Source: Accumulibacter sp. (GTDB taxonomy: Bacteria; Pseudomonadota; Gammaproteobacteria; Burkholderiales; Rhodocyclaceae). Taken from it: a DNA stretch of 64,000 nucleotides. How positions within the stretch are numbered: the first letter of the stretch is position 1; every line of letters starts with the position of its first letter. Under the pieces are notes generated by a model that had not been told where the DNA came from, did not search any database, and worked only from the letters and a program-made list of their open reading frames with translations. The stretch is taken from contig NZ_JAMTDV010000086.1 of assembly GCF_023806565.1 (NCBI RefSeq), positions 19,644-83,643 of the forward strand, in the 5' to 3' direction. This document shows, in pieces, positions 1 to 64,000 of this stretch. The translations under genes were made by a program, and so were the position numbers.

Positions 1-586
1 CCTGGCGGCTGCCGGGATCGAACCGCTGGAAAATCCCGAAAGCTCTCGCCGCCTGATCATCCCCAGCAGTCGGGCCGAGGTGAGGGTCGTCGTCGTGCGC
101 GCCACCGATACCCCGACCTACGTGCAGTACGGTGCGGCCGACCTCGGTGTCGCTGGCAAGGACGTTCTTCTTGAGCATGGCAGCGAGGGACTCTACCAGC
201 CGATCGATCTGAAGATCGCCAAGTGCCGGATGATGGTCGCCGCCCCGGCAGGTTTCGACTATGCGCATGCCGTGCGACAGGGAGCGCGTCTCAAGGTGGC
301 GACGAAGTACGTCAACATCGCGCGCGAGCACTTTGCGGCCAAGGGTGTACATGTCGACCTGATCAAGCTGTATGGCTCGATGGAACTGGCGCCATTGGCG
401 GGTCTCGCCGATGCGATCGTCGATCTCGTGTCTACCGGCAGCACGCTGAAAGCCAACAACCTGCTCGCGGTGGAGCACATCATGGATATTTCGTCACGGC
501 TGATCGTCAATCAGGCGGCGCTCAAGCTCAAGCGCGAACTGCTGACCCCGATTCTCGACGCCATTTCTGCGGCGGTCGAGCAATGA
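1..586 (+). CDS. hisG: ATP phosphoribosyltransferase, 3' part (start lies outside the window)
   Basis: First enzyme of histidine synthesis, joining ATP and PRPP to give phosphoribosyl-ATP. The reading frame is open from base 2, so the N-terminus is cut off by the window edge and about 194 residues remain. The visible part has the family's [11 protein letters not shown] block and the PRPP-binding run [14 protein letters not shown] near the C-terminus. It ends right after this domain, which is the short HisG form that normally needs a HisZ regulatory partner; HisZ is not in this window. The stop overlaps the hisD start by 4 bases (ATGA), so the two are probably translated together. Confidence 0.95.
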
Positions 587-1896
587 TCGGGATCAAACGC
601 CTGGCAAGCACCGATGCCGACTTCGAGGAACGGCTAAGGGCGCTGCTGGCCTTTGAAGCAACCCAGGACGACGCGGTGGAGCGGACCGTGGCCGCCATTC
701 TGGCCGACGTCAAGGCGCGCGGCGACACCGCCGTAATCGACTATACGCAGCGCTTCGATCGCCTCGACGCCGCCACGATGGCCGATCTGGAAATCCCGCA
801 AGAGGAACTGCGGCGAGCCCTCGCCGATCTGCCGATGGCGCAGCGGCAGGCGCTCGAAGCGGCGGCCGGGCGCATCCGCCGCTATCACCAGAGACAGTTG
901 CTGCAGAGCTGGCGCTATGACGATGAGAGCGAAGAGGGATTCGGCACGATGCTCGGCCAGCAGATCACGCCGCTCGACCGGGTTGGCCTCTACGTTCCCG
1001 GCGGCAAGGCCTCGTACCCGTCGTCGGTACTGATGAACGCGATTCCGGCACGCGTCGCCGGCGTTGGCGAACTGATCATGGTCGTGCCGACACCGGCTGG
1101 CGAGCAGAACCCGCTGGTGCTCGCGGCGGCGGCGCTGGCCGGGGTCGATCGCGTGTTCACCATCGGTGGTGCGCAGGCGGTCGCCGCCCTGGCCTACGGT
1201 ACGGAAACCGTGCCCCAGGTCGACAAGATCGTCGGCCCTGGCAATGCTTACGTCGCCGCCGCCAAGCGCCGCGTCTTCGGCGTCGTCGGCATCGACATGG
1301 TCGCCGGCCCGTCGGAGATCCTGGTCATTTGCGATGGCCGGACCGACGCCGAGTGGGTGGCCATGGATCTTTTCTCGCAAGCCGAACACGACGAACTGGC
1401 GCAGTCGATCCTGCTCTGTCCGGATGCCGCCTACATCGAGCGCGTTGCCGCCGCTCTCGACGAACTGCTGCCGACCATGCCGCGGCAGGCGGTGATTCGT
1501 GCGGCACTGGAAAATCGTGGTGCGCTGATCCAAGTACGCGACCTCGACGAGGCCTGTCGCATCGCCAACCGCGTTGCTCCGGAGCACCTCGAACTGTCGC
1601 TGGCTGACGCCGACGAGTGGGTCGGCAGGATTCGTCACGCCGGCGCGATCTTCATCGGCCGCTACACCTCGGAGTCACTCGGTGACTATTGTGCCGGTCC
1701 CAACCATGTCCTGCCCACCTCCGGCAGCGCCCGCTTCTCGTCGCCATTGGGAGTGTACGACTTCCAGAAGCGCAGCAGCCTGATCCGGGTTTCGCAGGCG
1801 GGAGCGAGAGCGCTCGGTCGCATCGCCGCAACGCTCGCCGAGGGCGAAGGCTTGCCGGCGCACGCAAGATCGGCGGAGTATCGCGTCGACAGTTGA
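583..1896 (+). CDS. hisD: Histidinol dehydrogenase
   Basis: Zinc enzyme making the last two NAD-dependent oxidations, L-histidinol to L-histidine. It has 437 residues, the normal length. Visible family landmarks are the [13 protein letters not shown] block, the [12 protein letters not shown] block, the AGPSEILV block and AEHDE, which carries zinc and substrate ligands; HLEL and [13 protein letters not shown] follow further on. The ATG at 583 overlaps the hisG stop. An in-frame reading could be extended upstream to 223, but that part is only hisG read in another frame. It is followed not by hisC, as is usual in betaproteobacteria, but by an unrelated gene for a secreted protein. Confidence 0.97.
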
Positions 1897-2044
1897 CGTC
1901 CAAATCGTGTCCGGTGCCACCTCGTGGCGCGAAGACGCGATTGACGTCAGCGTCGACAGCCAAGATACTGGGATGGGCAAGGGGCAGGGGCGCTCCCTGC
2001 GCAGTTTGTCACCATTTTTTCGATCTCGACCGAGGAGGGAACGG

Positions 2045-3100
2045 ATGCGCACTATCAATATGTGGAACGCGTTGCTGGCCGGACTGCTGATTGTTGGTTC
2101 TGGCGGGGCGGTTGCGGCGCATAAGGGCACGGCGGACCAGCAAAGGGAGATCCCCGTATGTGGCAAGGACACCAAGGTTGCCAAGCCGAACGACGACATG
2201 ATCTACACTCTAAAGGAAAAGAAGCGGCGGGGATGCGTCATCGACATCAAGGCGTTGCATCCGACCCAGTCAGCGGTCGGCATGCTGGCCGCGGCGTGCA
2301 AATCGGCCAAGGTTTCGGCCCGTGCTGCTGCCGGGGAACTGAACGACTACCTGCTGGCCGACAACCGCTGGGTTCCCGTCGTGCGGGGTCCAGGCGGCGT
2401 GTTCTATCTCACCGATCACCATCACCTGACCGTCGCCGTCTGGAATGCCGCGATCGACGACAAGGACAAGAAGGTCTATGCCTATCTGCTCGACGACTGG
2501 TCACGTCTGCCGGAGAACGCATTCTGGGAGCGGATGGAAAGAATGCACCGTACCTGGCTGAAGGATCCGGCCGGCAAGCCGATAGTGCCCAGCCAGTTGC
2601 CGAGCGAGATTGGTAAGCTGCAGGACGATCCACTGCGTACCTTGTCGGCCTGGGTGCGGGAAAACTGCGGCTACGTCAAGTGCGATCCTCCCGGCACGGC
2701 CAAGGGCGACGACGAGCAGAGCTGCGCCGATCGCACCTGCGAGGAGAAGTTCGGCAGCAAGAAGGTACCTTGCGCGAATGCCTATTTCATCGAATTTGCG
2801 TGGGGCGCTTATCAGGGCGAAGTGCCGGAGGTCAAGGCAGCTCTCGGTGACGACGCCGCGTGTTCGCAACAGAGTCCGATGAATCAGACCTGTCTCGACC
2901 GGCAGTACGACCGGTTGCTCAAGGCACTGCCTGCGGCGATGAAGGCGACCGCCACGATCGAGGCGAAGACGGCGGTCGAGAAGCTGGCCCGGGGCAAGGA
3001 CACTGGCGGGGAAGCCGGCAAGAACGTCAGCGTCGGACACAATCCGGAAGTCCAGACACCTCTGCTACCGCCCAGGTGTGTGCTCGGCGACGGTCGGTAG
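2045..3100 (+). CDS. Secreted ParB/Srx-fold (ParBc_2-like) protein
   Basis: A 351-residue protein that I assign to the putative ParB-like nuclease family (ParBc_2, PF08857 type) from its middle part: residues about 40-180 contain KALHPTQSAVG, a long helix and the histidine-rich strand YLTDHHHLTVA. The ATG at 2045 is preceded by GAGGAGGGA about 5 bases away and begins a clear signal peptide (basic start, hydrophobic stretch, cut near AVAA-HKG), so it is probably periplasmic or secreted. The C-terminal half has many cysteines (NCGYVKC, SCADRTCEEK, VPCANA), which suggests disulfides. It sits between hisD and an inverted hisC and has no obvious tie to histidine synthesis. Its biochemical role is unknown; the family's nuclease activity is a name, not something seen here. 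Confidence 0.75.
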   Translation: MRTINMWNALLAGLLIVGSGGAVAAHKGTADQQREIPVCGKDTKVAKPNDDMIYTLKEKKRRGCVIDIKALHPTQSAVGMLAAACKSAKVSARAAAGELNDYLLADNRWVPVVRGPGGVFYLTDHHHLTVAVWNAAIDDKDKKVYAYLLDDWSRLPENAFWERMERMHRTWLKDPAGKPIVPSQLPSEIGKLQDDPLRTLSAWVRENCGYVKCDPPGTAKGDDEQSCADRTCEEKFGSKKVPCANAYFIEFAWGAYQGEVPEVKAALGDDAACSQQSPMNQTCLDRQYDRLLKALPAAMKATATIEAKTAVEKLARGKDTGGEAGKNVSVGHNPEVQTPLLPPRCVLGDGR

Positions 3101-3188
3101 CCGCGTTCCGACGCCAGCGGACTCGCTCTTCCTCGATGCAGGGGGAGGCGAGCCCGCAGGCCCCCGCGAATGGAACTTTGCCTGGCGA

Positions 3189-4265
3189 TCAGTCGAGAAT
3201 CTCGCGGAGGGCGGCAAGTAGCGCCTCGCATTGTGCGCTGTTGCCGACCGTGATGCGCAGGTGCTGGTCGACTCTCGGCAATTTGAAATGGCGAACAATG
3301 ATGCCGCGCTGGCGCAGCGCCGCCGCAAGCTCTGCCGCATCGCGCTGCGGGTGACGGGCGAAGAGGAAATTGGCGGCCGACGGCAGTACGGCAAAACCCA
3401 AGGTCTGCAGCGAGCCGCTCAGCTCGTCTCGACTGCGGATGACCGCTTGTCGCGTACGCTCGAAGTGCTCCCGGTCGTCGATCGCGGCGACCGCGCCAGC
3501 GATCGCCAGGCGGTCGAGCGGGTAGGAATTGAAGCTGTTCTTGACTCTTTCGAGCGCCTCGATCAAATGTTTCTGGCCGACCGCGTAGCCAACTCGCAAG
3601 CCAGCGAGCGAACGTGACTTGGACAGGGTGTGCACTACCAGCAGATTCGCATGACGACCGACCAGGGCAATCGCCGATTCGCCGCCGAAGTCGATGTAGG
3701 CTTCGTCGACGACCAGCACCGACTGTCGATGGAGCTGTAACAGGCGCTCGATCGCGACCAGCGACAACAGGCAGCCGGTCGGCGCATTGGGGTTGGGGAA
3801 GATGATGCCGCCATTGGCCGCTGCGTAGTCTTCGATGCGGATTGCAAAATTCGCATCGAGCGGCACGGTGACGTGGTCAATTTCGTACAGACCGCAATAT
3901 ACGGGGTAGAAGCTATAGGTGATGTCCGGGAAGAGGATCGGCAGATCATGCTTGAGGAGTGCCAGGAAAACGTGCGCCAGCACTTCGTCGGAACCGTTGC
4001 CGACGAAAACCTGTTGCGGTTCGATGCGATGAACGGCGTGAAAGCGGGCAACCGCCTCCTTGACGCGATCTGCGTTGGGGTCCGGATAAAGGCGCAAGGA
4101 CTCGCCGCCCGCGCGTAGTTCTGCGGCGATTGCCGCGGCTACGCGCGGCGATGGCGGATAGGGGTTTTCGTTGGTGTTCAGCTTGACCAGGTTCGCCAGC
4201 CGCGGCTGTTCGCCCGGAACGTAGGGCGTAAGGCGGTGGACGAGGGAACTCCAGTAGCGGCTCAT
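3189..4265 (-). CDS. hisC: Histidinol-phosphate aminotransferase (inverted relative to the his operon)
   Basis: PLP enzyme converting imidazole acetol phosphate and glutamate to histidinol phosphate. It has 358 residues with the fold-type I marks: [11 protein letters not shown] near residue 31, the PNPNAPTG block near 157, VDEAYIDF near 186 and the PLP lysine K216 in [15 protein letters not shown]. The start chosen, ATG at 4265 (MSRYW), gives the usual N-terminus; a longer frame to 4421 adds a low-complexity extension that the family lacks. It lies on the minus strand, while hisG, hisD and hisB-hisE are on the plus strand, so it must have its own promoter and cannot be part of one his transcript. 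In related bacteria hisC usually sits in line between hisD and hisB. Confidence 0.96.
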
Positions 4266-4300
4266 GAAAGGCTGCTTTCGGATGCATGACAAGCGTGAAA

Positions 4301-4309
4301 TGGTATCAT
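4301..4309 (+). promoter_or_regulatory. Possible extended -10 promoter for hisB operon
   Basis: TGGTATCAT fits an extended -10 element (TGn followed by TATCAT). It lies in the 166-base gap between the divergent hisC and hisB starts and would begin a transcript near 4317, leaving a leader of about 115 bases before hisB. No good -35 box stands at 17 bases, which is common for extended -10 sites. The inversion of hisC requires a promoter here, since hisB cannot be read from hisD through an inverted gene without antisense transcription of hisC. Confidence 0.4.
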
Positions 4310-4431
4310 GCGCGTCTGCTGCCCGACGCCGGCGATGGCCGGCAGCGCCTGGCAGCAGCAGATCGAATCTTTGTCGAACCCTTTCTCGAACCTTTTCCGG
4401 ACGCGAAATGCCGCTTGGCAATGGTATCCCG

Positions 4432-5019
4432 ATGCGCCAGACCGAAGTTTCCAGGAATACGCTCGAAACCCGGATTACCGTCCGCCTGAACCTCGACGGC
4501 AGTGGTCAGGGCAATATTGCCAGCGGCGTGCCGTTTCTCGACCACATGCTCGAACAGATTGCGCGGCACGGGCTGATCGATCTGGAAGTGCAGGCCACGG
4601 GCGACCTGCACATCGATGCGCATCACACGGTCGAGGACGTTGGCATTACGGTCGGCCAGGCGCTGGCCCGGGCACTTGGCGACAAGACAGGGCTGCGCCG
4701 CTATGGATACGCGTATGTACCGCTCGACGAGGCGCTGTCACGGGTGGTGATCGACCTTTCCGGACGGCCCGGCCTCGAGTTTCACGTCGAATTTCGGCGG
4801 GCAGTGATCGGTGCCTTCGACGTCGATCTGATCCACGAGTTCTTCCAGGGACTGGTCAATCATGCTCTCGTGACCCTGCATATCGACAACCTGCGCGGTG
4901 ACAATGCCCACCATCAGGCGGAAACGGTGTTCAAGGCATTCGGTCGCGCGCTGCGTATGGCGGTCGAACAAGATCCGCGTGCCGGCGGCAGCATCCCCTC
5001 GACCAAAGGATCGCTGTGA
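4432..5019 (+). CDS. hisB: Imidazoleglycerol-phosphate dehydratase
   Basis: Removes water from imidazole glycerol phosphate to give imidazole acetol phosphate; manganese enzyme. It is 195 residues, the single-function bacterial form without the N-terminal phosphatase seen in enterics. Metal-binding motifs are [11 protein letters not shown] near residue 62 and [19 protein letters not shown] near 156. The ATG at 4432 ([10 protein letters not shown]) gives the family N-terminus; readings starting earlier, up to 4264, add an arginine-rich stretch absent from the family. It begins the run hisB-hisH-hisA-hisF-hisI-hisE and its stop overlaps the hisH start (TGATG). Confidence 0.97.
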
Positions 5020-5675
5020 TGGCGGACAAGGCGCCGCGCGGAGCGATCGTCGTAGTTGATTACGGCATGGGCAATCTGCGGTCAGTGTGGCAGGCCCTGG
5101 TGCGCGTTGCGCCAGGTCGTGAAGTGGTCGTTTCGGCGGATCCGGCAGTAGTGGCCGCAGCCGAGCGGGTGGTCTTCCCGGGCCAGGGCGCGATGCCCGA
5201 CTGCATGCGCGAGATCGACGCGCGCGGCCTGCGCGCCGCGGTGCTCGATGCTGCCAGAAACAAACCCTTTCTCGGCATCTGCATCGGTCAGCAGATGCTC
5301 TTCGAGCACAGCGAGGAAGGGGATGTTGCAGGACTCGGCGTCATCGCGGGCAGAGTCCGCCGATTTCCGGCCGAGCGGATGCTGGACGGTACCGGCAGCC
5401 GACTGAAGGTGCCGCACATGGGCTGGAACGAAGTGCGGCAGGCACGAGAGCACGGCTTGTGGAGGGGAATCGCCGACGGCACGCGTTTCTACTTCGTCCA
5501 TAGCTACTTCGTTGCCCCATCGGACCCGGACTGTGTCGTCGGCACCACTGATTACGGTGTCCTCTTTACCAGCGCGGTGGCACAGGATAATATTTTCGCG
5601 ATACAGTGCCATCCAGAGAAAAGCGCAACGGCGGGGCTTGCCATGCTGGCCAATTTCGTCGCCTGGAAGCCCTGA
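5019..5675 (+). CDS. hisH: Imidazole glycerol phosphate synthase, glutaminase subunit
   Basis: Class I glutamine amidotransferase that releases ammonia from glutamine and passes it to HisF. It has 218 residues. The nucleophile cysteine is in [10 protein letters not shown] (near residue 85), and the His-Glu pair is in [10 protein letters not shown] near the C-terminus; the oxyanion-side block [10 protein letters not shown] is also present. The ATG at 5019 shares one base with the hisB stop; a GTG one codon earlier (5016) is also possible. It pairs with hisF, which lies two genes downstream. Confidence 0.96.
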
Positions 5676-5740
5676 CCGACGGCTGCAGATTCGATCCTCC
5701 TGCCGCCGTTCGTCATAACACTTCTTTTTCTGTTTGCAAT

Positions 5741-6484
5741 ATGCTGATCATTCCTGCAATTGACCTGAAACAGGGACAGTGCGTCCGCCTCAAGCAGGGC
5801 CTGATGGACCAGGTGACCGTATTCTCCAACTCACCCGGCGAGCAGGCTCGCCACTGGTTGGCGCAGGGGGCCAGACGGCTGCACGTGGTCGACCTGGACG
5901 GGGCTTTTGCCGGCAAGCCGAAGAACGAGAAGGCGATTAAGGAAATCGTCGAGGCGGTAGGAGACGACATCCCGATACAACTGGGTGGCGGCATCCGCGA
6001 CCTCGACACCATCGAGCGCTGCCTAGACGACGGCGTCAGCTACGTGATCATCGGTACCGCGGCTGTGAAGAATCCGGGTTTCCTGCATGACGCCTGTGGC
6101 GCATTTCCCGGCCACATCATCGTTGGCCTGGACGCGAGGGATGGCAAGGTCGCCGTCGATGGCTGGTCGAAGATGACTGGCCACGATGTCATCGACCTGG
6201 CGAGGAAATACGAGGATTACGGCGTCGAAGCGATCATCTACACCGACATCGGTCGTGACGGCATGCTCTCCGGCATCAACATCGAGGCGACGGTGAAGCT
6301 CGCGCAGGCGCTGCTGATCCCGGTGATCGCCAGCGGCGGCCTCTCCAGCATCGATGACATCCATGAGCTTTGTGCGGTCGAACAGGAAGGAATCAGTGCG
6401 GCGATCGCCGGCCGCGCCATCTACGATGGCTCGCTCGACTTTGCCGTGGCGCAGGCTGCGGCAGACCGCGCTGGGACGCAATGA
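5741..6484 (+). CDS. hisA: ProFAR isomerase (phosphoribosylformimino-5-aminoimidazole carboxamide ribotide isomerase)
   Basis: TIM-barrel isomerase acting just before the HisF/HisH step. It has 247 residues. The first strand [14 protein letters not shown] carries the catalytic aspartate, the second catalytic aspartate is in YTDIGRDGM, and phosphate-binding loops are [10 protein letters not shown] and [11 protein letters not shown]. The ATG at 5741 is the family start; earlier in-frame codons reach back into hisH. The 65-base gap to hisH is the longest inside this run and includes a T-rich patch (about 5720-5733) of unknown meaning. Confidence 0.96.
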
Positions 6485-6521
6485 TCATCGTCTGCCGTCA
6501 AGCTGCGGGCGGTAGCTGACC

Positions 6522-7283
6522 TTGGGCCTGGCCAAGCGCATCATTCCCTGCCTCGACGTGACTGCCGGTCGCGTGGTGAAGGGAACCAACTTCGTAGACC
6601 TGCGCGATGCAGGCGATCCGGTCGAGATTGCACGCCGTTACGACGAGCAGGGTGCCGACGAAGTCGCTTTCCTGGACATCACTGCGTCCTCGGATCAGCG
6701 TGAAATCATTTTGCATGTCGTCGAATCCTGTGCGGCGCAGGTATTCATCCCATTGACGGTCGGCGGTGGCGTGCGTTCGATATCCGACGTCCGTCGCCTG
6801 CTTAATGCCGGCGCCGACAAGGTGAGCATCAACACCGCCGCCGTCGAGAACCCGGAACTGGTCGCCGAGGCGGCAGCCAAGGTGGGGAATCAGTGCATCG
6901 TCGTCGCCATCGACGCGAAGCAGTCGGCACCTGGCGCCTGGCAGGTATACACGCATGGTGGCCGGAGGAACACCGGAATCGATGCGCTTGCCTGGGCGCG
7001 CCGCGTTCAGGAACTCGGTGCGGGCGAAATCCTGCTCACCAGCATGGACCGAGACGGCACTCGCAACGGCTTTGACCTGGCGCTGACCCGTGCCGTTTCC
7101 GACGCAGTCGAGGTGCCGGTGATTGCCAGTGGCGGCGTCGGAAACCTGCAACATCTTGCCGATGGCGTTACGGAAGGGCGTGCCGATGCCGTCCTAGCCG
7201 CGAGCATCTTTCACTTTGGCGAATACACCGTTCGTCAGGCCAAGGAATACCTGCGCGAGCGAGGGATCGAGGTGCGCCTGTGA
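6522..7283 (+). CDS. hisF: Imidazole glycerol phosphate synthase, cyclase subunit
   Basis: TIM-barrel cyclase that uses HisH-derived ammonia to make imidazole glycerol phosphate and AICAR. It has 253 residues. Catalytic aspartates are in [14 protein letters not shown] (near residue 11) and AIDAKQ (near 130); phosphate loops are GGGVRSISD and [10 protein letters not shown]. The family start [13 protein letters not shown] corresponds to a TTG at 6522; there is no ATG or GTG closer, so a UUG start is likely. Its stop overlaps the GTG of hisI by 4 bases. Confidence 0.95.
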
Positions 7284-7684
7284 GCGATCTCGATCCCGGC
7301 CGGCAATGGCTGGATGCCCTCCAGTGGGACGAGCAGGGTATGATTCCGGCCATCGCACAGGATGCGGACAGCGGTCGCGTGCTGATGTTCGCCTTCATGA
7401 ACCGGCAGTCACTGCAGGAGACGGTTGACACCGGTAGCGCGGTATACTGGTCGCGTTCGCGTCGGCGCCTGTGGCGCAAGGGCGAGGAATCCGGCCATAC
7501 ACAGCGAGTACGGGCGATCCGCACGGACTGCGACGGTGATGTGCTCCTGCTGTCGATCGACCAAGAGGGCGGTATTGCGTGCCATACCGGCCGCGAAAGC
7601 TGCTTTTATTTTCAATTGCAGGGGGATTCCTGGGTTGCGGTCGACCCCGTGCTCAAGGACCCCGGGAAAATCTACGGCAAATGA
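7280..7684 (+). CDS. hisI: Phosphoribosyl-AMP cyclohydrolase
   Basis: Opens the adenine ring of phosphoribosyl-AMP, the third step of histidine synthesis. It has 134 residues and is the stand-alone form, with hisE as a separate gene. Metal ligands are in the block [10 protein letters not shown] and the zinc cysteine lies in [11 protein letters not shown]. The start is GTG at 7280, overlapping hisF by 4 bases; the hisE start overlaps its own stop by 4 bases, so hisF-hisI-hisE look translationally coupled. Confidence 0.96.
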
Positions 7685-8001
7685 ACATGGACATGCTGCA
7701 CCGGATCTCGGAAACGCTGCTCGCGCGCCGCAAGGCAGATCCCGAAACTTCCTACACGGCGCAGTTGCTGGCCAAGGGGCCGGACGCGATTCTCAAGAAG
7801 ATCGGCGAGGAAACCGCCGAGCTGATCATGGCAGGCAAGGAGGGCAACCGGCTGCACGTGGTCTGGGAATCGGCCGACGTGCTGTATCACACCATGGTGC
7901 TGCTCGCTTTTTACGGTCTGACGATCGAAGACGTGTTGCAGGAAATGCGGCGGCGCGAAGGCATCTCGGGAATCGACGAGAAGAAGTCACGGAAGAGCTG
8001 A
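7681..8001 (+). CDS. hisE: Phosphoribosyl-ATP pyrophosphatase
   Basis: Hydrolyses phosphoribosyl-ATP to phosphoribosyl-AMP and pyrophosphate, the second step of the pathway. It has 106 residues in the all-alpha MazG-like fold, with the metal-binding run [14 protein letters not shown] near residue 40 and WESADVLYH near 62. The ATG at 7681 overlaps the hisI stop by 4 bases. A longer in-frame reading from 7579 is only hisI sequence in another frame. hinT follows after 3 bases. Confidence 0.95.
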
Positions 8002-8004
8002 ACA

Positions 8005-8355
8005 ATGGAAAATTGCCTGTTCTGCAAGATCGCGAGAGGTCATCTTCCGTCGCGGAAGGTCTTCGAAGACGACGAGATTTTCGCTTTTCACGACATCAAT
8101 CCGGCGCGTCCCGTACATCTGCTGGTCATTCCCAAACGACACATCACTTCGCTGGCGACCGTCACCGACGCTGACGCACCGGTGCTCGGCAAAATGCTGG
8201 CGATCGCCGGCCGTCTGGCAAGCGAACAGGGCAGCCCGGACGGTTTTCGCCTGATCATCAATTCCGGACGTATCGGTCACCAGGAAGTACAGCACCTGCA
8301 CGCGCACATCGTGGGTGGGCCGGATCCGGTCGGACCGATGCTCAAGCGAGTCTGA
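8005..8355 (+). CDS. hinT: HIT-family purine nucleoside phosphoramidase
   Basis: Small 116-residue HIT protein that cleaves phosphoramidate and related bonds on purine nucleotides. The catalytic histidine triad is in [10 protein letters not shown] near residue 98, and the N-terminal [10 protein letters not shown] and the [17 protein letters not shown] block are typical of the HinT branch. It directly follows hisE with 3 bases between them, which is the usual betaproteobacterial order, so it is probably part of the his transcript. Exact in-cell substrates of HinT are not settled. Confidence 0.94.
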
Positions 8356-8417
8356 GCGCGCTTCGCCGGAAGCGGACGCAGTGCGACGCGCAAGTGCAGC
8401 AATATTGGAGGTCTGAC

Positions 8418-8666
8418 ATGGGTTCTTTCAGCATCTGGCATTGGTTGATCGTGCTGATCATTGTCCTGTTGATTTTCGGGACCAAGAAGTTGCGCAACCT
8501 TGGCGCCGATCTCGGTGGCGCAGTCAAGGGCTTCAAGGACGGAATCAAGGATGCGACCGCCGACGACAAAGTCGCTGAAACACCACCGCCCGCCGCAGCA
8601 GCACCGCCGCAGGTGACTTCTGGCCAGACGATCGAAGGCGAGATCCGCGACAAGACCAGGAGCTGA
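8418..8666 (+). CDS. tatA: Sec-independent protein translocase TatA
   Basis: Pore-forming subunit of the twin-arginine exporter that moves folded proteins across the inner membrane. It has 82 residues: a short periplasmic end, one membrane helix (about residues 6-20), the FG hinge ([12 protein letters not shown]) and an amphipathic helix ([14 protein letters not shown]), then a proline/alanine-rich tail. The ATG at 8418 has GGAG about 7 bases upstream; an earlier GTG at 8394 would add 8 residues not seen in the family. First of three tat genes. Confidence 0.95.
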
Positions 8667-8783
8667 GCCAGGTGATGGTAGCCTGGCAGCAAGCGGTCAA
8701 GCGGGAACCGGCGCCGGGCGCTGGCGTGCCTTGTCGCCATGATCGGAGCTCATCGCCTGTTTCCCGCGAACGGAATACCGCTC

Positions 8784-9203
8784 ATGTTTGACGTCGGCTT
8801 CTCCGAGATGATCGTCATTGCCATCGTCGCCCTGGTCGTCATCGGTCCTGAGCGACTGCCAAAGGTCGCGCGCACCGCCGGCCACCTGCTGGGTCGTCTG
8901 CAACGTTACGTGAGCAACGTGAAGGCGGACATCCACCGCGAAATGCAGTTGGAAGAACTGCGGAAATTGCAAAGCGAGATCCAGGAATCCGCGCGCAGCG
9001 TCGAGCAGAGTCTGACGACGGAAATCGAGGCCGCGAGGCAGGCGGTGCAGCAGACCGCGCAGGCGGTCGGTGATGGGCTGCCGCCGGACCTGGCGCAAGA
9101 ATGGCCGAACGCGCCGCAACTGCCGGTGACTCCGGCCGCGGCTCCGGCGGCGGCTGCAGCAGATGAAGCGACTGTCGTCGACCAGCCAACTCGGCCGACT
9201 TGA
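8784..9203 (+). CDS. tatB: Sec-independent protein translocase TatB
   Basis: Substrate-receptor partner of TatC. It has 139 residues: MFDVGFSEMIVIAIVALVVI is the single membrane helix, with the conserved glutamate at residue 8, then GPERLPKVART marks the TatB hinge, followed by a long amphipathic and coiled stretch and an alanine/proline-rich tail. The ATG at 8784 gives the typical TatB N-terminus; an upstream in-frame ATG at 8739 would put 15 extra residues before the membrane helix and is less likely. Confidence 0.94.
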   Translation: MFDVGFSEMIVIAIVALVVIGPERLPKVARTAGHLLGRLQRYVSNVKADIHREMQLEELRKLQSEIQESARSVEQSLTTEIEAARQAVQQTAQAVGDGLPPDLAQEWPNAPQLPVTPAAAPAAAAADEATVVDQPTRPT

Positions 9204-9210
9204 GCGGGCG

Positions 9211-10074
9211 ATGAATCCACCCGAAGACTCCTTTCTTTCGCACTTGGTCGAGTTGCGCGATCGCCTGATTCGTGCGTTGGTGGCCATCGGCATCGTTTTC
9301 GTCTGCCTTTTCCCGTGGGCGAAGGAACTCTACGCGCTCCTGGCGCAGCCCTTGCTGGCAACGCTGCCGCAAGGTGGCCAGATGATCGCCACCGACGTGA
9401 TCGGTGTCTTCCTGGTGCCGATGAAAGTGGCGCTGATGGTGGCTTTCCTGATCGCGCTGCCATACGTGCTCTATCAGATTTGGGCTTTCGTCGCGCCTGG
9501 CCTTTACGCGCACGAAAAACGCCTGGCACTGCCCCTGGTCGCGGCGAGCGTGCTGTTGTTCTTCGTCGGCATGGCCTTCGCCTATTTCCTGGTTTTTCCC
9601 ACCGTTTTTGGATTCATGTCGAAGGTGGCTCCGGAGGGAGTCGCCTGGATGACCGACATCGAGAAATACCTCTCCTTCGTGCTGACCACCTTCATCGCCT
9701 TTGGCGTCACCTTCGAGGTACCAGTGCTGGTAGTCGTCACGGTTTACGCTGGATTCGTCGATGTCGACAAGCTGAGGGAATGGCGCCCGTATGTCATCGT
9801 CGGCGCTTTCGTCGTGGGCGCCGTGTTCACTCCGCCAGACGTGATTTCGCAATTGATGATGGCCATTCCGCTGTGCCTGCTTTTTGAGCTGGGCCTCTTT
9901 CTCGCCCGCTTCGCCAGCCGCCGGCGTGCGGCACAAATGACGGCTGGCGAGCCAGCGGCGCCACCGCCGGGCCCTCCGGCAGCCACGTGGGCGCCGTTGT
10001 CCACCGAGGAAATCGATACAGCCGTCAAGGAATTCGGCCACCCCACGGAGATCGATCGCAAACCCGATGCCTGA
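9211..10074 (+). CDS. tatC: Sec-independent protein translocase TatC
   Basis: Multi-span inner-membrane protein that recognises twin-arginine signal peptides. It has 287 residues with six hydrophobic segments. Conserved marks are SFLSHLVELRDRLIRAL at the start (the signal-binding cytoplasmic region), YQIWAFVAPGLYAHEKR, and FGVTFEVPV. The C-terminal 45 residues are a soluble proline-rich extension (about residues 245-287). The ATG at 9211 is 7 bases past the tatB stop. This completes a tatA-tatB-tatC operon next to the his genes, as in many betaproteobacteria. Confidence 0.95.
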   Translation: MNPPEDSFLSHLVELRDRLIRALVAIGIVFVCLFPWAKELYALLAQPLLATLPQGGQMIATDVIGVFLVPMKVALMVAFLIALPYVLYQIWAFVAPGLYAHEKRLALPLVAASVLLFFVGMAFAYFLVFPTVFGFMSKVAPEGVAWMTDIEKYLSFVLTTFIAFGVTFEVPVLVVVTVYAGFVDVDKLREWRPYVIVGAFVVGAVFTPPDVISQLMMAIPLCLLFELGLFLARFASRRRAAQMTAGEPAAPPPGPPAATWAPLSTEEIDTAVKEFGHPTEIDRKPDA

Positions 10075-10140
10075 TTGCAGGCGACGATCATTTCGTCCGT
10101 GGCATCACCGGTGATCCGACGCTGTTCCGTGCGCCGAGCC

Positions 10141-10947
10141 TCAGGCAGGCACCTTTTCCGGCCCGGCGACGGTGAGCCGATGCTCGACTGGTGCTCCGTC
10201 CTCGAACAGCCAGAGGCTGCCGTTCGGCATGGTGGTCCATTGCTCGTTGTCGGTCAACGGCACGGTGGCGATCACCGCGACGCGATCGCTCGGCGTTGTG
10301 ACATCGCTGAAATCTACGGTCAGGTCCTGATCGCGCAGGTGTGCAATGGTAAAGGGCGCTTGCCGGATGATGTAGCTGAGCTGGGTCGAGCAGTGGGCGA
10401 ACAGGCAGTCGCCGTTCGACAGCAGGTAGTTGAATGCGCCACTTCGCCCGAGATCAATGGTCAATGGGTGCAGCGCGTCGAACAGACTGCCTCGCTCCGG
10501 CCGCCGATCGCCGAAGCGCTGGCGCAGACTCTGCAATATCCAGCAGAAAGCGCGTTCGCTGTCGGTATCTCCGACGGGAGTGAAGCTGCCGTCGAGTTCC
10601 GGCGAGAAATCCGGAAGATTGCCATTATGGGCAAAAATCCAGTAACGTCCCCACAGTTCCCGCAGGAAAGGATGCGTATTTTCGAGCGCGACGCTTCCCT
10701 GGGTCGCCTTGCGGATGTGCGCGATCACATTCTTCGAATGGATCGGATAGCTGCGCACCAGTTCGGCGACCGGCGAAACGCACGAAGGTTGCGGATCGAG
10801 AAACATCCGTGTACCGCGACCCTCGAAAAAAGCGATTCCCCAGCCATCGGTATGGACGTCGGTGGCGCCGCCACGTGCCTGGAATCCGGCAAAGGAAAAG
10901 CAGATGTCGGTCGGCACGTTGCAGTTCATCGCCAGCAACTGACACAT
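10141..10947 (-). CDS. Class II glutamine amidotransferase-like protein (YafJ family)
   Basis: A 268-residue protein of the N-terminal nucleophile amidotransferase family typified by E. coli YafJ. After the start methionine comes Cys2 (MCQLLAM), the expected nucleophile once Met1 is removed. Other landmarks are the block HTDGWGIAF, AHIRKATQG (substrate-side arginine) and FAHNGNLPDF. There is no synthetase domain, so the acceptor of any released ammonia is unknown. The ATG at 10947 lies 7 bases after the stop of the upstream protease gene, so the two are probably one transcript. A longer reading to 11022 would bury the cysteine inside the protein and can be excluded. Confidence 0.88.
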   Translation of the reverse strand: MCQLLAMNCNVPTDICFSFAGFQARGGATDVHTDGWGIAFFEGRGTRMFLDPQPSCVSPVAELVRSYPIHSKNVIAHIRKATQGSVALENTHPFLRELWGRYWIFAHNGNLPDFSPELDGSFTPVGDTDSERAFCWILQSLRQRFGDRRPERGSLFDALHPLTIDLGRSGAFNYLLSNGDCLFAHCSTQLSYIIRQAPFTIAHLRDQDLTVDFSDVTTPSDRVAVIATVPLTDNEQWTTMPNGSLWLFEDGAPVEHRLTVAGPEKVPA

Positions 10948-10954
10948 CGGTCGC

Positions 10955-12130
10955 TTACTCGCGTTCGCGGCGTTGCGGCGCCCGCCGGCCGACCCGGATC
11001 GTTGTATCGAGCATGGCGTCATGCCGGCGCAACCTGAACGCGACGCTTTCGCCGGGCTTCTGACTGGCGATCAGGTCGAGCATGCCCTGCGGATCCTTGA
11101 CCGGCCGGCCGGCGACGGCAAGCAGAATGTCGCCAGGTTTGATCCCTCCGGCATCCGCCGGGCTGCCGCGCAAGACTCCGGCAATCAGGGCGCCGTTGGT
11201 ATCGGGCAGACCAAAGGATTCCGCCAGGTCGACAGTGATTTCCTGCGCCTCGACGCCAATCCAGCCACGAGTCACGCTGCCGGTCTGGATGATCTGTTCC
11301 ATGACGTTCCTGGCAAGCGAGATCGGGATGGCGAAACCGATTCCCAGCGAACCGCCAGAGCGCGAGTAGATGGCCGTGTTGATGCCGATCAGGTTGCCTT
11401 GGCTATCCACCAACGCCCCGCCCGAGTTGCCCGGGTTGATCGCCGCGTCGGTCTGGATGAAGTTCTCGAACGTATTGATTCCCAGGTGCGAGCGGCCCAG
11501 CGCAGAGACGATCCCCATGGTCACCGTCTGGCCGACGCCAAAGGGGTTGCCGATAGCCAGTGCGACGTCGCCAATCATGACGTTCTCCATCTGGCCCAGT
11601 GTGATGGCCGGCAGATTCAGCTCCTTCCCGCTCGCTGGACTGATCTGCAGCACTGCGAGGTCCGACTCGGGGTCACTGCCGACGATGCGGGCGTCCAGAG
11701 TACGGCCGTCACTGAGCGCGATCTCGATCTGGTCGGCCGCTTCGACGACGTGAAAGTTCGTGAGAACATAGCCCTTTGGGCTGACAATCACTCCGGAACC
11801 GAGACCCGAGGGTTTCGGCGCGTTACCCTCGGGGTTGTCCCCGAAAAAGTGGCGGAAAACCGGATCGTCGAACAGGGGATTGCGGCGCTGTTTGATCTTC
11901 TGGGAAGTGAAGATATGTACGACCGATGGCAGTGCCTTCTTGGCCGCATCCCGAAACGAAGTGGTGGGAATCGCCGGCGCTGTGGCCAAGGGCGATTCCT
12001 GCAGCGAAACGACGCTGGTGCTGGCGCCCCCCTGTTTGCCCAGCCATTCCGGCTTGAGCGTGCTGACCACGAAAAGAACGGCGACACCAAGCGTCACCGT
12101 TTGTGCAAAAATCAGCCAGAGCCTGCGCAT
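10955..12130 (-). CDS. Membrane-anchored Do-like serine protease (DegS/DegQ type)
   Basis: A 391-residue trypsin-like protease of the HtrA family. One N-terminal membrane helix (residues about 4-23) anchors it facing the periplasm. The catalytic triad is H127 (TNFHVVE), D157 (PESDLAVLQ) and S236 (NPGNSGGAL). Only one PDZ domain follows (about residues 285-385, with GVLRGSPADAGGIKPGD). The anchor and single PDZ are the DegS layout, so a role in envelope-stress signalling (RseA cleavage) or general quality control is possible; sequence alone does not decide. Its ATG is only 15 bases from the divergent NIF3 gene. It is probably cotranscribed with the YafJ-like gene downstream. Confidence 0.92.
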   Translation of the reverse strand: MRRLWLIFAQTVTLGVAVLFVVSTLKPEWLGKQGGASTSVVSLQESPLATAPAIPTTSFRDAAKKALPSVVHIFTSQKIKQRRNPLFDDPVFRHFFGDNPEGNAPKPSGLGSGVIVSPKGYVLTNFHVVEAADQIEIALSDGRTLDARIVGSDPESDLAVLQISPASGKELNLPAITLGQMENVMIGDVALAIGNPFGVGQTVTMGIVSALGRSHLGINTFENFIQTDAAINPGNSGGALVDSQGNLIGINTAIYSRSGGSLGIGFAIPISLARNVMEQIIQTGSVTRGWIGVEAQEITVDLAESFGLPDTNGALIAGVLRGSPADAGGIKPGDILLAVAGRPVKDPQGMLDLIASQKPGESVAFRLRRHDAMLDTTIRVGRRAPQRRERE

Positions 12131-12145
12131 GAAAGGAGCCGGTGA

Positions 12146-12892
12146 ATGAAACGCGAAGAATTGACGCGCTACCTGGACAAGGTGCTAGAAACAGGGCGCT
12201 TTCGCGATTATTGCCCAAACGGCCTGCAAGTGGAAGGACGCCCGGAAGTGGAGCGTGTGGTTGCCGGAGTGACGGCGACGCAGGCGCTGCTCGATGCCGC
12301 CGTGGCACGCCGTGCCGATGCCATCCTGGTCCATCACGGCTGGTTCTGGCGCGGCGAAGATGGCCGTGTCACCGGATTGCGAAAAGCACGCCTGCAGAAG
12401 CTCCTGGCAAACGACCTTAACCTGATCGCCTACCATTTGCCGCTAGACAGCCATGCCGAGTTGGGCAACAACGCACAGTTGGCGAAGCGCTTCGGCTGGA
12501 TTGCCGAAGACCGTTTCGGCGAGCAGGATGTCGGCTGGTTGGGCTGCTGCGAACAGCCGGACCCGGTGGCGGCGATCGCCGAGCGTGTCGGCCACGCACT
12601 GCAGCGGAGGCCGCTGCTGATCGGCGACGGCAACCGCCTGGTGCGACGCGTCGGCTGGTGTTCCGGCGCTGCGCAGGACCTGTTCGAGGAGGCCATAGCG
12701 CGCGGCGTCGATCTTTACCTGAGCGGCGAGATTTGCGAACAGACAGTGCATCTGGCGCGCGAGTCGGGCGTTGCCTACCTGGCCGCCGGGCACCATGCCA
12801 GCGAGCGCTATGGCGTGCAGGCGCTGGCTGCACATCTCGCCGAGCGCTTCGGCCTGAGTTGTGAATTCGTCGATATCGATAACCCCGTCTGA
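12146..12892 (+). CDS. NIF3-like dinuclear metal centre protein (YbgI family)
   Basis: A 248-residue member of the NIF3/DUF34 family, hexameric proteins with a two-metal site. Metal-binding histidines are visible in ILVHHGWFW near residue 60, AYHLPLDSH near 95 and the C-terminal AGHHASERYG. The molecular function is not settled; cyclohydrolase-like and metal-insertion roles have been proposed for relatives. The start at 12146 lies just 15 bases from the start of the divergent protease gene, so its promoter must lie inside that gene. Confidence 0.92.
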   Translation: MKREELTRYLDKVLETGRFRDYCPNGLQVEGRPEVERVVAGVTATQALLDAAVARRADAILVHHGWFWRGEDGRVTGLRKARLQKLLANDLNLIAYHLPLDSHAELGNNAQLAKRFGWIAEDRFGEQDVGWLGCCEQPDPVAAIAERVGHALQRRPLLIGDGNRLVRRVGWCSGAAQDLFEEAIARGVDLYLSGEICEQTVHLARESGVAYLAAGHHASERYGVQALAAHLAERFGLSCEFVDIDNPV

Positions 12893-12909
12893 AATACCTG
12901 GGAGCGAGC

Positions 12910-13593
12910 ATGAACTATGTATTTCCACCGCCGGTGCAGGTCGCCATTCCCATCGCTGGTAGCCAAAGGCTTTTCCCCGTTCGCCGCGTCTATTGTGTTG
13001 GCCGCAATTACGCCGATCACGCCGCGGAAATGGGGGCGGATACCCGCGAGCCGCCTTTCTTCTTCAGCAAGCCAGCCGACGCGCTGGTGCCTGGCGGCGG
13101 TGATGTGGCCTATCCTGCCGCCACCGACAATCTTCAGCACGAGGTCGAAATGGTCGTTGCATTGGCGAGTGGCGGTGCCGACATTCAGCCCGAGCAGGCA
13201 CTCGACTGCGTCTATGGCTACTCCGTGGGCATCGATCTGACCCGGCGCGATCTGCAGCAGCGGGCCAAGGAGAAAGGGCATCCCTGGGACATGGGCAAGG
13301 GTTTCGACCAGAGTGCGCCGATCGCCGACATTCAGCCGCTGGCTGCCGTCGGTCATCCGGCGCATGGCTCGATCTGGCTGAAAGTCAACGGCCAATTGCG
13401 GCAGAACGGCGATCTCGAGCAGATGTCGTGGAAAGTCGCCGAAATCATTGCCAAACTGTCCGCGTATGTCGCCCTCGCACCCGGCGATCTGGTCTTTACC
13501 GGCACGCCCGCGGGAGTGTCTACGGTGCGTCGTGGTGACCTGCTCGAAGCCGGCATCGCCGGTGTCGGCGAGCTGAAGGTTCGGATCGTGTGA
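12910..13593 (+). CDS. Fumarylacetoacetate hydrolase (FAH) family protein
   Basis: A 227-residue protein of the FAH fold, which hydrolyses or decarboxylates 2-oxo acids, for example acylpyruvates. Metal and substrate blocks include YCVGRNYADHAAEMG, FFFSKPADAL, HEVEMVVAL and the VFTGTPAGVS loop near the C-terminus. Similar short FAH proteins are often annotated as acylpyruvate hydrolase or oxaloacetate decarboxylase; the substrate cannot be read from sequence. A good ribosome site (GGGAGCG) stands before the ATG at 12910. It follows NIF3 by 17 bases. Confidence 0.9.
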   Translation: MNYVFPPPVQVAIPIAGSQRLFPVRRVYCVGRNYADHAAEMGADTREPPFFFSKPADALVPGGGDVAYPAATDNLQHEVEMVVALASGGADIQPEQALDCVYGYSVGIDLTRRDLQQRAKEKGHPWDMGKGFDQSAPIADIQPLAAVGHPAHGSIWLKVNGQLRQNGDLEQMSWKVAEIIAKLSAYVALAPGDLVFTGTPAGVSTVRRGDLLEAGIAGVGELKVRIV

Positions 13594-13694
13594 ACATGGC
13601 GAAGCTTGCCGTCAGCTACTTCCCGGCTGTACGCCGGACGACGGCGAGGACTGGCCATTCAGTAGAACGGACCCTTACCGCAACGGAGATTGCC

Positions 13695-14213
13695 ATGAGC
13701 GCCATTCGCATCGATTCAAGCTTTCCGCTGACGGCTGCCGCTCGCCTGCTGGCCGTCATGCTGGCGACTGCTGTACCGGCGACCGCGATCGCCGAGGGAA
13801 ATCAGCCAGCGTCGAGGGGACAGACTGTTTACGTCCCAATCTACTCCGAGGTTCGCCACGGCAATGTCGGTTCATCGGGCCGGACCGACAATACTTTGCT
13901 GTCGGTCCTGGTGAGCGTTCGCAATACCGATCCCAGCACGCCGATCCGCGTCGTCGCTGCGCCCTACTACAACGGCGACGGCGTGCTGATTCGCAACTCG
14001 GTACCGACGCCGAAGGTCGTCCCACCGTTCGGCACCCTCGAACTGTTCGTCGAACATCGAGAGAACACCGGCGGATCCGGGGCCAACTATGCAATCAGAT
14101 GGGAAGCGGCTGCCCCGGTTTCGCCGCCGATCATCGAGGCACTGCACAGCAAGTTCCAGGCCGGGTATTCGGTCGCATTCATTTCGCGCGGCAGAGCGAT
14201 TTCCGAGCCTTGA
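13695..14213 (+). CDS. Exported DUF3124 protein
   Basis: A 172-residue protein matching the DUF3124 family in its central blocks VYVPIYSEVRHG, LLSVLVSVRNTD and VVAAPYYNGDG. The N-terminus is a signal peptide (hydrophobic residues about 12-32, then AIAEG), so it is likely periplasmic. The start at 13695 is preceded by ACGGAG and gives a sensible signal peptide; a reading from 13590 would add 35 polar residues. The function of the family is unknown. Neighbours (FAH, Gx transporter, ubiX) do not point to one pathway. Confidence 0.82.
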   Translation: MSAIRIDSSFPLTAAARLLAVMLATAVPATAIAEGNQPASRGQTVYVPIYSEVRHGNVGSSGRTDNTLLSVLVSVRNTDPSTPIRVVAAPYYNGDGVLIRNSVPTPKVVPPFGTLELFVEHRENTGGSGANYAIRWEAAAPVSPPIIEALHSKFQAGYSVAFISRGRAISEP

Positions 14214-14247
14214 GATAGCCCGACGGCCGCCCTTGCCCGAGCAGGAA

Positions 14248-14796
14248 ATGCCCGATTCACCGCGGCTGATCCGGCTGGCGACGACGCCCGAGGACCACCG
14301 AATCGCGCAACTCGCGGCAGCGGCGATCGGCCTGTCGCTGATCGACGCCGCGATTCCGCTGCCGCTGCCGGGCATCAAGCCGGGCCTGGCCAACATCGTC
14401 ACCCTGATCGTCCTGGCGCGCCATGGCTGGGCTGCTGCGGCCTGGGTCAGCGGACTGAGAGTTGTTGCCGGTAGCCTGCTGCTCGGTTACTTTCTCTCAC
14501 CGGGCTTCTTCATGAGCCTGAGCGGCGCGCTATTCAGTCTGCTGACACTGGCCGGTGCGGTGCGCCTGCCGCGGCGCTTCTTCGGACCGGTGAGCTGGAG
14601 CATCCTGGCGGCCTTTGCACATATTGTCGGTCAGCTGCTGCTTGCCCGGCTCTGGCTCATACCGCACAATGGCCTGTTTCTGCTCGTCCCTTTCTTTGCC
14701 GTCGCCGCGCTGACCTTCGGCATCATCAACGGCCTGATTGCCGCGCGCCTGCTGGTCGACTTGTCGACGCGTGATTCCGAGGTGGAAGATGCCTGA
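14248..14796 (+). CDS. Gx transporter family membrane protein
   Basis: A 182-residue integral membrane protein with about five hydrophobic helices. The motif IPLPLPGIKPGLANIVTLIVL and the block GLRVVAGSLLLGYFLSPGFFMSLSG are typical of the Gx family, often labelled heptaprenyl diphosphate synthase component I although it resembles small substrate-binding transporter subunits. Its substrate is not known. The ATG at 14248 has GAGCAGG just upstream. It overlaps ubiX by 8 bases, so the two are probably expressed together. Confidence 0.8.
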   Translation: MPDSPRLIRLATTPEDHRIAQLAAAAIGLSLIDAAIPLPLPGIKPGLANIVTLIVLARHGWAAAAWVSGLRVVAGSLLLGYFLSPGFFMSLSGALFSLLTLAGAVRLPRRFFGPVSWSILAAFAHIVGQLLLARLWLIPHNGLFLLVPFFAVAALTFGIINGLIAARLLVDLSTRDSEVEDA

Positions 14797-15403
14797 AACG
14801 ATCTGTCTGGCTTTCACCGGTGCTTCCGGCATCGTGTACGGCGTACGCCTGCTCGAATGCCTGTTGGTTGCCGGCTGCCGGGTTCAGCTCCTGTATTCGC
14901 AGGTGGCCCAGATCGTCGCCAAGCAGGAAATGGACCTCGAATTGCCGGCGCGCGCCGGCGACGCGCTCGCCAGTCTTCGTCAGCGTCACAGCGGTCTGCC
15001 CGGGCGACTCGAAGTGTACGGGCGCGAAGAGTGGTTTGCGCCCGTCGCCAGCGGTTCGAACCCGCCGGATGCGATGGTCGTCTGTCCGTGCTCGATGGGG
15101 ACCTTGGCGGCGATTGCACAGGGTTTGGCAAGCAAACTGATCGAACGGGCGGCCGACGTGGTGCTCAAGGAAGGTCGCAAGCTGATTCTGGTGCCTCGGG
15201 AGACACCGCTTTCGGTCATCCACCTGGAAAACATGCTGCGCCTGGCACAGGCGGGGGCCGTGATCCTGCCCGCCAACCCGGGTTTCTATCATCGTCCGCC
15301 GCGAGTCGAACAACTGGTCGATTTTGTCGTCGCGCGCATTCTCGACCAACTGCGCGTGCCACACGAACTGATCGGGCGCTGGGGAGAAGTGACCGGCAGA
15401 TGA
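14789..15403 (+). CDS. ubiX: Flavin prenyltransferase UbiX
   Basis: Attaches a dimethylallyl group to FMN to make the prenyl-FMN cofactor used by the UbiD decarboxylase in ubiquinone synthesis. It has 204 residues. The flavin-binding FTGASGIVYG comes first, followed by VVCPCSMGTLAAIAQG, LILVPRETPLSVIHLENML and ILPANPGFYHRP, all typical of UbiX/Pad1. The ATG at 14789 lies inside the end of the Gx gene. No ubiD is visible in this window. Confidence 0.95.
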   Translation: MPETICLAFTGASGIVYGVRLLECLLVAGCRVQLLYSQVAQIVAKQEMDLELPARAGDALASLRQRHSGLPGRLEVYGREEWFAPVASGSNPPDAMVVCPCSMGTLAAIAQGLASKLIERAADVVLKEGRKLILVPRETPLSVIHLENMLRLAQAGAVILPANPGFYHRPPRVEQLVDFVVARILDQLRVPHELIGRWGEVTGR

Positions 15404-15434
15404 GCGCCTCCGCCTTTGGCGAAGCGAGCGGCTG

Positions 15435-16646
15435 ATGGCCGGCACTCGCTCGTCGGTGACCATGGTGCTCACCTTCTGTCTCGCCGAGATCTTGTCGATG
15501 GCCGGCTTCGCACTGGTGGCGTCGCTGCTGCCGCACTTCACGCGACTCTGGTCGCTGTCCGCGACCGCAGGTGGCTGGCTCGGCGGCATCTTTTTTCTCG
15601 GCTACATTCTGGCGGTGCCGGTACTGGTCAGCCTGACCGATCGCATCGACGCGCGGCGGATCTATCTGGCCGGCGCCAGCCTGAGCGGACTGGCGCTGGC
15701 CGGCTTTGCCGGCTGTGCCGATGGTCTGGCCGCGGGCCTAGTCTGGTGGTGGCTGGCAGGACTCGGTCTGGCTGGCACCTACATGCCGGGTCTGAAAGCG
15801 ATGACCGACCGCTTGCCGGTTGCCACACAATCGCGCGGCACAGCCTTCTACACGGCGACCTTTGGAGTTGGCGCCGGCTTGTCGTATCTCTGGATCGAAC
15901 TTTCGCAGGGACTGCTGTCATGGCGTCTGCAGTTCGCCGTCGCCGCCCTGTGTGCCCTACTCTCGGTGCTGCTCGTCTGGCGCGTGGTTCCCGCGGGAGG
16001 ACCCTTGCGGCAGCGCAAGGGCAGCCGTGGCCATTGGCGCAGCGTGCTGCGCGACCGTCGCATTCTTGCCTTCTGTGGCGGCTACTTCGGTCACAACTGG
16101 GAGCTGTTCGGTTTCCGCGCCTGGCTGGTTGCCTACCTGAGCTGGACGCACGCGCGGTCGCCCGACGCGTGGACCGCGATGCCGGGGCTGATTGCCGCGC
16201 TGGCGACCTTTCTCGCAGTGCCTGCCAGCATCCTCGGCAACGAGGGCGCCCATCGCTGGGGCCGCCAGCGCTGGCTGCGAGGCGTGATGCCCTTGTCGTG
16301 TGTCCTGGCGCTTGTCGTCGGTCTTGCCGGCGGCGTGTCGAGTCGCCTGCTGGTCCCCCTTCTGCTGGTGTACGCGGCGAGCATGAATCTCGATTCGGCC
16401 GCCCTGACTGCCGGTCTGCTCACCGAAACGGTGAGCGAGATGCGCGGTACGGCGCTGGCTCTCTATTCTTCGATCGGCTTCGCCGGGGGATTCATCGGGC
16501 CGGTGGCGTTTGGCGTGGCGCTCGACGCTCTTGGTCGCAACAATCCTTCGGGCTGGTCGGCCGGCTTTGTGGCGCTGGCTTGCGGTGTCGGCATTGGGCG
16601 TTGGGCGATTGGCTGGACGGGCAGCGTGTCCACGACGGCGTCGTGA
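15435..16646 (+). CDS. MFS transporter
   Basis: A 403-residue major facilitator transporter with about twelve hydrophobic helices. The loop between helices 2 and 3 reads SLTDRIDARRIY, the usual acidic/basic MFS signature, and a longer charged loop (GPLRQRKGSRGHWRSV, near residue 190) divides the two halves. The substrate cannot be told from sequence. It follows ubiX by 31 bases on the same strand and ends 13 bases before the convergent mutY stop. Confidence 0.85.
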   Translation: MAGTRSSVTMVLTFCLAEILSMAGFALVASLLPHFTRLWSLSATAGGWLGGIFFLGYILAVPVLVSLTDRIDARRIYLAGASLSGLALAGFAGCADGLAAGLVWWWLAGLGLAGTYMPGLKAMTDRLPVATQSRGTAFYTATFGVGAGLSYLWIELSQGLLSWRLQFAVAALCALLSVLLVWRVVPAGGPLRQRKGSRGHWRSVLRDRRILAFCGGYFGHNWELFGFRAWLVAYLSWTHARSPDAWTAMPGLIAALATFLAVPASILGNEGAHRWGRQRWLRGVMPLSCVLALVVGLAGGVSSRLLVPLLLVYAASMNLDSAALTAGLLTETVSEMRGTALALYSSIGFAGGFIGPVAFGVALDALGRNNPSGWSAGFVALACGVGIGRWAIGWTGSVSTTAS

Positions 16647-16659
16647 GGAAAAAGGCAAC

Positions 16660-17721
16660 TCAGCGCAAGCGCTGAGCCGAGAGCAGCAACCTGCGGATTG
16701 GCGTCGGCAAGGCGGCGCTGGCGATGCGTTCCCGAGGCAACCATTCGCAGCCGCTCTCGCCGAGTTGACCACTGCTGCCGGCGACGTCGCAACGCAGCGC
16801 GTGGATGGTCAGACGGAAATGGGTGAATGCATGGCGGACCGGCGGCAGGGCCTGTGTGCCGAACACGCGACAGCCGTGGCGCTGAGCAAAGCGTTCGGGT
16901 GATTCGCCGATCGCCTCGGGCAAAGTCAGCAAGCCACCCCAGAGGCCGCTCGGCGGACGGCGTTCGAGCAGCACGCGCCGACCGTCGTCGAGCAGCAACA
17001 CGTTGCTCGAACGTTCCGGCAGAGGCTTTCTTGCCGCGCCGCGAGGCAGTTCCGTTTGCCGGCCCTCGCGCCGGGCGACGCAAACTACATTCAGCGGACA
17101 GAGAGCACAGGCCGGCTGATGGCGATGGCAGACCGTCGCACCGAGGTCCATCAAACCCTGCGTGTAGGCTTCGAGGTGGCTCTCCGGGAGCAATGCCGTG
17201 GCGATTGTCCACAGCAAACGTTCGTCCTGCGCTGGCGAAATGCCGCCGTCGACCCCGAAGCAGCGCGCCAGCACGCGCTTTACGTTGCCATCGAGAATCG
17301 TCGCACGCCGCCCGAAAGCGAATACCTTGATCGCTGCAGCGGTGGAGCGTCCGATTCCTGGGAGGCGCACGTGATCATCGGCATCGATCGGAAACTTCCC
17401 GGCATGCTCGGCGACGACGACCTGCGCGCAACGATGAAGATTGCGCGCCCGAGCGTAGTAACCGAGGCCCGACCACGACTCGAGGACGCTGTCTAGACTT
17501 GCCGCAGCGAGCGCCTCGATTGTCGGAAAGCGATCGAGGAAGCGATGATAGTAGGGAATCACGGTCGCTACCCGAGTTTGCTGCAGCATGATCTCGGATA
17601 ACCAGATGCGGTAGGCGTCACGTGTTTGCTGCCATGGGAGAGTGTGGCGGCCGTGGGCCTGTTGCCAGGCAATCACTCTCTGCGCAAAGTTGCTGGCGGC
17701 GGTTTGCTCGATCTCTGTCAT
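16660..17721 (-). CDS. mutY: A/G-specific adenine glycosylase
   Basis: DNA repair enzyme that removes adenine paired with 8-oxoguanine. It has 353 residues. The glycosylase domain has catalytic E43 (LSEIMLQQT), a helix-hairpin-helix (LPGIGRSTAAAI, near residue 120) and catalytic D144 (ILDGNVKRV). The four iron-sulfur ligands are C198, C205, C208 and C214, with the usual 6-2-5 spacing. The C-terminal NUDIX-like domain (about residues 235-350) recognises the oxidised guanine. Convergent with the MFS gene. Confidence 0.96.
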   Translation of the reverse strand: MTEIEQTAASNFAQRVIAWQQAHGRHTLPWQQTRDAYRIWLSEIMLQQTRVATVIPYYHRFLDRFPTIEALAAASLDSVLESWSGLGYYARARNLHRCAQVVVAEHAGKFPIDADDHVRLPGIGRSTAAAIKVFAFGRRATILDGNVKRVLARCFGVDGGISPAQDERLLWTIATALLPESHLEAYTQGLMDLGATVCHRHQPACALCPLNVVCVARREGRQTELPRGAARKPLPERSSNVLLLDDGRRVLLERRPPSGLWGGLLTLPEAIGESPERFAQRHGCRVFGTQALPPVRHAFTHFRLTIHALRCDVAGSSGQLGESGCEWLPRERIASAALPTPIRRLLLSAQRLR

Positions 17722-18171
17722 ACGCCAGCCGATCAGTGCCGACGATCGGCGGATGCTGCCGATTCTCGTCGGTGGGCGCGGCGCGGATTTGCGGGAGTGC
17801 GGCGAGCGGGCAGAATCGTCTCGACAGGCGACAGCGACGCGGTGATAATGGCGTCCCGGCTTCGCGTGCCGACGCCTGATTCATGGCGTCGAACGGCAAC
17901 GCGGCCGGACGGCGCGCGAGACCTCGCGAAGGGTTTCTTGCCGGCGCCGAGGGTTCCGCTGGCATCGCGAAATGAGAAAGCTCTTTCCAAGATTATTTCA
18001 CCGAATTTGGAGTGTAGCACGCTTGCCCGGCGACCTTCGGCCGTCTGACGGGTATGACGGTTCCCAGACACCTGCAAGGAAGACAGTCATGCCCGTTTCT
18101 CTTACTATCGGCCGATCTCACGCTTGCGCAGGAGGCTTGTATCGCGCGTCGCTTTCGCGGCCCTCACGTTG
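17722..18171. other. 450-base divergent gap between mutY and the flavin reductase gene
   Basis: No convincing gene is seen here; the open frames are short, arginine-rich and resemble no family. The stretch 17975-18020 is relatively AT-rich and may hold promoters for mutY (minus) or the flavin reductase (plus), but I found no clean -35/-10 pair. No tRNA-like or strong hairpin structure was recognised. Confidence 0.5.
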
Positions 18172-18753
18172 ATGCAACTACCTCTCCCACCTTCCTGTTG
18201 TGTGGAGACGGCCGTCGCCACCGCGCATGCTCCCGGCCTTGACGAAAGCACACTGCCCGCGAGCGATCTGGTGAGTCGCGACTTTCGCGACGCGCTGGGA
18301 AGTTTTGCTACCGGTGTCACCGTACTTACTGCGCTAGCTCCAGACGGCGAACTGATTGGCTTGACCATCAGTTCGTTCAACTCGGTTTCACTGAATCCCC
18401 CGCTGATACTCTGGAGTCTTTCCCGCGATTCACCACGGTTGAAAGCGTTCCGTGGTGCCAGCCACTACGCGGTCAACGTGCTTGCGGCCGACCAGCAGGT
18501 CATATCCGACGCTTTCGCCAGTCGTGACGAGGATCGTTTTGGCAATGTGCGCGTTCGCCGTGGACTGGCCGATATACCACTGATCGAAGGCTGTGCGGCC
18601 TGGTTTGAATGCGCCAACGAGACGCAATACCCGGGCGGTGACCATCTGATATTCATTGGTCGCGTCGAGCGCTTCCAATGCGGCGCAACAGGAGATCCGC
18701 TGATTTTCCATGCCGGCCGTTATCGGCAATTGCGTGCTGATGCCGACGGCTAG
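18172..18753 (+). CDS. Flavin reductase-like domain protein
   Basis: A flavin reductase family protein (FMN-binding split barrel) of about 193 residues. The core begins at SRDFRDALGSFATGVTVLTA and includes GLTISSFNSVSLNPPLILW, the FMN-binding block, and HAGRYRQL at the end. Such proteins reduce FMN or FAD with NAD(P)H, often for a partner oxygenase; no partner gene is near. The start is uncertain: ATG 18172 is used here, but TTG 18124 and GTG 18202 are in frame, and about 38 residues before the core have no family match. It is possible the N-terminal part is a poor signal sequence. Confidence 0.85.
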   Translation: MQLPLPPSCCVETAVATAHAPGLDESTLPASDLVSRDFRDALGSFATGVTVLTALAPDGELIGLTISSFNSVSLNPPLILWSLSRDSPRLKAFRGASHYAVNVLAADQQVISDAFASRDEDRFGNVRVRRGLADIPLIEGCAAWFECANETQYPGGDHLIFIGRVERFQCGATGDPLIFHAGRYRQLRADADG

Positions 18754-18963
18754 GATCGAGCGGTTTTCGTGACCGTCAGCGCGCCGGTCGGCGCATTGGC
18801 GTTTTCTGCAGGCGATTCGAGCGGGACCTGCTGAATGCGTCGATCAGTCCTGGTCAATGCCCGAGACATTCCCGAAATCGCATTGTCGTAGATATCCGAT
18901 GGAGTATTTGCCTCCTGCCGGCTACGGCTCTGCGCGAGAAGCGGGAATATCCGGTCAATCGAC

Positions 18964-18992
18964 TTGACAAATGGCCGGGAGCCTGTTGGAAT
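18964..18992 (+). promoter_or_regulatory. Likely sigma-70 promoter of the H-NS-like gene
   Basis: A perfect -35 box TTGACA (18964-18969) is followed after 17 bases by TGGAAT (18987-18992), matching TATAAT in four of six positions. Transcription would begin near 19000, leaving a leader of about 38 bases with a strong ribosome site. It is the best-formed promoter in this part of the window. Confidence 0.6.
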
Positions 18993-19037
18993 CAATAATT
19001 GTCCGTATGGGAAGCAATTTTCTCCAAGGAGGATTCT

Positions 19038-19355
19038 ATGGCAAGTTATAAAGAGCTGCTCGCGCAGCGGGCGGTGCTGGAAAAAGAGATAGAAGAAGCT
19101 CGGCAGGCAGAACTGGCGGATGCGATCCGGCAGGCGAAGCAACTGATTGCCGAACACGGTCTGACCGCGGCGGACCTCGGATTCAAGCTGACCGGCGGAT
19201 TAACTGGAGCAACTTCCGCAAAAATCCGGACACCGGTTGCCGTGAAATACCGTGGTCCGCACGGTGAAACCTGGTCGGGTCGCGGCAAAGCGCCCAACTG
19301 GCTCACCAGCCTGGAAGCACAGGGACGGCAACGCGTCGATTTCCTCGTTTCCTGA
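19038..19355 (+). CDS. H-NS family histone-like nucleoid protein
   Basis: A 105-residue xenogeneic-silencer type nucleoid protein. Residues 1-40 form a charged coiled coil for self-association (YKELLAQRAVLEKEIEEAR). The C-terminal DNA-binding domain carries the beta-type H-NS motif YRGPHGETWSGRGKAPNWL (residues about 71-89), whose GRGKAP part is the minor-groove hook. The ATG at 19038 is preceded by AAGGAGG at ideal distance; an earlier in-frame start at 18999 would place the ribosome site inside the gene. It stands alone with its own promoter. Confidence 0.93.
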   Translation: MASYKELLAQRAVLEKEIEEARQAELADAIRQAKQLIAEHGLTAADLGFKLTGGLTGATSAKIRTPVAVKYRGPHGETWSGRGKAPNWLTSLEAQGRQRVDFLVS

Positions 19356-19372
19356 CCGACAGCGATAGGTCG

Positions 19373-19388
19373 CGGCGCTGCGCCGTTT
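19373..19388 (+). terminator. Weak terminator-like hairpin after the H-NS-like gene
   Basis: CGGCG-CTG-CGCCG followed by TTT, 17 bases beyond the stop codon. The stem is only five GC pairs and the T run is short, so termination efficiency is doubtful; chance occurrence in GC-rich DNA is possible. Confidence 0.3.
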
Positions 19389-19522
19389 GTGATATTCCGC
19401 GGGCAGCTCCGAGACGGGTCGCGAGCCTGCTTCCGGCTGCCGCGTAACGTTCCCAGCGCGGCGATGCCTGCTGGCTGCCGGCAGGCAACCGAAATCATTC
19501 GCTTCATCCTGGAAACCACAGA

Positions 19523-20524
19523 ATGCAGATCCTGGTCACCGGAGGTACCGGCTATATTGGTTCTCACGCTTGCGTAGCCCTGCTCGCGGCCGGCCACGAC
19601 GTCACCGTAATTGACGACCTCTCGAACAGCCAGGTGGAAGTACTCGATCGTGTGGCGCGGATTGCTGGGCGACGACCAGTCTTTTTCAAAGGCGACGTCC
19701 GTGATCGTGATCTGCTCCGGAGTATCTTCGCGGCGACGCCGATCGGTGCGGTAATCCATTTTGCCGGCTTGAAAGCGGTGGGAGAGTCGGTTGCCCAGCC
19801 GCTGCGCTACTACGACTGCAATGTCGGTGGTGCGATTGCCCTGTGCCAGGAGATGGACGCGGCGGCAGTAAGGACGCTGATTTTCAGTTCCTCGGCGACT
19901 GTTTATGGGGATCCGGCGGCGGTGCCGATCCGGGAGGATTTTCCACGCTCGGCGACCAATCCCTATGGCGCCAGCAAACTGATCATCGAAGATATTCTGG
20001 CCGATCTCGCGCGTGCCGATTCCGGTTGGCGGATTGCCTGTCTGCGCTATTTCAATCCCGTTGGCGCCCACGAAAGTGGCCTGATCGGTGAGGCGCCGAA
20101 TGGGGTTCCCAATAATCTGCTGCCCTACGTGGCGCAGGTCGCCGCCGGTCTGCGCCCACGGCTGAGTGTTTTTGGCAACGATTATCCGACGCCCGACGGC
20201 ACCGGCGTTCGTGATTACATTCACGTAATGGATCTGGTCGAAGGTCACCTTGCGGCCTTGCATTATCTGCTGGACAAGGGTGGGTCGTTGACCGTCAACC
20301 TTGGTACTGGTTGCGGGTATTCAGTGCTGGACATGGTGCGAGCCTTTTCCGCCGCCAGTGGACGGCAGATCCCCTACGCAGTGGTGCCACGCCGACCGGG
20401 TGATGTCGCCGAATGCTACGCCGATCCGCAGCTGGCCGCCGATCTTCTCGGCTGGAGGGCCCAGCGCGGAATCGAGCAGATGTGTCGCGATGCCTGGCGC
20501 TGGCAGCAGGGATCGGCCTCGTAG
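19523..20524 (+). CDS. galE: UDP-glucose 4-epimerase
   Basis: Converts UDP-glucose and UDP-galactose, supplying sugars for envelope polysaccharides. It has 333 residues of the extended short-chain dehydrogenase type: NAD-binding GGTGYIGSH at the N-terminus, catalytic SSSATVYG and YGASK (Tyr-x3-Lys), then RYFNPVGAH and the GTGVRDYIHVMDL block. It overlaps nothing but lies 6 bases before apaH on the same strand. Confidence 0.95.
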   Translation: MQILVTGGTGYIGSHACVALLAAGHDVTVIDDLSNSQVEVLDRVARIAGRRPVFFKGDVRDRDLLRSIFAATPIGAVIHFAGLKAVGESVAQPLRYYDCNVGGAIALCQEMDAAAVRTLIFSSSATVYGDPAAVPIREDFPRSATNPYGASKLIIEDILADLARADSGWRIACLRYFNPVGAHESGLIGEAPNGVPNNLLPYVAQVAAGLRPRLSVFGNDYPTPDGTGVRDYIHVMDLVEGHLAALHYLLDKGGSLTVNLGTGCGYSVLDMVRAFSAASGRQIPYAVVPRRPGDVAECYADPQLAADLLGWRAQRGIEQMCRDAWRWQQGSAS

Positions 20525-20530
20525 TCGACG

Positions 20531-21349
20531 ATGGCCACCTACGCGATCGGCGACATTCAGGGCTGCTTCGATTCGTTTCGGCGACTTCTCGAAAAATGCC
20601 GCTTCGACCCGGCATACGATCGGCTGTGGCTGGTCGGCGACCTGGTCAACCGTGGGCCGCGTTCGCTCGATACCCTGCGTTTCGTGCGCGAACTGGGCCC
20701 GGCTGCGGTCATCGTTCTCGGCAACCACGAGCTCTATCTGCTGATGGCTGCTGCCGGATTTGGCCGGCGGAGCAAGGGCGACACGCTCGACCAGATCTTC
20801 ACCGCGCCGGACTGCGACATACTCCTCGACTGGCTTCGCCGGCAGCCGCTGTGCTACAGCGAAGGCGAATTCTGCCTGGTGCACGCGGGATTGCTGCCGC
20901 AGTGGACGGTTCCGAAGGCGCGCGCACTGGCTGCGGAAGTGGAAAGCGTGCTCGCCGGCCACGCGTACGGCGACTTTCTCGCCAACATGTGGGGCAGCGA
21001 GCCGGCAGCGTGGAGTGACGATCTCGAGGGTTGGCCTCGTTTGCGGGTAATCGTCAACGCGATGACCCGGATGCGCTTCTGCTCGCCCACCGGTGTCATG
21101 GAGTTCCGGACCAAGGGCGAAGCCTCCGCAGCTCCGCCCGGTCACTTGCCGTGGTTCGAAGTCCCGGGCCGCTTGAGCGCCGATCACGTGCTGGTCATCG
21201 GTCACTGGTCGGCACTCGGCCTGAGGATCGAAGCCGGACTGCTGGCGCTCGATTCGGGCTGCTATTGGGGGCGTCATCTCACGGCAGTTCGCCTGGAGGA
21301 CCGCGCCGTGTTTCAGATCGACTGCGCGACGGGCTACGCACGCGCCTGA
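20531..21349 (+). CDS. apaH: Symmetrical diadenosine tetraphosphatase
   Basis: Splits Ap4A into two ADP, and in E. coli also removes dinucleoside caps from RNA. It has 272 residues of the metallophosphatase fold: [21 protein letters not shown] and GNHELYLL supply the two-metal site, with later histidines in [10 protein letters not shown] and VIGHW. It follows galE by 6 bases, so the two probably share a transcript. Confidence 0.95.
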
Positions 21350-21496
21350 GATTTCCCTGGCATCGCGCCACGCTGCCGCGTTCCCGTCGCTCGTCGTCAA
21401 CGCGCGCGTCCCGGCTCCCGCGTCGACGATCGACATCGACGTTTTTGTTGCGCCGGCGCTTTGTTGAGGCAGTCCGATGGCCGCTGGCGCAGAAGA

Positions 21497-22378
21497 TCAA
21501 ATCCCCAGCGGGCCAAGGTCGAGTTGCCGGTGGCGCATTGCCGGGCACCAGAAATACGCACCCGACTCGGGGCGGGTGAACCGGAACAGGCCATCGACGA
21601 TACTGTCGTCGATTCCGAGCATTCGCCGCAACTGCGCTTCGAATGGATCGAGCGAGGCGGCGAAGGCGACGAACATCAGACCGCCGCGCCCGCCTTCGGT
21701 CCACGGCATGGAGCGGCGCAGGAGGAAGGCCGCCGGCGTGAAGCTCTCCTGCGCCGTGCGTTTGACGTGCGCCGAAGCCGGGGCATCGTCGATCTCGACG
21801 TTATCGACGCGGCGGCGTCCGATGCTGAGATCTTGTTCCGCGGCGGGCATGCTATCGAAACGATCGAAATCATGCTGCCAGCGTTGCACGGCGACGAAGC
21901 TGGAGCCGGCGAGAACGCGCGAATCGTTGCCGACCAGCGCGGTGCGCACTGCATCGTCGTCAGTCGGATTCTCGGTTCCGTCCTCGTAACCGGTGAGATC
22001 GCGGCCGCCATCGTGCAGGAAGGCGTCACGCCTGTCGTCCAAACGAAACGCAGGCAACAGCGCGCCTTCGATCCGCCTAGCACGATGCATGATTTCCCCA
22101 CGCTCGTTGCCGCGCAGCCAGACCCACACCGCTGCCGGTGTCGCCGGCAGTTCCAGTCCGGCTCCGGCGAACGTTGGAAAACCGCGCAGCCCCGGGATAT
22201 CGGCGCCCAGCGCCGAAACCAGAACGCGCCCGAAGCCGACCACCGTTCGTTCGCCGTCGGCGAGCTCGGCAAGCGCGCGCAGGCAGTCCTTCGGGTGCGT
22301 GGCGGGTTTGAGAGAGAAAGTCAGATAACGCGCGACCGGCGGTATCGGGAGAAGGATTCCGGCTTGTGGTGTGTTCAT
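21497..22378 (-). CDS. DyP-type heme peroxidase
   Basis: A 293-residue dye-decolourising peroxidase. The family GxxDG motif is G130-Y-E-D133-G, with D133 the distal acid; the proximal heme ligand is H204 (ASAHVKRT), and FVAVQRWQHD and the PAAFLLRRSMPW block are also typical. There is no signal peptide or Tat motif and no encapsulin gene beside it, so it is probably cytoplasmic. The ATG at 22378 (MNTPQAGILLP) gives the usual start; a longer frame reaches 22444. It is convergent with apaH across 147 bases that hold no gene. Confidence 0.92.
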   Translation of the reverse strand: MNTPQAGILLPIPPVARYLTFSLKPATHPKDCLRALAELADGERTVVGFGRVLVSALGADIPGLRGFPTFAGAGLELPATPAAVWVWLRGNERGEIMHRARRIEGALLPAFRLDDRRDAFLHDGGRDLTGYEDGTENPTDDDAVRTALVGNDSRVLAGSSFVAVQRWQHDFDRFDSMPAAEQDLSIGRRRVDNVEIDDAPASAHVKRTAQESFTPAAFLLRRSMPWTEGGRGGLMFVAFAASLDPFEAQLRRMLGIDDSIVDGLFRFTRPESGAYFWCPAMRHRQLDLGPLGI

Positions 22379-22453
22379 GTTCGGGACAATTCCTTGGTCA
22401 AGAATGGGCGGTGTCATGCCGGCCTGTCTGCCGGCTGTCCACACCGCAGGTTT

Positions 22454-22747
22454 TCAGCAAGTGGCAACTTGGCGGAAACCGGCGCTGCTTCCGATTTCCG
22501 CGGCGTTGCCCTCGCTGCACAGGATGCTGTCGACCCGCGCCATCGAAGGTCCGCGACGTGCCCAGAGGAGCAGCGCTTCAACTGCCTCCGGCGGACCCGA
22601 CACCAGCGCTTCGACGCTGCCGTCGTGGCGGTTGCGCACCCAGCCGGACAGGGCGAGGCGCTGCGCTTCGGCGCAGAACGACCAGCGATAGCCGACGCCC
22701 TGGACGCGGCCCCGGATGCGCAGGGTGCGGCATACTGCTTGCTTCAT
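22454..22747 (-). CDS. acyP: Acylphosphatase
   Basis: Small enzyme (97 residues) that hydrolyses acyl phosphates such as carbamoyl phosphate. The active-site loop GRVQGVGYR (near residue 11) and the catalytic asparagine in [12 protein letters not shown] are intact. The last dozen residues diverge from the family. The ATG at 22747 follows a GGGAGACG ribosome site; a reading from 22849 would add a 34-residue tail with no counterpart. It lies upstream of the DyP gene on the same strand, 75 bases apart. Confidence 0.93.
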
Positions 22748-22999
22748 TTTCGTCTCCCGAGTCGGGAATCCTGGACGGGATGCTGCGCCCGCCACCAATG
22801 CTGGCATAATCCCGGAAACCGCAGCTGGCCGCCACTCCTTCGCGGGCAAGACCGCGCGTGTCGCGCCGTGCGGTTTTGCCGTGCGCGAGAAGATGGCTCT
22901 GCCGGCTGGCGTTCGGTTACGGTTTCCAGGTTAATCGTCGTCGATGAGCAAGAGAATTTCAAGAGGATCCCCTCCGCTGCCTGCGCTTGCCGCACTGCA

Positions 23000-24472
23000 A
23001 TGCTGAAGACATTGCTGCTGCTGCCGCTGCTTGGCGCCGCCCTGTTGGCGCTGTTACCGAGCCGCAGGTTCGATCTGCTGCGCCACGTGGCGAGCGTCGT
23101 CGCGGCGGCCACGCTGCTTTGTGCGGTGCTGTTGCTGGCCGATTTCGATGCGGCGAGCGCCGAGATACAGTTTTTTGAGACACGGCCGTGGAATCCACGC
23201 GTCGGATCGAGTTTCGCACTCGGCGTTGACGGCGTTTCGATGCCGATGCTGCTGCTGGCGACGGTCCTCAGCTTTGTCGCGGTTTTCTCCTCGCGGGGAA
23301 TCCGCAGTGGCGCCAAACTTTATTTTTCCTTGCTGCTGGTTCTCGAGGCGTCATTGCTGATCGTGTTCACCGCCCGGGACTGGTCGCTCTTCTACGTCTG
23401 TTGGGAACTGACGCTGATCCCCCTGTTCTTCCTGATCGACCGCCTAGGAGGAGTCAACAGACACCGCGCTGCGCTCAATTTCGTCCTCTACACGCTGGGT
23501 GGTTCGGTCTTCTTGCTGATTGCACTGTTGTTGCTCTACGACGTCGCTCCGGGACACAGTTTCGCGATGGCCGACATGGCTGCCGGTGGCAGACAGTTGC
23601 CGGTTCGTACGCAAGTTCTCGTCTTTTTCGGCCTGTTGCTGGGTTTTGGCGTCAAGATGCCGATCGTGCCGCTGCATGGCTGGCTACCGCTGGCGCATGT
23701 CGAGGCGCCGAGTCCAATCTCGATCCTGCTCTCGGGAATCCTGCTGAAGATGGGCGCCTACGGCTTGATCCGTGCGGCCGCGACACTGCCGGCTGCGGCT
23801 CTCGCCCTGCAGGACTGGCTGGCGCTGCTCGCGCTGGCCAGTCTGGTCTATGGCGCCGTGCTGGCCTGGCGACAGACCGATCTGAAAGCGATGGTCGCGT
23901 ATTCGTCGATTTCGCACATGGGCGTCGTCCTGCTCGGTGTCGCCGCGCTCAATCAGGCCGGTCTCAGCGGTGCGCTGACGCAAATGGTCGCGCACGGATT
24001 GACGGCCGGACTGCTGTTCCTGTTGATCGGGCTGCTCTACGAGCGCACGCATCGTCGCGACCTGGCGGCTTACGGTTCGCTCAATCGCATCGCGCCGCGT
24101 TTCGCCGTGTTCGTCGTGTTCGCTCTGCTCGCCTCGGTCGGTTTGCCGGGTAGCGCCGGTTTCGTCGCCGAGCTGCAGGTGCTGCTCGCTGCCTACGGTC
24201 GTTGGGGCAGCTGGCTGGTCCTTCTGTCGATCGGCGTTCTCATCTCTGCGGCCTACGCGTTGCGCGCCATCCGCTGCCTGTCGACCGGAGCGGAGCGCGG
24301 CATCCTGGCGCCGGGGGCGGGCGTGATGGCTCTTGCCGATCTGACGCGCAGCGAATGTGCGGCGGCCTGGCTATTGAGTATCGCGACGGTCGGAATCGGT
24401 TGCTATCCGTCGCCGCTGCTGCACGTAATGGCCGCCTCGCTGGTCAAGCTGACGAGACAGTTTGGAGTCTGA
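23000..24472 (+). CDS. NuoM/MrpD-like proton-conducting membrane subunit (first DabB-like subunit)
   Basis: A 490-residue protein of the Proton_antipo_M family with about 14 hydrophobic helices. All the residues of the antiporter-like proton path are present: E136 (CWELTLIPLF), K219 (GFGVKMPIVPLHGWLP), K250 (SGILLKMGAYGLIR), and E391 (LPGSAGFVAE). These resemble NuoM of complex I, but no complex I genes are nearby; the next gene is dabA, starting directly after the stop. By analogy with DabB it probably feeds ion movement to DabA for bicarbonate uptake. ATG 23000 is the first start in frame after a stretch without start codons; no strong ribosome site is visible. The 252 bases upstream to acyP hold no gene and no clear promoter. 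Confidence 0.88.
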   Translation: MLKTLLLLPLLGAALLALLPSRRFDLLRHVASVVAAATLLCAVLLLADFDAASAEIQFFETRPWNPRVGSSFALGVDGVSMPMLLLATVLSFVAVFSSRGIRSGAKLYFSLLLVLEASLLIVFTARDWSLFYVCWELTLIPLFFLIDRLGGVNRHRAALNFVLYTLGGSVFLLIALLLLYDVAPGHSFAMADMAAGGRQLPVRTQVLVFFGLLLGFGVKMPIVPLHGWLPLAHVEAPSPISILLSGILLKMGAYGLIRAAATLPAAALALQDWLALLALASLVYGAVLAWRQTDLKAMVAYSSISHMGVVLLGVAALNQAGLSGALTQMVAHGLTAGLLFLLIGLLYERTHRRDLAAYGSLNRIAPRFAVFVVFALLASVGLPGSAGFVAELQVLLAAYGRWGSWLVLLSIGVLISAAYALRAIRCLSTGAERGILAPGAGVMALADLTRSECAAAWLLSIATVGIGCYPSPLLHVMAASLVKLTRQFGV

Positions 24473-27400
24473 GTGATCGCACCGACGCACACGGCAGGAG
24501 CAGCAGTGGAGTCGCTCGATCGCCTGCAGCTCGTCCGCGTATGCGTCCAGCAGCTTGCCCATTATCTCCCGGCGCAAGCGCCGTTGCGCGACTTCATCCA
24601 TCACAATACGCTGCACGCCTTCCAGCATCTACCTTTTGCCGCTGCCCTCGGCGAAGCGGCGCGCCTGACAGGCGCGCGCCCCTGGCTGCACGAAGACCGT
24701 TGCCGTGAGCTGTTCCGGCAGGGGCGGATCGATACTGACGATCTCGTGGCCGCCTTGCGGCAACTGCCGGATTGCCGCATCGATCAGGTCCTCGTTGCCG
24801 GTGCAGGCGGCGAGGTGCGCCGCGGTGAGGTACTGCTGGCAGCGCTGTTGTACCCGCCTGCCGCCGTGTCAGCAGTTCGCCTGCGCTGGCTAAGCGACGA
24901 GAGCGCCGCTTGCACGGGAGTGCCGAGCGATCTCGACCCGGCCATACGGCGGCGTTTGCTCGCGACTTCCGCGAGCACGAGCGAGGTGAAAGTGGTCGGC
25001 GACCTCTGGGCAGCCGCGCGTGAGTTGCAGGGATCGGTCGCGGCGCCCGCCACCGGTCTTGCCGGGCCGACAGCGGCGAAGGCGGCTGGCCAGTGGCAGG
25101 AAATGCTTTACCGTCTGGGTCGGGACTGCACCTTCGCCGAATTGCTGGCGCAACTGACCGGCGAAGATTTTCGACAGCCGCTGCAAGCGACCTTGATTCG
25201 TCACCTCTCGGCGCAGCTCGACCAGGGTCTGGCCGCCTGGCGGAATCCAGCGGCGGCGCAGGGATTTTATGCCGCCTGGCGATGCAGTGCCGCCGGCGAT
25301 TGGGCTTGGGAGCTCGATGAATTCGCTGGCGCACGACACGACATCGGCGAGCTTCCAGACGACCCCCTGCAGTTGATCGCCGACGAGCTGAGTTCCCTCG
25401 GCGTCGATGAGTCGCACTTTTCCGCGTACCTGCGGCGCTTGCTGATGGAGCTGCCCGGCTGGGCCGGAATGGTGCACTGGCGGGAGTCGCGCGTCAGCGG
25501 CGAGGCTTTTCCGGTCAGCCTGATCGATTTCCTGGCGGTGCGCCTCGTGCTCGAACGTCTGTACGCCGAGCAGCTGGTGCGTCGCGTTTGGGACCTTCCC
25601 TTGCGGGAACTGGGCAATCATTTCGCGAATCACCCGGCCGAACTGTCGGTCAGGTATGCCGTCGGCAGTCGACCATGGCCAGATGAAGTCCTGGACCTGG
25701 TGCGACCGCACCTGTTGACCGCGCAGACAGAGAGCACCTGGCAGTCGCTCGCCGACCGCCTCGCCGATTCGGCGGCGAGCGATTCGCACGTCGCCGGCGA
25801 GGCGGCTGCCTGGCCGCTGTACATGCTGGCGCTGAGGTTGGGTCTGAGCGCTTCCGACCTGCGGGCAATGGGCGCAAGTGGCGCCGAGTCACTGCTCTCC
25901 TGCGCCGCTTCGCTGACCGATGACGAGCGTGGCCTGGTCTGGCTGCTGGCCTACGAACGTCACTATCGACAGCAGATTCTCGCCGCGCTGCGCGCCAACC
26001 ATGGCCGTGCGACAACCCTCGCCGATCGGGCCACGGCGCAGCTCGTGTTCTGCATGGACGATCGTGAGGAGGGAACACGCCGTCATCTCGAAGAGGTCAA
26101 TCCGGCGCTCGAAACGTTCGGTGCTGCCGGCTTCTTCGGCATGCCGATGCTCTGGCAAGGCCTCGACGATGAATCGCCAACCGCTCTCTGCCCGGTCGTC
26201 GTGCGCCCCGTGAATTTCTTGCGCGAGGAGGTGCCAGACGCGCTCGCCACCGTCTACCGCCAGCATCGGCGCCGTCGCGGCTGGCGTCTGGCGTGGCGCG
26301 AAAGACTGCATCAGGGCAGTCGGCGCGGCGGGCTGCAGGCCACACTGCTGATCGCTGCGACGGCACCGATGGCCTTGCTCGCACTGCTGCTGCGAACACT
26401 CGCCCCGGGGCCTCTAGGAAAACTGCTTGGCCGCTGCCGGGAGTCCATCGACAAGTCGGTCGTTGGCAGCTTAGAGGTCACCGCCAGGAGCGACGAAGCG
26501 AGTCGTGCTGCTGACGCCGATGCGCCACGCCGCGGTTTCAGCGAGGACGAACAGGTGGCGCGTGTTGACGGTTTCCTGCGCAGCATCGGTTTGACGAGCA
26601 ACTTCGCACCCTTGGTGCTGATCGTCGGTCACGGTTCCGACAGCCGCAACAACCCCCACCTCGCTGCCTACGACTGTGGCGCCTGTTCCGGGCGGCACGG
26701 TGGCCCGAATGCGCGGGTGTTCGCGACGATTGCCAACCGGCCGGCGGTGCGCGAGCGACTCGCGGGCCAGGGAATCGTCATTCCCGATACGACGCTCTTC
26801 GTCAGCGCCGAGCACAATACCTGCGACGAGAGCTTCGTCTGGTACGATGATGCCCAAGTGCCGGCCAGCCACCGCGAGGCCCTTGCCGCGCTGCGTCGCG
26901 ATTGCGCGACAGCTGCGCGCCGGCATGCCGTCGAGCGCTGCCGTCGCTTCGCCTCGGCGCCTCGCCACCCGTCGCCGCGGGAGGCGCAGCGGCATCTGCT
27001 GGACCGTCGCCACGACATCGCGCAGGCGCGCCCCGAACTCGGGCATGCGACGGTCGCTGCCGCTTTTGTCGGTCGCCGCGCGATGAGTCGCGGCGCCTTC
27101 TTCGATCGACGGGTTTTCCTGATTTCCTATGATCCGCTGCCCGATTGCGAAGGGCGAGTGCTCGAAGCGACGCTGCTGGCGGCGGCGCCGGTCGGCGCCG
27201 GAATCAGCCTCGAGTACTACTTTTCGACGGTCGATAATGACGGGTTTGGTTGTGGCAGCAAGATCATGCACAACCTGACCGGACTGTTCTCGGTGATGCA
27301 GGGAGCCGGATCCGACCTGCGCACCGGTCTGCCGCTGCAAATGGTCGAGATCCATGAGGCGATGCGCTTGCTGGTGGTCGTCGAACAGACCGTCGATGTG

Positions 27401-27658
27401 GTCACCGCCATCTATCAGCGGCAGCCACCACTGCAGGAACTGATCGGCAACGGCTGGATCGTCCTTGCTGCCCAACATCCGGAAACCGGCGAGATCGACC
27501 TATTCGATCCGGCTGAAGGCTGGCAGCCCTGGCAGGACGACCCGGTGAACAAAGGGGAATCGGCCTTGCCGATCGTCGAGTGTTCGTTCGACTGGTTTGC
27601 CGGGCGACGAGAACCCTTGCCGCCGGCCCTGCTGCGGCGCCCGGTAGCTGTCCCATGA
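24473..27658 (+). CDS. dabA: DabA-family (DUF2309) inorganic-carbon accumulation protein
   Basis: A 1061-residue DUF2309 protein. In characterised DAB pumps DabA is a zinc, carbonic-anhydrase-like subunit that acts one way, turning CO2 into bicarbonate with energy from an ion gradient carried by DabB. The expected zinc and active-site residues are present: C527 and D529 (VFCMDDREE), H720 (IVGHGSDS) and C735 (YDCGACSG). The H-to-C spacing of 15 equals that of the Halothiobacillus protein (H524, C539), as I recall it. It starts at GTG 24473, directly after the stop of the first membrane subunit, and its stop overlaps the next subunit by ATGA. It is longer than the roughly 830-residue DabA2 form. 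Confidence 0.93.
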   Translation: MIAPTHTAGAAVESLDRLQLVRVCVQQLAHYLPAQAPLRDFIHHNTLHAFQHLPFAAALGEAARLTGARPWLHEDRCRELFRQGRIDTDDLVAALRQLPDCRIDQVLVAGAGGEVRRGEVLLAALLYPPAAVSAVRLRWLSDESAACTGVPSDLDPAIRRRLLATSASTSEVKVVGDLWAAARELQGSVAAPATGLAGPTAAKAAGQWQEMLYRLGRDCTFAELLAQLTGEDFRQPLQATLIRHLSAQLDQGLAAWRNPAAAQGFYAAWRCSAAGDWAWELDEFAGARHDIGELPDDPLQLIADELSSLGVDESHFSAYLRRLLMELPGWAGMVHWRESRVSGEAFPVSLIDFLAVRLVLERLYAEQLVRRVWDLPLRELGNHFANHPAELSVRYAVGSRPWPDEVLDLVRPHLLTAQTESTWQSLADRLADSAASDSHVAGEAAAWPLYMLALRLGLSASDLRAMGASGAESLLSCAASLTDDERGLVWLLAYERHYRQQILAALRANHGRATTLADRATAQLVFCMDDREEGTRRHLEEVNPALETFGAAGFFGMPMLWQGLDDESPTALCPVVVRPVNFLREEVPDALATVYRQHRRRRGWRLAWRERLHQGSRRGGLQATLLIAATAPMALLALLLRTLAPGPLGKLLGRCRESIDKSVVGSLEVTARSDEASRAADADAPRRGFSEDEQVARVDGFLRSIGLTSNFAPLVLIVGHGSDSRNNPHLAAYDCGACSGRHGGPNARVFATIANRPAVRERLAGQGIVIPDTTLFVSAEHNTCDESFVWYDDAQVPASHREALAALRRDCATAARRHAVERCRRFASAPRHPSPREAQRHLLDRRHDIAQARPELGHATVAAAFVGRRAMSRGAFFDRRVFLISYDPLPDCEGRVLEATLLAAAPVGAGISLEYYFSTVDNDGFGCGSKIMHNLTGLFSVMQGAGSDLRTGLPLQMVEIHEAMRLLVVVEQTVDVVTAIYQRQPPLQELIGNGWIVLAAQHPETGEIDLFDPAEGWQPWQDDPVNKGESALPIVECSFDWFAGRREPLPPALLRRPVAVP

Positions 27659-29199
27659 GCGCGCCGGAGGCCCTGCTGGCCGTGATGCCGGCCGCCAGCC
27701 ACGCGCTCTGGCTGGTGCCGCTGCTGCCCCTGCTGGCGGCCGCGCTGATTGCCATTCGCCTGCTCCTGCGTCCTGGCGGGGACGCGGCCGAGCCGTTGAC
27801 CGCCGGGATCGCGACTGCTTCGCTGCTTGCGGCACTGCTGCTGCTGTTCACCCTGGACCTGTTGGCAATCGGCAGTGCGCTGCCGGTACGACAGGAGTTT
27901 GGCGACTGGCTGCGAATCGGCGCCGTTCCGGTTCGCCTGTCCTTCGTTGCCGACGCGTACAGCTTGCCGATGGCGACGCTGGTAACCTTGATCGGCTGGA
28001 TTGCGCTGCGTTTTTCCGCGACGTATCTGCACCGCGAAATCGGATTCCACCGCTTTTTCTTCGGCATGACCTTGTTTCTTGGCGGCATGCTGCTGATCGT
28101 TCTTTCCCGCAACGCCGTACTGGCCTTTGTCGGCTGGGAACTGGCCGGCGTCAGTTCCTGGCTGCTCATCGCGTACGCCTGGGAGCGCCCCCTCGCGACG
28201 GGCAACGCACTGTTCGTTTTCTTGACCAACCGGGTGGGCGACGCCGGTTTCATGCTCGGCATCGGCCTCGCCGTGTGGTCGGTCGGGACCGTCGAGTGGT
28301 CCGGGTTGGGCGGTGACGGCGGCCTTGCCAGGGTCACTGCGCGCCTGTTGTCGATCGGCTTTGTGCTGGCCGCGCTGGTCAAGTCGGCGCAGCTTCCGTT
28401 CACCCCGTGGATCGGACGAGCGCTGGAGGGACCGACGCCGTCGTCGGCGATCTTTTACGGATCGCTGATGGTGCATGCCGGCATCTATCTGCTCTGTCGC
28501 CTGCAGGGTCTGCTGGCACAGGTGCCGGATCTGATGCTGCTGCTCGCGGTTGTCGGTCTGTTGACCGCTGCGTACGGCAGCCTCTGCGCCTTGGTACAGA
28601 GCGACGTCAAGTCGGCGCTGATTTTTTCGACCGTGACCCAGGTCGGTCTGATGTTTTTCTGCTGCGGCCTTGGACTGTTCTGGCTCGCGGCCTGCCATGC
28701 CGGCCTGCATGCCGCCTGGCGCGCCTATCAGTTTCTGTTGGCTCCGGCGTATATGCACCTGGTACGTCGGCCGGCAGCGCCAGCACCACGCTGGCTGAGC
28801 GCGCGACGCTGGTGGTACACTGCCGCGCTGCAGCGCTTCTGGATCGAGGCACTGGGCAACACCCTGCTGGCGCGCCCGACGCTGGCTCTCGGCCGGGACG
28901 TGCGCGCGCTCGACGAGCGCTTCATCGATCCGCTGGTCGGAGAACCGCTCGTCGAGCGTTCTGCAGAGGGCGACACGGCCGACGAGTTGATCCGTGGTCA
29001 CGGCCTCGCCGGTCGCGCGCTCTTCCGCTTCGCGGATCGAATGCAGCGACTCGAGAGCTCTCTCCTGCTCAGCGGCGACGGCTCGATGAAGACTACGGTG
29101 GAGCGCGCCGCGCACTACGCCGATGCGGTGGAGTCGCTGCTCGAACAACCGCGCTATCTGATGCTGATGGTGATGGCAACCTTGGTGGTGATCCTGTGA
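27655..29199 (+). CDS. NuoL-like membrane subunit, internally shortened (second DabB-like subunit)
   Basis: A 514-residue NuoL/MrpA/DabB-type protein. The front part is normal: E162 (GWELAGVSSWLL), TNRVGDAGF, K243 (LVKSAQLPFTPWI), and a histidine (H274) where many relatives have lysine or threonine in the next helix. H352-A-A-W-R356-A-Y-Q-F-L corresponds to the NuoL HAFFKALLFL helix, with arginine replacing lysine. After that the usual next few helices are missing. The protein goes straight to a soluble segment (residues about 370-500) that resembles the end of NuoL (ARPTLALG, DERFIDPLVG, DRMQRLESS) and a final membrane helix. ATG 27655 overlaps dabA by 4 bases. Confidence 0.85.
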   Translation: MSAPEALLAVMPAASHALWLVPLLPLLAAALIAIRLLLRPGGDAAEPLTAGIATASLLAALLLLFTLDLLAIGSALPVRQEFGDWLRIGAVPVRLSFVADAYSLPMATLVTLIGWIALRFSATYLHREIGFHRFFFGMTLFLGGMLLIVLSRNAVLAFVGWELAGVSSWLLIAYAWERPLATGNALFVFLTNRVGDAGFMLGIGLAVWSVGTVEWSGLGGDGGLARVTARLLSIGFVLAALVKSAQLPFTPWIGRALEGPTPSSAIFYGSLMVHAGIYLLCRLQGLLAQVPDLMLLLAVVGLLTAAYGSLCALVQSDVKSALIFSTVTQVGLMFFCCGLGLFWLAACHAGLHAAWRAYQFLLAPAYMHLVRRPAAPAPRWLSARRWWYTAALQRFWIEALGNTLLARPTLALGRDVRALDERFIDPLVGEPLVERSAEGDTADELIRGHGLAGRALFRFADRMQRLESSLLLSGDGSMKTTVERAAHYADAVESLLEQPRYLMLMVMATLVVIL

Positions 29200-30695
29200 G
29201 CGAAATCTCTTGGGCGACGCAGGCCGGCTACCCCTTGCTGGCGACCTTGCAGTGTCTGCCGCTCGCAGCCACGATGTTGCTGCTGATCATGCGCCAGCAC
29301 GAGCAGGCGCTACGTCTCGGACGCCTGTTCGCCATCGCCGAACTGGCCGTGGCAATCGATCTCTACGGGCGCATCGATGTGGCGAACGGCAACCTGCAGT
29401 TCGCGGAGCGTCTTGACCTGTTTGCCTATCACGCGGCGGCCGACGGGATCAGCGTGCTTTTCATTCTGCTCACGGCGCTGCTCGGCGTGCTGCTGTCGTT
29501 CTATGGCATGGCGCGTCAGCAGATATCACCGGTACACCTGCTCGGCGTGCTGTTGGTCATCGAATCGTCGCAGATGACGATGCTCACGACGATGAACCTG
29601 CTGTGGTTTGCCGCTGCTTCCGCGCTGCAGCTCACGCTCGTCGGCTACCTGCTCTGGCGCTGGGCGTCGGCGCGTGAAGAGAATCTCGCTTTGTCGCGCT
29701 TCCTGCAGTATCAGCTTTTCGGCTGGTGCCTGTTTCTTGCCGGGGCGGTCGTCATCGTCTGGAGTCATGCCGATGTCGTCGGCGGGCGCTGGAGTTTCGA
29801 CCTCCTCGATCTGCTGCACACGCCGCAGATCGACAAGTACCAGTCGGCGGCGTTCTATCTGCTCTTTTATGGCCTGGCGATTCGCACGCCACTTTTTCCG
29901 CTGCACGGTTGGTTACCCAACTCCGCCGGCTACGGCCTGATCGCCGTCGGTCCGGTGCTCCTGCTCGGCGTCAAGGTCGGTGTTTATGGCATGGCGCGCT
30001 TTCTCTTGCCGCTGACGGCGGAAGCGGTGCTGATCTGGCAGTCCTATGTGGTGGCTTTCGCCATGATTGGCGTCTTTTTCGCCGCCAGCATGGCTTTTCG
30101 CCAGGCCAATCTTCGCCGGCTGATGGCTTTCGCCGTGGTCAGTCATACGAGCCTGATCGTCATCGGCCTGTTCACGTTGCATCCGGCTGGTCTGCAAGGG
30201 GCGCTGCTGTTGGCGGTCAATTTCGGTCTGGCAATCACGGTGATGTTGCTGATGGTTGGCTATGTGTACCGCCGCACCGGAACCACGGCGCTCGACCGAC
30301 TCGGCGGTCTTTTCGACCGCGTTCCGTTCATCGCTCTCGCTTTTCTGATCGGCGGCCTGGCGCTGCTCGGAATGCCGGGAACGCCGGGATTCGACGCCGT
30401 TCACCTGGTCCTCGAAGCGTCGATCGATACCTTCGGCGCGCTGCCGACGATCGCCACTGCGCTTGGCAACGTCGCCGCCGCCGGTTTCCTGCTGTGGGCC
30501 TTTCAGCGCGCTTTCCTGGCACCACGACCGCGCGATCTGCCGGCGGCAAGGATCGCCCGCACGGGCGCGATGGAATATTTCGTCGGCGGCGCGACGCTGA
30601 TCGTCCTGCTGGCTGCCGGTTTCTACCCGGAGCCGTGGCTGCAACTGACCGACAGCGCGACGCAGGCTCTTGCCGCCTATTTCCAGCATGACTGA
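29196..30695 (+). CDS. Divergent antiporter-like membrane subunit (third DabB-like subunit)
   Basis: A 499-residue multi-span protein that aligns by eye with NuoM-type subunits, for example in PLFPLHGWLP, LGVKVGVYGMAR and MPGTPGF. Key charged residues differ from its sisters. The helix-5 glutamate is missing (FAAASALQLTL, serine 142 at that place), the helix-7 lysine is arginine (R230 in LAIRTPLFP), K260 is kept, and the late glutamate is valine 402 with an aspartate (D400) two residues earlier. It may be a structural or regulatory subunit rather than a pump. The start is GTG 29196, overlapping the previous stop (GTGA); the longer open frame from 28407 is the previous gene in another frame. 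Confidence 0.82.
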   Translation: MSEISWATQAGYPLLATLQCLPLAATMLLLIMRQHEQALRLGRLFAIAELAVAIDLYGRIDVANGNLQFAERLDLFAYHAAADGISVLFILLTALLGVLLSFYGMARQQISPVHLLGVLLVIESSQMTMLTTMNLLWFAAASALQLTLVGYLLWRWASAREENLALSRFLQYQLFGWCLFLAGAVVIVWSHADVVGGRWSFDLLDLLHTPQIDKYQSAAFYLLFYGLAIRTPLFPLHGWLPNSAGYGLIAVGPVLLLGVKVGVYGMARFLLPLTAEAVLIWQSYVVAFAMIGVFFAASMAFRQANLRRLMAFAVVSHTSLIVIGLFTLHPAGLQGALLLAVNFGLAITVMLLMVGYVYRRTGTTALDRLGGLFDRVPFIALAFLIGGLALLGMPGTPGFDAVHLVLEASIDTFGALPTIATALGNVAAAGFLLWAFQRAFLAPRPRDLPAARIARTGAMEYFVGGATLIVLLAAGFYPEPWLQLTDSATQALAAYFQHD

Positions 30696-32178
30696 ACTGG
30701 CCGCTTATCCGCTGCTCAGTACTCTGCTCGCGTTGCCCTTGCTCGGCGCGCTGTTGACGGCATGGGCCCGGCGTGCCGCATGGGTTCAGTGGATCGCGCT
30801 TGGCGCCACGGGTCTGACCTTGCTCTGCTCGATGCTGGTGGTCGCTGCATTCGATCGGGGCGACACCGGTTTCCAGTTACTGGATGCGGCCCCCTGGATA
30901 GCCGGAGTGAGTGTCCGGTATCTGGTCGGGGTCGATGGGATATCCCTGCTCTTCCTGCCGGCGACCAGCCTGCTCTTCTGCGCAACGGTCGTTGCCAGTT
31001 GGCGGATCAGGGCGGACGCGGCGCCGCGTGGGGTGTATTTCGCGCTGCTGCTTCTTTTCGAAGCAGCTACCCTTGGTGTCTTCTGTGCGCTGGACACGAT
31101 TCTGTTCTTCGCCTGCTGGGAGTTCACGCTGCTGCCGTTGTACTTCCTGGTCAGCCTGTGGGGTGTCGGTGCCGGGCGACAGGCGGCAGCCGTCCATTAC
31201 TTCCTGGTGATGCTGACCGCCGGCGTGCCGCTGCTGTTCGGCCTGTTGGCACTTGCCTTCGGGCATGGGGATGGGGCTACGCCGGTTTTTGACCTGCCAA
31301 CACTGCTGGCGACGCCGCTGCCCGAGCGAAAGCAGTATCTGGTATTCCTGCTCCTGCTTGCCGGTTTCGGTGTGAAGGTACCGCTGGTGCCCGTGCACAC
31401 CTGGCTTCCGTCGCTGGCGATGGCGGCGCCGGCGGCGGTCACTTCGCTACTGGTCGGGCTGAAGATCGGCGCCTATGGGCTGATCCGCGTCGCCATCCCT
31501 TTGGCGCCACTCGCCGCGCGCGAGTTGCACTGGCTGCTCGCCGGCTTCGGTACCGTCGCCATCCTCTATGGTGGCGTCGCCGCCCTGGTGCACGGCAATT
31601 TGCGTGGCGTACTGGCCTACTCCAGCCTGTCGCACGTCGGGCTGGTGCTTCTCGGCCTCGCTTCCTTCTCGGTCTCTGCTTTGCAGGGTGCGCTGTTGCA
31701 ACTGCTGAACTTCAGCGTCGCTGCTGGCGGCGGCTTCTTGCTGCTGTCTTTCCTGCAGCGGCGCACGGCGTCCACCGACATCGCCCGGCTTGGCGGCGTG
31801 ATGCATCGCATGCCGCTGCTCGCGGGTTTCTTCCTGCTGTTCGGTCTGGCGGGTATCGGCCTGCCCGGAACCAGTGGCTTTCCTGGTGAATTGCTGATCG
31901 TCGTCGCCACGCTGCATAGCCATACCGGTGCGGGTCTCGCGGCGTTGTTCGGCACGGTGCTCGCGGCGGCGAGTTTTCTGGGCCCATTCCGGCAGGCTTT
32001 TCTCGGGCCGCTGCGGAATCCGGACGTCTCTGCGGCCGACGATCTGCTCGCGCGTGAGCTAGTCTGCCTGTCGTTGCCGGCATTGCTGATCGTCGTCCTC
32101 GGCGTCTATCCGCTCCCGTTGCTCGAATTTCTGCGACCGACCGCCGAGGCGTGGGTGGCAGCGCTCGCCGGGTTGTAG
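30688..32178 (+). CDS. NuoM-like proton-conducting membrane subunit (fourth DabB-like subunit)
   Basis: A 496-residue NuoM-type protein with about 14 hydrophobic helices. The proton-path residues are intact: E145 (ACWEFTLLPLY), K230 (GFGVKVPLVPVHTWLP), K259 (VGLKIGAYGLIR) and E401 (LPGTSGFPGE). The histidine usual in the QMVAHGL helix of its sisters is asparagine here (LLNFSVAAG). ATG 30688 overlaps the preceding gene by 8 bases. It ends the five-gene run; the next gene starts 272 bases on, behind a promoter-like pair. Confidence 0.86.
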   Translation: MTELAAYPLLSTLLALPLLGALLTAWARRAAWVQWIALGATGLTLLCSMLVVAAFDRGDTGFQLLDAAPWIAGVSVRYLVGVDGISLLFLPATSLLFCATVVASWRIRADAAPRGVYFALLLLFEAATLGVFCALDTILFFACWEFTLLPLYFLVSLWGVGAGRQAAAVHYFLVMLTAGVPLLFGLLALAFGHGDGATPVFDLPTLLATPLPERKQYLVFLLLLAGFGVKVPLVPVHTWLPSLAMAAPAAVTSLLVGLKIGAYGLIRVAIPLAPLAARELHWLLAGFGTVAILYGGVAALVHGNLRGVLAYSSLSHVGLVLLGLASFSVSALQGALLQLLNFSVAAGGGFLLLSFLQRRTASTDIARLGGVMHRMPLLAGFFLLFGLAGIGLPGTSGFPGELLIVVATLHSHTGAGLAALFGTVLAAASFLGPFRQAFLGPLRNPDVSAADDLLARELVCLSLPALLIVVLGVYPLPLLEFLRPTAEAWVAALAGL

Positions 32179-32259
32179 CCGATGACGCGGGCGCAGGCAG
32201 CGCTGGGATGCGCCCAAGGAAACCCGATAGGGAATCGGCGAAAGCCGCGACAAAATTCC

Positions 32260-32288
32260 TTGCCAGTCCCGCCCAAAAGTAATATTTT
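32260..32288 (+). promoter_or_regulatory. Likely promoter of the acyltransferase gene
   Basis: TTGCCA (32260-32265, five of six to consensus), a 17-base spacer, then TATTTT (32283-32288) inside an unusually AT-rich patch. Transcription would start near 32295, giving a leader of about 155 bases. It separates the acyltransferase gene from the carbon-uptake run in front of it. Confidence 0.5.
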
Positions 32289-32450
32289 TCTTTAATTCAT
32301 GTAGTTCTGGAAGTTTTGAGGCCGCATGCGGGGACCGTTGTGCGCCGCCGGGTGGCCGCGGCGCCAGTTCGCGGCGGCGGCCGGCGGCGTTTGGCCACGA
32401 CTCGATCTGGCCTCGCGCTTCGAGAGCCTCTGTCAGAGAAGAGGGCGACC

Positions 32451-33548
32451 ATGGATGGGACCGTCGCAAGTCGGTGTGTCGCGGAAAGATTCAGGGACAG
32501 CGCATTGGATGCTGGTCGTGGCATCCTGATGTTGTTGGGCGTCGTTCTGCATACGTCGAACATCTATGCGGAGAATGACGAATGGCTGCTCAGCGACGAC
32601 GCCAGTTCGCCTTTCTTTGATCTGTTGGTCAGTGCCATTCACTCTTTCCGAATGCCGGCTTTTTTCCTGATTGCTGGTTACTTTTGTGCGTTGGCACTGG
32701 CCAAACGGCCGTTTCGGGGTTTCCGGTCTTATCTCGCGGATCGCCTGCTGCGTCTCGGAGTACCGCTGCTCGTCGTCTGGCTGCTGCTTAGTCCCGTCCA
32801 GTACTGGGTACTCCATGACTCCTGGTGGCCGCTCGACGGACGGAGCGTACTGCCCCTTTATCACCTCTGGTTTCTGGTCGATCTGCTCGTCCTCAGCCCG
32901 TTTGTCCCCGCTTTCCAGTCTCTGGTGCGCGCGGCAATGGTCAGGCTCGAGGCGATCGAGTCGCTCGCATGGTGGGAAAGCGTCCTGCTGCTTGCACTGG
33001 GAACGATGGCCGTTTCGCTGCTCGTTCGTGCCACCCACGTCGCGTATGTTCCTGTTTTCGGTCTGACGTCGTTGTATCGACTGAGCATGGCGGCGCCGTT
33101 CTTCGTCTTCGGCATGCTCGTCTTCGAGGTGCCGAGGCTGAAAGAGGCCTTTCTTGCCACCCCATTCTGGACGGCTGTGCCGGCACTGGCGGTGAGCCTG
33201 ACACTGACCGGCGTACCGTGGAAGGCCTCTTTCGCGTCCGAACTGTTGCTGGTGAGCTCGTGGCTGGCGACGGCGGCCTTGACGGCCGTAGTGATCCGCG
33301 CCTGCTACTGGCTGTTCCCCCGCCGGAGTTCCTTCACGCAGGTCGTTGCCGAATCGAGTTACTCGGTGTACCTGTTCCATCACGTCCTGGTGATCCTGTT
33401 TGGTGTGGCGATCCTGGACGAGGCAGTGTGGATTGGTGTCAAGTTCTTGTTCGTCGCCACGGCGACTTCGATCACCGGCATCGCGTTGCACTACTTGCTG
33501 ATTTCGAGGTTTCGCCTGACCCGGATGTTGCTCAACGGCAAGGCGTAA
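32451..33548 (+). CDS. Acyltransferase-3 family membrane protein (OpgC-like)
   Basis: A 365-residue integral membrane protein with about ten helices. The N-terminal block ALDAGRGILMLLGVVLHTS carries the family's conserved arginine and histidine, and FRMPAFFLIAGYFCALAL follows in the second helix; the C-terminal SYSVYLFHHVLVILF is also typical. Members acylate exported sugars, lipids or glucans; OpgC succinylates periplasmic glucans. The acceptor here is unknown and no glycan genes are adjacent. ATG 32451 follows AGAAGAGGG; a longer frame from 32316 adds a basic tail without family match. Confidence 0.85.
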   Translation: MDGTVASRCVAERFRDSALDAGRGILMLLGVVLHTSNIYAENDEWLLSDDASSPFFDLLVSAIHSFRMPAFFLIAGYFCALALAKRPFRGFRSYLADRLLRLGVPLLVVWLLLSPVQYWVLHDSWWPLDGRSVLPLYHLWFLVDLLVLSPFVPAFQSLVRAAMVRLEAIESLAWWESVLLLALGTMAVSLLVRATHVAYVPVFGLTSLYRLSMAAPFFVFGMLVFEVPRLKEAFLATPFWTAVPALAVSLTLTGVPWKASFASELLLVSSWLATAALTAVVIRACYWLFPRRSSFTQVVAESSYSVYLFHHVLVILFGVAILDEAVWIGVKFLFVATATSITGIALHYLLISRFRLTRMLLNGKA

Positions 33549-33796
33549 GAGCTTCTGATGAAATCCTTGTGCGTCGGTCGAGGTGCTGGGCGGCGCGGAA
33601 AGGAGGCTGGCGGTTCCTCTTGGTCCTGCAGCCGACGGCGCGACATTTCGTTTCGATACGCGAGGGCGTAGGCGGAGTATCGCCGAGCCAGCTTCTGGCC
33701 GCCGCAGCCGTCCGGTGGTCCAATGCCTGCCTTGCGCTGCGAGTGCCGTGATACCGAGGCAGCGACGTGTCTGCCGTCGCCACCGGATTTCCACCC

Positions 33797-35899
33797 CTAC
33801 TTGACGCGCATGCCTGGCTCCGCGCCGGCGTCGGCCGAGAGCAGGAAGATGCCCCCTGCCGGACCGTCGAGACCGGAGGCGGCCAGCACCATTCCCTCGG
33901 AAATGCCATATTTCATCTTGCGCGGGGCGAGGTTGGCAACCATTACCGTCAGCCTGCCGACGAGAGCTTCCGGAACGTAGGCTGCCTTGATTCCAGCAAA
34001 TACCTGGCGCGCACCGAGTGGGCCGAGGTCGAGCACCAGGCGGAGCAGCTTGTCGGCGCCTTCGACAGGCGTAGCCTCGCTGATGCGAGCAACTCTCAGG
34101 TCGACGGTCATGAATTCGTCGATACTGATCTGCCGCGCCGGCGCCGCGAGCGCGATGCCCGCCACTGGCTCCTGCGCTCGCAACCCGGCCGCTGCCGCTG
34201 GCGGCGTGGCGCTCAGCGACTCGCGATTGGCGTCGAGCAAGGCGTCGACCTGCCGCTTGTCCACGCGCGTCAGCAGATGCTGGTAAGCGTTGATCGCGTG
34301 CCCGGGCGCGAGGACCGTGCGGCTGTCGTTCCAGACCAGAGGGGCGATGTTCAGGAAAGCCTCCGCCTTGACGCTGAGTGCCGGCAGCACCGGTTTCAGC
34401 AGGATCGAAAACAGGCGGAAAAGGTTCAGCGAATTGCTGCAGGCTGCGTGCAGTTCGCTTGCGCGAACGGGCTGGCGGGCCAGTTCCCACGGCTTGACGC
34501 TGTCGACGTATTGATTGGCGAGATCGACGAGCCCCATGATTTCGCGGATTGCCTTGCCGAATTCGCGCGTTTCGTAATGATCCGCGATCACCGTCTGCCG
34601 TTCGCGAATCGCCTGGAAAACCGGTAGCGATTCGTCGCAGGGGCACAACTGACCGGCGAATTGCCTGACGATGAAGCCGGCGCTTCGACTGGCGATGTTC
34701 ACGAACTTGCCGACCAGGTCGGAATTGACCCGGGCGATGAAATCATCGAGATTGAGGTCGATATCTTCCATCGAACCCGAAAGTTTGGTGGCATAGTAAT
34801 AACGCAGCCATTCGGGGTCGAGTCCTTGCGCCAGATAACTCTGGGCGGTGATGAAGGTGCCACGCGACTTGGACATCTTGGCTCCATCGACGGTCAGGAA
34901 GCCGTGTGCGAAGACCTTGCTGGGCGTTCGATAACCGGCGTGCGCCAGTTCCGCCGGCCAGAACAGCGCATGAAAGTAGAGGATGTCCTTGCCGATGAAG
35001 TGATAGAGCTCGGTACTCGAATGCGCGTGCCAGTACTCGTCGAAATCGATGCCTTCACGCGCGCAAAGATTGCGAAAAGCTCCCATGTAGCCGATCGGTG
35101 CGTCCAGCCAGACGTAGAAGTACTTGCCGGGTGCATTCGGGATCTCGAAGCCGAAATAGGGCGAATCGCGCGAGATGTCCCAGTCGGTGAGACGGCTTTC
35201 TCCGTCTTCTCCCAGCCACTCCTGCAGCTTGTTGGCCGCTTCGTTCTGCAGGCGCCCTTCGCTCTGCGTCCAGCGGCGCAGGAAGGCCTGGCAGCGCGGA
35301 TCCGAGAGCCGGAAAAAGAAGTGCTCGGACTGGCGCAGCTCCGGGGTGGCGCCGGAAACCGCGGAATACGGATTCTTCAGCTCGTTGGCCGTATACGCCG
35401 AGCCGCAACTCTCGCAGTTGTCACCGTATTGGTCGTGCGCACCGCACTTCGGGCATTCGCCCTTGATAAAACGGTCGGGCAGGAACATCTGCTTGAGCGG
35501 ATCGTAATACTGCTCGATGGTTCGCGCGTCGATCAAACCGGCCGCACACAGGCGAGCATAGATCTCGTTCGCGCAGGCACGTGTTTCTTCGGAATGGGTA
35601 GTGTAGTAATTGTCGAAACCAACATGAAAACCCGCAAAGTCTCGGGTGTGCTCGTCATGGACGCGGGCGATCAACTCCTCCGGTGTGATCCCCTCCTTTT
35701 CGGCGCGCAACATGACCGGCGTGCCATGCGTGTCGTCGGCGCAGACGTACCAGCACTGATGCCCTCGCATCTTCTGGAAACGCACCCAGATGTCAGTCTG
35801 GATGTATTCGACCAAATGGCCGAGGTGGATTGCGCCGTTGGCGTAGGGAAGGGCTGAGGTTACGAGAATCTTGCGGGTCATTGGCGTTGGCGCAGACAA
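33797..35899 (-). CDS. metG: Methionyl-tRNA synthetase
   Basis: Charges tRNA-Met. It has 700 residues with class I signatures HLGH (25-28) and KMSKS (341-345). The zinc knuckle cysteines are C149, C152, C162 and C165. A C-terminal tRNA-binding OB domain (about 595-700, starting at [16 protein letters not shown]) gives the dimeric E. coli-like form. The start used has a second ATG six codons in ([16 protein letters not shown]), which is equally likely to be the true start. It is convergent with the acyltransferase gene; the 248-base gap between them holds no recognisable gene. Confidence 0.97.
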
Positions 35900-35960
35900 A
35901 TGCGCATTCTAGCAAAGCGACGGCGCGCTGCGCGGGTGCCTCCGTCAGCTGCGGCTTGTC

Positions 35961-37490
35961 TCAACTGACCAGCTGATCATGAAAGCGAGCGATGTCATAG
36001 TCGCAGCCACTCTCCTCGAATTCGGCAGGGGTCAGCAGGTATGCGCGGCCATCGAGGCTGAAATCCAGCGTCTCCCGGACATTGAAGCTGCCAAGCGGCA
36101 GCACGATACGTACGGTGCCGGACTCGCCAGCATCGCGCAACCAGATGCCGGGAAGAGCGACAGCCGCAGCGAAGCCGCTGCGGCGCGGGCGTAGCTCGAT
36201 GCTCTGCGCCTGTTTCGAGATGAGCTGCACGCCCAGATTGGCCTGCACTCCGCCCAGCCGGTTGAAGCGCCGTGCGGTACCGAGCAGCCAGTTTTCGCCA
36301 CCCTCCGGCTGCATGCAGAGCAGGGTTCCGAGCTTGATGCCGTTGCCCGCTGGATCGTCGAAACAGACACGAAAGCCGCCGAGACTGACGTTTTCGACTA
36401 CCCAGCTGCGTGTTGCGGCCACGGATCCGTGTCTGCCCAGCGCTCCGGAAAAAACCTGGTAGGCGTGGTCAAAACCCGCAAGAACGGCCATTCGTGTCCT
36501 CACGGCATGGCGTTGGTGGCGCCGCTGCAGCGGCCGTACCGCCCAATAGGCGCGGAGATGACGAAGCACCGACAGCAATGCCTTCTGCGAATATTCGCCG
36601 CCAAGATTGAGCCGGGCAGGAATTTCGTCACGTTCGACCATGTGGATCAGTTCGTCGAGTCCCGACAACGCGGGTACGGGCGAGACGAAGCGCAGGCTCG
36701 GCGTGCTTGCCCCGGGATGGATCGCCAGACGTGCCGGTGGCGAGGCAGCCGCCGCATCGACCCAGTACACGCTGTCCGAATGACGTTCGGATGACCAGCT
36801 GACAATCGACAGAAAGTGCGCGATGACTCGATCGGCGAGCTCGATCTCCTGCGGACTCAAGCCATCCATCGACGAGGCGGAAAACAGAAGCGAATGCAAG
36901 TATTGTTGCGCAACGCTCGTTACGCCCATCCGGCCCGGGTAAAGCTGCACCAGTTTCTGTGCATGGCCGGCAGCTTCGGCCGCGAGGTAGCTTTGCCCCA
37001 GCTCCCGCCAGAGATCGCTGCCCGCTGGTTCGTAGCAATACGCCAGCCACTTGATGCAGCGGCGACGCGCCGCCTGCAGGCGCGTGTCCGCCAGGGGAAG
37101 CGAAGCGCGGAAGGCGTCGCTTCCCCTGCCCTTGGCCTCCAGTTTGGCGCGCTCGATGCACGATGCATAGGCGGCCGTGGCTGTGTTCCAATAACTGTAA
37201 CTCCGCTCCCAGAGGCGTTTTCGCTCCAGCGGCGAGAGCTGTGGCGAAGTCAGGTATTCGCGTGCGAGACGACGCAGATGCTGCTGCCCGGCGTCGTCAA
37301 GCTGACGCAGCAGGTCGAAATAGTGATCCAGCCGGAAGTTGCGCGCGTGCTTGAGGGACTCGAACCAGCCGGTCAGTTCATCGACGGCGTTCACCGGCTT
37401 GTCGACACGCAGTTCGGCGAGAATCCGCTTGAACTCCTTGGCGTCGGCAAGCGGATGATCGGGACGGCTTGGAAACAGGTTGAGGATCAT
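35961..37490 (-). CDS. PilZ-like domain protein of unknown role
   Basis: A 509-residue soluble protein, no signal peptide. The first two thirds (about 1-320) are alpha-helical and unlike any family I can name. Around residue 325 the run RRHQRHAVRTRMAVLAGF resembles the RxxxR motif of PilZ domains, and WVVENVSLGGFRV matches the following (D/N)xSxxG motif, so the C-terminal part probably binds cyclic di-GMP or is derived from such a domain. It lies between metG and thyA on the minus strand, 61 bases upstream of metG, so it may share its promoter with metG. Exact role unknown. Confidence 0.7.
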   Translation of the reverse strand: MILNLFPSRPDHPLADAKEFKRILAELRVDKPVNAVDELTGWFESLKHARNFRLDHYFDLLRQLDDAGQQHLRRLAREYLTSPQLSPLERKRLWERSYSYWNTATAAYASCIERAKLEAKGRGSDAFRASLPLADTRLQAARRRCIKWLAYCYEPAGSDLWRELGQSYLAAEAAGHAQKLVQLYPGRMGVTSVAQQYLHSLLFSASSMDGLSPQEIELADRVIAHFLSIVSWSSERHSDSVYWVDAAAASPPARLAIHPGASTPSLRFVSPVPALSGLDELIHMVERDEIPARLNLGGEYSQKALLSVLRHLRAYWAVRPLQRRHQRHAVRTRMAVLAGFDHAYQVFSGALGRHGSVAATRSWVVENVSLGGFRVCFDDPAGNGIKLGTLLCMQPEGGENWLLGTARRFNRLGGVQANLGVQLISKQAQSIELRPRRSGFAAAVALPGIWLRDAGESGTVRIVLPLGSFNVRETLDFSLDGRAYLLTPAEFEESGCDYDIARFHDQLVS

Positions 37491-37637
37491 CTGAAGTCCC
37501 CCTTATCACGGGCCCGCGCAGGCCGGGGCGAGACGAGAGATTGTAAACCACGTGCGGCCGACGGTGCCTCCTGATCAAGTGCCGAAATTGTGCGATATGG
37601 ACAGATGCGCGATTCCGGTGCGCTGCTCCCTTTCCCG

Positions 37638-37643
37638 TACAAT
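37638..37643 (+). promoter_or_regulatory. Possible -10 box of thyA
   Basis: TACAAT, five of six to the sigma-70 -10 consensus, 29 bases before the thyA ATG; a ribosome site GGAG follows at about 37662. The region at -35 has no good match, so this is a single-box call. Confidence 0.4.
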
Positions 37644-37672
37644 GTCACCTGACCGATCCACGGAGACAAGGC

Positions 37673-38494
37673 ATGCAGCAGTATCTGGACCTGATGCGCC
37701 ATGTCCTCGAGCATGGCAACCAGAAGGCGGACCGCACCGGCACCGGCACCCGCTCGGTGTTCGGCTGGCAGATGCGCTTCGATCTGGGTGCCGGTTTTCC
37801 CCTGTTGACTACCAAGAAGCTGCATCTGCGCTCGATCATCCACGAGTTGTTGTGGTTCTTGCGGGGCGACACCAACGTTCGGTATCTGCAGGAGAATGGC
37901 GTCCGCATCTGGGACGATTGGGCTGACGACAGCGGGGAACTCGGTCCGATCTACGGCCACCAGTGGCGCCACTGGCGATCGCCTGACGGATGCGAAATCG
38001 ATCAGATGGCGCAACTCGTCGATGCCCTCCGCAACAATCCCGACTCGCGCCGGCATTTGGTGAGCGCCTGGAATCCAGCCGACGTCGAGCGCATGGCGCT
38101 GCCCCCATGCCATGCGCTGTTCCAGCTGTACGTCGCCGCAGCCGCGCCAACCGATTCCGACCGTCGCGCGAAACTGTCCTGCCAGCTCTACCAGCGCAGC
38201 GCCGACATCTTTCTCGGCGTTCCTTTCAACATCGCCTCGTACGCCTTGCTGACTCTGATGCTGGCGCAAGTTTGCGGCTATCGGCCCGGTGACTTTGTGC
38301 ATACCTTCGGCGACGCACACCTTTACAGCAATCACTTCGACCAGGCACGTAAGCAATTGACACGCACGCCGCGCGCCTTGCCAACGATGCACCTGAACCC
38401 GGAGGTGCGCGATCTGTTCGGCTTCCGTTTCGAGGATTTTGCGCTGACCGGCTACGATCCATACCCGCATATCGCCGCGGCGGTCGCGGTCTGA
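37673..38494 (+). CDS. thyA: Thymidylate synthase
   Basis: Methylates dUMP to dTMP using methylene-tetrahydrofolate. It has 273 residues, against 264 in E. coli. The nucleophile is C146 (LPPCHALFQ), the same number as in E. coli; other signatures are [40 protein letters not shown]. The extra length is a polar insertion near residues 155-165 ([10 protein letters not shown]), in the loop just before [10 protein letters not shown]. folA follows after 4 bases, a sensible pair since ThyA turns its cofactor into dihydrofolate, the FolA substrate. Confidence 0.97.
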
Positions 38495-38498
38495 ACGA

Positions 38499-39041
38499 AT
38501 GCGCAGCGAACTGCTGTCGGCGGGAGGAGGGACGATTTCCTTGATCGCTGTCGTGGCAAGAAACCGTGCGATTGGCCGAGATCAGCAATTGCTCTGGCAC
38601 TTGCCGGAAGACATGCGACATTTTCGCGAGACGACCCGTGGCAGGACGGTGATCATGGGAAGAAAGACCTGGGAGTCGCTACCGCCCGCTTTTCGCCCGC
38701 TGCCGAATCGCCACAACATCGTCGTCAGTCGAAATCCTGCCTACCGCCCCAGTGGGGCAACGGCAGCGACATCGATCGAGGAGGCAATTCGCCTCGCCGG
38801 CGATGCCGGCGAGATCTTCGTGATCGGTGGCGAGGAACTCTACCGGCAGGCTTTGCCATTGGCCCGGCGCCTGTACCTGACGGAAGTCGCCGAAGATGCC
38901 ACCGGGGACCGATTTTTCCCCGAAATTCGACCGGCCGAGTGGCGGGAAGTCGGGCGTCGTATTGGCAATCGGCGATCAGCTGCCGGCGATGAGGGGCGCG
39001 CCGTTCCGGAGTTCAGTTTCGTGGTATACGAACGATGTTAG
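38499..39041 (+). CDS. folA: Dihydrofolate reductase
   Basis: Reduces dihydrofolate to tetrahydrofolate with NADPH. It has 180 residues with LIAVVARNRAIGRDQQLLWHLPEDMRHF, where the catalytic acidic residue and substrate contacts lie, VIMGRKTWESLP and the NADPH loop FVIGGEELYRQAL. About 12 residues precede the usual beginning, so a later start (a TTG in front of IAVVARN) cannot be excluded. Directly follows thyA. Confidence 0.95.
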   Translation: MRSELLSAGGGTISLIAVVARNRAIGRDQQLLWHLPEDMRHFRETTRGRTVIMGRKTWESLPPAFRPLPNRHNIVVSRNPAYRPSGATAATSIEEAIRLAGDAGEIFVIGGEELYRQALPLARRLYLTEVAEDATGDRFFPEIRPAEWREVGRRIGNRRSAAGDEGRAVPEFSFVVYERC

Positions 39042-39069
39042 CGCTGCGTGCTTGCATTCGGAATTCGTG

Positions 39070-39504
39070 ATGGCAGATTCGCTCGACCACTTTCTCGCAG
39101 GACCTAGCGGCGCCGGCAGCGTGCTGGCGCATGCGCGGCTGCTGCTGGCGCTGGCTACGCGCTACCAGGAGATCGTGCCAGCGCACCTGGGACAGGCAAG
39201 CCGGATGGCCAATTACAAGTCGGGTGTTGCGGTGATCCATGCCGACAGTGCTGCCATCGCGGCCAAACTCGGCCAGATGGCGCCGACGATGGTCCGCGAA
39301 TTGAAGAAAAGGGGAATCGATTGTAGTGCCGTGCGGATCAAGGTCTGCGCGCGGCAGGAGCGGAAAGTCACAGGAAGGGGCACGCAAAAACCGCTGAGTG
39401 CCGGGGCCAGCCACGATTTGATGGCGCTGAGCGAGTCTTTGCCGGCATCGCCCTTGCGTGCGGCGCTGGAAAAGCTGCTGGCGTGTTCGCCTAGGCGGGA
39501 ATGA
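39070..39504 (+). CDS. DciA-like DUF721 protein
   Basis: A 144-residue protein of the DUF721 family, related to DciA, which helps load the replicative helicase in bacteria lacking DnaC. Family signs are the run VAVIHADSAAIAAKLGQMAPTMVRELKKRG in the middle and the small basic C-terminal part; it is the usual neighbour of lpxC in betaproteobacteria. ATG 39070 is 28 bases past folA. Its end overlaps the convergent small membrane-protein gene by 14 bases. Confidence 0.75.
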   Translation: MADSLDHFLAGPSGAGSVLAHARLLLALATRYQEIVPAHLGQASRMANYKSGVAVIHADSAAIAAKLGQMAPTMVRELKKRGIDCSAVRIKVCARQERKVTGRGTQKPLSAGASHDLMALSESLPASPLRAALEKLLACSPRRE

Positions 39505-39679
39505 CTGCCACCCGTTCGAGGATCAGCAGGGCGAAGACCAGAAGGGCGACAATCAGCGCATAGCGGAAAAGACGCCACGCGAACCGCAGATAGCGCGCGT
39601 CCCTGGTGAATACAAAGGCGAGCACGCCGCCGGCGACGGCGATCACCGTCAGCACAGCCAGCAGGCGCAGCAACCACAT
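39491..39679 (-). CDS. Small two-helix membrane protein
   Basis: A 62-residue protein almost wholly made of two membrane helices (about 4-24 and 38-56), joined by a basic loop RDARYLRFAWRLFRY. It is just downstream of lpxC, 4 bases after its stop, so probably on the same transcript. Function unknown. Its short length would make it easy to miss, but the helix-loop-helix pattern and tight packing with lpxC support it. It converges on the DciA-like gene with a 14-base overlap. Confidence 0.7.
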   Translation of the reverse strand: MWLLRLLAVLTVIAVAGGVLAFVFTRDARYLRFAWRLFRYALIVALLVFALLILERVAVIPA

Positions 39680-39683
39680 CGGG

Positions 39684-40613
39684 TCAGAAAGCCGGCAGGG
39701 TCAACCAGCGGGAAACAGTCTGTGGTGCCAGCGTGCGGTCCTGAAAGCTGACGTATTCCCAGGCCTCGCGCCTGGCGAGGAGGGCGCGCGCGAGCGCGTT
39801 GTTCAGCGCATGCCCCGATTTGTGGGCAGAGAAGGAAGCGAGCAGAGGATGGCCCAGCAGGTACAGGTCACCGATCGCGTCGAGCACCTTGTGTTTCACG
39901 AACTCGTCGCCATAGCGCAGGCCATCGGCGTTGAGCACGCGGTATTCGTCGAGAACGACGGCGTTTTCGAGACCACCGCCCTGCGCGAGACCGTTTTCGT
40001 GCAGCCACTCGACTTCCTGCATGAAACCGAAGGTGCGCGCGCGCGCCACCTCGCGGACATACGAATGTTCCGCGAAGTCGATCGTCACCCGCTGCCCGGT
40101 GCGATCGATCGCCGGGTGGTTGAAGCCGATCGAAAACGACAGGCGAAAGCCGTCGTAGGGTTCCAGTCGCGCCCACTTTTCGCCGGCGGGTTCGCTCTCA
40201 CGCACTTCGATCGGCTGCGTGACGCGGATGAAGCGCTTCGCGACCGATTGCTCTTCGATTCCGGCCGACTGGACCAGAAAGACGAACGGCGATGCGGATC
40301 CGTCGAGGATTGGCACTTCGGCGGCGTCGAGGTCGACGAAGGCGTTGTCTATTCCCAGTCCGGCGAACGCCGACATCAGGTGCTCGATGGTGCCGACTCT
40401 CACCCCGTCGCGCTCGAGGCACGAGCACATGCGGGTATCGCCGACGAGCAGGGCAGACGCCGGCAGGTCGACCACCGGGTCGAGATCGATCCGCCGAAAG
40501 ACGATGCCGGTTCCGGGCGCGGCGGGGCGCAGGCTCATCCGTACCTTGACACCGGAATGCAGGCCGACGCCCGCGGCGCGGACCACCGACTTGAGGCTTC
40601 GCTGCTTCAACAT
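39684..40613 (-). CDS. lpxC: UDP-3-O-acyl-N-acetylglucosamine deacetylase
   Basis: Zinc enzyme catalysing the first committed step of lipid A synthesis. It has 309 residues. Zinc ligands are in [16 protein letters not shown] and [15 protein letters not shown], and the basic catalytic histidine is in [14 protein letters not shown] 40613 gives the family N-terminus [21 protein letters not shown]; a longer frame to 40757 runs into ftsZ. It follows ftsZ by 94 bases, the usual end of the dcw cluster. Confidence 0.97.
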
Positions 40614-40707
40614 CTGTCTGAAATAGCTGTGGAATCGGCGAATTCTAGCACAGCCGAAGCTGTCCCGGAAGCCGCCGATTCCTGCAGAGGAGGGTTGTCG
40701 GCCGGGC

Positions 40708-41877
40708 TCAGTCGGCCTGTTTGCGCAGGAATGCCGGAATGTCGTAGCGATCGACACCGCTGTTGGCCAGCGCCTCGACGGTTGCGCTGCGTCCCTTGCG
40801 GACGATCGCGGGTACTTGGTCGAGCGATGAGTAGTCGATGCTCGGTCCGCTGGCGAAGCGGCCGTCGGTACCCGTTGCCTGGTGGTGCGCGTTGTTGATG
40901 ACCTCGAAGTTCTGACGCTTCGCCTGCGGCTGACCGAGACCAGTGGCCACCACCGTCACCCGGATCTCCTCGCCCATGTTTTCGTCGTAGACCGCGCCAA
41001 AGATGATGTGTGCGTCGTCGGCGGCAAAGGCGCGAACGGTGTTCATCACTTCGTTGACTTCCTTCATCTTGAGCGAGCGGGTGGCGGTAATGTTGACCAG
41101 AACGCCCTTGGCGCCCGAAAGATTGACACCTTCCAGGAGGGGCGAGGAAACGGCGCGCTCGGCGGCAATGCGCGCCCGGTCCACACCCGCAGCGTTGGCG
41201 GAACCCATCATCGCCATTCCCATCTCGCCCATCACGGTGCGCACGTCCTCGAAGTCGACGTTGACCAGTCCCGGGAAGTTGATGATCTCGGCGATCCCGC
41301 CAACGGCATTGCGCAGGACATTGTCGGCGGCCTTGAAAGCGTCGTCCATCGAGACATCGTCGCCGAGCACGTCCATCAGCTTGTCGTTGAGGATGACGAT
41401 CAGCGAGTCGACGTGCTTTTGCAGCTCGGCGATGCCGACATCCGCCACCTTCAGACGTTTGCCCTCGAAACCGAAGGGCTTGGTCACCACCGCGACGGTC
41501 AGAACGCCCAGCTCGCGTGCCACCTCGGCAACGATCGGCGCGGCGCCGGTGCCGGTGCCACCACCCATACCGGCGGTAATGAAAACCATGTGTGCGCCGC
41601 GCAGCGACTCGACGATCGCGTCGCGTTCCTCGATCGCCGCGCTGCGCCCGGCTTCGGGTTTCGCGCCGGCGCCGAGCCCGGTCTTGCCAAGCTGCAGCTT
41701 CTGGATTGCGATACTGCGGCCGAGTGCCTGCGAATCGGTATTGGCGGTGATGAAATCCACGCCATTCACCCCCTCCCGGATCATGTGATCGACCGCGTTG
41801 CCACCGGCACCGCCGATGCCGATCACCTTGATCACCGTATCCCTGTCGCTTTCTTCCTTGTCGATGATTTCAAACAT
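40708..41877 (-). CDS. ftsZ: Cell division protein FtsZ
   Basis: Tubulin-like GTPase that forms the division ring. It has 389 residues. The GTP-binding tubulin signature GGGTGTG is at 105-111, the T7 loop is in [13 protein letters not shown], and the C-terminal tail ends with the conserved peptide [11 protein letters not shown], the docking site for FtsA and ZipA. ATG 41877 gives the family N-terminus MFEIIDKEE with a GAGGAGGCGA ribosome site; a longer frame adds a stretch without match. It is 59 bases from ftsA, the longest gap in the cluster before lpxC, so an extra promoter could lie within ftsA. Confidence 0.98.
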
Positions 41878-41936
41878 TGTCGCCTCCTCTGCAAAAAATC
41901 CGAATGTTGCCAAAAAAAACGCCGTTCCCGAGCGGT

Positions 41937-43166
41937 TTAGAAATTCTTTTCGAACCAGGATTTCATCCGGCCGAAAACCTGTTTCACGTCGCGCGTCTCG
42001 CGCACCTTCAAGCCGCGCTTCCTTTGCGTCTGTGCTTCCAGCAGCAATCCGCAAGCGGTCGCGAAGCGCGGACTCTGCACCACGTCAGCCAGTGCCCCCT
42101 GATACTTTGGCACACCCAGACGGACCGGCATATGGAAAATCTCTTCGCCGAGCTCGATCATTCCGGGCATCACCGAAGCGCCGCCAGTGAGCACAATGCC
42201 CGACGAGAGAACGTCCTCGAAACCGGAGCGGCGGAGCTCCGCCTGGATCAGCTCGTAGAGCTCCTCGACGCGCGGCTGGATGACGTCCGCCAGCGCGCGC
42301 CGTGACAGTTTGCGTGACGGCCGGTCGTCTACGCCGGCGACGTCAAGCACGTCTTCCGGATCGGCCAGATGCGCCAGCGCGCAGCCATACTTGCGCTTGA
42401 TGTCTTCGGCCTCGCGCGTCGGTGTGCGCAAGGCCATGGCAATGTCGTTGGTGATCTGATCGCCAGCGATCGGGATGACCGAAGTGTGACGGATGGCGCC
42501 CTGGGTCCATACCGCAAGATCGGTGGTGCCGCCGCCGATGTCGATCAGGCAGATGCCCAGATCCTTTTCGTCCTCGGAGAGGACTGCACAGCTCGAGGCC
42601 AGCGGCTGCAGCACCAGATCGTTCACTTCGAGGCCGCAGCGGCGCACGCACTTGACAATGTTCTGGGCCGCGGACACCGCACCGGTGACGATATGCACCT
42701 TCACCTCGAGGCGGAAGCCGCTCATGCCGATCGGCTCGCGAATCCCGTCCTGGTCGTCGATGATGAATTCCTGCGTCAGGATGTGCAGGATCTCCTGGTC
42801 CGCGGGGATCGGCATGGCGCGGGCCGTCTCGATCACCCTTTCGACGTCCATCGTGGTGACTTCCTTGTCCTTTATGGCAACCATTCCATTCGAATTGAAG
42901 CTGCGGATGTGGCTGCCGGCAATCCCCGTATAGACGTCACGAACCTTGCAGTCGGCCATCAGTTCAACTTCCTGCAGGACGCGCGAAATGGTGGCGACAG
43001 TCTCCTCGATATTGACGACGACGCCCTTCTTGAGCCCCTTCGACTCCTGCGAGCCCATGCCGATGACGTTTACTCTCCCCTCCGGAGTAAGTTCGGCGAC
43101 CAGAGCGACGATCTTCGAGGTGCCAATGTCGAGTCCAACGATCAGATCCTTGCTGTCCCTGCTCAT
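41937..43166 (-). CDS. ftsA: Cell division protein FtsA
   Basis: Actin-like ATPase that ties FtsZ to the inner membrane. It has 409 residues: ATP-binding phosphate-1 GLDIGTSKIVALV, phosphate-2 LIDIGGGTTDLAVW, and TGGASVMPGM; the 1C subdomain lies around residues 85-165. The C-terminal peptide VFGRMKSWFEKNF is the amphipathic membrane anchor. Its start overlaps the ftsQ stop by 4 bases. Confidence 0.97.
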   Translation of the reverse strand: MSRDSKDLIVGLDIGTSKIVALVAELTPEGRVNVIGMGSQESKGLKKGVVVNIEETVATISRVLQEVELMADCKVRDVYTGIAGSHIRSFNSNGMVAIKDKEVTTMDVERVIETARAMPIPADQEILHILTQEFIIDDQDGIREPIGMSGFRLEVKVHIVTGAVSAAQNIVKCVRRCGLEVNDLVLQPLASSCAVLSEDEKDLGICLIDIGGGTTDLAVWTQGAIRHTSVIPIAGDQITNDIAMALRTPTREAEDIKRKYGCALAHLADPEDVLDVAGVDDRPSRKLSRRALADVIQPRVEELYELIQAELRRSGFEDVLSSGIVLTGGASVMPGMIELGEEIFHMPVRLGVPKYQGALADVVQSPRFATACGLLLEAQTQRKRGLKVRETRDVKQVFGRMKSWFEKNF

Positions 43167-43915
43167 TTCTTTCCCTTGACTTCTTGACCCCCCGCGGCCG
43201 GAAAGCGCAATGCGAAGCCGTTCGGATAGCGCATATCCACCGCAATCGGTCGCCCACGGCGACCTTCCGACAGGGTCGGGTAATAGTCTACGAAACGCTG
43301 CAGGCGCATGCGGATTGGCGCTTTAGCCTGTTCGCGACCCAGTTCGATCAACATTCCATCATCCAGCTTCAGCAGCCAGGCCAGGCGCTGTGACAATGAC
43401 ACCTGCGCCGGCGCACGACCGCTCGGTCGCAAGACGTGCGCGAACTCTGCATATCGCCGCAGAACGTCGCCGGAGGAGCCGGCCGGACCGTTCAGACGCG
43501 GCAGCGACTGCTCCCTGGTCAGTGAGGCCGCGAAGATCTCGCCGTAGGTGTTGACCAGTTGTCCGGACTCGTCGCCCCAATGGGCCGCTGCCTGATGCTC
43601 CTCGATCCGCAACTCGATGCGTCCCGGCCATTTCCGCCAGACCTCGGCGCGCCGAACCCACGGCAACTGCTGCAGCGCCTGGCGCAACGCTTCGATGTCG
43701 ACGGTCATGAAGTTGCCGCGCAAGAGCTCCGCCAACGATTGTTCGAGCTCGCTGCGCTGTATCTCCCGCAACTCGTTCACCACGCGCACTTCGTTCAGCG
43801 GAAACAGGCGCAGGCGCGGCGTCCCCCAGACGATCGCCGCCACCAGCAGGGCGGCAGCGCCGGCCAGAAAAAGCAGGTCGGAGATCGCCGTCAACAAGTG
43901 CGGTTTGTGCCACAT
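43163..43915 (-). CDS. ftsQ: Cell division protein FtsQ
   Basis: Inner-membrane division protein linking FtsB/FtsL with the ring. It has 250 residues: short cytoplasmic N-terminus, one membrane helix (about 10-31), a POTRA domain (about 36-105, beginning LFPLNEVRVV) and the FtsQ beta domain. ATG 43915 is 1 base past the ddl stop; a longer frame extends into ddl. Confidence 0.94.
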   Translation of the reverse strand: MWHKPHLLTAISDLLFLAGAAALLVAAIVWGTPRLRLFPLNEVRVVNELREIQRSELEQSLAELLRGNFMTVDIEALRQALQQLPWVRRAEVWRKWPGRIELRIEEHQAAAHWGDESGQLVNTYGEIFAASLTREQSLPRLNGPAGSSGDVLRRYAEFAHVLRPSGRAPAQVSLSQRLAWLLKLDDGMLIELGREQAKAPIRMRLQRFVDYYPTLSEGRRGRPIAVDMRYPNGFALRFPAAGGQEVKGKK

Positions 43916-43916
43916 T

Positions 43917-44843
43917 TCAGCCCAGGGTCGCAAGCGCGAGCACGCGCAGCACCAGTTCGTCATAGCCGATGCCAGCGGCGCGCGCCGCCATCGGTACCAG
44001 CGAGTGGTCGGTCATTCCGGGCGAAGTGTTCACCTCCAGGAAGTAGGCACGACCTCGGTCCGGTGGTACGGCTTCGTCGATCAGGAAATCGACCCGCCCC
44101 CAACCGCGACCGCCGAGGACGCGAAACGCCTCGACTGCCTGCGCGCGAAGTTCATTTTCACGATTCTCCGGGAGGTCGCAAGGGCAGTGGTAGCTGGTGT
44201 CGTCGCGCAGGTACTTCGCCTCGTAGTCGTAAAAATCGTTGCCCGGCTCGATCTTGATGATCGGTAGCGCCTGCTCGCCGAGAATGGCGACGGTGTATTC
44301 GCCCCCGAGGATCGCGCGCTCGGCGATCACCAGGGAATCGTATCTGGCTGCCGTCGCGTACGCTGCAGCGAGGTCTCGCGCGTGAGTGACCTTGCTGATG
44401 CCGATCGACGAGCCCTCACAGGCCGGCTTGACGAACAGCGGCAGTCCCAATTCTGCAGCCACTGCCGAAAAGTCACTGGCACGATCCAGAAGCAGATAGT
44501 CCGGGATCGATACACCCGCGGCACGCCAGAGCAACTTGCTGCGCCATTTGTCCATGCCCAGCGCCGAGGCCATCACGCCACTGCCAGTATAGGGAATGCC
44601 CATCAGTTCGAGCGCCCCCTGAATCGTTCCGTCTTCGCCATAACGCCCGTGCAAGGCGATGAAGGCGCGGTCGAATGTGGTCAGCTCGTCGAGCCGGCGC
44701 GCCGCCGGATCGAACGCATGGGCATCGACTCCCTGCCTTTGCAGTGCGCCGAGGACGCGTGAACCGCTGTTCAGCGAAACCTCGCGTTCGGCTGAACGAC
44801 CCCCGAAGAGTACAGCAACCTTGCCAAAATCCCTGGCGTCCAT
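43917..44843 (-). CDS. ddlB: D-alanine--D-alanine ligase
   Basis: ATP-grasp ligase joining two D-alanines for the cell-wall precursor. It has 308 residues: [16 protein letters not shown] at the start, the grasp lysine in [31 protein letters not shown] and the metal-binding [10 protein letters not shown] near the end. ATG 44843 is 4 bases from the murC stop. Together with murC, murD, murE, murF it supplies the complete pentapeptide assembly; mur B is not in this cluster. Confidence 0.97.
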
Positions 44844-44847
44844 GTTC

Positions 44848-46251
44848 TCAGATTCCACTGCAAGAGCCGGCAACAAGTCTGCCGGGAACTGCGCCAATCG
44901 AGCCGGCGCCCATCGTCATCACCACGTCGCCATCGCGGGCGGCGTCGAGGATGGCTTGCGGCAGGTCGTTCACCGCCTCGACGAAAATCGGCTCGACCTT
45001 GCCGGCGACCCGCAGGGCGCGCGCCAGCGCTCGTCCGTCGGCAGCCACGATCGGCTGTTCACCGGCCGCGTAAACCTCGCCCAGTACCAGTGCGTCGACC
45101 CCACTGAGCACCTTGACGAAATCGTCGAAGCAGTCGCGCGTGCGCGTATAGCGGTGCGGCTGGAAGGCCAGCAGCAGCCGGCGGCCGGGAAAGGCGCCGC
45201 GCGCAGCAGCGAGCGTCGCGCGCATTTCGACCGGGTGATGGCCGTAATCGTCGATCAGGGTGCAGGAGCCGCCGCCGGGCAAGGCGATGTCGCCATAGCG
45301 TTGAAAGCGGCGACCGACCCCGCGGAATTCACGCAATGCCTTGACAATTGCAGAGTCGACGACGCCGAGCTCGCTGGCGACGGCGATCGCAGCCAGCGCA
45401 TTCAGTACGTTGTGCCGCCCCGGCAGATTGAGCGTGACGGCCAGCCGGCTAACGTTGCCGTTGACCCGCACGCAGTCGAAGTGCATCTGGCCGGCCACCG
45501 CCTGCACATTCTCGGCGTAGCAGTTGGCCGACGGATCGAAGCCGTAGGTGACGATCTGCTTGCTTACCAGCGGCATGACTTCCCGCACGTTTACGTCGTC
45601 GGCGCAGAGCACGGCGACACCGTAGAAGGGAAGTCTCTGCAGGAAATCGACGAAGGCCTGCTTGAGCCGGCTGAAATCGTGGCCGTACGTCTCCATGTGA
45701 TCGGCATCGATGTTGGTGACGATCGAGATTACCGGCGAGAGAAGCAGGAACGAAGCATCGGACTCGTCGGCTTCGGCTACCAGAAAGTCGCCGGTTCCCA
45801 GTCGGGCGTTGGCGCCGGCCGCGTTGAGACGGCCACCGATGACGAAAGTCGGGTCCATGCTTCCTTCGGCGAGGATCGACGCGACCAGGCTGGTCGTCGT
45901 CGTCTTGCCGTGCGTTCCGGCGACGGCGATTCCCTGCTTCAGTCGCATCAGCTCGGCCAGCATCTGTGCACGCGGTACCACCGGCACCTTGCGGCTGCGC
46001 GCGGCGATGATTTCCGGGTTGTCCGAGCGGACCGCCGAAGAAACCACCACCACGTCTGCCGAGTCGACGCTTTCGGCAGAGTGTCCAACGACGGTGCGCA
46101 CGCCCAGCGCCGCCAAATGTCTGGTCGTCGAACTCTCGGCGAGGTCCGAACCACTGACCGAAAAACCGAGGTTGGCCAGGACTTCGGCGATTCCGCTCAT
46201 GCCCGAGCCGCCGATGCCGACGAAGTGAATGTTCCTGACCTTGTGCTTCAC
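44848..46251 (-). CDS. murC: UDP-N-acetylmuramate--L-alanine ligase
   Basis: Adds the first amino acid, L-alanine, to UDP-MurNAc. It has 467 residues: [17 protein letters not shown] nucleotide-binding start, ATP loop [13 protein letters not shown] (near residue 111), and DDYGHHPVE. It starts at GTG 46251, which overlaps the murG stop by 4 bases (GTGA); no ATG fits the family N-terminus. Confidence 0.97.
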
Positions 46252-47303
46252 CCGGCCAACTCCTCGCACATCCGAGCCACTTCCGCGGTGGCTTGCGGTC
46301 TCGCCAGTGCGCGCGCTCTGGCGGCCATTTCCTGCAGCGCGCTCGGCGGCGTTCGGCAAAACTCGCTGACCGCTTCTGGCGTCAGCTCCTCCTGCGGAAG
46401 CAGGGTCGCGGCACCGACCAGCGAGAGGAATCCCGCGTTCCGCGTCTGATGGTCGTCCACGGCGTGAGGAAAGGGAACCAGCAGGCTCGCCACCCCCGCC
46501 GCTGCCAATTCAGCCACGGTCAGTGCGCCGGCGCGGCAGATGACGAGATCGGCCCACTCGTAGGCGCCGGCCATGTCTTCGATGAAGGCAACACAGTGGG
46601 CCTGTACCCCGGCGTGCTCATAGTTCTGGCGGAGCTGCGCGAGATGCTTCTCGCCCGCCTGGTGCACGACCAGCGGCCGAGCCGCGGAATCGACCAGCGC
46701 CAGGCCCCGGGGAACGACGTCGTTGAGCGCCGCGGCACCCTGACTGCCACCGAGTACCAACAGATGCCCGGGGCAGCGGTGGCCGGCGAGGCGTTCATTG
46801 GGTGTGGGCAGCGCGCTGATCTCGGGACGCAGCGGATTGCCGACCCAGTCGCCAGCCGGCAGCGCGTCCGGGAAGCCACAGGCGACGCGCTCGGCGAAGC
46901 GTGCAAGGACGCGGTTGGTCAGGCCGGCGATCGAGTTTTGCTCGTGAATGATGAGCGGACAGCCGAGCAGAACCGCCATCAAACCGCCGGGGAAGCTGAC
47001 GTAGCCACCCATTCCGAGAACCACGTCGGGTTTGGTCCGGCGGATTTCGCGGCGCGCCTGCCAGCAGGCGGCGAGCAGATGAAACGGCAGCAGCAGCTTG
47101 CGCAGCAGGCCCTTGCCACGCAATGCGGCAATACGTACCCAGGCCATTTCGTAGCCCCGCGGCGGAACCAGTTTGGCTTCCAGGCTGTCCGGCGCGCCCA
47201 TCCAGACGACTCGCCAGTCGCGGGCCCGGAGCAGGTCGGCGACAGCCAGACCAGGAAAGACGTGCCCGCCGGTACCTCCGGCCATTACCAAGAGGGTTTT
47301 CAT
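46248..47303 (-). CDS. murG: Undecaprenyldiphospho-muramoylpentapeptide beta-N-acetylglucosaminyltransferase
   Basis: Makes lipid II from lipid I by adding GlcNAc on the cytoplasmic face. It has 351 residues with the GT-B marks [16 protein letters not shown] at the start, [22 protein letters not shown], and [10 protein letters not shown]; the donor site is in [18 protein letters not shown] 47303 overlaps the ftsW stop. Confidence 0.97.
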
Positions 47304-48460
47304 ATCTTTGCCCCGCGCATCAACTGCCGATTCTCCCAGTCGATTCGCAACAGCACCGCGAGCGCCACGCAGTTGGCGAGAATTCCGGAGCCACCGAAGC
47401 TCATCAACGGTAGGGTCAGTCCCTTGGTCGGCAGCAGACCCATGTTCACCCCCATGTTGATGAAACTCTGCACTCCCAGCCAGACGCCTATTCCCTGCGC
47501 GACCAGCGCGGAGTAGAGCCGTTCCAGCGCCACTGCCTGCCGGCCGATGGCAAAAGCGCGTTGGATCAGCAGCGCAAAGAGGACGATCACTACCAGTACG
47601 CCGACAAAACCGAGCTCCTCGGCGATCACCGCGAGCAGGAAATCGGTGTGCGCCTCGGGCAGGTAGAACAGCTTCTCGACACTTGCACCGAGGCCGACGC
47701 CGAACAGCTCGCCGCGTCCGAAGGCGATCAGCGCGTGTGAAAGCTGGTAGCCGCGACCAAAGGCGTCCGCCCAGGGGTCCATGAAGCCAAAGATACGATC
47801 GCGTCGGTATGGCGAAAAGATGATCAGGGCAGCGAAGGCCGCCGCCAGCAGAAGAATCAGGACGACGAACAGGCGCGCGCGCATGCCTCCGAGAAAGAGG
47901 ATTCCCATGGCGATCGAGATGATCACCACGAAAGCGCCAAAGTCCGGCTCCTTGAGCAACAGGATTCCCACTGCCACCATGGCGCTGGCCAGCGGCAGGA
48001 AGGCCTTCTTGAGGTCGTCCATGTAGGGCATCTTGCGCGCCGTGTAGTCGGCGGCGTAGAGCACGGCGAACAGCTTCATCAATTCGGAGGGCTGCAGATT
48101 GGCGATGCCGAGTGGAAGCCAACGGCGCGCTCCGTTGACGTCGCGCCCGATACCGGGGATCAGGACGAGCGCCAGCAGAACCGTGCCGGCGACGAAAAGC
48201 CACGGCGACCAGCGTTGCCAGGTGGCCAGCGGTATCTGGAACGCGACGCCGCTGGCGACCAGCGCAATCGCCAGGAAAACCGCATGTCGGGTCAGGAAAT
48301 AGGTCGGCTGATTGCCGGTCAGGCGTCCGGCCTCGGCGGTCGCCATCGACGCCGAATAGACCATGACCATGCCGATCACCAGCAGCATCAAGGTGCTCCA
48401 CAGCAGCGCCAGATCGATTTCCGAAGGCAGGCGGCGCGGTGCGTTCAATGTTCCCAGCAT
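47300..48460 (-). CDS. ftsW: Peptidoglycan glycosyltransferase FtsW (SEDS family)
   Basis: Polytopic SEDS protein that polymerises septal glycan strands together with PBP3. It has 386 residues and about ten membrane helices. Family marks are [11 protein letters not shown] followed by LQPSELMKL, and a late block [18 protein letters not shown]; the catalytic aspartate region is around KEPDFGAF (residue ~186). ATG 48460 shares one base with the murD stop (TGATG). Confidence 0.96.
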
Positions 48461-49827
48461 CAGGCGGCTTCCCTTTCGATGGTTCGTACGGCAGCGATGA
48501 AAGCTTCTGCCCGCTGCGCGTAGTCTCGGTACATGTCCATGCTGGCGCAGGCCGGCGAGAGCAGCACGGCATCTCCTGCTTGCGTCTGCTTGGCGCACCA
48601 GCGGACCGCTTCCGACATGTCGGCGCAGTGGCGTTGCGCTACGCAGCAACCCTCCAGTGTCGCGGCGATCGCCGACGCGTCGCGCCCGATCAGTGCGACG
48701 GCGCGCGCATGTCGCTCGACGGCGGCGCGCAGGGGAGAGAAATCCTGGCCTTTGCCGTCGCCGCCCAGGATGATCGCCAGGCGTCGTCCGAGGCCCTCGA
48801 TCGCCGCCAGCGTGGCGCCGACATTGGTTCCCTTCGAGTCGTCGAAATAACTGACCCCCTCGATTTCGGCGACCCATTCGACGCGGTGTGCGAGACCGCG
48901 GAATGCCGCCAGCGCAGGCAGGAGCGACGCCGGCGTGATGCCGATCGCTTCGCACAGGGCGAGCGCCGCCATCGCATTTGCCGCATTGTGCCGTCCGACG
49001 AGCTTCAGATCGGTGAGCCTGATCAGCTTGTCGCGGCCACGCACCAGGTAACCATGCTCGATCCCGTAATCGTCGGCACGCTGCGGTGGATTCAAGCCAA
49101 AGGTGATCACACGGCGATCTTCGCGCGCTGCAGCCAGGCTGCGCGCGTCGTCACGATTGACGACCATGGCGCCGTCGCCCTGGAACACGCGCAGCTTGCT
49201 GGCCGCGTAATCCTCCAGGCTGTCGTAGCGGTCGAGATGATCCGCGCAGACGTTGAGCAGCGCCGCGGCGTCGGCGGCCAGGGTGTGCGTCGTTTCGAGC
49301 TGGAAACTCGACAGTTCGAGCACCCAGATCTCCGGTAGCGAGTCGTCGGCGAGGGCATCCATCAAGGCGTCGAGCGCGGCCGGGCCTATATTGCCGGCAA
49401 CGGCAGCGCTGCGGCCGGCGGCGAGACACAGCGCACCCGTCAGGGCGGTGGTGGTGGTCTTGCCGTTGCTGCCCGTTATCGCGATCAGGCGAGCCCGCGG
49501 GGTCAGCTCGCGAATCGCCCAAACGAAGAGTTCGATTTCCGAGACGAGCGGAACGCCCCGTGCCAAAGTCGACTGCACCAACGCTTCCTGCCGCGGCACG
49601 CCGGGCGAGATGGCCATCAGGTCCACTTCAGCGAAGGCCTCGGCAGCAAATGGTCCGGCAAACAGCGTTGCCGCGGGGACTGCGGTGTGCAACGCGGCGG
49701 CCTGCGGAGGAGCGCTGCGGCTGTCGACGACCCGCACGCGGGCTCCTTGCCGTGCCAGCCACCTTGCCATTGCCAGGCCACTCTGGCCGAGCCCGAGCAC
49801 CAATGTCAGCTTTCCCCGGAGATCCAT
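48460..49827 (-). CDS. murD: UDP-N-acetylmuramoyl-L-alanine--D-glutamate ligase
   Basis: Adds D-glutamate to the growing peptide. It has 455 residues: [15 protein letters not shown] at the N-terminus, ATP loop [15 protein letters not shown] near 118, ELSSFQLE and the C-terminal [20 protein letters not shown]. It follows mraY by 1 base. Confidence 0.97.
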
Positions 49828-49828
49828 G

Positions 49829-50917
49829 TCACCGCAACTTGAGGGTGGAGAGACCGATCAGCACCAGCATGATGGTGATGATCCAGAAGCGGACGACAAC
49901 CTGCGTCTCCTTCCAGCCGCCCAGTTCGAAATGGTGGTGCAACGGTGCCATGCGGAAAATCCTGCGCCCACCGCTCCATTTGTAGTAGAGGACCTGCGCG
50001 GCGACCGAGAGCGTTTCGGCGACGAAGATGCCGCCCATGATCGCCAGTACGATTTCCTGGCGAACGATGATCGCCACGGTACCGAGCGCTGCGCCCAGTG
50101 CCAGGGCGCCGACGTCGCCCATGAACACCTCGGCGGGGTAGGCGTTGAACCAGAGAAAGCCGAGCCCGGCGCCGGCCATCGCACCGAGGAAGATCGCGAG
50201 TTCGCCGGCGCCCGGAATGTACGGCAGGAACAGATACTTGGCATAGACCGAATTACCGGCGACGTAGGCGAAAACGGCGAGCGCATTGGCGATCATTACG
50301 GTCGGCATGATTGCCAGGCCATCGAGCCCATCGGTCAGGTTGACGGCGTTGCTGGTGCCGACGACGACCAGATAGCTCAGCACCATGAAACCGAAAATCC
50401 CCAGGGGATAGGAAACGGTCTTGAAAAAGGGAACGATCAACTCCAGCTGCGCCGGACCGCTGGCGGTCAGACCGAGGTAGAGCGCCACCGCGATACCAAT
50501 TGCCGATTGCCAGAAATACTTCCAGCGTGCGGACAGACCGCGCGGATTGCGATGCACGACCTTCTGCCAGTCGTCGTACCAGCCAATGCCGCCGAAGCCC
50601 ACCGTGACCACCAGGACGACCCAGACGTAGCGATTGCCGAGGTCGCCCCAGAGCACCGTGGTGACCACGATGGCGATCAGGATCAGCGCGCCACCCATGG
50701 TCGGTGTTCCGGACTTCACCATGTGCGATTCCGGGCCATCGTGCCGCACCGCCTGGCCGATCTTCTTCGCTGCGAGCCAGCGGATCAGATGCGGTCCGGC
50801 GAGGAACGAAATGATTAGCGCAGTCATCGCTGCGAGCACCGTGCGCAGGGTGATGTAGCCGAAGACGTTGAACGCGCGCACGTCCTGCGCGAGCCATTGC
50901 GTGAGCAGCAGCAGCAT
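49829..50917 (-). CDS. mraY: Phospho-N-acetylmuramoyl-pentapeptide transferase
   Basis: Membrane enzyme that makes lipid I by moving phospho-MurNAc-pentapeptide to undecaprenyl phosphate. It has 362 residues and about ten helices. Catalytic signatures are [41 protein letters not shown] and the HHH-containing [16 protein letters not shown] 50917 shares one base with the murF stop. Confidence 0.98.
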
Positions 50918-52299
50918 CAGTCGCCCTCCGCGGGAACAGGAGCGCAGATGGCGTCGGCCACGCGCTCCATGCGCATGAAACGCGAACCCTTCACCAGGAC
51001 GGTTGTTCCCGGGGTCAACTCGGCGCAGAGCGCGTCGATCAAGCGCTCGACCTGCGCATAGTGTTCGCCGCCGGCACCGAAGTTGCGAGCCGCCAGCGCG
51101 CTGGCTTCGCCGAGCGCGAACAGGCGGTCGATCCCCTGGCTCTTCGCGTAACCCCCGATTTCATCGTGGAACTGGGCGGTCATGTCGCCGATTTCACCCA
51201 TGTCGCCGAGCACGATGATCTTCTTGCCGATCGTCGCCGCGAGAACGTCGATACCGGCGCGCACCGAGTCCGGGTTGGCGTTGTACGTGTCGTCGAGCAG
51301 CACCGCGCCGTGCACCGCGGCGCGCTGCTGCAGGCGTCCTTTGAGACCGCGGAAGCGGGTCAGCCCGGCCTGCACAGCGGCGATCGGAACGCCTGCCGCC
51401 AGGCAGGCGGTGGCAGCGGCGAGGGCGTTGCGCGCGTTGTGCTCACCCGGCAGGGCGAGAACGACCTCGAACTCACCGCCCGGCGCGCTGACGCCAAGAC
51501 GGCTCTCCAGGCCGTGCCGGTGTACCTTTCCGGTTACGTCGGCCCGCTGCTCACAGCCGAAGGTCATGACTTCGAGGCCACGACTCTGGGTTTGCCACAG
51601 GCCAGCCCAAGAGTCGTCGGCATTGATCACTGCGATGCCCTGCTCGTCGAGGCCGGTGAAAATGCTACCTTTCTCGCGGGCGATCGCTTCGAGCGACCCC
51701 ATGCCCGCCAGATGGGCGCGCTGCGCATTGGTGATCACGGCCACCGTCGGACGGGCGATTCCCGCCAGATACGCAATCTCCCCGGGATGATTCATCCCCA
51801 TTTCGACGATTGCTGCTCGATGCGTCGCGTTCAGACGGAGCAGGGTGAGCGGCAGACCGATGTCGTTGTTGTAGTTGCCTCGTGTGGCCAGCACGGCTTC
51901 GCCGAAGGCTGCACGCAGGATGCTGGCGATCATCTCCTTGGTCGTCGTCTTGCCATTGCTGCCGGTCACGGCAATCAGCGACAGTGTGAAGCGGCTGCGC
52001 CAGTCGGCCGCCAGAGCTCCCAGCGACAGGCGCGTGTCGGCTACCTGGACGAGCGGAAAATCGCCGACGGAGACGCACTCGCCTGCGTCTGCGGCAACGA
52101 TCGCCGCCACCGCGCCACGTGCCTTGGCTGCCGCGAGGTAGGCGTGGCCGTCGAAATGCTCGCCGCGCAGGGCGATGAACAGCTCGCCAGGAGCGATCGT
52201 GCGGCTGTCGGTCGAAACCCCGCAAAACATCGCATTGTCGCCGACCAGCTTGCCGGCAGTGGCGCGCGTGGCCGCGAGCACATCCATTTGCACGCTCAT
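50917..52299 (-). CDS. murF: UDP-N-acetylmuramoyl-tripeptide--D-alanyl-D-alanine ligase
   Basis: Adds the D-Ala-D-Ala dipeptide to complete the pentapeptide. It has 460 residues: N-terminal domain with [27 protein letters not shown] loop [13 protein letters not shown] near residue 113, and [10 protein letters not shown] in the C-terminal part. ATG 52299 overlaps the murE stop by 4 bases; a longer frame extends into murE. Confidence 0.97.
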
Positions 52300-53804
52300 C
52301 GGGCCGCCTCCCGACGTGCTGCCAGTGCGGTGCTCGCCTGCGCGACGTCGGAAAACGGACGACGCACGCCGGCCGTCTCCTGATACGACTCGTGTCCTTT
52401 GCCGGCGATCAACACCACCTCGGCGGGATGCGCCGAAGCGATTGTCCGACGGATGGCCTCGGCACGGTCGGTGATGACTTCCGCGCCGGGGGCGGCGGCG
52501 CAAATGTCGGCAAGAATGGCTTCCGGATCCTCGCTGCGTGGATTGTCGCTGGTCAGCACGACGCGGTCGGCGTAACGGGTGGCGACTTCCCCCATCAACG
52601 GCCGTTTGCCGCGATCACGATCGCCACCGCAACCGAAGACCACGGCGAGAGCGGCACCGCGCGCACTGGCTATCGGACGCAGTGCGTGCAGCGCGCTGGC
52701 CAGGGCATCTGGAGTGTGCGCGTAATCGACCACGACCAGCGGCTCGTTGTGCCCACCAATCCTTTCCAGGCGACCCGCCGGCGGAGTCAGAAGCGCTAGC
52801 CGCTCGGCGATGGCCGTCGGCCCCAGGCCGGCGTCGAGCAGAACAGCGGCCACGGCCAGCAGATTGGAAACGTTGTAACGACCGAACAGGCCGGTTTCGA
52901 CCAGCGAGCGGCCGTTCGGAGTACACAGCCGGAAACGGATGCCATCGATGGTTTCTTCGACTTCCTCGGCGCGAACCGTGCCCTGCCGATCGTCGGCCTG
53001 CGCCGCTTGCGTATACCCGACCACCTTGGTGGCCGTGCTCAGCGCTGCCAGCTCACGCCCATAGGGGTCGTCGAGATTGCAGACGGCGAGACGCAGGCGC
53101 GGCCAGGTGAACAGCCTTGCCTTGGCGCGGGCGTAATCCGCCATCGTGCCATGGTAATCGAGGTGGTCGCGACTAAGATTGGTGAAGATCGCGACATCGA
53201 CGCGGGCACCGTCGAGACGCCCTTCGGCAATACCGATCGAACTCGCTTCGAGCGCGCAAGCCTGTACTTGGTCGTCGGCAAAGCCGGCCAGGCAGCGCAT
53301 CAGGGTCGTCGCGGCCGGTGTCGTAAAACCGGTTTCGACGAGTTCTCCGGGCAGCCCGGCGCCGAGCGTGCCGATAATCGCGCAACGGCGTGGATGGGCG
53401 CTGCCGATCCACTGGGTGACGCTGGTCTTGCCGTTGGTGCCGGTGACTGCAATCAGCGACAGGCGCTCGCTGGGATGCCCGTATACGGCATGCGCCAGCG
53501 GGCCGCTGAGCTCGCGCACGCGGGGCAGCGCGAGGTTGACCAGTGGCCAGTCGCGGTTCCAGGTGAAATCGGTTTCTCGCGAGCTGTTCTGCTCCCAGAC
53601 CACGGCAACCGCACCTTTGGCGATCGCTTCAGGAATATGGCGACGGCCGTCGCTGAGATCGCCCGGATAAGCGAGGAACAGATCGCCCGGCTGCAACTGA
53701 CGACTGTCGTCGCTCACCCCGCTCGGGACAACGCCGAGCGATGCCAGCCGCGCCAGCGTCCTGCTCGCGACGTCGTTTTGGGCGACGATTGCCTGCTCGG
53801 TCAC
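52296..53804 (-). CDS. murE: UDP-N-acetylmuramoyl-tripeptide synthetase (meso-diaminopimelate type)
   Basis: Adds the third residue of the stem peptide. It has 502 residues. ATP loop VTGTNGKTSVTQW near 119, the SRDHLDYHGTM block near residue 210, and LTSDNPRSEDP, whose DNPR is the signature of enzymes using meso-diaminopimelate. The start is GTG 53804, overlapping the ftsI stop by 4 bases (GTGA). Confidence 0.96.
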   Translation of the reverse strand: MTEQAIVAQNDVASRTLARLASLGVVPSGVSDDSRQLQPGDLFLAYPGDLSDGRRHIPEAIAKGAVAVVWEQNSSRETDFTWNRDWPLVNLALPRVRELSGPLAHAVYGHPSERLSLIAVTGTNGKTSVTQWIGSAHPRRCAIIGTLGAGLPGELVETGFTTPAATTLMRCLAGFADDQVQACALEASSIGIAEGRLDGARVDVAIFTNLSRDHLDYHGTMADYARAKARLFTWPRLRLAVCNLDDPYGRELAALSTATKVVGYTQAAQADDRQGTVRAEEVEETIDGIRFRLCTPNGRSLVETGLFGRYNVSNLLAVAAVLLDAGLGPTAIAERLALLTPPAGRLERIGGHNEPLVVVDYAHTPDALASALHALRPIASARGAALAVVFGCGGDRDRGKRPLMGEVATRYADRVVLTSDNPRSEDPEAILADICAAAPGAEVITDRAEAIRRTIASAHPAEVVLIAGKGHESYQETAGVRRPFSDVAQASTALAARREAAR

Positions 53805-55552
53805 AGTTTGGCCTTGGCTACCGGGGTCTTTGGCGTCTGCGCGACGACCAGTGGAACGTCGGGCGCGATGCCGAGCGTGCGCAGCGAACTGGCCATCACG
53901 GCGGCAAAGACCGGGGCCGCGACGTCGCCCCCATAGTGCTGTCCGGCGCTGGGTTCGTCGATCATGACGGCGACGATCAGGCGGGGATCGGAGGCAGGCG
54001 CAAAGCCGACGAAAGACGCAACGTACTTGTTCGCGTAGTGGCCACCCACGAGTTTGTACGCCGTGCCCGTCTTGCCGGCCACGCGATAGCCGGGAATCTG
54101 AGCCTTGGGAGCCGTTCCGCCGGGCTGGACCGCCATTTCGAGCATCGAGCGCACCTCCCGAGCCGTTTTCGCGCTGAACACCGGCACCCCGCCGGGGGCG
54201 GACGAATCGAGCCGGGTCAGCGAAAGCGGGATGAGATCGCCGTCGCGCGCAAAAACCGAATAGGCGCGCGCCAACTGGATCAGCGACACGGAAATGCCGT
54301 GGCCATAGGACATCGTCGCCTGCTCGATCGGCCGCCAGTTCTTCCACGGGCGCACACGGCCGCTCACTTCGCCCGGGAAGCCCAGGTGTGGCACCTGCCC
54401 GAAGCCGACGTCGTCGAACATCTGCCACATCTTCTGTGCCGGCAGCATGGCGGCGATCTTGGCGGCGCCGACGTTCGACGATTTCTGAATGACCTCGGCG
54501 ACAGTGAGGGCGCCATGCGGATGAGCGTCGGCAATCGTCGCGCTGCCGATCGTCAGGCGTCCGGGCGCGCAGTTGATGATCGTGTCCGAGCGAACCTTGC
54601 CATTGTCCAGCGCCAGTCCGATCGTGAATGGTTTGAGCGTCGAACCCGGTTCAAAGGTGTCGGTCACCGCGCGATTGCGCAACTGGCTGCCGGACAAACC
54701 CTCGCGATTGTTCGGGTTGTACGTCGGCCAGTTGGCCAGCGCGACGATCTCGCCGGTCTTGACGTCGAGCACGACGACGCCACCCGCCTTCGCGTTGTTG
54801 TCGGCGATCGCCTGTTTCAGGTGACTGTACGCCAGGTACTGGATCTTCGAATCGAGCGCCAGACGAATGTCCTTGCCATCCTGTGGTGGCTTGGTCGAAC
54901 CGACATCCTCGACGATCTGACCACGACGGTCCTTGATCACGCTGCGACTGCCCGGCTGGCCAAGCAACTGGGAATGATAGGCAAGTTCGACGCCTTCGAG
55001 CCCCTTGTCGTCGACGCCGGTGAAACCCACCATGTGGGCGGTCATTTCGCCGGTCGGATAAAAACGGCGGTACTCCTTGTCCTGGCCGATGCCTGGCAGT
55101 TTGAGCGCTGCCACCTGATCGGCCACCGCCGGGGGAATCTGGCGGCGAAGAAAGACAAAGGTCTTGTCGGTGTCGAGCTTGTGGTTCAACTGTTTGACGT
55201 CGGTCTCCAGCAGCGCAGCAAGCTGCCGGGTCTGTACCGGCGTCAGCGTGGCCGCCGGGGGGATTGCCCAGATCGACTTCATCGGTGTTGAAATGGCGAG
55301 AACGTCACCGTGACGATCGGCAATTCGCCCGCGCGAAGCGGAGATTTCGATGTCCCTGCGGTAACGCGATTCCCCTTTTTCCTGCAGGAAGTCGGTGTGC
55401 AGAGTCTGCAGATAGAAAGCGCGGCCGATCAATACGCCGAACGAGCCGAGGATGAGCAAGGCCATCAGACGCGAGCGCCACGGTGGCAGACGCATTTGCA
55501 GCAGCGGGCTTTCCGCAAACTTGTGTGCCACTTTTGCCTTGAAACGCATCAT
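53801..55552 (-). CDS. ftsI: Peptidoglycan transpeptidase FtsI (PBP3)
   Basis: Septal class B penicillin-binding protein that cross-links peptidoglycan. It has 583 residues: membrane anchor at about 28-48, a non-catalytic pedestal, then the transpeptidase domain with S304-T-L-K307, S358-S-N360 and K494-T-G. Two adjacent ATG codons stand at the start (55552 and 55549); the first overlaps the ftsL stop. The C-terminal tail is alanine/proline/lysine-rich. Confidence 0.97.
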   Translation of the reverse strand: MMRFKAKVAHKFAESPLLQMRLPPWRSRLMALLILGSFGVLIGRAFYLQTLHTDFLQEKGESRYRRDIEISASRGRIADRHGDVLAISTPMKSIWAIPPAATLTPVQTRQLAALLETDVKQLNHKLDTDKTFVFLRRQIPPAVADQVAALKLPGIGQDKEYRRFYPTGEMTAHMVGFTGVDDKGLEGVELAYHSQLLGQPGSRSVIKDRRGQIVEDVGSTKPPQDGKDIRLALDSKIQYLAYSHLKQAIADNNAKAGGVVVLDVKTGEIVALANWPTYNPNNREGLSGSQLRNRAVTDTFEPGSTLKPFTIGLALDNGKVRSDTIINCAPGRLTIGSATIADAHPHGALTVAEVIQKSSNVGAAKIAAMLPAQKMWQMFDDVGFGQVPHLGFPGEVSGRVRPWKNWRPIEQATMSYGHGISVSLIQLARAYSVFARDGDLIPLSLTRLDSSAPGGVPVFSAKTAREVRSMLEMAVQPGGTAPKAQIPGYRVAGKTGTAYKLVGGHYANKYVASFVGFAPASDPRLIVAVMIDEPSAGQHYGGDVAAPVFAAVMASSLRTLGIAPDVPLVVAQTPKTPVAKAKL

Positions 55553-55827
55553 TGCGAAGACCCTCCGCCTGCTGTCGCGGTGATCACACGGTCGGCTTCC
55601 GGCGTACGCATGCGCAGTTTCTCGCGCGCAATCTTCTCGATTCTCGGTGCCGCTCCCCAGGTCGAGAGCTCGAGCTGCAATTGCCCGAACTCCACTTCCA
55701 GTTGCCGCGCCCGTTCCTGCTCCGATTCAAGCGCCTGAAAGACCTTGCGCGCCTTGTGTTGCGAGGTCACCACGCCGAGACTGCAGAGCACCACTGCCAG
55801 CAAGAGAAACACGTTGAGACGGACCAT
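55549..55827 (-). CDS. ftsL: Cell division protein FtsL
   Basis: Small bitopic division protein that pairs with FtsB and FtsQ. It has 92 residues: one membrane helix (about 4-22), then a coiled-coil region with leucine-type heptads (VFQALESEQERARQLEVEFGQLQLEL). The start used is ATG 55827, 1 base after the rsmH stop; a TTG three codons earlier would overlap rsmH. Divergent in sequence, as the family usually is, so placement between rsmH and ftsI is the strongest evidence. Confidence 0.93.
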   Translation of the reverse strand: MVRLNVFLLLAVVLCSLGVVTSQHKARKVFQALESEQERARQLEVEFGQLQLELSTWGAAPRIEKIAREKLRMRTPEADRVITATAGGGSSQ

Positions 55828-55828
55828 C

Positions 55829-56779
55829 TCAGGCAACCTTTCTGACGAGCTTTTCTGCTACGCGCATGATCGCGCTGCGCGCGCGCGGATTCGCGGCGAT
55901 CTCGTCGGCGCTCGCCCGGCATGCCGCGCCAACCAGCCGGAGCGTCGGCGGCGGCAGATCGGCGGCACGCAAGGGCAGTTTCTTCGGCAGGCGATCGGGA
56001 ACCGCCTGATCGCGCAGGAAGTGTTTGACGATCCGGTCTTCGAGCGAGTGGAAACTGATCACGACCAGGCGCCCTCCCTGTCTCAAGACTGTCATTGCCT
56101 GTGGCAAGACTAGCGCGAGCTGTTCGAGCTCTTGATTGATATGAATCCGTACAGCTTGAAAGGTACGCGTCGCCGCATCCTGGCCGGGCTCGCGGGACCA
56201 CACGCTCGCGCGTACGAGCGCGGCAAGTTCCCCCGTGGTTGCAAGCGGCCGGTTTCCCCGAGCAGCCACAATCTTCTTTGCAATCTGGAAAGCAAACCGT
56301 TCTTCACCATAATTCCCAATGACCTCCGCGATCTCCTGCACGCTGGCCCGCATTAGCCACTGCGCCGCTGTTTCCCCCTGCGTCGTGTCCATGCGCATGT
56401 CGAGAGGTGCGTCGTGGCGGAAGCTGAAGCCCCGCTCGCCCGCATCCAGTTGTGGCGACGAAACCCCGATATCGAGAAGGATCCCGTCCACGCCTTCTTC
56501 CGTATCCCAACCTGTGCGTCGCAGCGCGTCGACCAGATCACCGAAACGGTGGTGCATCACCAGCAAGCGCCGATCAAGAATCTCGCGGCCGAGGACGACT
56601 GCCTGCGGGTCGCGGTCGATTGCCAGCAAGCGTCCATCGGGACCGAGTCGTTCAAGAATGGCGCGGGTATGTCCGCCGCGGCCGAAGGTGCCGTCGACGT
56701 AGGTTCCCGCGGGCTTGATCGCCAGTGCATCAACCGCTTCCCGCAAAAGGACCGTCTGGTGCAGCAGTGCCGCCGTCAC
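55829..56779 (-). CDS. rsmH: 16S rRNA (cytosine1402-N4)-methyltransferase
   Basis: Methylates N4 of C1402 in the ribosome decoding centre; RsmI, which adds the 2'-O-methyl to the same base, is encoded 3.5 kb further on. It has 316 residues: [13 protein letters not shown] start, SAM-binding [22 protein letters not shown] and the late [14 protein letters not shown]. The start is GTG 56779, overlapping the mraZ stop (GTGA). Confidence 0.97.
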
Positions 56780-57222
56780 AGCGCCAGGTCTTCAAGACCG
56801 GGGGGCAGAAACTGATCGCCGAGAGCGAACACCGCGTCCAGTTGCTTCTGCCAGCCGGCATCCGACCAGATCTCGAAATGACTTCCCTGACCAACCAGCC
56901 ATACCTGCTTTTCGAGCTGGGCAAACTGGCGCAGTTCGGGTGCTATCAGCAGGCGGCCGGCAGCATCCATCTCCTCTTCTCGGGCGTTACCGACCAGCAG
57001 CCGCTTGATTGCCGCCGCCTGCGGATTGAGGCTGGAAGCTGCCAGAACCTTGTCACGGATCGGTTCCCAGGCCGGTTCGGGATAAAGCAGCAGACAGCGA
57101 TGCGGATGCGCAGTGAGCACCAGCCTGCCCTCTGCCGCCGAGGCGAGCGCGTCCCGATGGCGCGCCGGAATGGCGAACCTGCCTTTGGCATCGAGACTCA
57201 ACGCAGCCGCACCCTGGAACAT
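56776..57222 (-). CDS. mraZ: Transcriptional regulator MraZ
   Basis: First gene of the dcw cluster. It has 148 residues with two AbrB-like SpoVT halves ([16 protein letters not shown] and [17 protein letters not shown]); MraZ binds direct repeats upstream of itself and represses the cluster in E. coli. Such repeats are visible just upstream at 57264-57288. ATG 57222 gives the family start; longer readings to 57288 would run through the operator. The second half, with DAAGRL, is the conserved DxxGR element. Confidence 0.96.
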
Positions 57223-57263
57223 CGAACCCAACCTGCTTCCCACCTGTCGGAACCGCAAATCTT

Positions 57264-57288
57264 CCCACTTTTCACCACTTGTTCCCAC
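57264..57288 (-). promoter_or_regulatory. MraZ operator: three 10-bp-spaced boxes
   Basis: Read on the minus strand, GTGGG, GTGGT and GTGGG occur at exactly 10-base intervals (complement CCCAC at 57284-57288, ACCAC at 57274-57278, CCCAC at 57264-57268). This matches the known MraZ site, TGGG repeats spaced 10 bases apart. The boxes lie about 40-65 bases before the mraZ start, over the -10 box and the likely start of transcription, which fits autorepression. A fourth GTGGG (57239-57243) is off the 10-base phase. Confidence 0.75.
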
Positions 57289-57315
57289 TTTACGGCAAAT
57301 ATTTCTCTAAGGCAA
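57287..57315 (-). promoter_or_regulatory. Likely dcw (mraZ) promoter
   Basis: On the minus strand TTGCCT (57315-57310), 17 bases, TAAAGT (57292-57287); each box matches consensus in four of six positions and the spacing is ideal. The -10 box touches the first MraZ repeat. A start near 57280 would give a leader of about 58 bases. Confidence 0.5.
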
Positions 57316-57569
57316 GGGGTGATGTGCGGCTTTTCTCAATGGCGACAATGACTTATGAGCAACTTCCGATGTCTCTGCAGCGACCATTCCGCTTGATAAA
57401 ACAACGAAAAGATCAGTTTATTTAAAGTAATTTGTCAAAATTCATCGCCAAGTATCTGCGTGCAATGGGTGGACACAGTTCCGGTGCGGTGGCAGTCGTA
57501 GGAGCGAAAGGGAGGCGCCGCCACTGCGGCAATGTGGGCGGAACCCACGGCGGGCGAGACTTGGCAGGG
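57316..57569. other. Gap between the mraZ promoter and RNase P RNA
   Basis: Part of a 347-base stretch without a gene (57223-57569). Positions 57340-57445 are markedly AT-rich compared with the window; the rest is GC-rich and includes a hairpin GTGGG-TTCCG-CCCAC (minus strand, about 57540-57554) without a T run, which could belong to RNase P RNA processing or termination. No open frame of interest. Confidence 0.45.
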
Positions 57570-57932
57570 GGAAGTCGATCGATAAGCCGGGTTCTGTCGT
57601 GGGCAGCCATTCCTCTAGGCGTGCTGTTACCAGCACGCTCAAGCAGCCTACCCGGAAGCAGCGCGAGCCACGCCCATGCTTCCCTATTTGGCCTTGCTCC
57701 GGATGGGGTTTGCCGTGCCGGCCGTGTTGCCACGCCCGCGGTGAGCTCTTACCTCGCCGTTTCACCCTTGCCTGCCGCCGCCGAAGCGGCCACGTCGGCG
57801 GTTTGATTTCTGTGGCACTTTCCGTCGCCTCGCGGCGCCCGGTCGTTAACCGGCATCCTGCTCTGTGGAGCCCGGACTTTCCTCCCGGCATCGGGTTTGC
57901 ACCCGATGCCCGGCGGCTGCCTGACCGACTTC
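57570..57932 (-). ncRNA. rnpB: RNase P RNA, bacterial type A
   Basis: Catalytic RNA that trims the 5' ends of tRNA precursors. Conserved segments on the minus strand in order: 5' GAAGTCGGTCAGGCAGC (P1/P2), GAGGAAAGTCCGGGCTCC with ACAGAGCAGG (CR-I/P3-P4), CGGAAAGTGCCACAGAAA, GGTGAAACGGCGAGGTAAGAG (P10-P11 core), and AGAGGAATGGCTGCCC with ACAGAACCCGGCTTA near the 3' end, which pairs with the 5' region. Length about 363 bases is normal. The exact 3' end is approximate. It lies between the DUF3025 gene and mraZ on the same strand as both. Confidence 0.95.
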
Positions 57933-57940
57933 CCGTCTGG

Positions 57941-57946
57941 ATTATA
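57941..57946 (-). promoter_or_regulatory. -10 box of rnpB, containing the DUF3025 stop codon
   Basis: A perfect TATAAT on the minus strand, about 9 bases before the RNase P RNA 5' end. Its inner TAA (57944-57942) is the stop codon of the DUF3025 gene upstream. No matching -35 box is seen at 16-18 bases in the GC-rich coding sequence. Confidence 0.65.
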
Positions 57947-58739
57947 CCCGTCGGCTGCCACGGCCCGGGCGAAATTGCCATTGGTCATCGTAGTAGGCGG
58001 GGTCTTCGCTGTCTGCAGTGACGCCCGGCAGGCCCAGCAACGGTAGCGGCTGCAAGGCGCGTGCGTCGCAATGCCGACCGACAGCGAGTTCGCCGCTCAG
58101 GCGCCGGTCGATATCGGCGAGTTGTGCCGACAGGGGTTGGCGGAGCCAGTCGGCAGTCACTTCGTAGAGGATGGCCTTGGCGGTCAGGCCGCGAAACGGT
58201 CGTAACAGCTGCTCGTAGGTGGCGTGTCCAAAAACGAAGCAGCGCAGCGCTCGCCCGAGATCGGCACGACGTTCCCAGAACAGTTCTCGCCAGCGAAAGC
58301 CGCGCAGCAACTGCACCAGCGACGGATCGCTGACCGCCACTACGGCGCCGCATTCATCAAAATGGGTCAGCGCGTCGCGAGCGCGCCCCCGGCCGGCCGC
58401 TGGGGTGGAACGCTCGTCGGCATGGCGCTGATTGAGCATCGCCTTGGTTCGCGGATAAGTGCACCAGACCAGCGCATTGAAGAAGTCGTGCCAGTTACCG
58501 GGGCGTGTCGCCACCTGACCATTCGTCCAGATCCGCGCCTCGTACTCGAGACCGTCGTCTGGCGTCCTGACGAACGCAATCGGCAGGCCGCGGTGGGTGC
58601 GCAGGTCGATCGTGGAAGCCAGGTGATTGAGCGCAGCGAGATCCGGGGAAAAGGGAATTCTCGCGAGTAGCGGTGCGAGCGGCGCAAACAGCCCTCCCGG
58701 TGAGGGGAAGCCAGCCTGGTCACTGGGCGGCGGCGGCAC
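57942..58739 (-). CDS. DUF3025 family protein
   Basis: A 265-residue soluble protein that I match to DUF3025 from blocks such as DFFNALVWCTYPRTKAMLNQRHA, ALTHFDECGAVV and FVFGHATYEQLLRPF. Function unknown. The start is uncertain: GTG 58739 (VPPPPSDQAG) is used because it fits the family length and overlaps the lipoprotein gene end by 20 bases; the open frame runs on to 59006 without family-like sequence. Its stop codon lies inside the rnpB -10 box. Confidence 0.75.
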   Translation of the reverse strand: MPPPPSDQAGFPSPGGLFAPLAPLLARIPFSPDLAALNHLASTIDLRTHRGLPIAFVRTPDDGLEYEARIWTNGQVATRPGNWHDFFNALVWCTYPRTKAMLNQRHADERSTPAAGRGRARDALTHFDECGAVVAVSDPSLVQLLRGFRWRELFWERRADLGRALRCFVFGHATYEQLLRPFRGLTAKAILYEVTADWLRQPLSAQLADIDRRLSGELAVGRHCDARALQPLPLLGLPGVTADSEDPAYYDDQWQFRPGRGSRRV

Positions 58740-59178
58740 CGTTGCTCGTGGACTGCCCGTCCCTTGCTGCGACAAAGACGAGGGTCCCGCCACGCGTCTG
58801 AAATGTCCCTTGCAGAGGCCCCATCCCGGTCTCCGGTTCAGCTTCCAGCCTCGCAAATCCCTCACAGGTCCGTGTCTCCACGACGTACATGCGCTTTCCC
58901 TGCCTGAGAATCCACGCGTCGTTGCCCGGTCCGAAAACCTCGACCTTGCTGTCGGCACCACCCGCTCCGATCTCGTGCCGTCGCTGGCAATCGGGCAGCC
59001 GCGCAACGACCACCGAATAGCGGGCGGACTTTTCCCAGAAGAAGTTCTGGACGCGAATCAGCGTCAGCGAGTGCTGGCTCGAATCGATTTCGAATGCCGC
59101 TCGCTGGTCCGAACAGGCGACCAGTAGTGGCAACAGCAGCACCAGCAGTTGCTTGCGTGACACGGACAGTCTCCTCAT
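58720..59178 (-). CDS. Small lipoprotein of unknown function
   Basis: A 152-residue protein with a lipoprotein signal: basic MRRLSVSRKQ, a leucine-rich stretch and lipobox LVAC with C22 as the lipid-bearing residue. The mature part has two cysteines (ARLPDCQRRHE and TRTCEGFAR) that may form a disulfide. No family recognised. The start could instead be ATG 59202, which overlaps the pyrC stop by one base. It lies between pyrC and the DUF3025 gene, overlapping the latter. Confidence 0.7.
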   Translation of the reverse strand: MRRLSVSRKQLLVLLLPLLVACSDQRAAFEIDSSQHSLTLIRVQNFFWEKSARYSVVVARLPDCQRRHEIGAGGADSKVEVFGPGNDAWILRQGKRMYVVETRTCEGFARLEAEPETGMGPLQGTFQTRGGTLVFVAARDGQSTSNGAAAAQ

Positions 59179-59201
59179 GTGCAGTCGGAAGCGGGGCTGC
59201 A

Positions 59202-60236
59202 TCAGGTGAGCATCCGCCATCGCAGCAGCTCACCGGCCCGCAGCGGGATGAGCTCTTCGCCGTCGGCAAAGGGGTAGGCGTCGGGCACCCGCCAATCCTG
59301 CCTTTCCAGGGTGACCTGTCCGCCATTGCGCGGCAGGCCATAAAAATCGGGTCCATTGAAGCTGGCAAAAGCTTCCAGGCGGTCGATCACTCCCACCGAC
59401 GCGAAGGCTTCCGCGTAAAGTTCGAGCGCGGCGTGTGCCGTGTAGCAGCCAGCGCAGCCACAGGCTGCTTCCTTGGCGCTGCGCGCGTGCGGTGCCGAAT
59501 CGGTACCGAGGAAGAACTGGCGGCTTCCCGAAGTCGCCGCACGCAAAAGGGCCCGGCGATGGATTTCGCGTTTGAGGACCGGCAGACAGTAGTAATGCGG
59601 GCGGATGCCTCCCGAAAAAATTGCATTGCGGTCGTAGAGCAGGTGGTGGGCGGTAATCGTTGCCGCCACGCGTGGGCCGCAACTGACGACGAACTCCACA
59701 GCGTCGGCAGTCGTGATGTGTTCGAAGACCACCTTGAGGTGTGTGTGGCGTAGCAGCAAGGGATGCAGCACGCGATCGATGAATGCCTTCTCGCGGTCGA
59801 ATACGTCGATTGCCGGATCGGTCACCTCGCCATGCACCAGCAGCGGCACGCCCAGCTCGGCCATCGTTGCCAGCGCTGCATCGCAGCGGTGGAGATCGCT
59901 CACGCCCGCGTCGGAATTGGTCGTCGCTCCCGCCGGATAAAGCTTGATCGCATGTACGCAATCGGTCTGCGCCGCGCGCCGAATTTCGTCGGGCGGGGTG
60001 TTGTCGGTCAGGTAGAGCGTCATCAGCGGCTCGAACGACATCCCTGATGGCAGTGCGGCCAGGATGCGCGCCCGATACTGCTCGGCAGCGACGACCGTGG
60101 TCACCGGCGGACGCAGATTGGGCATCACGATCGCGCGGGCGAACTGGCGTGCGCTGTGTTGCAGGACGGCGGCGAGCGCTGCGTCGTCACGCAGATGCAG
60201 GTGCCAGTCGTCGGGGCGCGTGATGTTGATCCGCAT
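59202..60236 (-). CDS. pyrC: Dihydroorotase
   Basis: Closes carbamoyl aspartate to dihydroorotate in pyrimidine synthesis. It has 344 residues, the class II (E. coli-like) form. Zinc ligands: DDWHLHLRD near residue 13 (HxH), the carbamylated lysine in [14 protein letters not shown] near 103, VHGEVTD, HITT and the catalytic aspartate in FLGTDSAPH. Starts at ATG 60236. Confidence 0.97.
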
Positions 60237-60299
60237 GCCTTGATCAAGTAAGAGCAGTAGCAGAATTCTAGATGATTTACATGCTTCCCGACGAGCGCT

Positions 60300-61139
60300 C
60301 TAGCGGTGCCAGGCGAGCGCCAGCTGATACAGAGCCTTCCGGCTGACTCCACTGATTGCATGCGCCAGCCTGGTGGCCTGGCTGAGCGGCAACCCTTCGT
60401 CGAGCAGCAACCGCAGTACGCGTTCTGCTTCTCCGGATTCCGCAACAGGCGGCGCTCCCGAGACGAGCAGCACGAACTCTCCTCGCTGACGGTCGGCATC
60501 GGCGAGCAGCCAGGCCTCGGCGTCGCCGAGTCGGCAACTGTGAATGCTTTCGAACAGTTTCGTCAGCTCGCGCGCGAGCACCACCGTCCGGTCTGGCTCA
60601 AAGACGGTCGCCAGCGCAGCGATGCTCTCGACAATCCGGTGCGGCGCCTCGTAAAAAATGAGTGCGTAGGGGAGGTGTGCGAGCTGGCGCAAGGCCTCCG
60701 CGCGCTGCCCGGCTTTCGTTGGCAGGAAGCCATAGAACAGGAAGTGTGCCTCGCCGAGGCCGGCAGCCGACAGGGCGACGATTGCCGCACAAGGGCCGGG
60801 CAAAGGTACGACGCGATGCCCGGCAGCGCGCACGCGTGCCACCAGCCGTGCACCCGGATCGGAAACGCCGGGCGTGCCGGCGTCGACCACCAGTGCCACG
60901 GACTCGCCAACCGCGAGACGCGCAATCACCCGCTGCGCAGCGTCTTCCTCGTTGTGCTGGTGCGCCGGCAACAGCCGCGCATCGCAGCCATACTGACGCA
61001 GCAGCGGCGCGCTGTGGCGCGTATCTTCGGCGGCTACCCACGAGACTCGCCGCAGGACTTCGATCGCCCGCTGACTCATGTCACCCCGATGGCCGAGCGG
61101 GGTCGGAACTACATATAATGCGGCGAATTCTTGCGTCAT
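60300..61139 (-). CDS. rsmI: 16S rRNA (cytidine1402-2'-O)-methyltransferase
   Basis: Adds the 2'-O-methyl to C1402, the base also modified by RsmH. It has 279 residues of the tetrapyrrole-methylase fold: YVVPTPLGHRGDMSQRAI, VAAEDTRHSAPLL, VVDAGTPGVSDPG and FLFYGFLPTKAGQR. ATG 61139; a longer frame runs into the divergent yraN. Its start codon and that of yraN share the palindrome CATG. Confidence 0.96.
   Translation of the reverse strand: MTQEFAALYVVPTPLGHRGDMSQRAIEVLRRVSWVAAEDTRHSAPLLRQYGCDARLLPAHQHNEEDAAQRVIARLAVGESVALVVDAGTPGVSDPGARLVARVRAAGHRVVPLPGPCAAIVALSAAGLGEAHFLFYGFLPTKAGQRAEALRQLAHLPYALIFYEAPHRIVESIAALATVFEPDRTVVLARELTKLFESIHSCRLGDAEAWLLADADRQRGEFVLLVSGAPPVAESGEAERVLRLLLDEGLPLSQATRLAHAISGVSRKALYQLALAWHR
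61114..61119 (+). promoter_or_regulatory. Possible -10 box for yraN
   Basis: A perfect TATAAT on the plus strand, 18 bases before the yraN ATG, inside the first codons of rsmI. No clear -35 box in front of it. If used, the transcript would begin near 61126 with a very short leader. Confidence 0.4.
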
Positions 61140-61545
61140 GGGGATTGGCTGGCAGGTGAGGGGCAAAGATACCACGAGCAGGACAGGCGGACGCTCGCTT
61201 GCCCCGGGCACGATTGCCGAGGGGCTGGCAGCGCGCTTTCTCGAAAGGCAGGGCCTGCGCATCCTGGCGCGGAATCATCGCTGTGCCGGTGGCGAAGTGG
61301 ATCTCGTCTGCCGGGAGCGGGACGCAATCGTTTTCGTCGAAGTGCGCTTGCGTCGCAATGCCGACTACGGCGGCGCCGCTGCCAGCATCACCAGGTCCAA
61401 GCAAGGCCGCGTCGCGCTCGCCGCAGAGCATTATCTGAGTACCCATGGTGGGCGGGAAGCCGATTGCCGCTTCGACTGCATCCTGCTCGACGGGCTGTCT
61501 GATACCGCGATCGAATGGATTCGCGATGCATTTTCCGCGACTTAG
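61138..61545 (+). CDS. yraN: YraN family (UPF0102) endonuclease-like protein
   Basis: A 135-residue protein of the YraN family with a restriction-endonuclease-like fold: AARFLERQGLRILARNHRC, GGEVDLVCRERDAIVFVEV (the PD-(D/E)xK core with D and ExK-like positions) and CRFDCILLDG. Exact role unknown; often linked to Holliday-junction or recombination functions by fold only. The start is either ATG 61138 or GTG 61156. It is divergent from rsmI, as in many proteobacteria. Confidence 0.9.
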   Translation: MGIGWQVRGKDTTSRTGGRSLAPGTIAEGLAARFLERQGLRILARNHRCAGGEVDLVCRERDAIVFVEVRLRRNADYGGAAASITRSKQGRVALAAEHYLSTHGGREADCRFDCILLDGLSDTAIEWIRDAFSAT

Positions 61546-61900
61546 TACGCTCGTTTGGCTCACCCTGTCGGCGTCGGTCGGCGCTGGCGAGACGGTGAAG
61601 GTGCTCGTGCAAAGCTCGCCGCTCGCTGGCAGCCAGTATTACGCGCTGTCCGAAGTCTCGCCGCAGATCAGGCGCGGTGACCGATTGACGCTGGTGCGCG
61701 AACCCGAGAACCGGCACGATCAGCGGGCGATTCGCGTCGAATGGAATGGTCGCCCACTTGGCTACCTGCCACGAGCCGAGAATCGGGCGGTGGCCAAGGC
61801 CCTCGACGAGGGCGAAAGGCTCGAGGCGAGAGTATCCCGCCTGCGTGAAGACCCGAATCCCTGGCGGCGCGTCGAGGTCGAGGTGTTCCTGGTTCTCTGA
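61526..61900 (+). CDS. Exported HIRAN-domain protein
   Basis: A 124-residue protein with a signal peptide (residues about 1-20, cut near SVGAG) followed by a single HIRAN domain: RRGDRLTLVREPENRHDQRAIRVEW and GRPLGYLPRAENRAVAKALDEG. HIRAN domains in known proteins bind DNA ends in helicases and repair factors, but here the domain alone appears exported, so that role may not apply. It overlaps the end of yraN by 20 bases and lies before diaA. Confidence 0.8.
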   Translation: MHFPRLSTLVWLTLSASVGAGETVKVLVQSSPLAGSQYYALSEVSPQIRRGDRLTLVREPENRHDQRAIRVEWNGRPLGYLPRAENRAVAKALDEGERLEARVSRLREDPNPWRRVEVEVFLVL

Positions 61901-61906
61901 TGTTAG

Positions 61907-63186
<1,280 letters not shown>

Positions 63187-63317
63187 CAGGGAATCGGCCG
63201 AATCGCTGAGGCAAATTGTGCGAGCTGGAATGGCCGCAGGCGAATTGCGCGCTGGCAGCCAAGGCATTGTGACGAAAGTCCTCCCGAAGCCGATTGGCTG
63301 CTCGTTAGAATCACGAC

Positions 63318-63563
63318 ATGTCGCGACAGATTCCACCTGCAACTCCGGAGATCAACCGCTTGCGCGCCGCCGCCGCGTTGATACCGATCATCGAGAACGG
63401 CCTGACACAGGCGAAGCTCTCGGTCGAAAGGGCGGCTGGCATGGCCTCGTTCTGCGAATGGACGATCCGCAGTTCCCCACAGGATCCGGCAGCCGTCAAA
63501 TTGGCGGAAACCGTCGTGATCGGCATGCAGCGTATCCGGCGTGTGCTGTCGGCGGGCAGTTGA
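63318..63563 (+). CDS. Small hypothetical protein
   Basis: An 81-residue reading frame with no recognised family and no signal or membrane segment. Its third codon positions are GC-rich, as in the neighbours, and the region has no competing gene, but no ribosome site stands out. It begins 131 bases after dolP and converges on the FmdB gene. May not be real. Confidence 0.4.
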   Translation: MSRQIPPATPEINRLRAAAALIPIIENGLTQAKLSVERAAGMASFCEWTIRSSPQDPAAVKLAETVVIGMQRIRRVLSAGS

Positions 63564-63627
63564 GAAGGTCACTGCGAGCGGTCGGCCCGCCCTTTCGGCC
63601 TTTGCGCGACGATCTTTCGCCCAGTCG

Positions 63628-63858
63628 TCAATTGAAACGACAGGCGCCAGGGCCGTCCGGATGGCCGCAGCTTCCGCAAGGAGCGGGCAGGTCGCTGTTG
63701 CCGGCGCCACTCATCGTGGAAAAGGTGGCAAAAGCCGACAGCTTCTTCACCACTTCGGCGCTGTGGCAATCCGGGCACTCTGGTGCGGGCGAGGACTGGC
63801 GTACCAGTTTTTCGAACTCCCTGCCGCAGCTCGCGCAGGTGTACTCGTAGATGGGCAT
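63628..63858 (-). CDS. FmdB-family zinc ribbon protein
   Basis: A 76-residue protein starting MPIYEYTCASCGREFE, with the zinc-ribbon cysteines C8, C11, C28 and C31. A second cysteine-rich stretch (PCGSCGHPDGPGAC; C61, C64, C73) is near the C-terminus and is found in many members. Function is unknown; possibly a small regulatory or metal-binding protein. ATG 63858. Confidence 0.88.
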   Translation of the reverse strand: MPIYEYTCASCGREFEKLVRQSSPAPECPDCHSAEVVKKLSAFATFSTMSGAGNSDLPAPCGSCGHPDGPGACRFN

Positions 63859-64000
63859 GACGTCGATACTCCCGATGATCTAGTAGTGACTATCGCAAAG
63901 CCTGTCGTTCGCCACCGTTGCCCCCTGCTTCCGGTGCAGCCGTGACGAATCGGCCGATCGCGTCATTTTCCCACGTCGCACCGGCATGTTGCCAGTATCC
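63859..64000. other. Window end, no gene recognised
   Basis: The last 142 bases hold nothing I can assign. They contain no clear open frame of a known family and no strong hairpin. Confidence 0.4.

Follow-up and report, generated by a model that had tools for sequence, protein, structure and literature searches.

Five adjacent genes of an Accumulibacter sp. genome appear to encode a single complex in the membrane. It would form a branch of its own within the DAC/DAB family and hydrate CO2 at the expense of membrane potential, with the channel spread over several subunits. We put the probability of this reading at roughly 55%. The cluster occupies positions 23000-32178 of the window, by which we mean the whole stretch of 64,000 nucleotides that was analyzed.

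Gene set, order and co-retention

All five genes are encoded on the forward strand. The first, M1 (23000..24472; the start codon is a probable one), codes for a NuoM-like antiporter subunit of 490 residues (PF00361, 228.6 bits). It is followed by DabA (24473..27658), a beta-carbonic-anhydrase-like zinc protein of the long type (1061 residues; PF10070, 789.2 bits), and by L (27655..29199), a truncated NuoL/DabB-like subunit of 514 residues that matches both PF00361 (121.3 bits) and PF00662. The last two are M2 (29196..30695), a divergent NuoM-like subunit of 499 residues (PF00361, 117.7 bits), and M3 (30688..32178), a NuoM-like antiporter subunit of 496 residues (PF00361, 177.3 bits). The presence of PF10070 in one protein and of PF00361 in the other four agrees with the original prediction of one DabA and four antiporter-like subunits. 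The edge-to-edge packing of the genes was also described correctly at every junction. There is no gap between M1 and DabA, which starts with GTG at 24473; the ATG of L at 27655 overlaps the DabA stop codon (ATGA); M2 starts with GTG at 29196 (GTGA junction with L); and M3, starting with ATG at 30688, overlaps M2 by 8 bases. Likewise, no other complex I genes were expected in the window, and tblastn searches of the window with E. coli NuoA-N (E ≤ 1e-3) produced matches only for NuoL, NuoM and NuoN, all of them inside the cluster. The NuoA-K and redox subunits that together with the L/M/N arm define complex I are absent from the window. The Mrp A and D models listed score far below their cut-offs on the cluster's proteins.

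We looked for synteny of DabA (DUF2309) with several PF00361 genes in 398 Pseudomonadota genomes, 198 Bacteroidota genomes and a few plasmid loci from other phyla, and such synteny was found. The census of this DabA type comprises 67 loci, that of the window among them; L075, in which DabA is split into two frames, and the duplicates L111, L173, L145, L164 and L146 are omitted. Of these loci, 53 display the same five-gene order, another 9 are interrupted by the end of a contig, and the remaining 5 have undergone rearrangement, where 'intact' takes in partial M1 or M3 at contig ends (e.g. L115, L069) as well as L112 with its M3 in two frames. L189 was counted as rearranged, not cut, because neither M1 nor L adjoins its DabA. 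In all 53 intact loci L is located directly 3' of DabA. The two genes are not adjacent in G219, G475, G658 and G662, and in two further genomes, G213 and G344 (loci L129 and L144), L and M2 are a single fused polypeptide. All five parts are nevertheless present in each of these six rearranged genomes (G658 was added later and is outside the 67 loci; in G662 a contig end leaves M1 incomplete). Moreover, strong matches to the DabA type (>700 bits) and strong matches to M2 (E ≤ 1e-95) occur in the identical 36 of the 398 Pseudomonadota genomes, although a second copy may have been missed, as the best two or three candidates per genome were scored.

Because the order is conserved, the parts are retained together after dispersal and L and M2 can be fused, we consider the five proteins to be one functional set and probably one complex. 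To this extent comparative evidence supports the idea of a larger complex; what does not hold is its picture as DAB2 with pumps added, as the comparison below indicates.

DabA and L in comparison with DAB2

DabA has the traits of the DAC/DAB family. In addition to PF10070, it has a Cys2His zinc site and an Asp-Arg dyad (C/D/R/H/C), which are present in the window and in 66/66 relatives. The codons of zinc ligand C527 and of the D529/R531 dyad are at 26051..26065, and those of the other two zinc ligands, H720 and C735, fall within 26630..26677. DAB2 (DabA2-DabB2 of Halothiobacillus neapolitanus, PDB 9rd0) has the same zinc ligands, the same dyad and also a NuoL-like membrane partner, and the sequence match of the window DabA to DabA2 (9rd0_A) is strong (E 2.1e-65). 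However, DAB2 consists of two subunits, whereas at the gene level it is a set of five that is conserved here. In a tree built by a quick method (no bootstrap, long-branch warnings) the DabA type of the cluster forms its own clade (SH-aLRT 99). The AlphaFold2 model of DabA (mean pLDDT 75.4) had no structural match in the PDB at E ≤ 0.001, and 9rd0, though found by sequence, was absent among the 50 structural matches listed.

The two DabA proteins differ at several positions. In the predicted model, helices 621-643 and 645-659 form a finger-like hydrophobic hairpin (residues 621-659, 26333..26449) without an equivalent of Glu444, the finger residue that is essential in DAB2. The corresponding column has no Glu in any of the 66 relatives (Asp in 4) and Glu in 20/20 DAB2-like rows; counting any acidic residue within finger helix 621-643, those four included, brings the number to 10/66. 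The finger Glu is also kept in 36/36 outside rows that are not DAB2-like, a group that mixes DAB1-like with other sequences and from which three misfiled rows were removed (the Bacteroidota duplicates L169 and L171 and the broken L075, the only three exceptions at both Glu444 and Leu658). At the position of DabA2 Leu658 there is a His (H858, 27044..27046), invariant in 66/66 relatives as Leu is in 20/20 DAB2-like rows, and Ser356 of DabA2 is replaced by Glu in the window DabA. With the finger Glu missing and a His at the Leu658 position, the DAB2 mechanism is not simply transferable.

The length of DabA was considered as a hallmark of the five-gene type and rejected. The DACs that we label DAB1-like, after DAB1 in PMC13144422, also combine a long DabA (about 1050 residues) with a NuoL-like partner. 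They nevertheless belong to a separate DabA clade and have no same-strand NuoM neighbour, with two exceptions: a 20-bit fragment match in L163, and L104, near which lies a separate nuo operon.

L is the probable partner of DabA. It branches with DabB (SH-aLRT 93) and NuoL (97) in the quick-method tree, and most of the structure matches listed for L, modelled by itself without M2, are NuoL-type chains aligned over about 350-380 columns. At the same time its PF00361 match covers only positions 2-220 of 294, and no hydrophobic segment is found between residues 348 and 496. The part without such a segment (about residues 370-495, 28762..29139) is where NuoL and DabB have further transmembrane helices. 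According to hydropathy, 66/66 L rows have 0 or 1 hydrophobic segments past the TM11 anchor, whereas 54/54 DabB rows have at least 3. Compared directly, DabB2 keeps 15 transmembrane helices and L is without the NuoL-like TM12-15 region; conversely, the TM5 Glu is present in L and missing from DabB2. In DAB2 the outer half-channel is made up by the finger Glu of DabA and the last transmembrane block of DabB together (PMC13144422). Since both the finger Glu and the C-terminal transmembrane block are absent here, the DabA-DabB interface must differ from that of DAB2.

It might be argued that DabA and L are an ordinary two-subunit pump and that the three NuoM-like proteins are merely co-transcribed with it and have another function, for instance exchanging protons for cations to balance pH. 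DAB2 does function with two subunits (PMC13144422), MpsAB complements as a pair (PMC6689103), and M1 and M3 resemble full channels. In addition, there are near relatives in Bacteroidota (L175-L179, L018) that share the His at the Leu658 position, the lack of a finger Glu and the TM5 Glu of L, and that occur as pairs of genes; in L175-L179 no part other than DabA and L turned up in the neighbourhood. However, L of these pairs has 5 or 6 hydrophobic segments past TM11 (the Bacteroidota L group of 7 contains one gene twice, L018 = L169), including segments that L of the five-gene clade has lost. Together with the fusion of L to M2, the occurrence of the DabA type and M2 in identical genomes of the sample and the retention of all parts after dispersal, this makes a self-sufficient DabA-L pump unlikely.

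NuoM-like subunits and the source of energy

M1, M2, M3 and L each form one clade in the quick-method tree. With TIGR01972, M1 scores 458.5 bits, above the cut-off, and M3 scores 415.8 bits. Channel residues were counted in script-trimmed stop-to-stop frames, which include the window's genome (L050) and the L075 pieces; a script also divided each of the two fusion proteins into its L and M2 portions. The NuoM residues E144, K234 and K265 are invariant both in M1 (67/67 each) and in M3 (60/60 each), and E407 is present in 66/67 and 59/60, respectively, with one gap in either case. In M2, by contrast, both channel Glu residues are gone and K234 is replaced by Arg in 62/62. M2 has its own charged patch, D400/H403/E407 (30393..30416; D in 55/62, H in 62/62, E in 60/62), on the segment bearing NuoM E407; at these positions E. 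coli NuoM and M1 and M3 (commonest residues) are hydrophobic or have Pro. Four equal pumps are unlikely given the loss of the standard channel residues in M2, and the proposed multi-pump base needs correcting in this respect.

NuoM genes beside the DabA family, and multi-ion complexes in which the number of subunits sets the number of ions, were already published in 2017 (PMC5700660). COGNAT clade C of that work has ybcC (COG3002) upstream of nuoL, as is DabA here, and NuoM (COG1008) neighbours; SulP neighbours are also given. The available portion of the account does not give the five-gene order, sort the subunits into classes, mention a fusion or analyse residues, and we found no description of the five-gene set by title or abstract in open-licence literature. 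In the 2017 proposal, membrane subunits and ions moved are related in number: an exergonic DabA reaction would power the export of several ions, one per subunit. We consider such a pump very improbable, as DabA2 is carbonic-anhydrase-like, its hydration activity appears to require membrane potential (PMC13144422), and the zinc site is kept in this DabA type. The same DAB2 work favours CO2 hydration powered by membrane potential over bicarbonate import (PMC13144422), and it is for this reason that we do not retain the bicarbonate uptake of the original prediction.

Alternatively, DabA, L and the NuoM paralogues could be a module that replaces NuoL and NuoM on a NuoA-K/N core to give a redox-driven CO2 hydrator. 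The combination of a NuoL paralogue, NuoM paralogues and a carbonic-anhydrase-like subunit is reminiscent of cyanobacterial NDH-1MS (NdhD3/NdhF3/CupA), in which NuoL and NuoM paralogues are associated with a CO2-hydrating subunit. NDH-1MS is redox driven and has a complex I core, while its hydrating subunit is unrelated to DabA. The host does have a complete nuoA-N set on a separate contig (C102), and three further adjacent PF00361 genes, taken for nuoL/M/N, are present in 10 of the 11 other carriers listed (two in G517). Such bacteria commonly possess complex I, however, and its presence alongside the cluster is therefore of little weight. The number of antiporter-like subunits, four, exceeds the two to be replaced, and L is without the C-terminal block of NuoL. 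L also scores only 115.2 bits with the NdhF3 CO2 model (TIGR01960; cut-off 588.7) and is therefore not an NdhF3-type CO2 subunit. A replacement of this kind, which would make the cluster a counterpart of NDH-1MS, termed a ferredoxin-coupled vectorial carbonic anhydrase (PMC13144422), seems to us quite improbable.

Proposed mechanism and physiological setting

For the membrane-potential-driven hydrator that we favour, we infer one complex, its direction, the role of M2 and the stoichiometry as follows. Cytoplasmic, zinc-containing, carbonic-anhydrase-like DabA would sit on L and convert CO2 to bicarbonate only during proton inflow down the membrane potential. M2, the fusion partner of L with altered charged residues, would probably complete or gate the proton path, and M1 and M3 would be intact proton channels of the same array. 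With additional proton paths for each CO2, the bicarbonate gradient could be made steeper or control more precise.

Antiporter arrays are otherwise known from machines run by redox chemistry, such as complex I and membrane hydrogenases, and from ion exchangers such as Mrp. We tentatively raise the possibility, to which we give less than even odds, of a third kind, in which several proton channels are geared to CO2 hydration as a reaction without redox chemistry, the DAB channel is split between the truncated L and M2, and two intact paths set a multi-proton ratio.

As to the physiological role, a RuBisCO match (PF00016, which takes in RuBisCO-like proteins as well) is present in 2/36 carriers versus 115/362 other genomes of the Pseudomonadota sample, a statistic confounded by the crowding of carriers into few families. 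The host's own match scores 906 bits with NF010002/PRK13475, which we take to be form II RuBisCO. With so few carriers having a match, a Calvin-cycle role is not general, and the cluster does not simply feed the Calvin cycle. In carriers without RuBisCO the role may extend beyond CO2 concentrating for that cycle.

These observations suggest that membrane-driven CO2 hydrators are not all built alike. For complex I it has long been asked how antiporter-like subunits link the flow of protons to chemistry at a distance. If the proposed complex is real, it would be a redox-free relative of five subunits, in which one channel is altered and several are intact, and hence a simpler test case.

The five-gene cluster and its neighbourhood

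The original prediction described five genes packed edge to edge at 23000-32178, and this packing was borne out, with junctions of 0 gap, ATGA, GTGA and an 8-base overlap in turn. All on the plus strand, they code for a NuoM-like protein (M1, 23000-24472), the zinc protein DabA (24473-27658), a NuoL/DabB-like protein (L, 27655-29199), a divergent NuoM-like protein (M2, 29196-30695) and another NuoM-like subunit (M3, 30688-32178). In Pfam, DabA matches PF10070 (789.2 bits) and the others match PF00361, covering positions 1-293 of 294 in both M1 and M3, 18-277 in M2 and only 2-220 in L. The TIGR01972 (NuoM) cut-off is exceeded by M1 and M3 and barely by M2 (273.2 versus 263.8), and L scores below the NuoL model cut-offs. 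As had been stated, NuoA-K are absent from the window (E. coli queries gave no match at E <= 1e-3). A full nuoA-N set is found elsewhere in the genome, on contig C102, and Mrp-like and hydrogenase-4-like antiporter subunits (names assigned in this analysis) are also present.

The cluster is preceded by DyP-type peroxidase and acylphosphatase genes (21500-22849, minus strand) and followed by an acyltransferase-3 gene and methionyl-tRNA synthetase. Outside the window, about 45 kb downstream of M3, the same contig carries a hydrogenase-4-like membrane cluster (about 96.5-104 kb; 6574-13918 of locus L094, minus strand) with two PF00361 proteins (frames of 717 and 512 aa) and other hyf-like frames, named by eye. 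In the related loci L062, L064, L071 (one of the two only) and L072, similar PF00361 genes precede the five-gene cluster by a few kb.

Conservation, dispersal and fusion

Neighbourhoods were taken for part of the DabA matches, sampled across family, class and phylum, and the neighbouring genes were classed by HMMs built from the subunits. The resulting census comprises 67 nonduplicate loci whose DabA exceeds 1000 bits with the model of the five-gene type. The order M1-DabA-L-M2-M3 is present in 53 of them, so that the synteny proposed as a check is indeed conserved. Contig ends cut nine more, the visible part agreeing with this order (M2 of L014 is split over two frames), and five are rearranged. 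Within the genus, 26 of 28 genomes, counting the window's own, encode DabA of this type; it also occurs in named MAGs of the Magnetococcales (L016, L020, L022), in Ca. Magnetaquicoccus (L017) and in a MAG from the Gammaproteobacteria (L015).

All five parts are retained in each of the six genomes with rearrangements. In G213 and G344, the gene after DabA codes for a single polypeptide of about 1045 aa that combines L and M2 (in the L129 frame, L is matched by residues 6-514 and M2 by 544-1031). M1 and M3 of G213 are on two other contigs; in G344, M1 is about 9 kb off on the contig of DabA and M3 is on another. G219 has M1-L-M2-M3 together and DabA on a separate contig, while G475 has M1-DabA, L, and M2 with M3 in three places. 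G658 and G662 share the arrangement M1-M3-L-M2 and encode DabA on a different contig; the M1 frame of G662 lies at a contig end and is partial. The DabA-less operon of G219 is followed by a TerC-like membrane protein, named by eye (L168, 13583-14386); a TerC gene is likewise near DabA on the L099 plasmid.

Occurrence of the subunits is matched as well. The same 36 of 398 phylum genomes have DabA matches above 700 bits and M2 matches at E <= 1e-95. These carriers are related, so the number of independent cases is below 36. Another 31 genomes have weaker DabA matches and no M2 match. In this scoring, pieces of one DabA gene were counted together, and scoring was limited to the top two or three candidates per genome. 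Counted by genus, M2 occurs in 14 of 213. The shared gene order, the joint retention of dispersed parts, the fusion and the matching distribution make it very likely that the five proteins constitute one functional set and likely that they form one complex. According to a 2017 study (PMC5700660), ybcC sits upstream of nuoL, often with NuoM and SulP genes, and the idea of a multi-subunit, multi-ion system was published there. No experiments on the five-gene set were found in the literature searched.

Two phylogenetic trees were built, both by a quick method with SH-aLRT support alone and with long-branch warnings. Among 53 DabA rows, the 20 of the five-gene type form one clade (99), distinct from the DAB1-like (long DabA beside a NuoL-like gene) and DAB2-like rows; next to it stands a group (99) made up of three odd loci and five rows from Bacteroidota. 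In the 72-row antiporter tree, M1, M2, M3 and L make one clade each. L clusters with L of the near-relative Bacteroidota DabA-L pairs and of two odd loci (100), the sister being DabB (93) and then NuoL (97). M1, M2 and M3 cluster with NuoM (99), M2 pairing with M3 (97). Odd loci L190 (65-5716) and L121 (2750-8759, minus strand) code for DabA, an L without a hydrophobic segment after TM11, and a weakly NuoM-like third protein; these three-gene loci are possibly independent or intermediate forms.

DabA genes were also seen on plasmids. Nitrobacter hamburgensis plasmid 1 (L101, 1-10966) has two copies of a unit of hypothetical protein, DabA and P-II-like gene, adjoining an operon for form I RuBisCO and carboxysomes; the small proteins of both copies share the same accessions. 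Two actinobacterial plasmids typed as mobilizable (L099, L100) carry DabA-DabB pairs near DUF6671 and regulator genes, L099 additionally with a carbonic anhydrase gene.

Active-site and channel residues

Residues were chosen from the paper on DAB2, the two-subunit CO2 hydrator linked to membrane potential (PMC13144422). C351, D353, R355, H524 and C539 (DAB2 numbering) are retained in the window and in 66/66 relatives of the five-gene DabA type. In contrast, finger Glu444, whose change abolished DAB2 activity according to that paper, is Glu in none of the 66 (A 27, L 13, V 7, D 4, T 4, others), whereas it is Glu in 20/20 DAB2-like and 36/36 other outside rows (three misfiled rows excluded). The seven Bacteroidota and three odd DabA rows likewise lack it. 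An acidic residue somewhere in DabA helix 621-643 is present in 10/66 relatives. A recount upheld the absence of Glu at the finger position in all 66 and the 62/62 figures for M2, and revealed the three misfiled rows. At Leu658, which according to the DAB2 paper takes the place of the transition-state Gln found in beta-CAs, all 66 have His, and the Ser356 column is Glu in 66/66.

L retains the TM5 Glu of NuoL (66/66), which is Ile in DabB2, and also the TM7 Lys, Arg175 and Asp178; in all 66 rows Tyr occupies the H254 position and Arg replaces K342. After TM11, L has no or one hydrophobic segment (66/66), compared with at least three in DabB (54/54) and five or six in Bacteroidota L (seven rows, six distinct). 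L was modelled with AlphaFold2 (mean pLDDT 80.3); confidence falls past about residue 420, and most of the structure matches listed for the model are to NuoL-type chains and span about 350-380 columns. Loss of both the finger Glu and the last hydrophobic block of L takes away the elements that make up the outer half-channel of DAB2.

NuoM E144, K234 and K265 are retained in M1 (67 rows) and M3 (60 rows), as is E407 except for one gap each. These residues suggest that both M1 and M3 are functional proton channels. M2 (62 rows) has lost both channel Glu, has Arg for K234 and retains K265; its specific charged residues are D400 (55), H403 (62) and E407 (60). As the fusion partner of L, M2 would be the natural candidate to replace the outer half-channel. 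Direction and substrate are assumed to be those of DAB2.

Physiological role

Magnetococcales relatives are thought to run the reductive TCA cycle. RuBisCO matches were found in only 2/36 carriers (the window's genome and G719) versus 115/362 other genomes (Fisher p 0.0004, confounded by lineage). Supplying the Calvin cycle is therefore not the general role of the five-gene system; anaplerosis and other bicarbonate roles fit equally.
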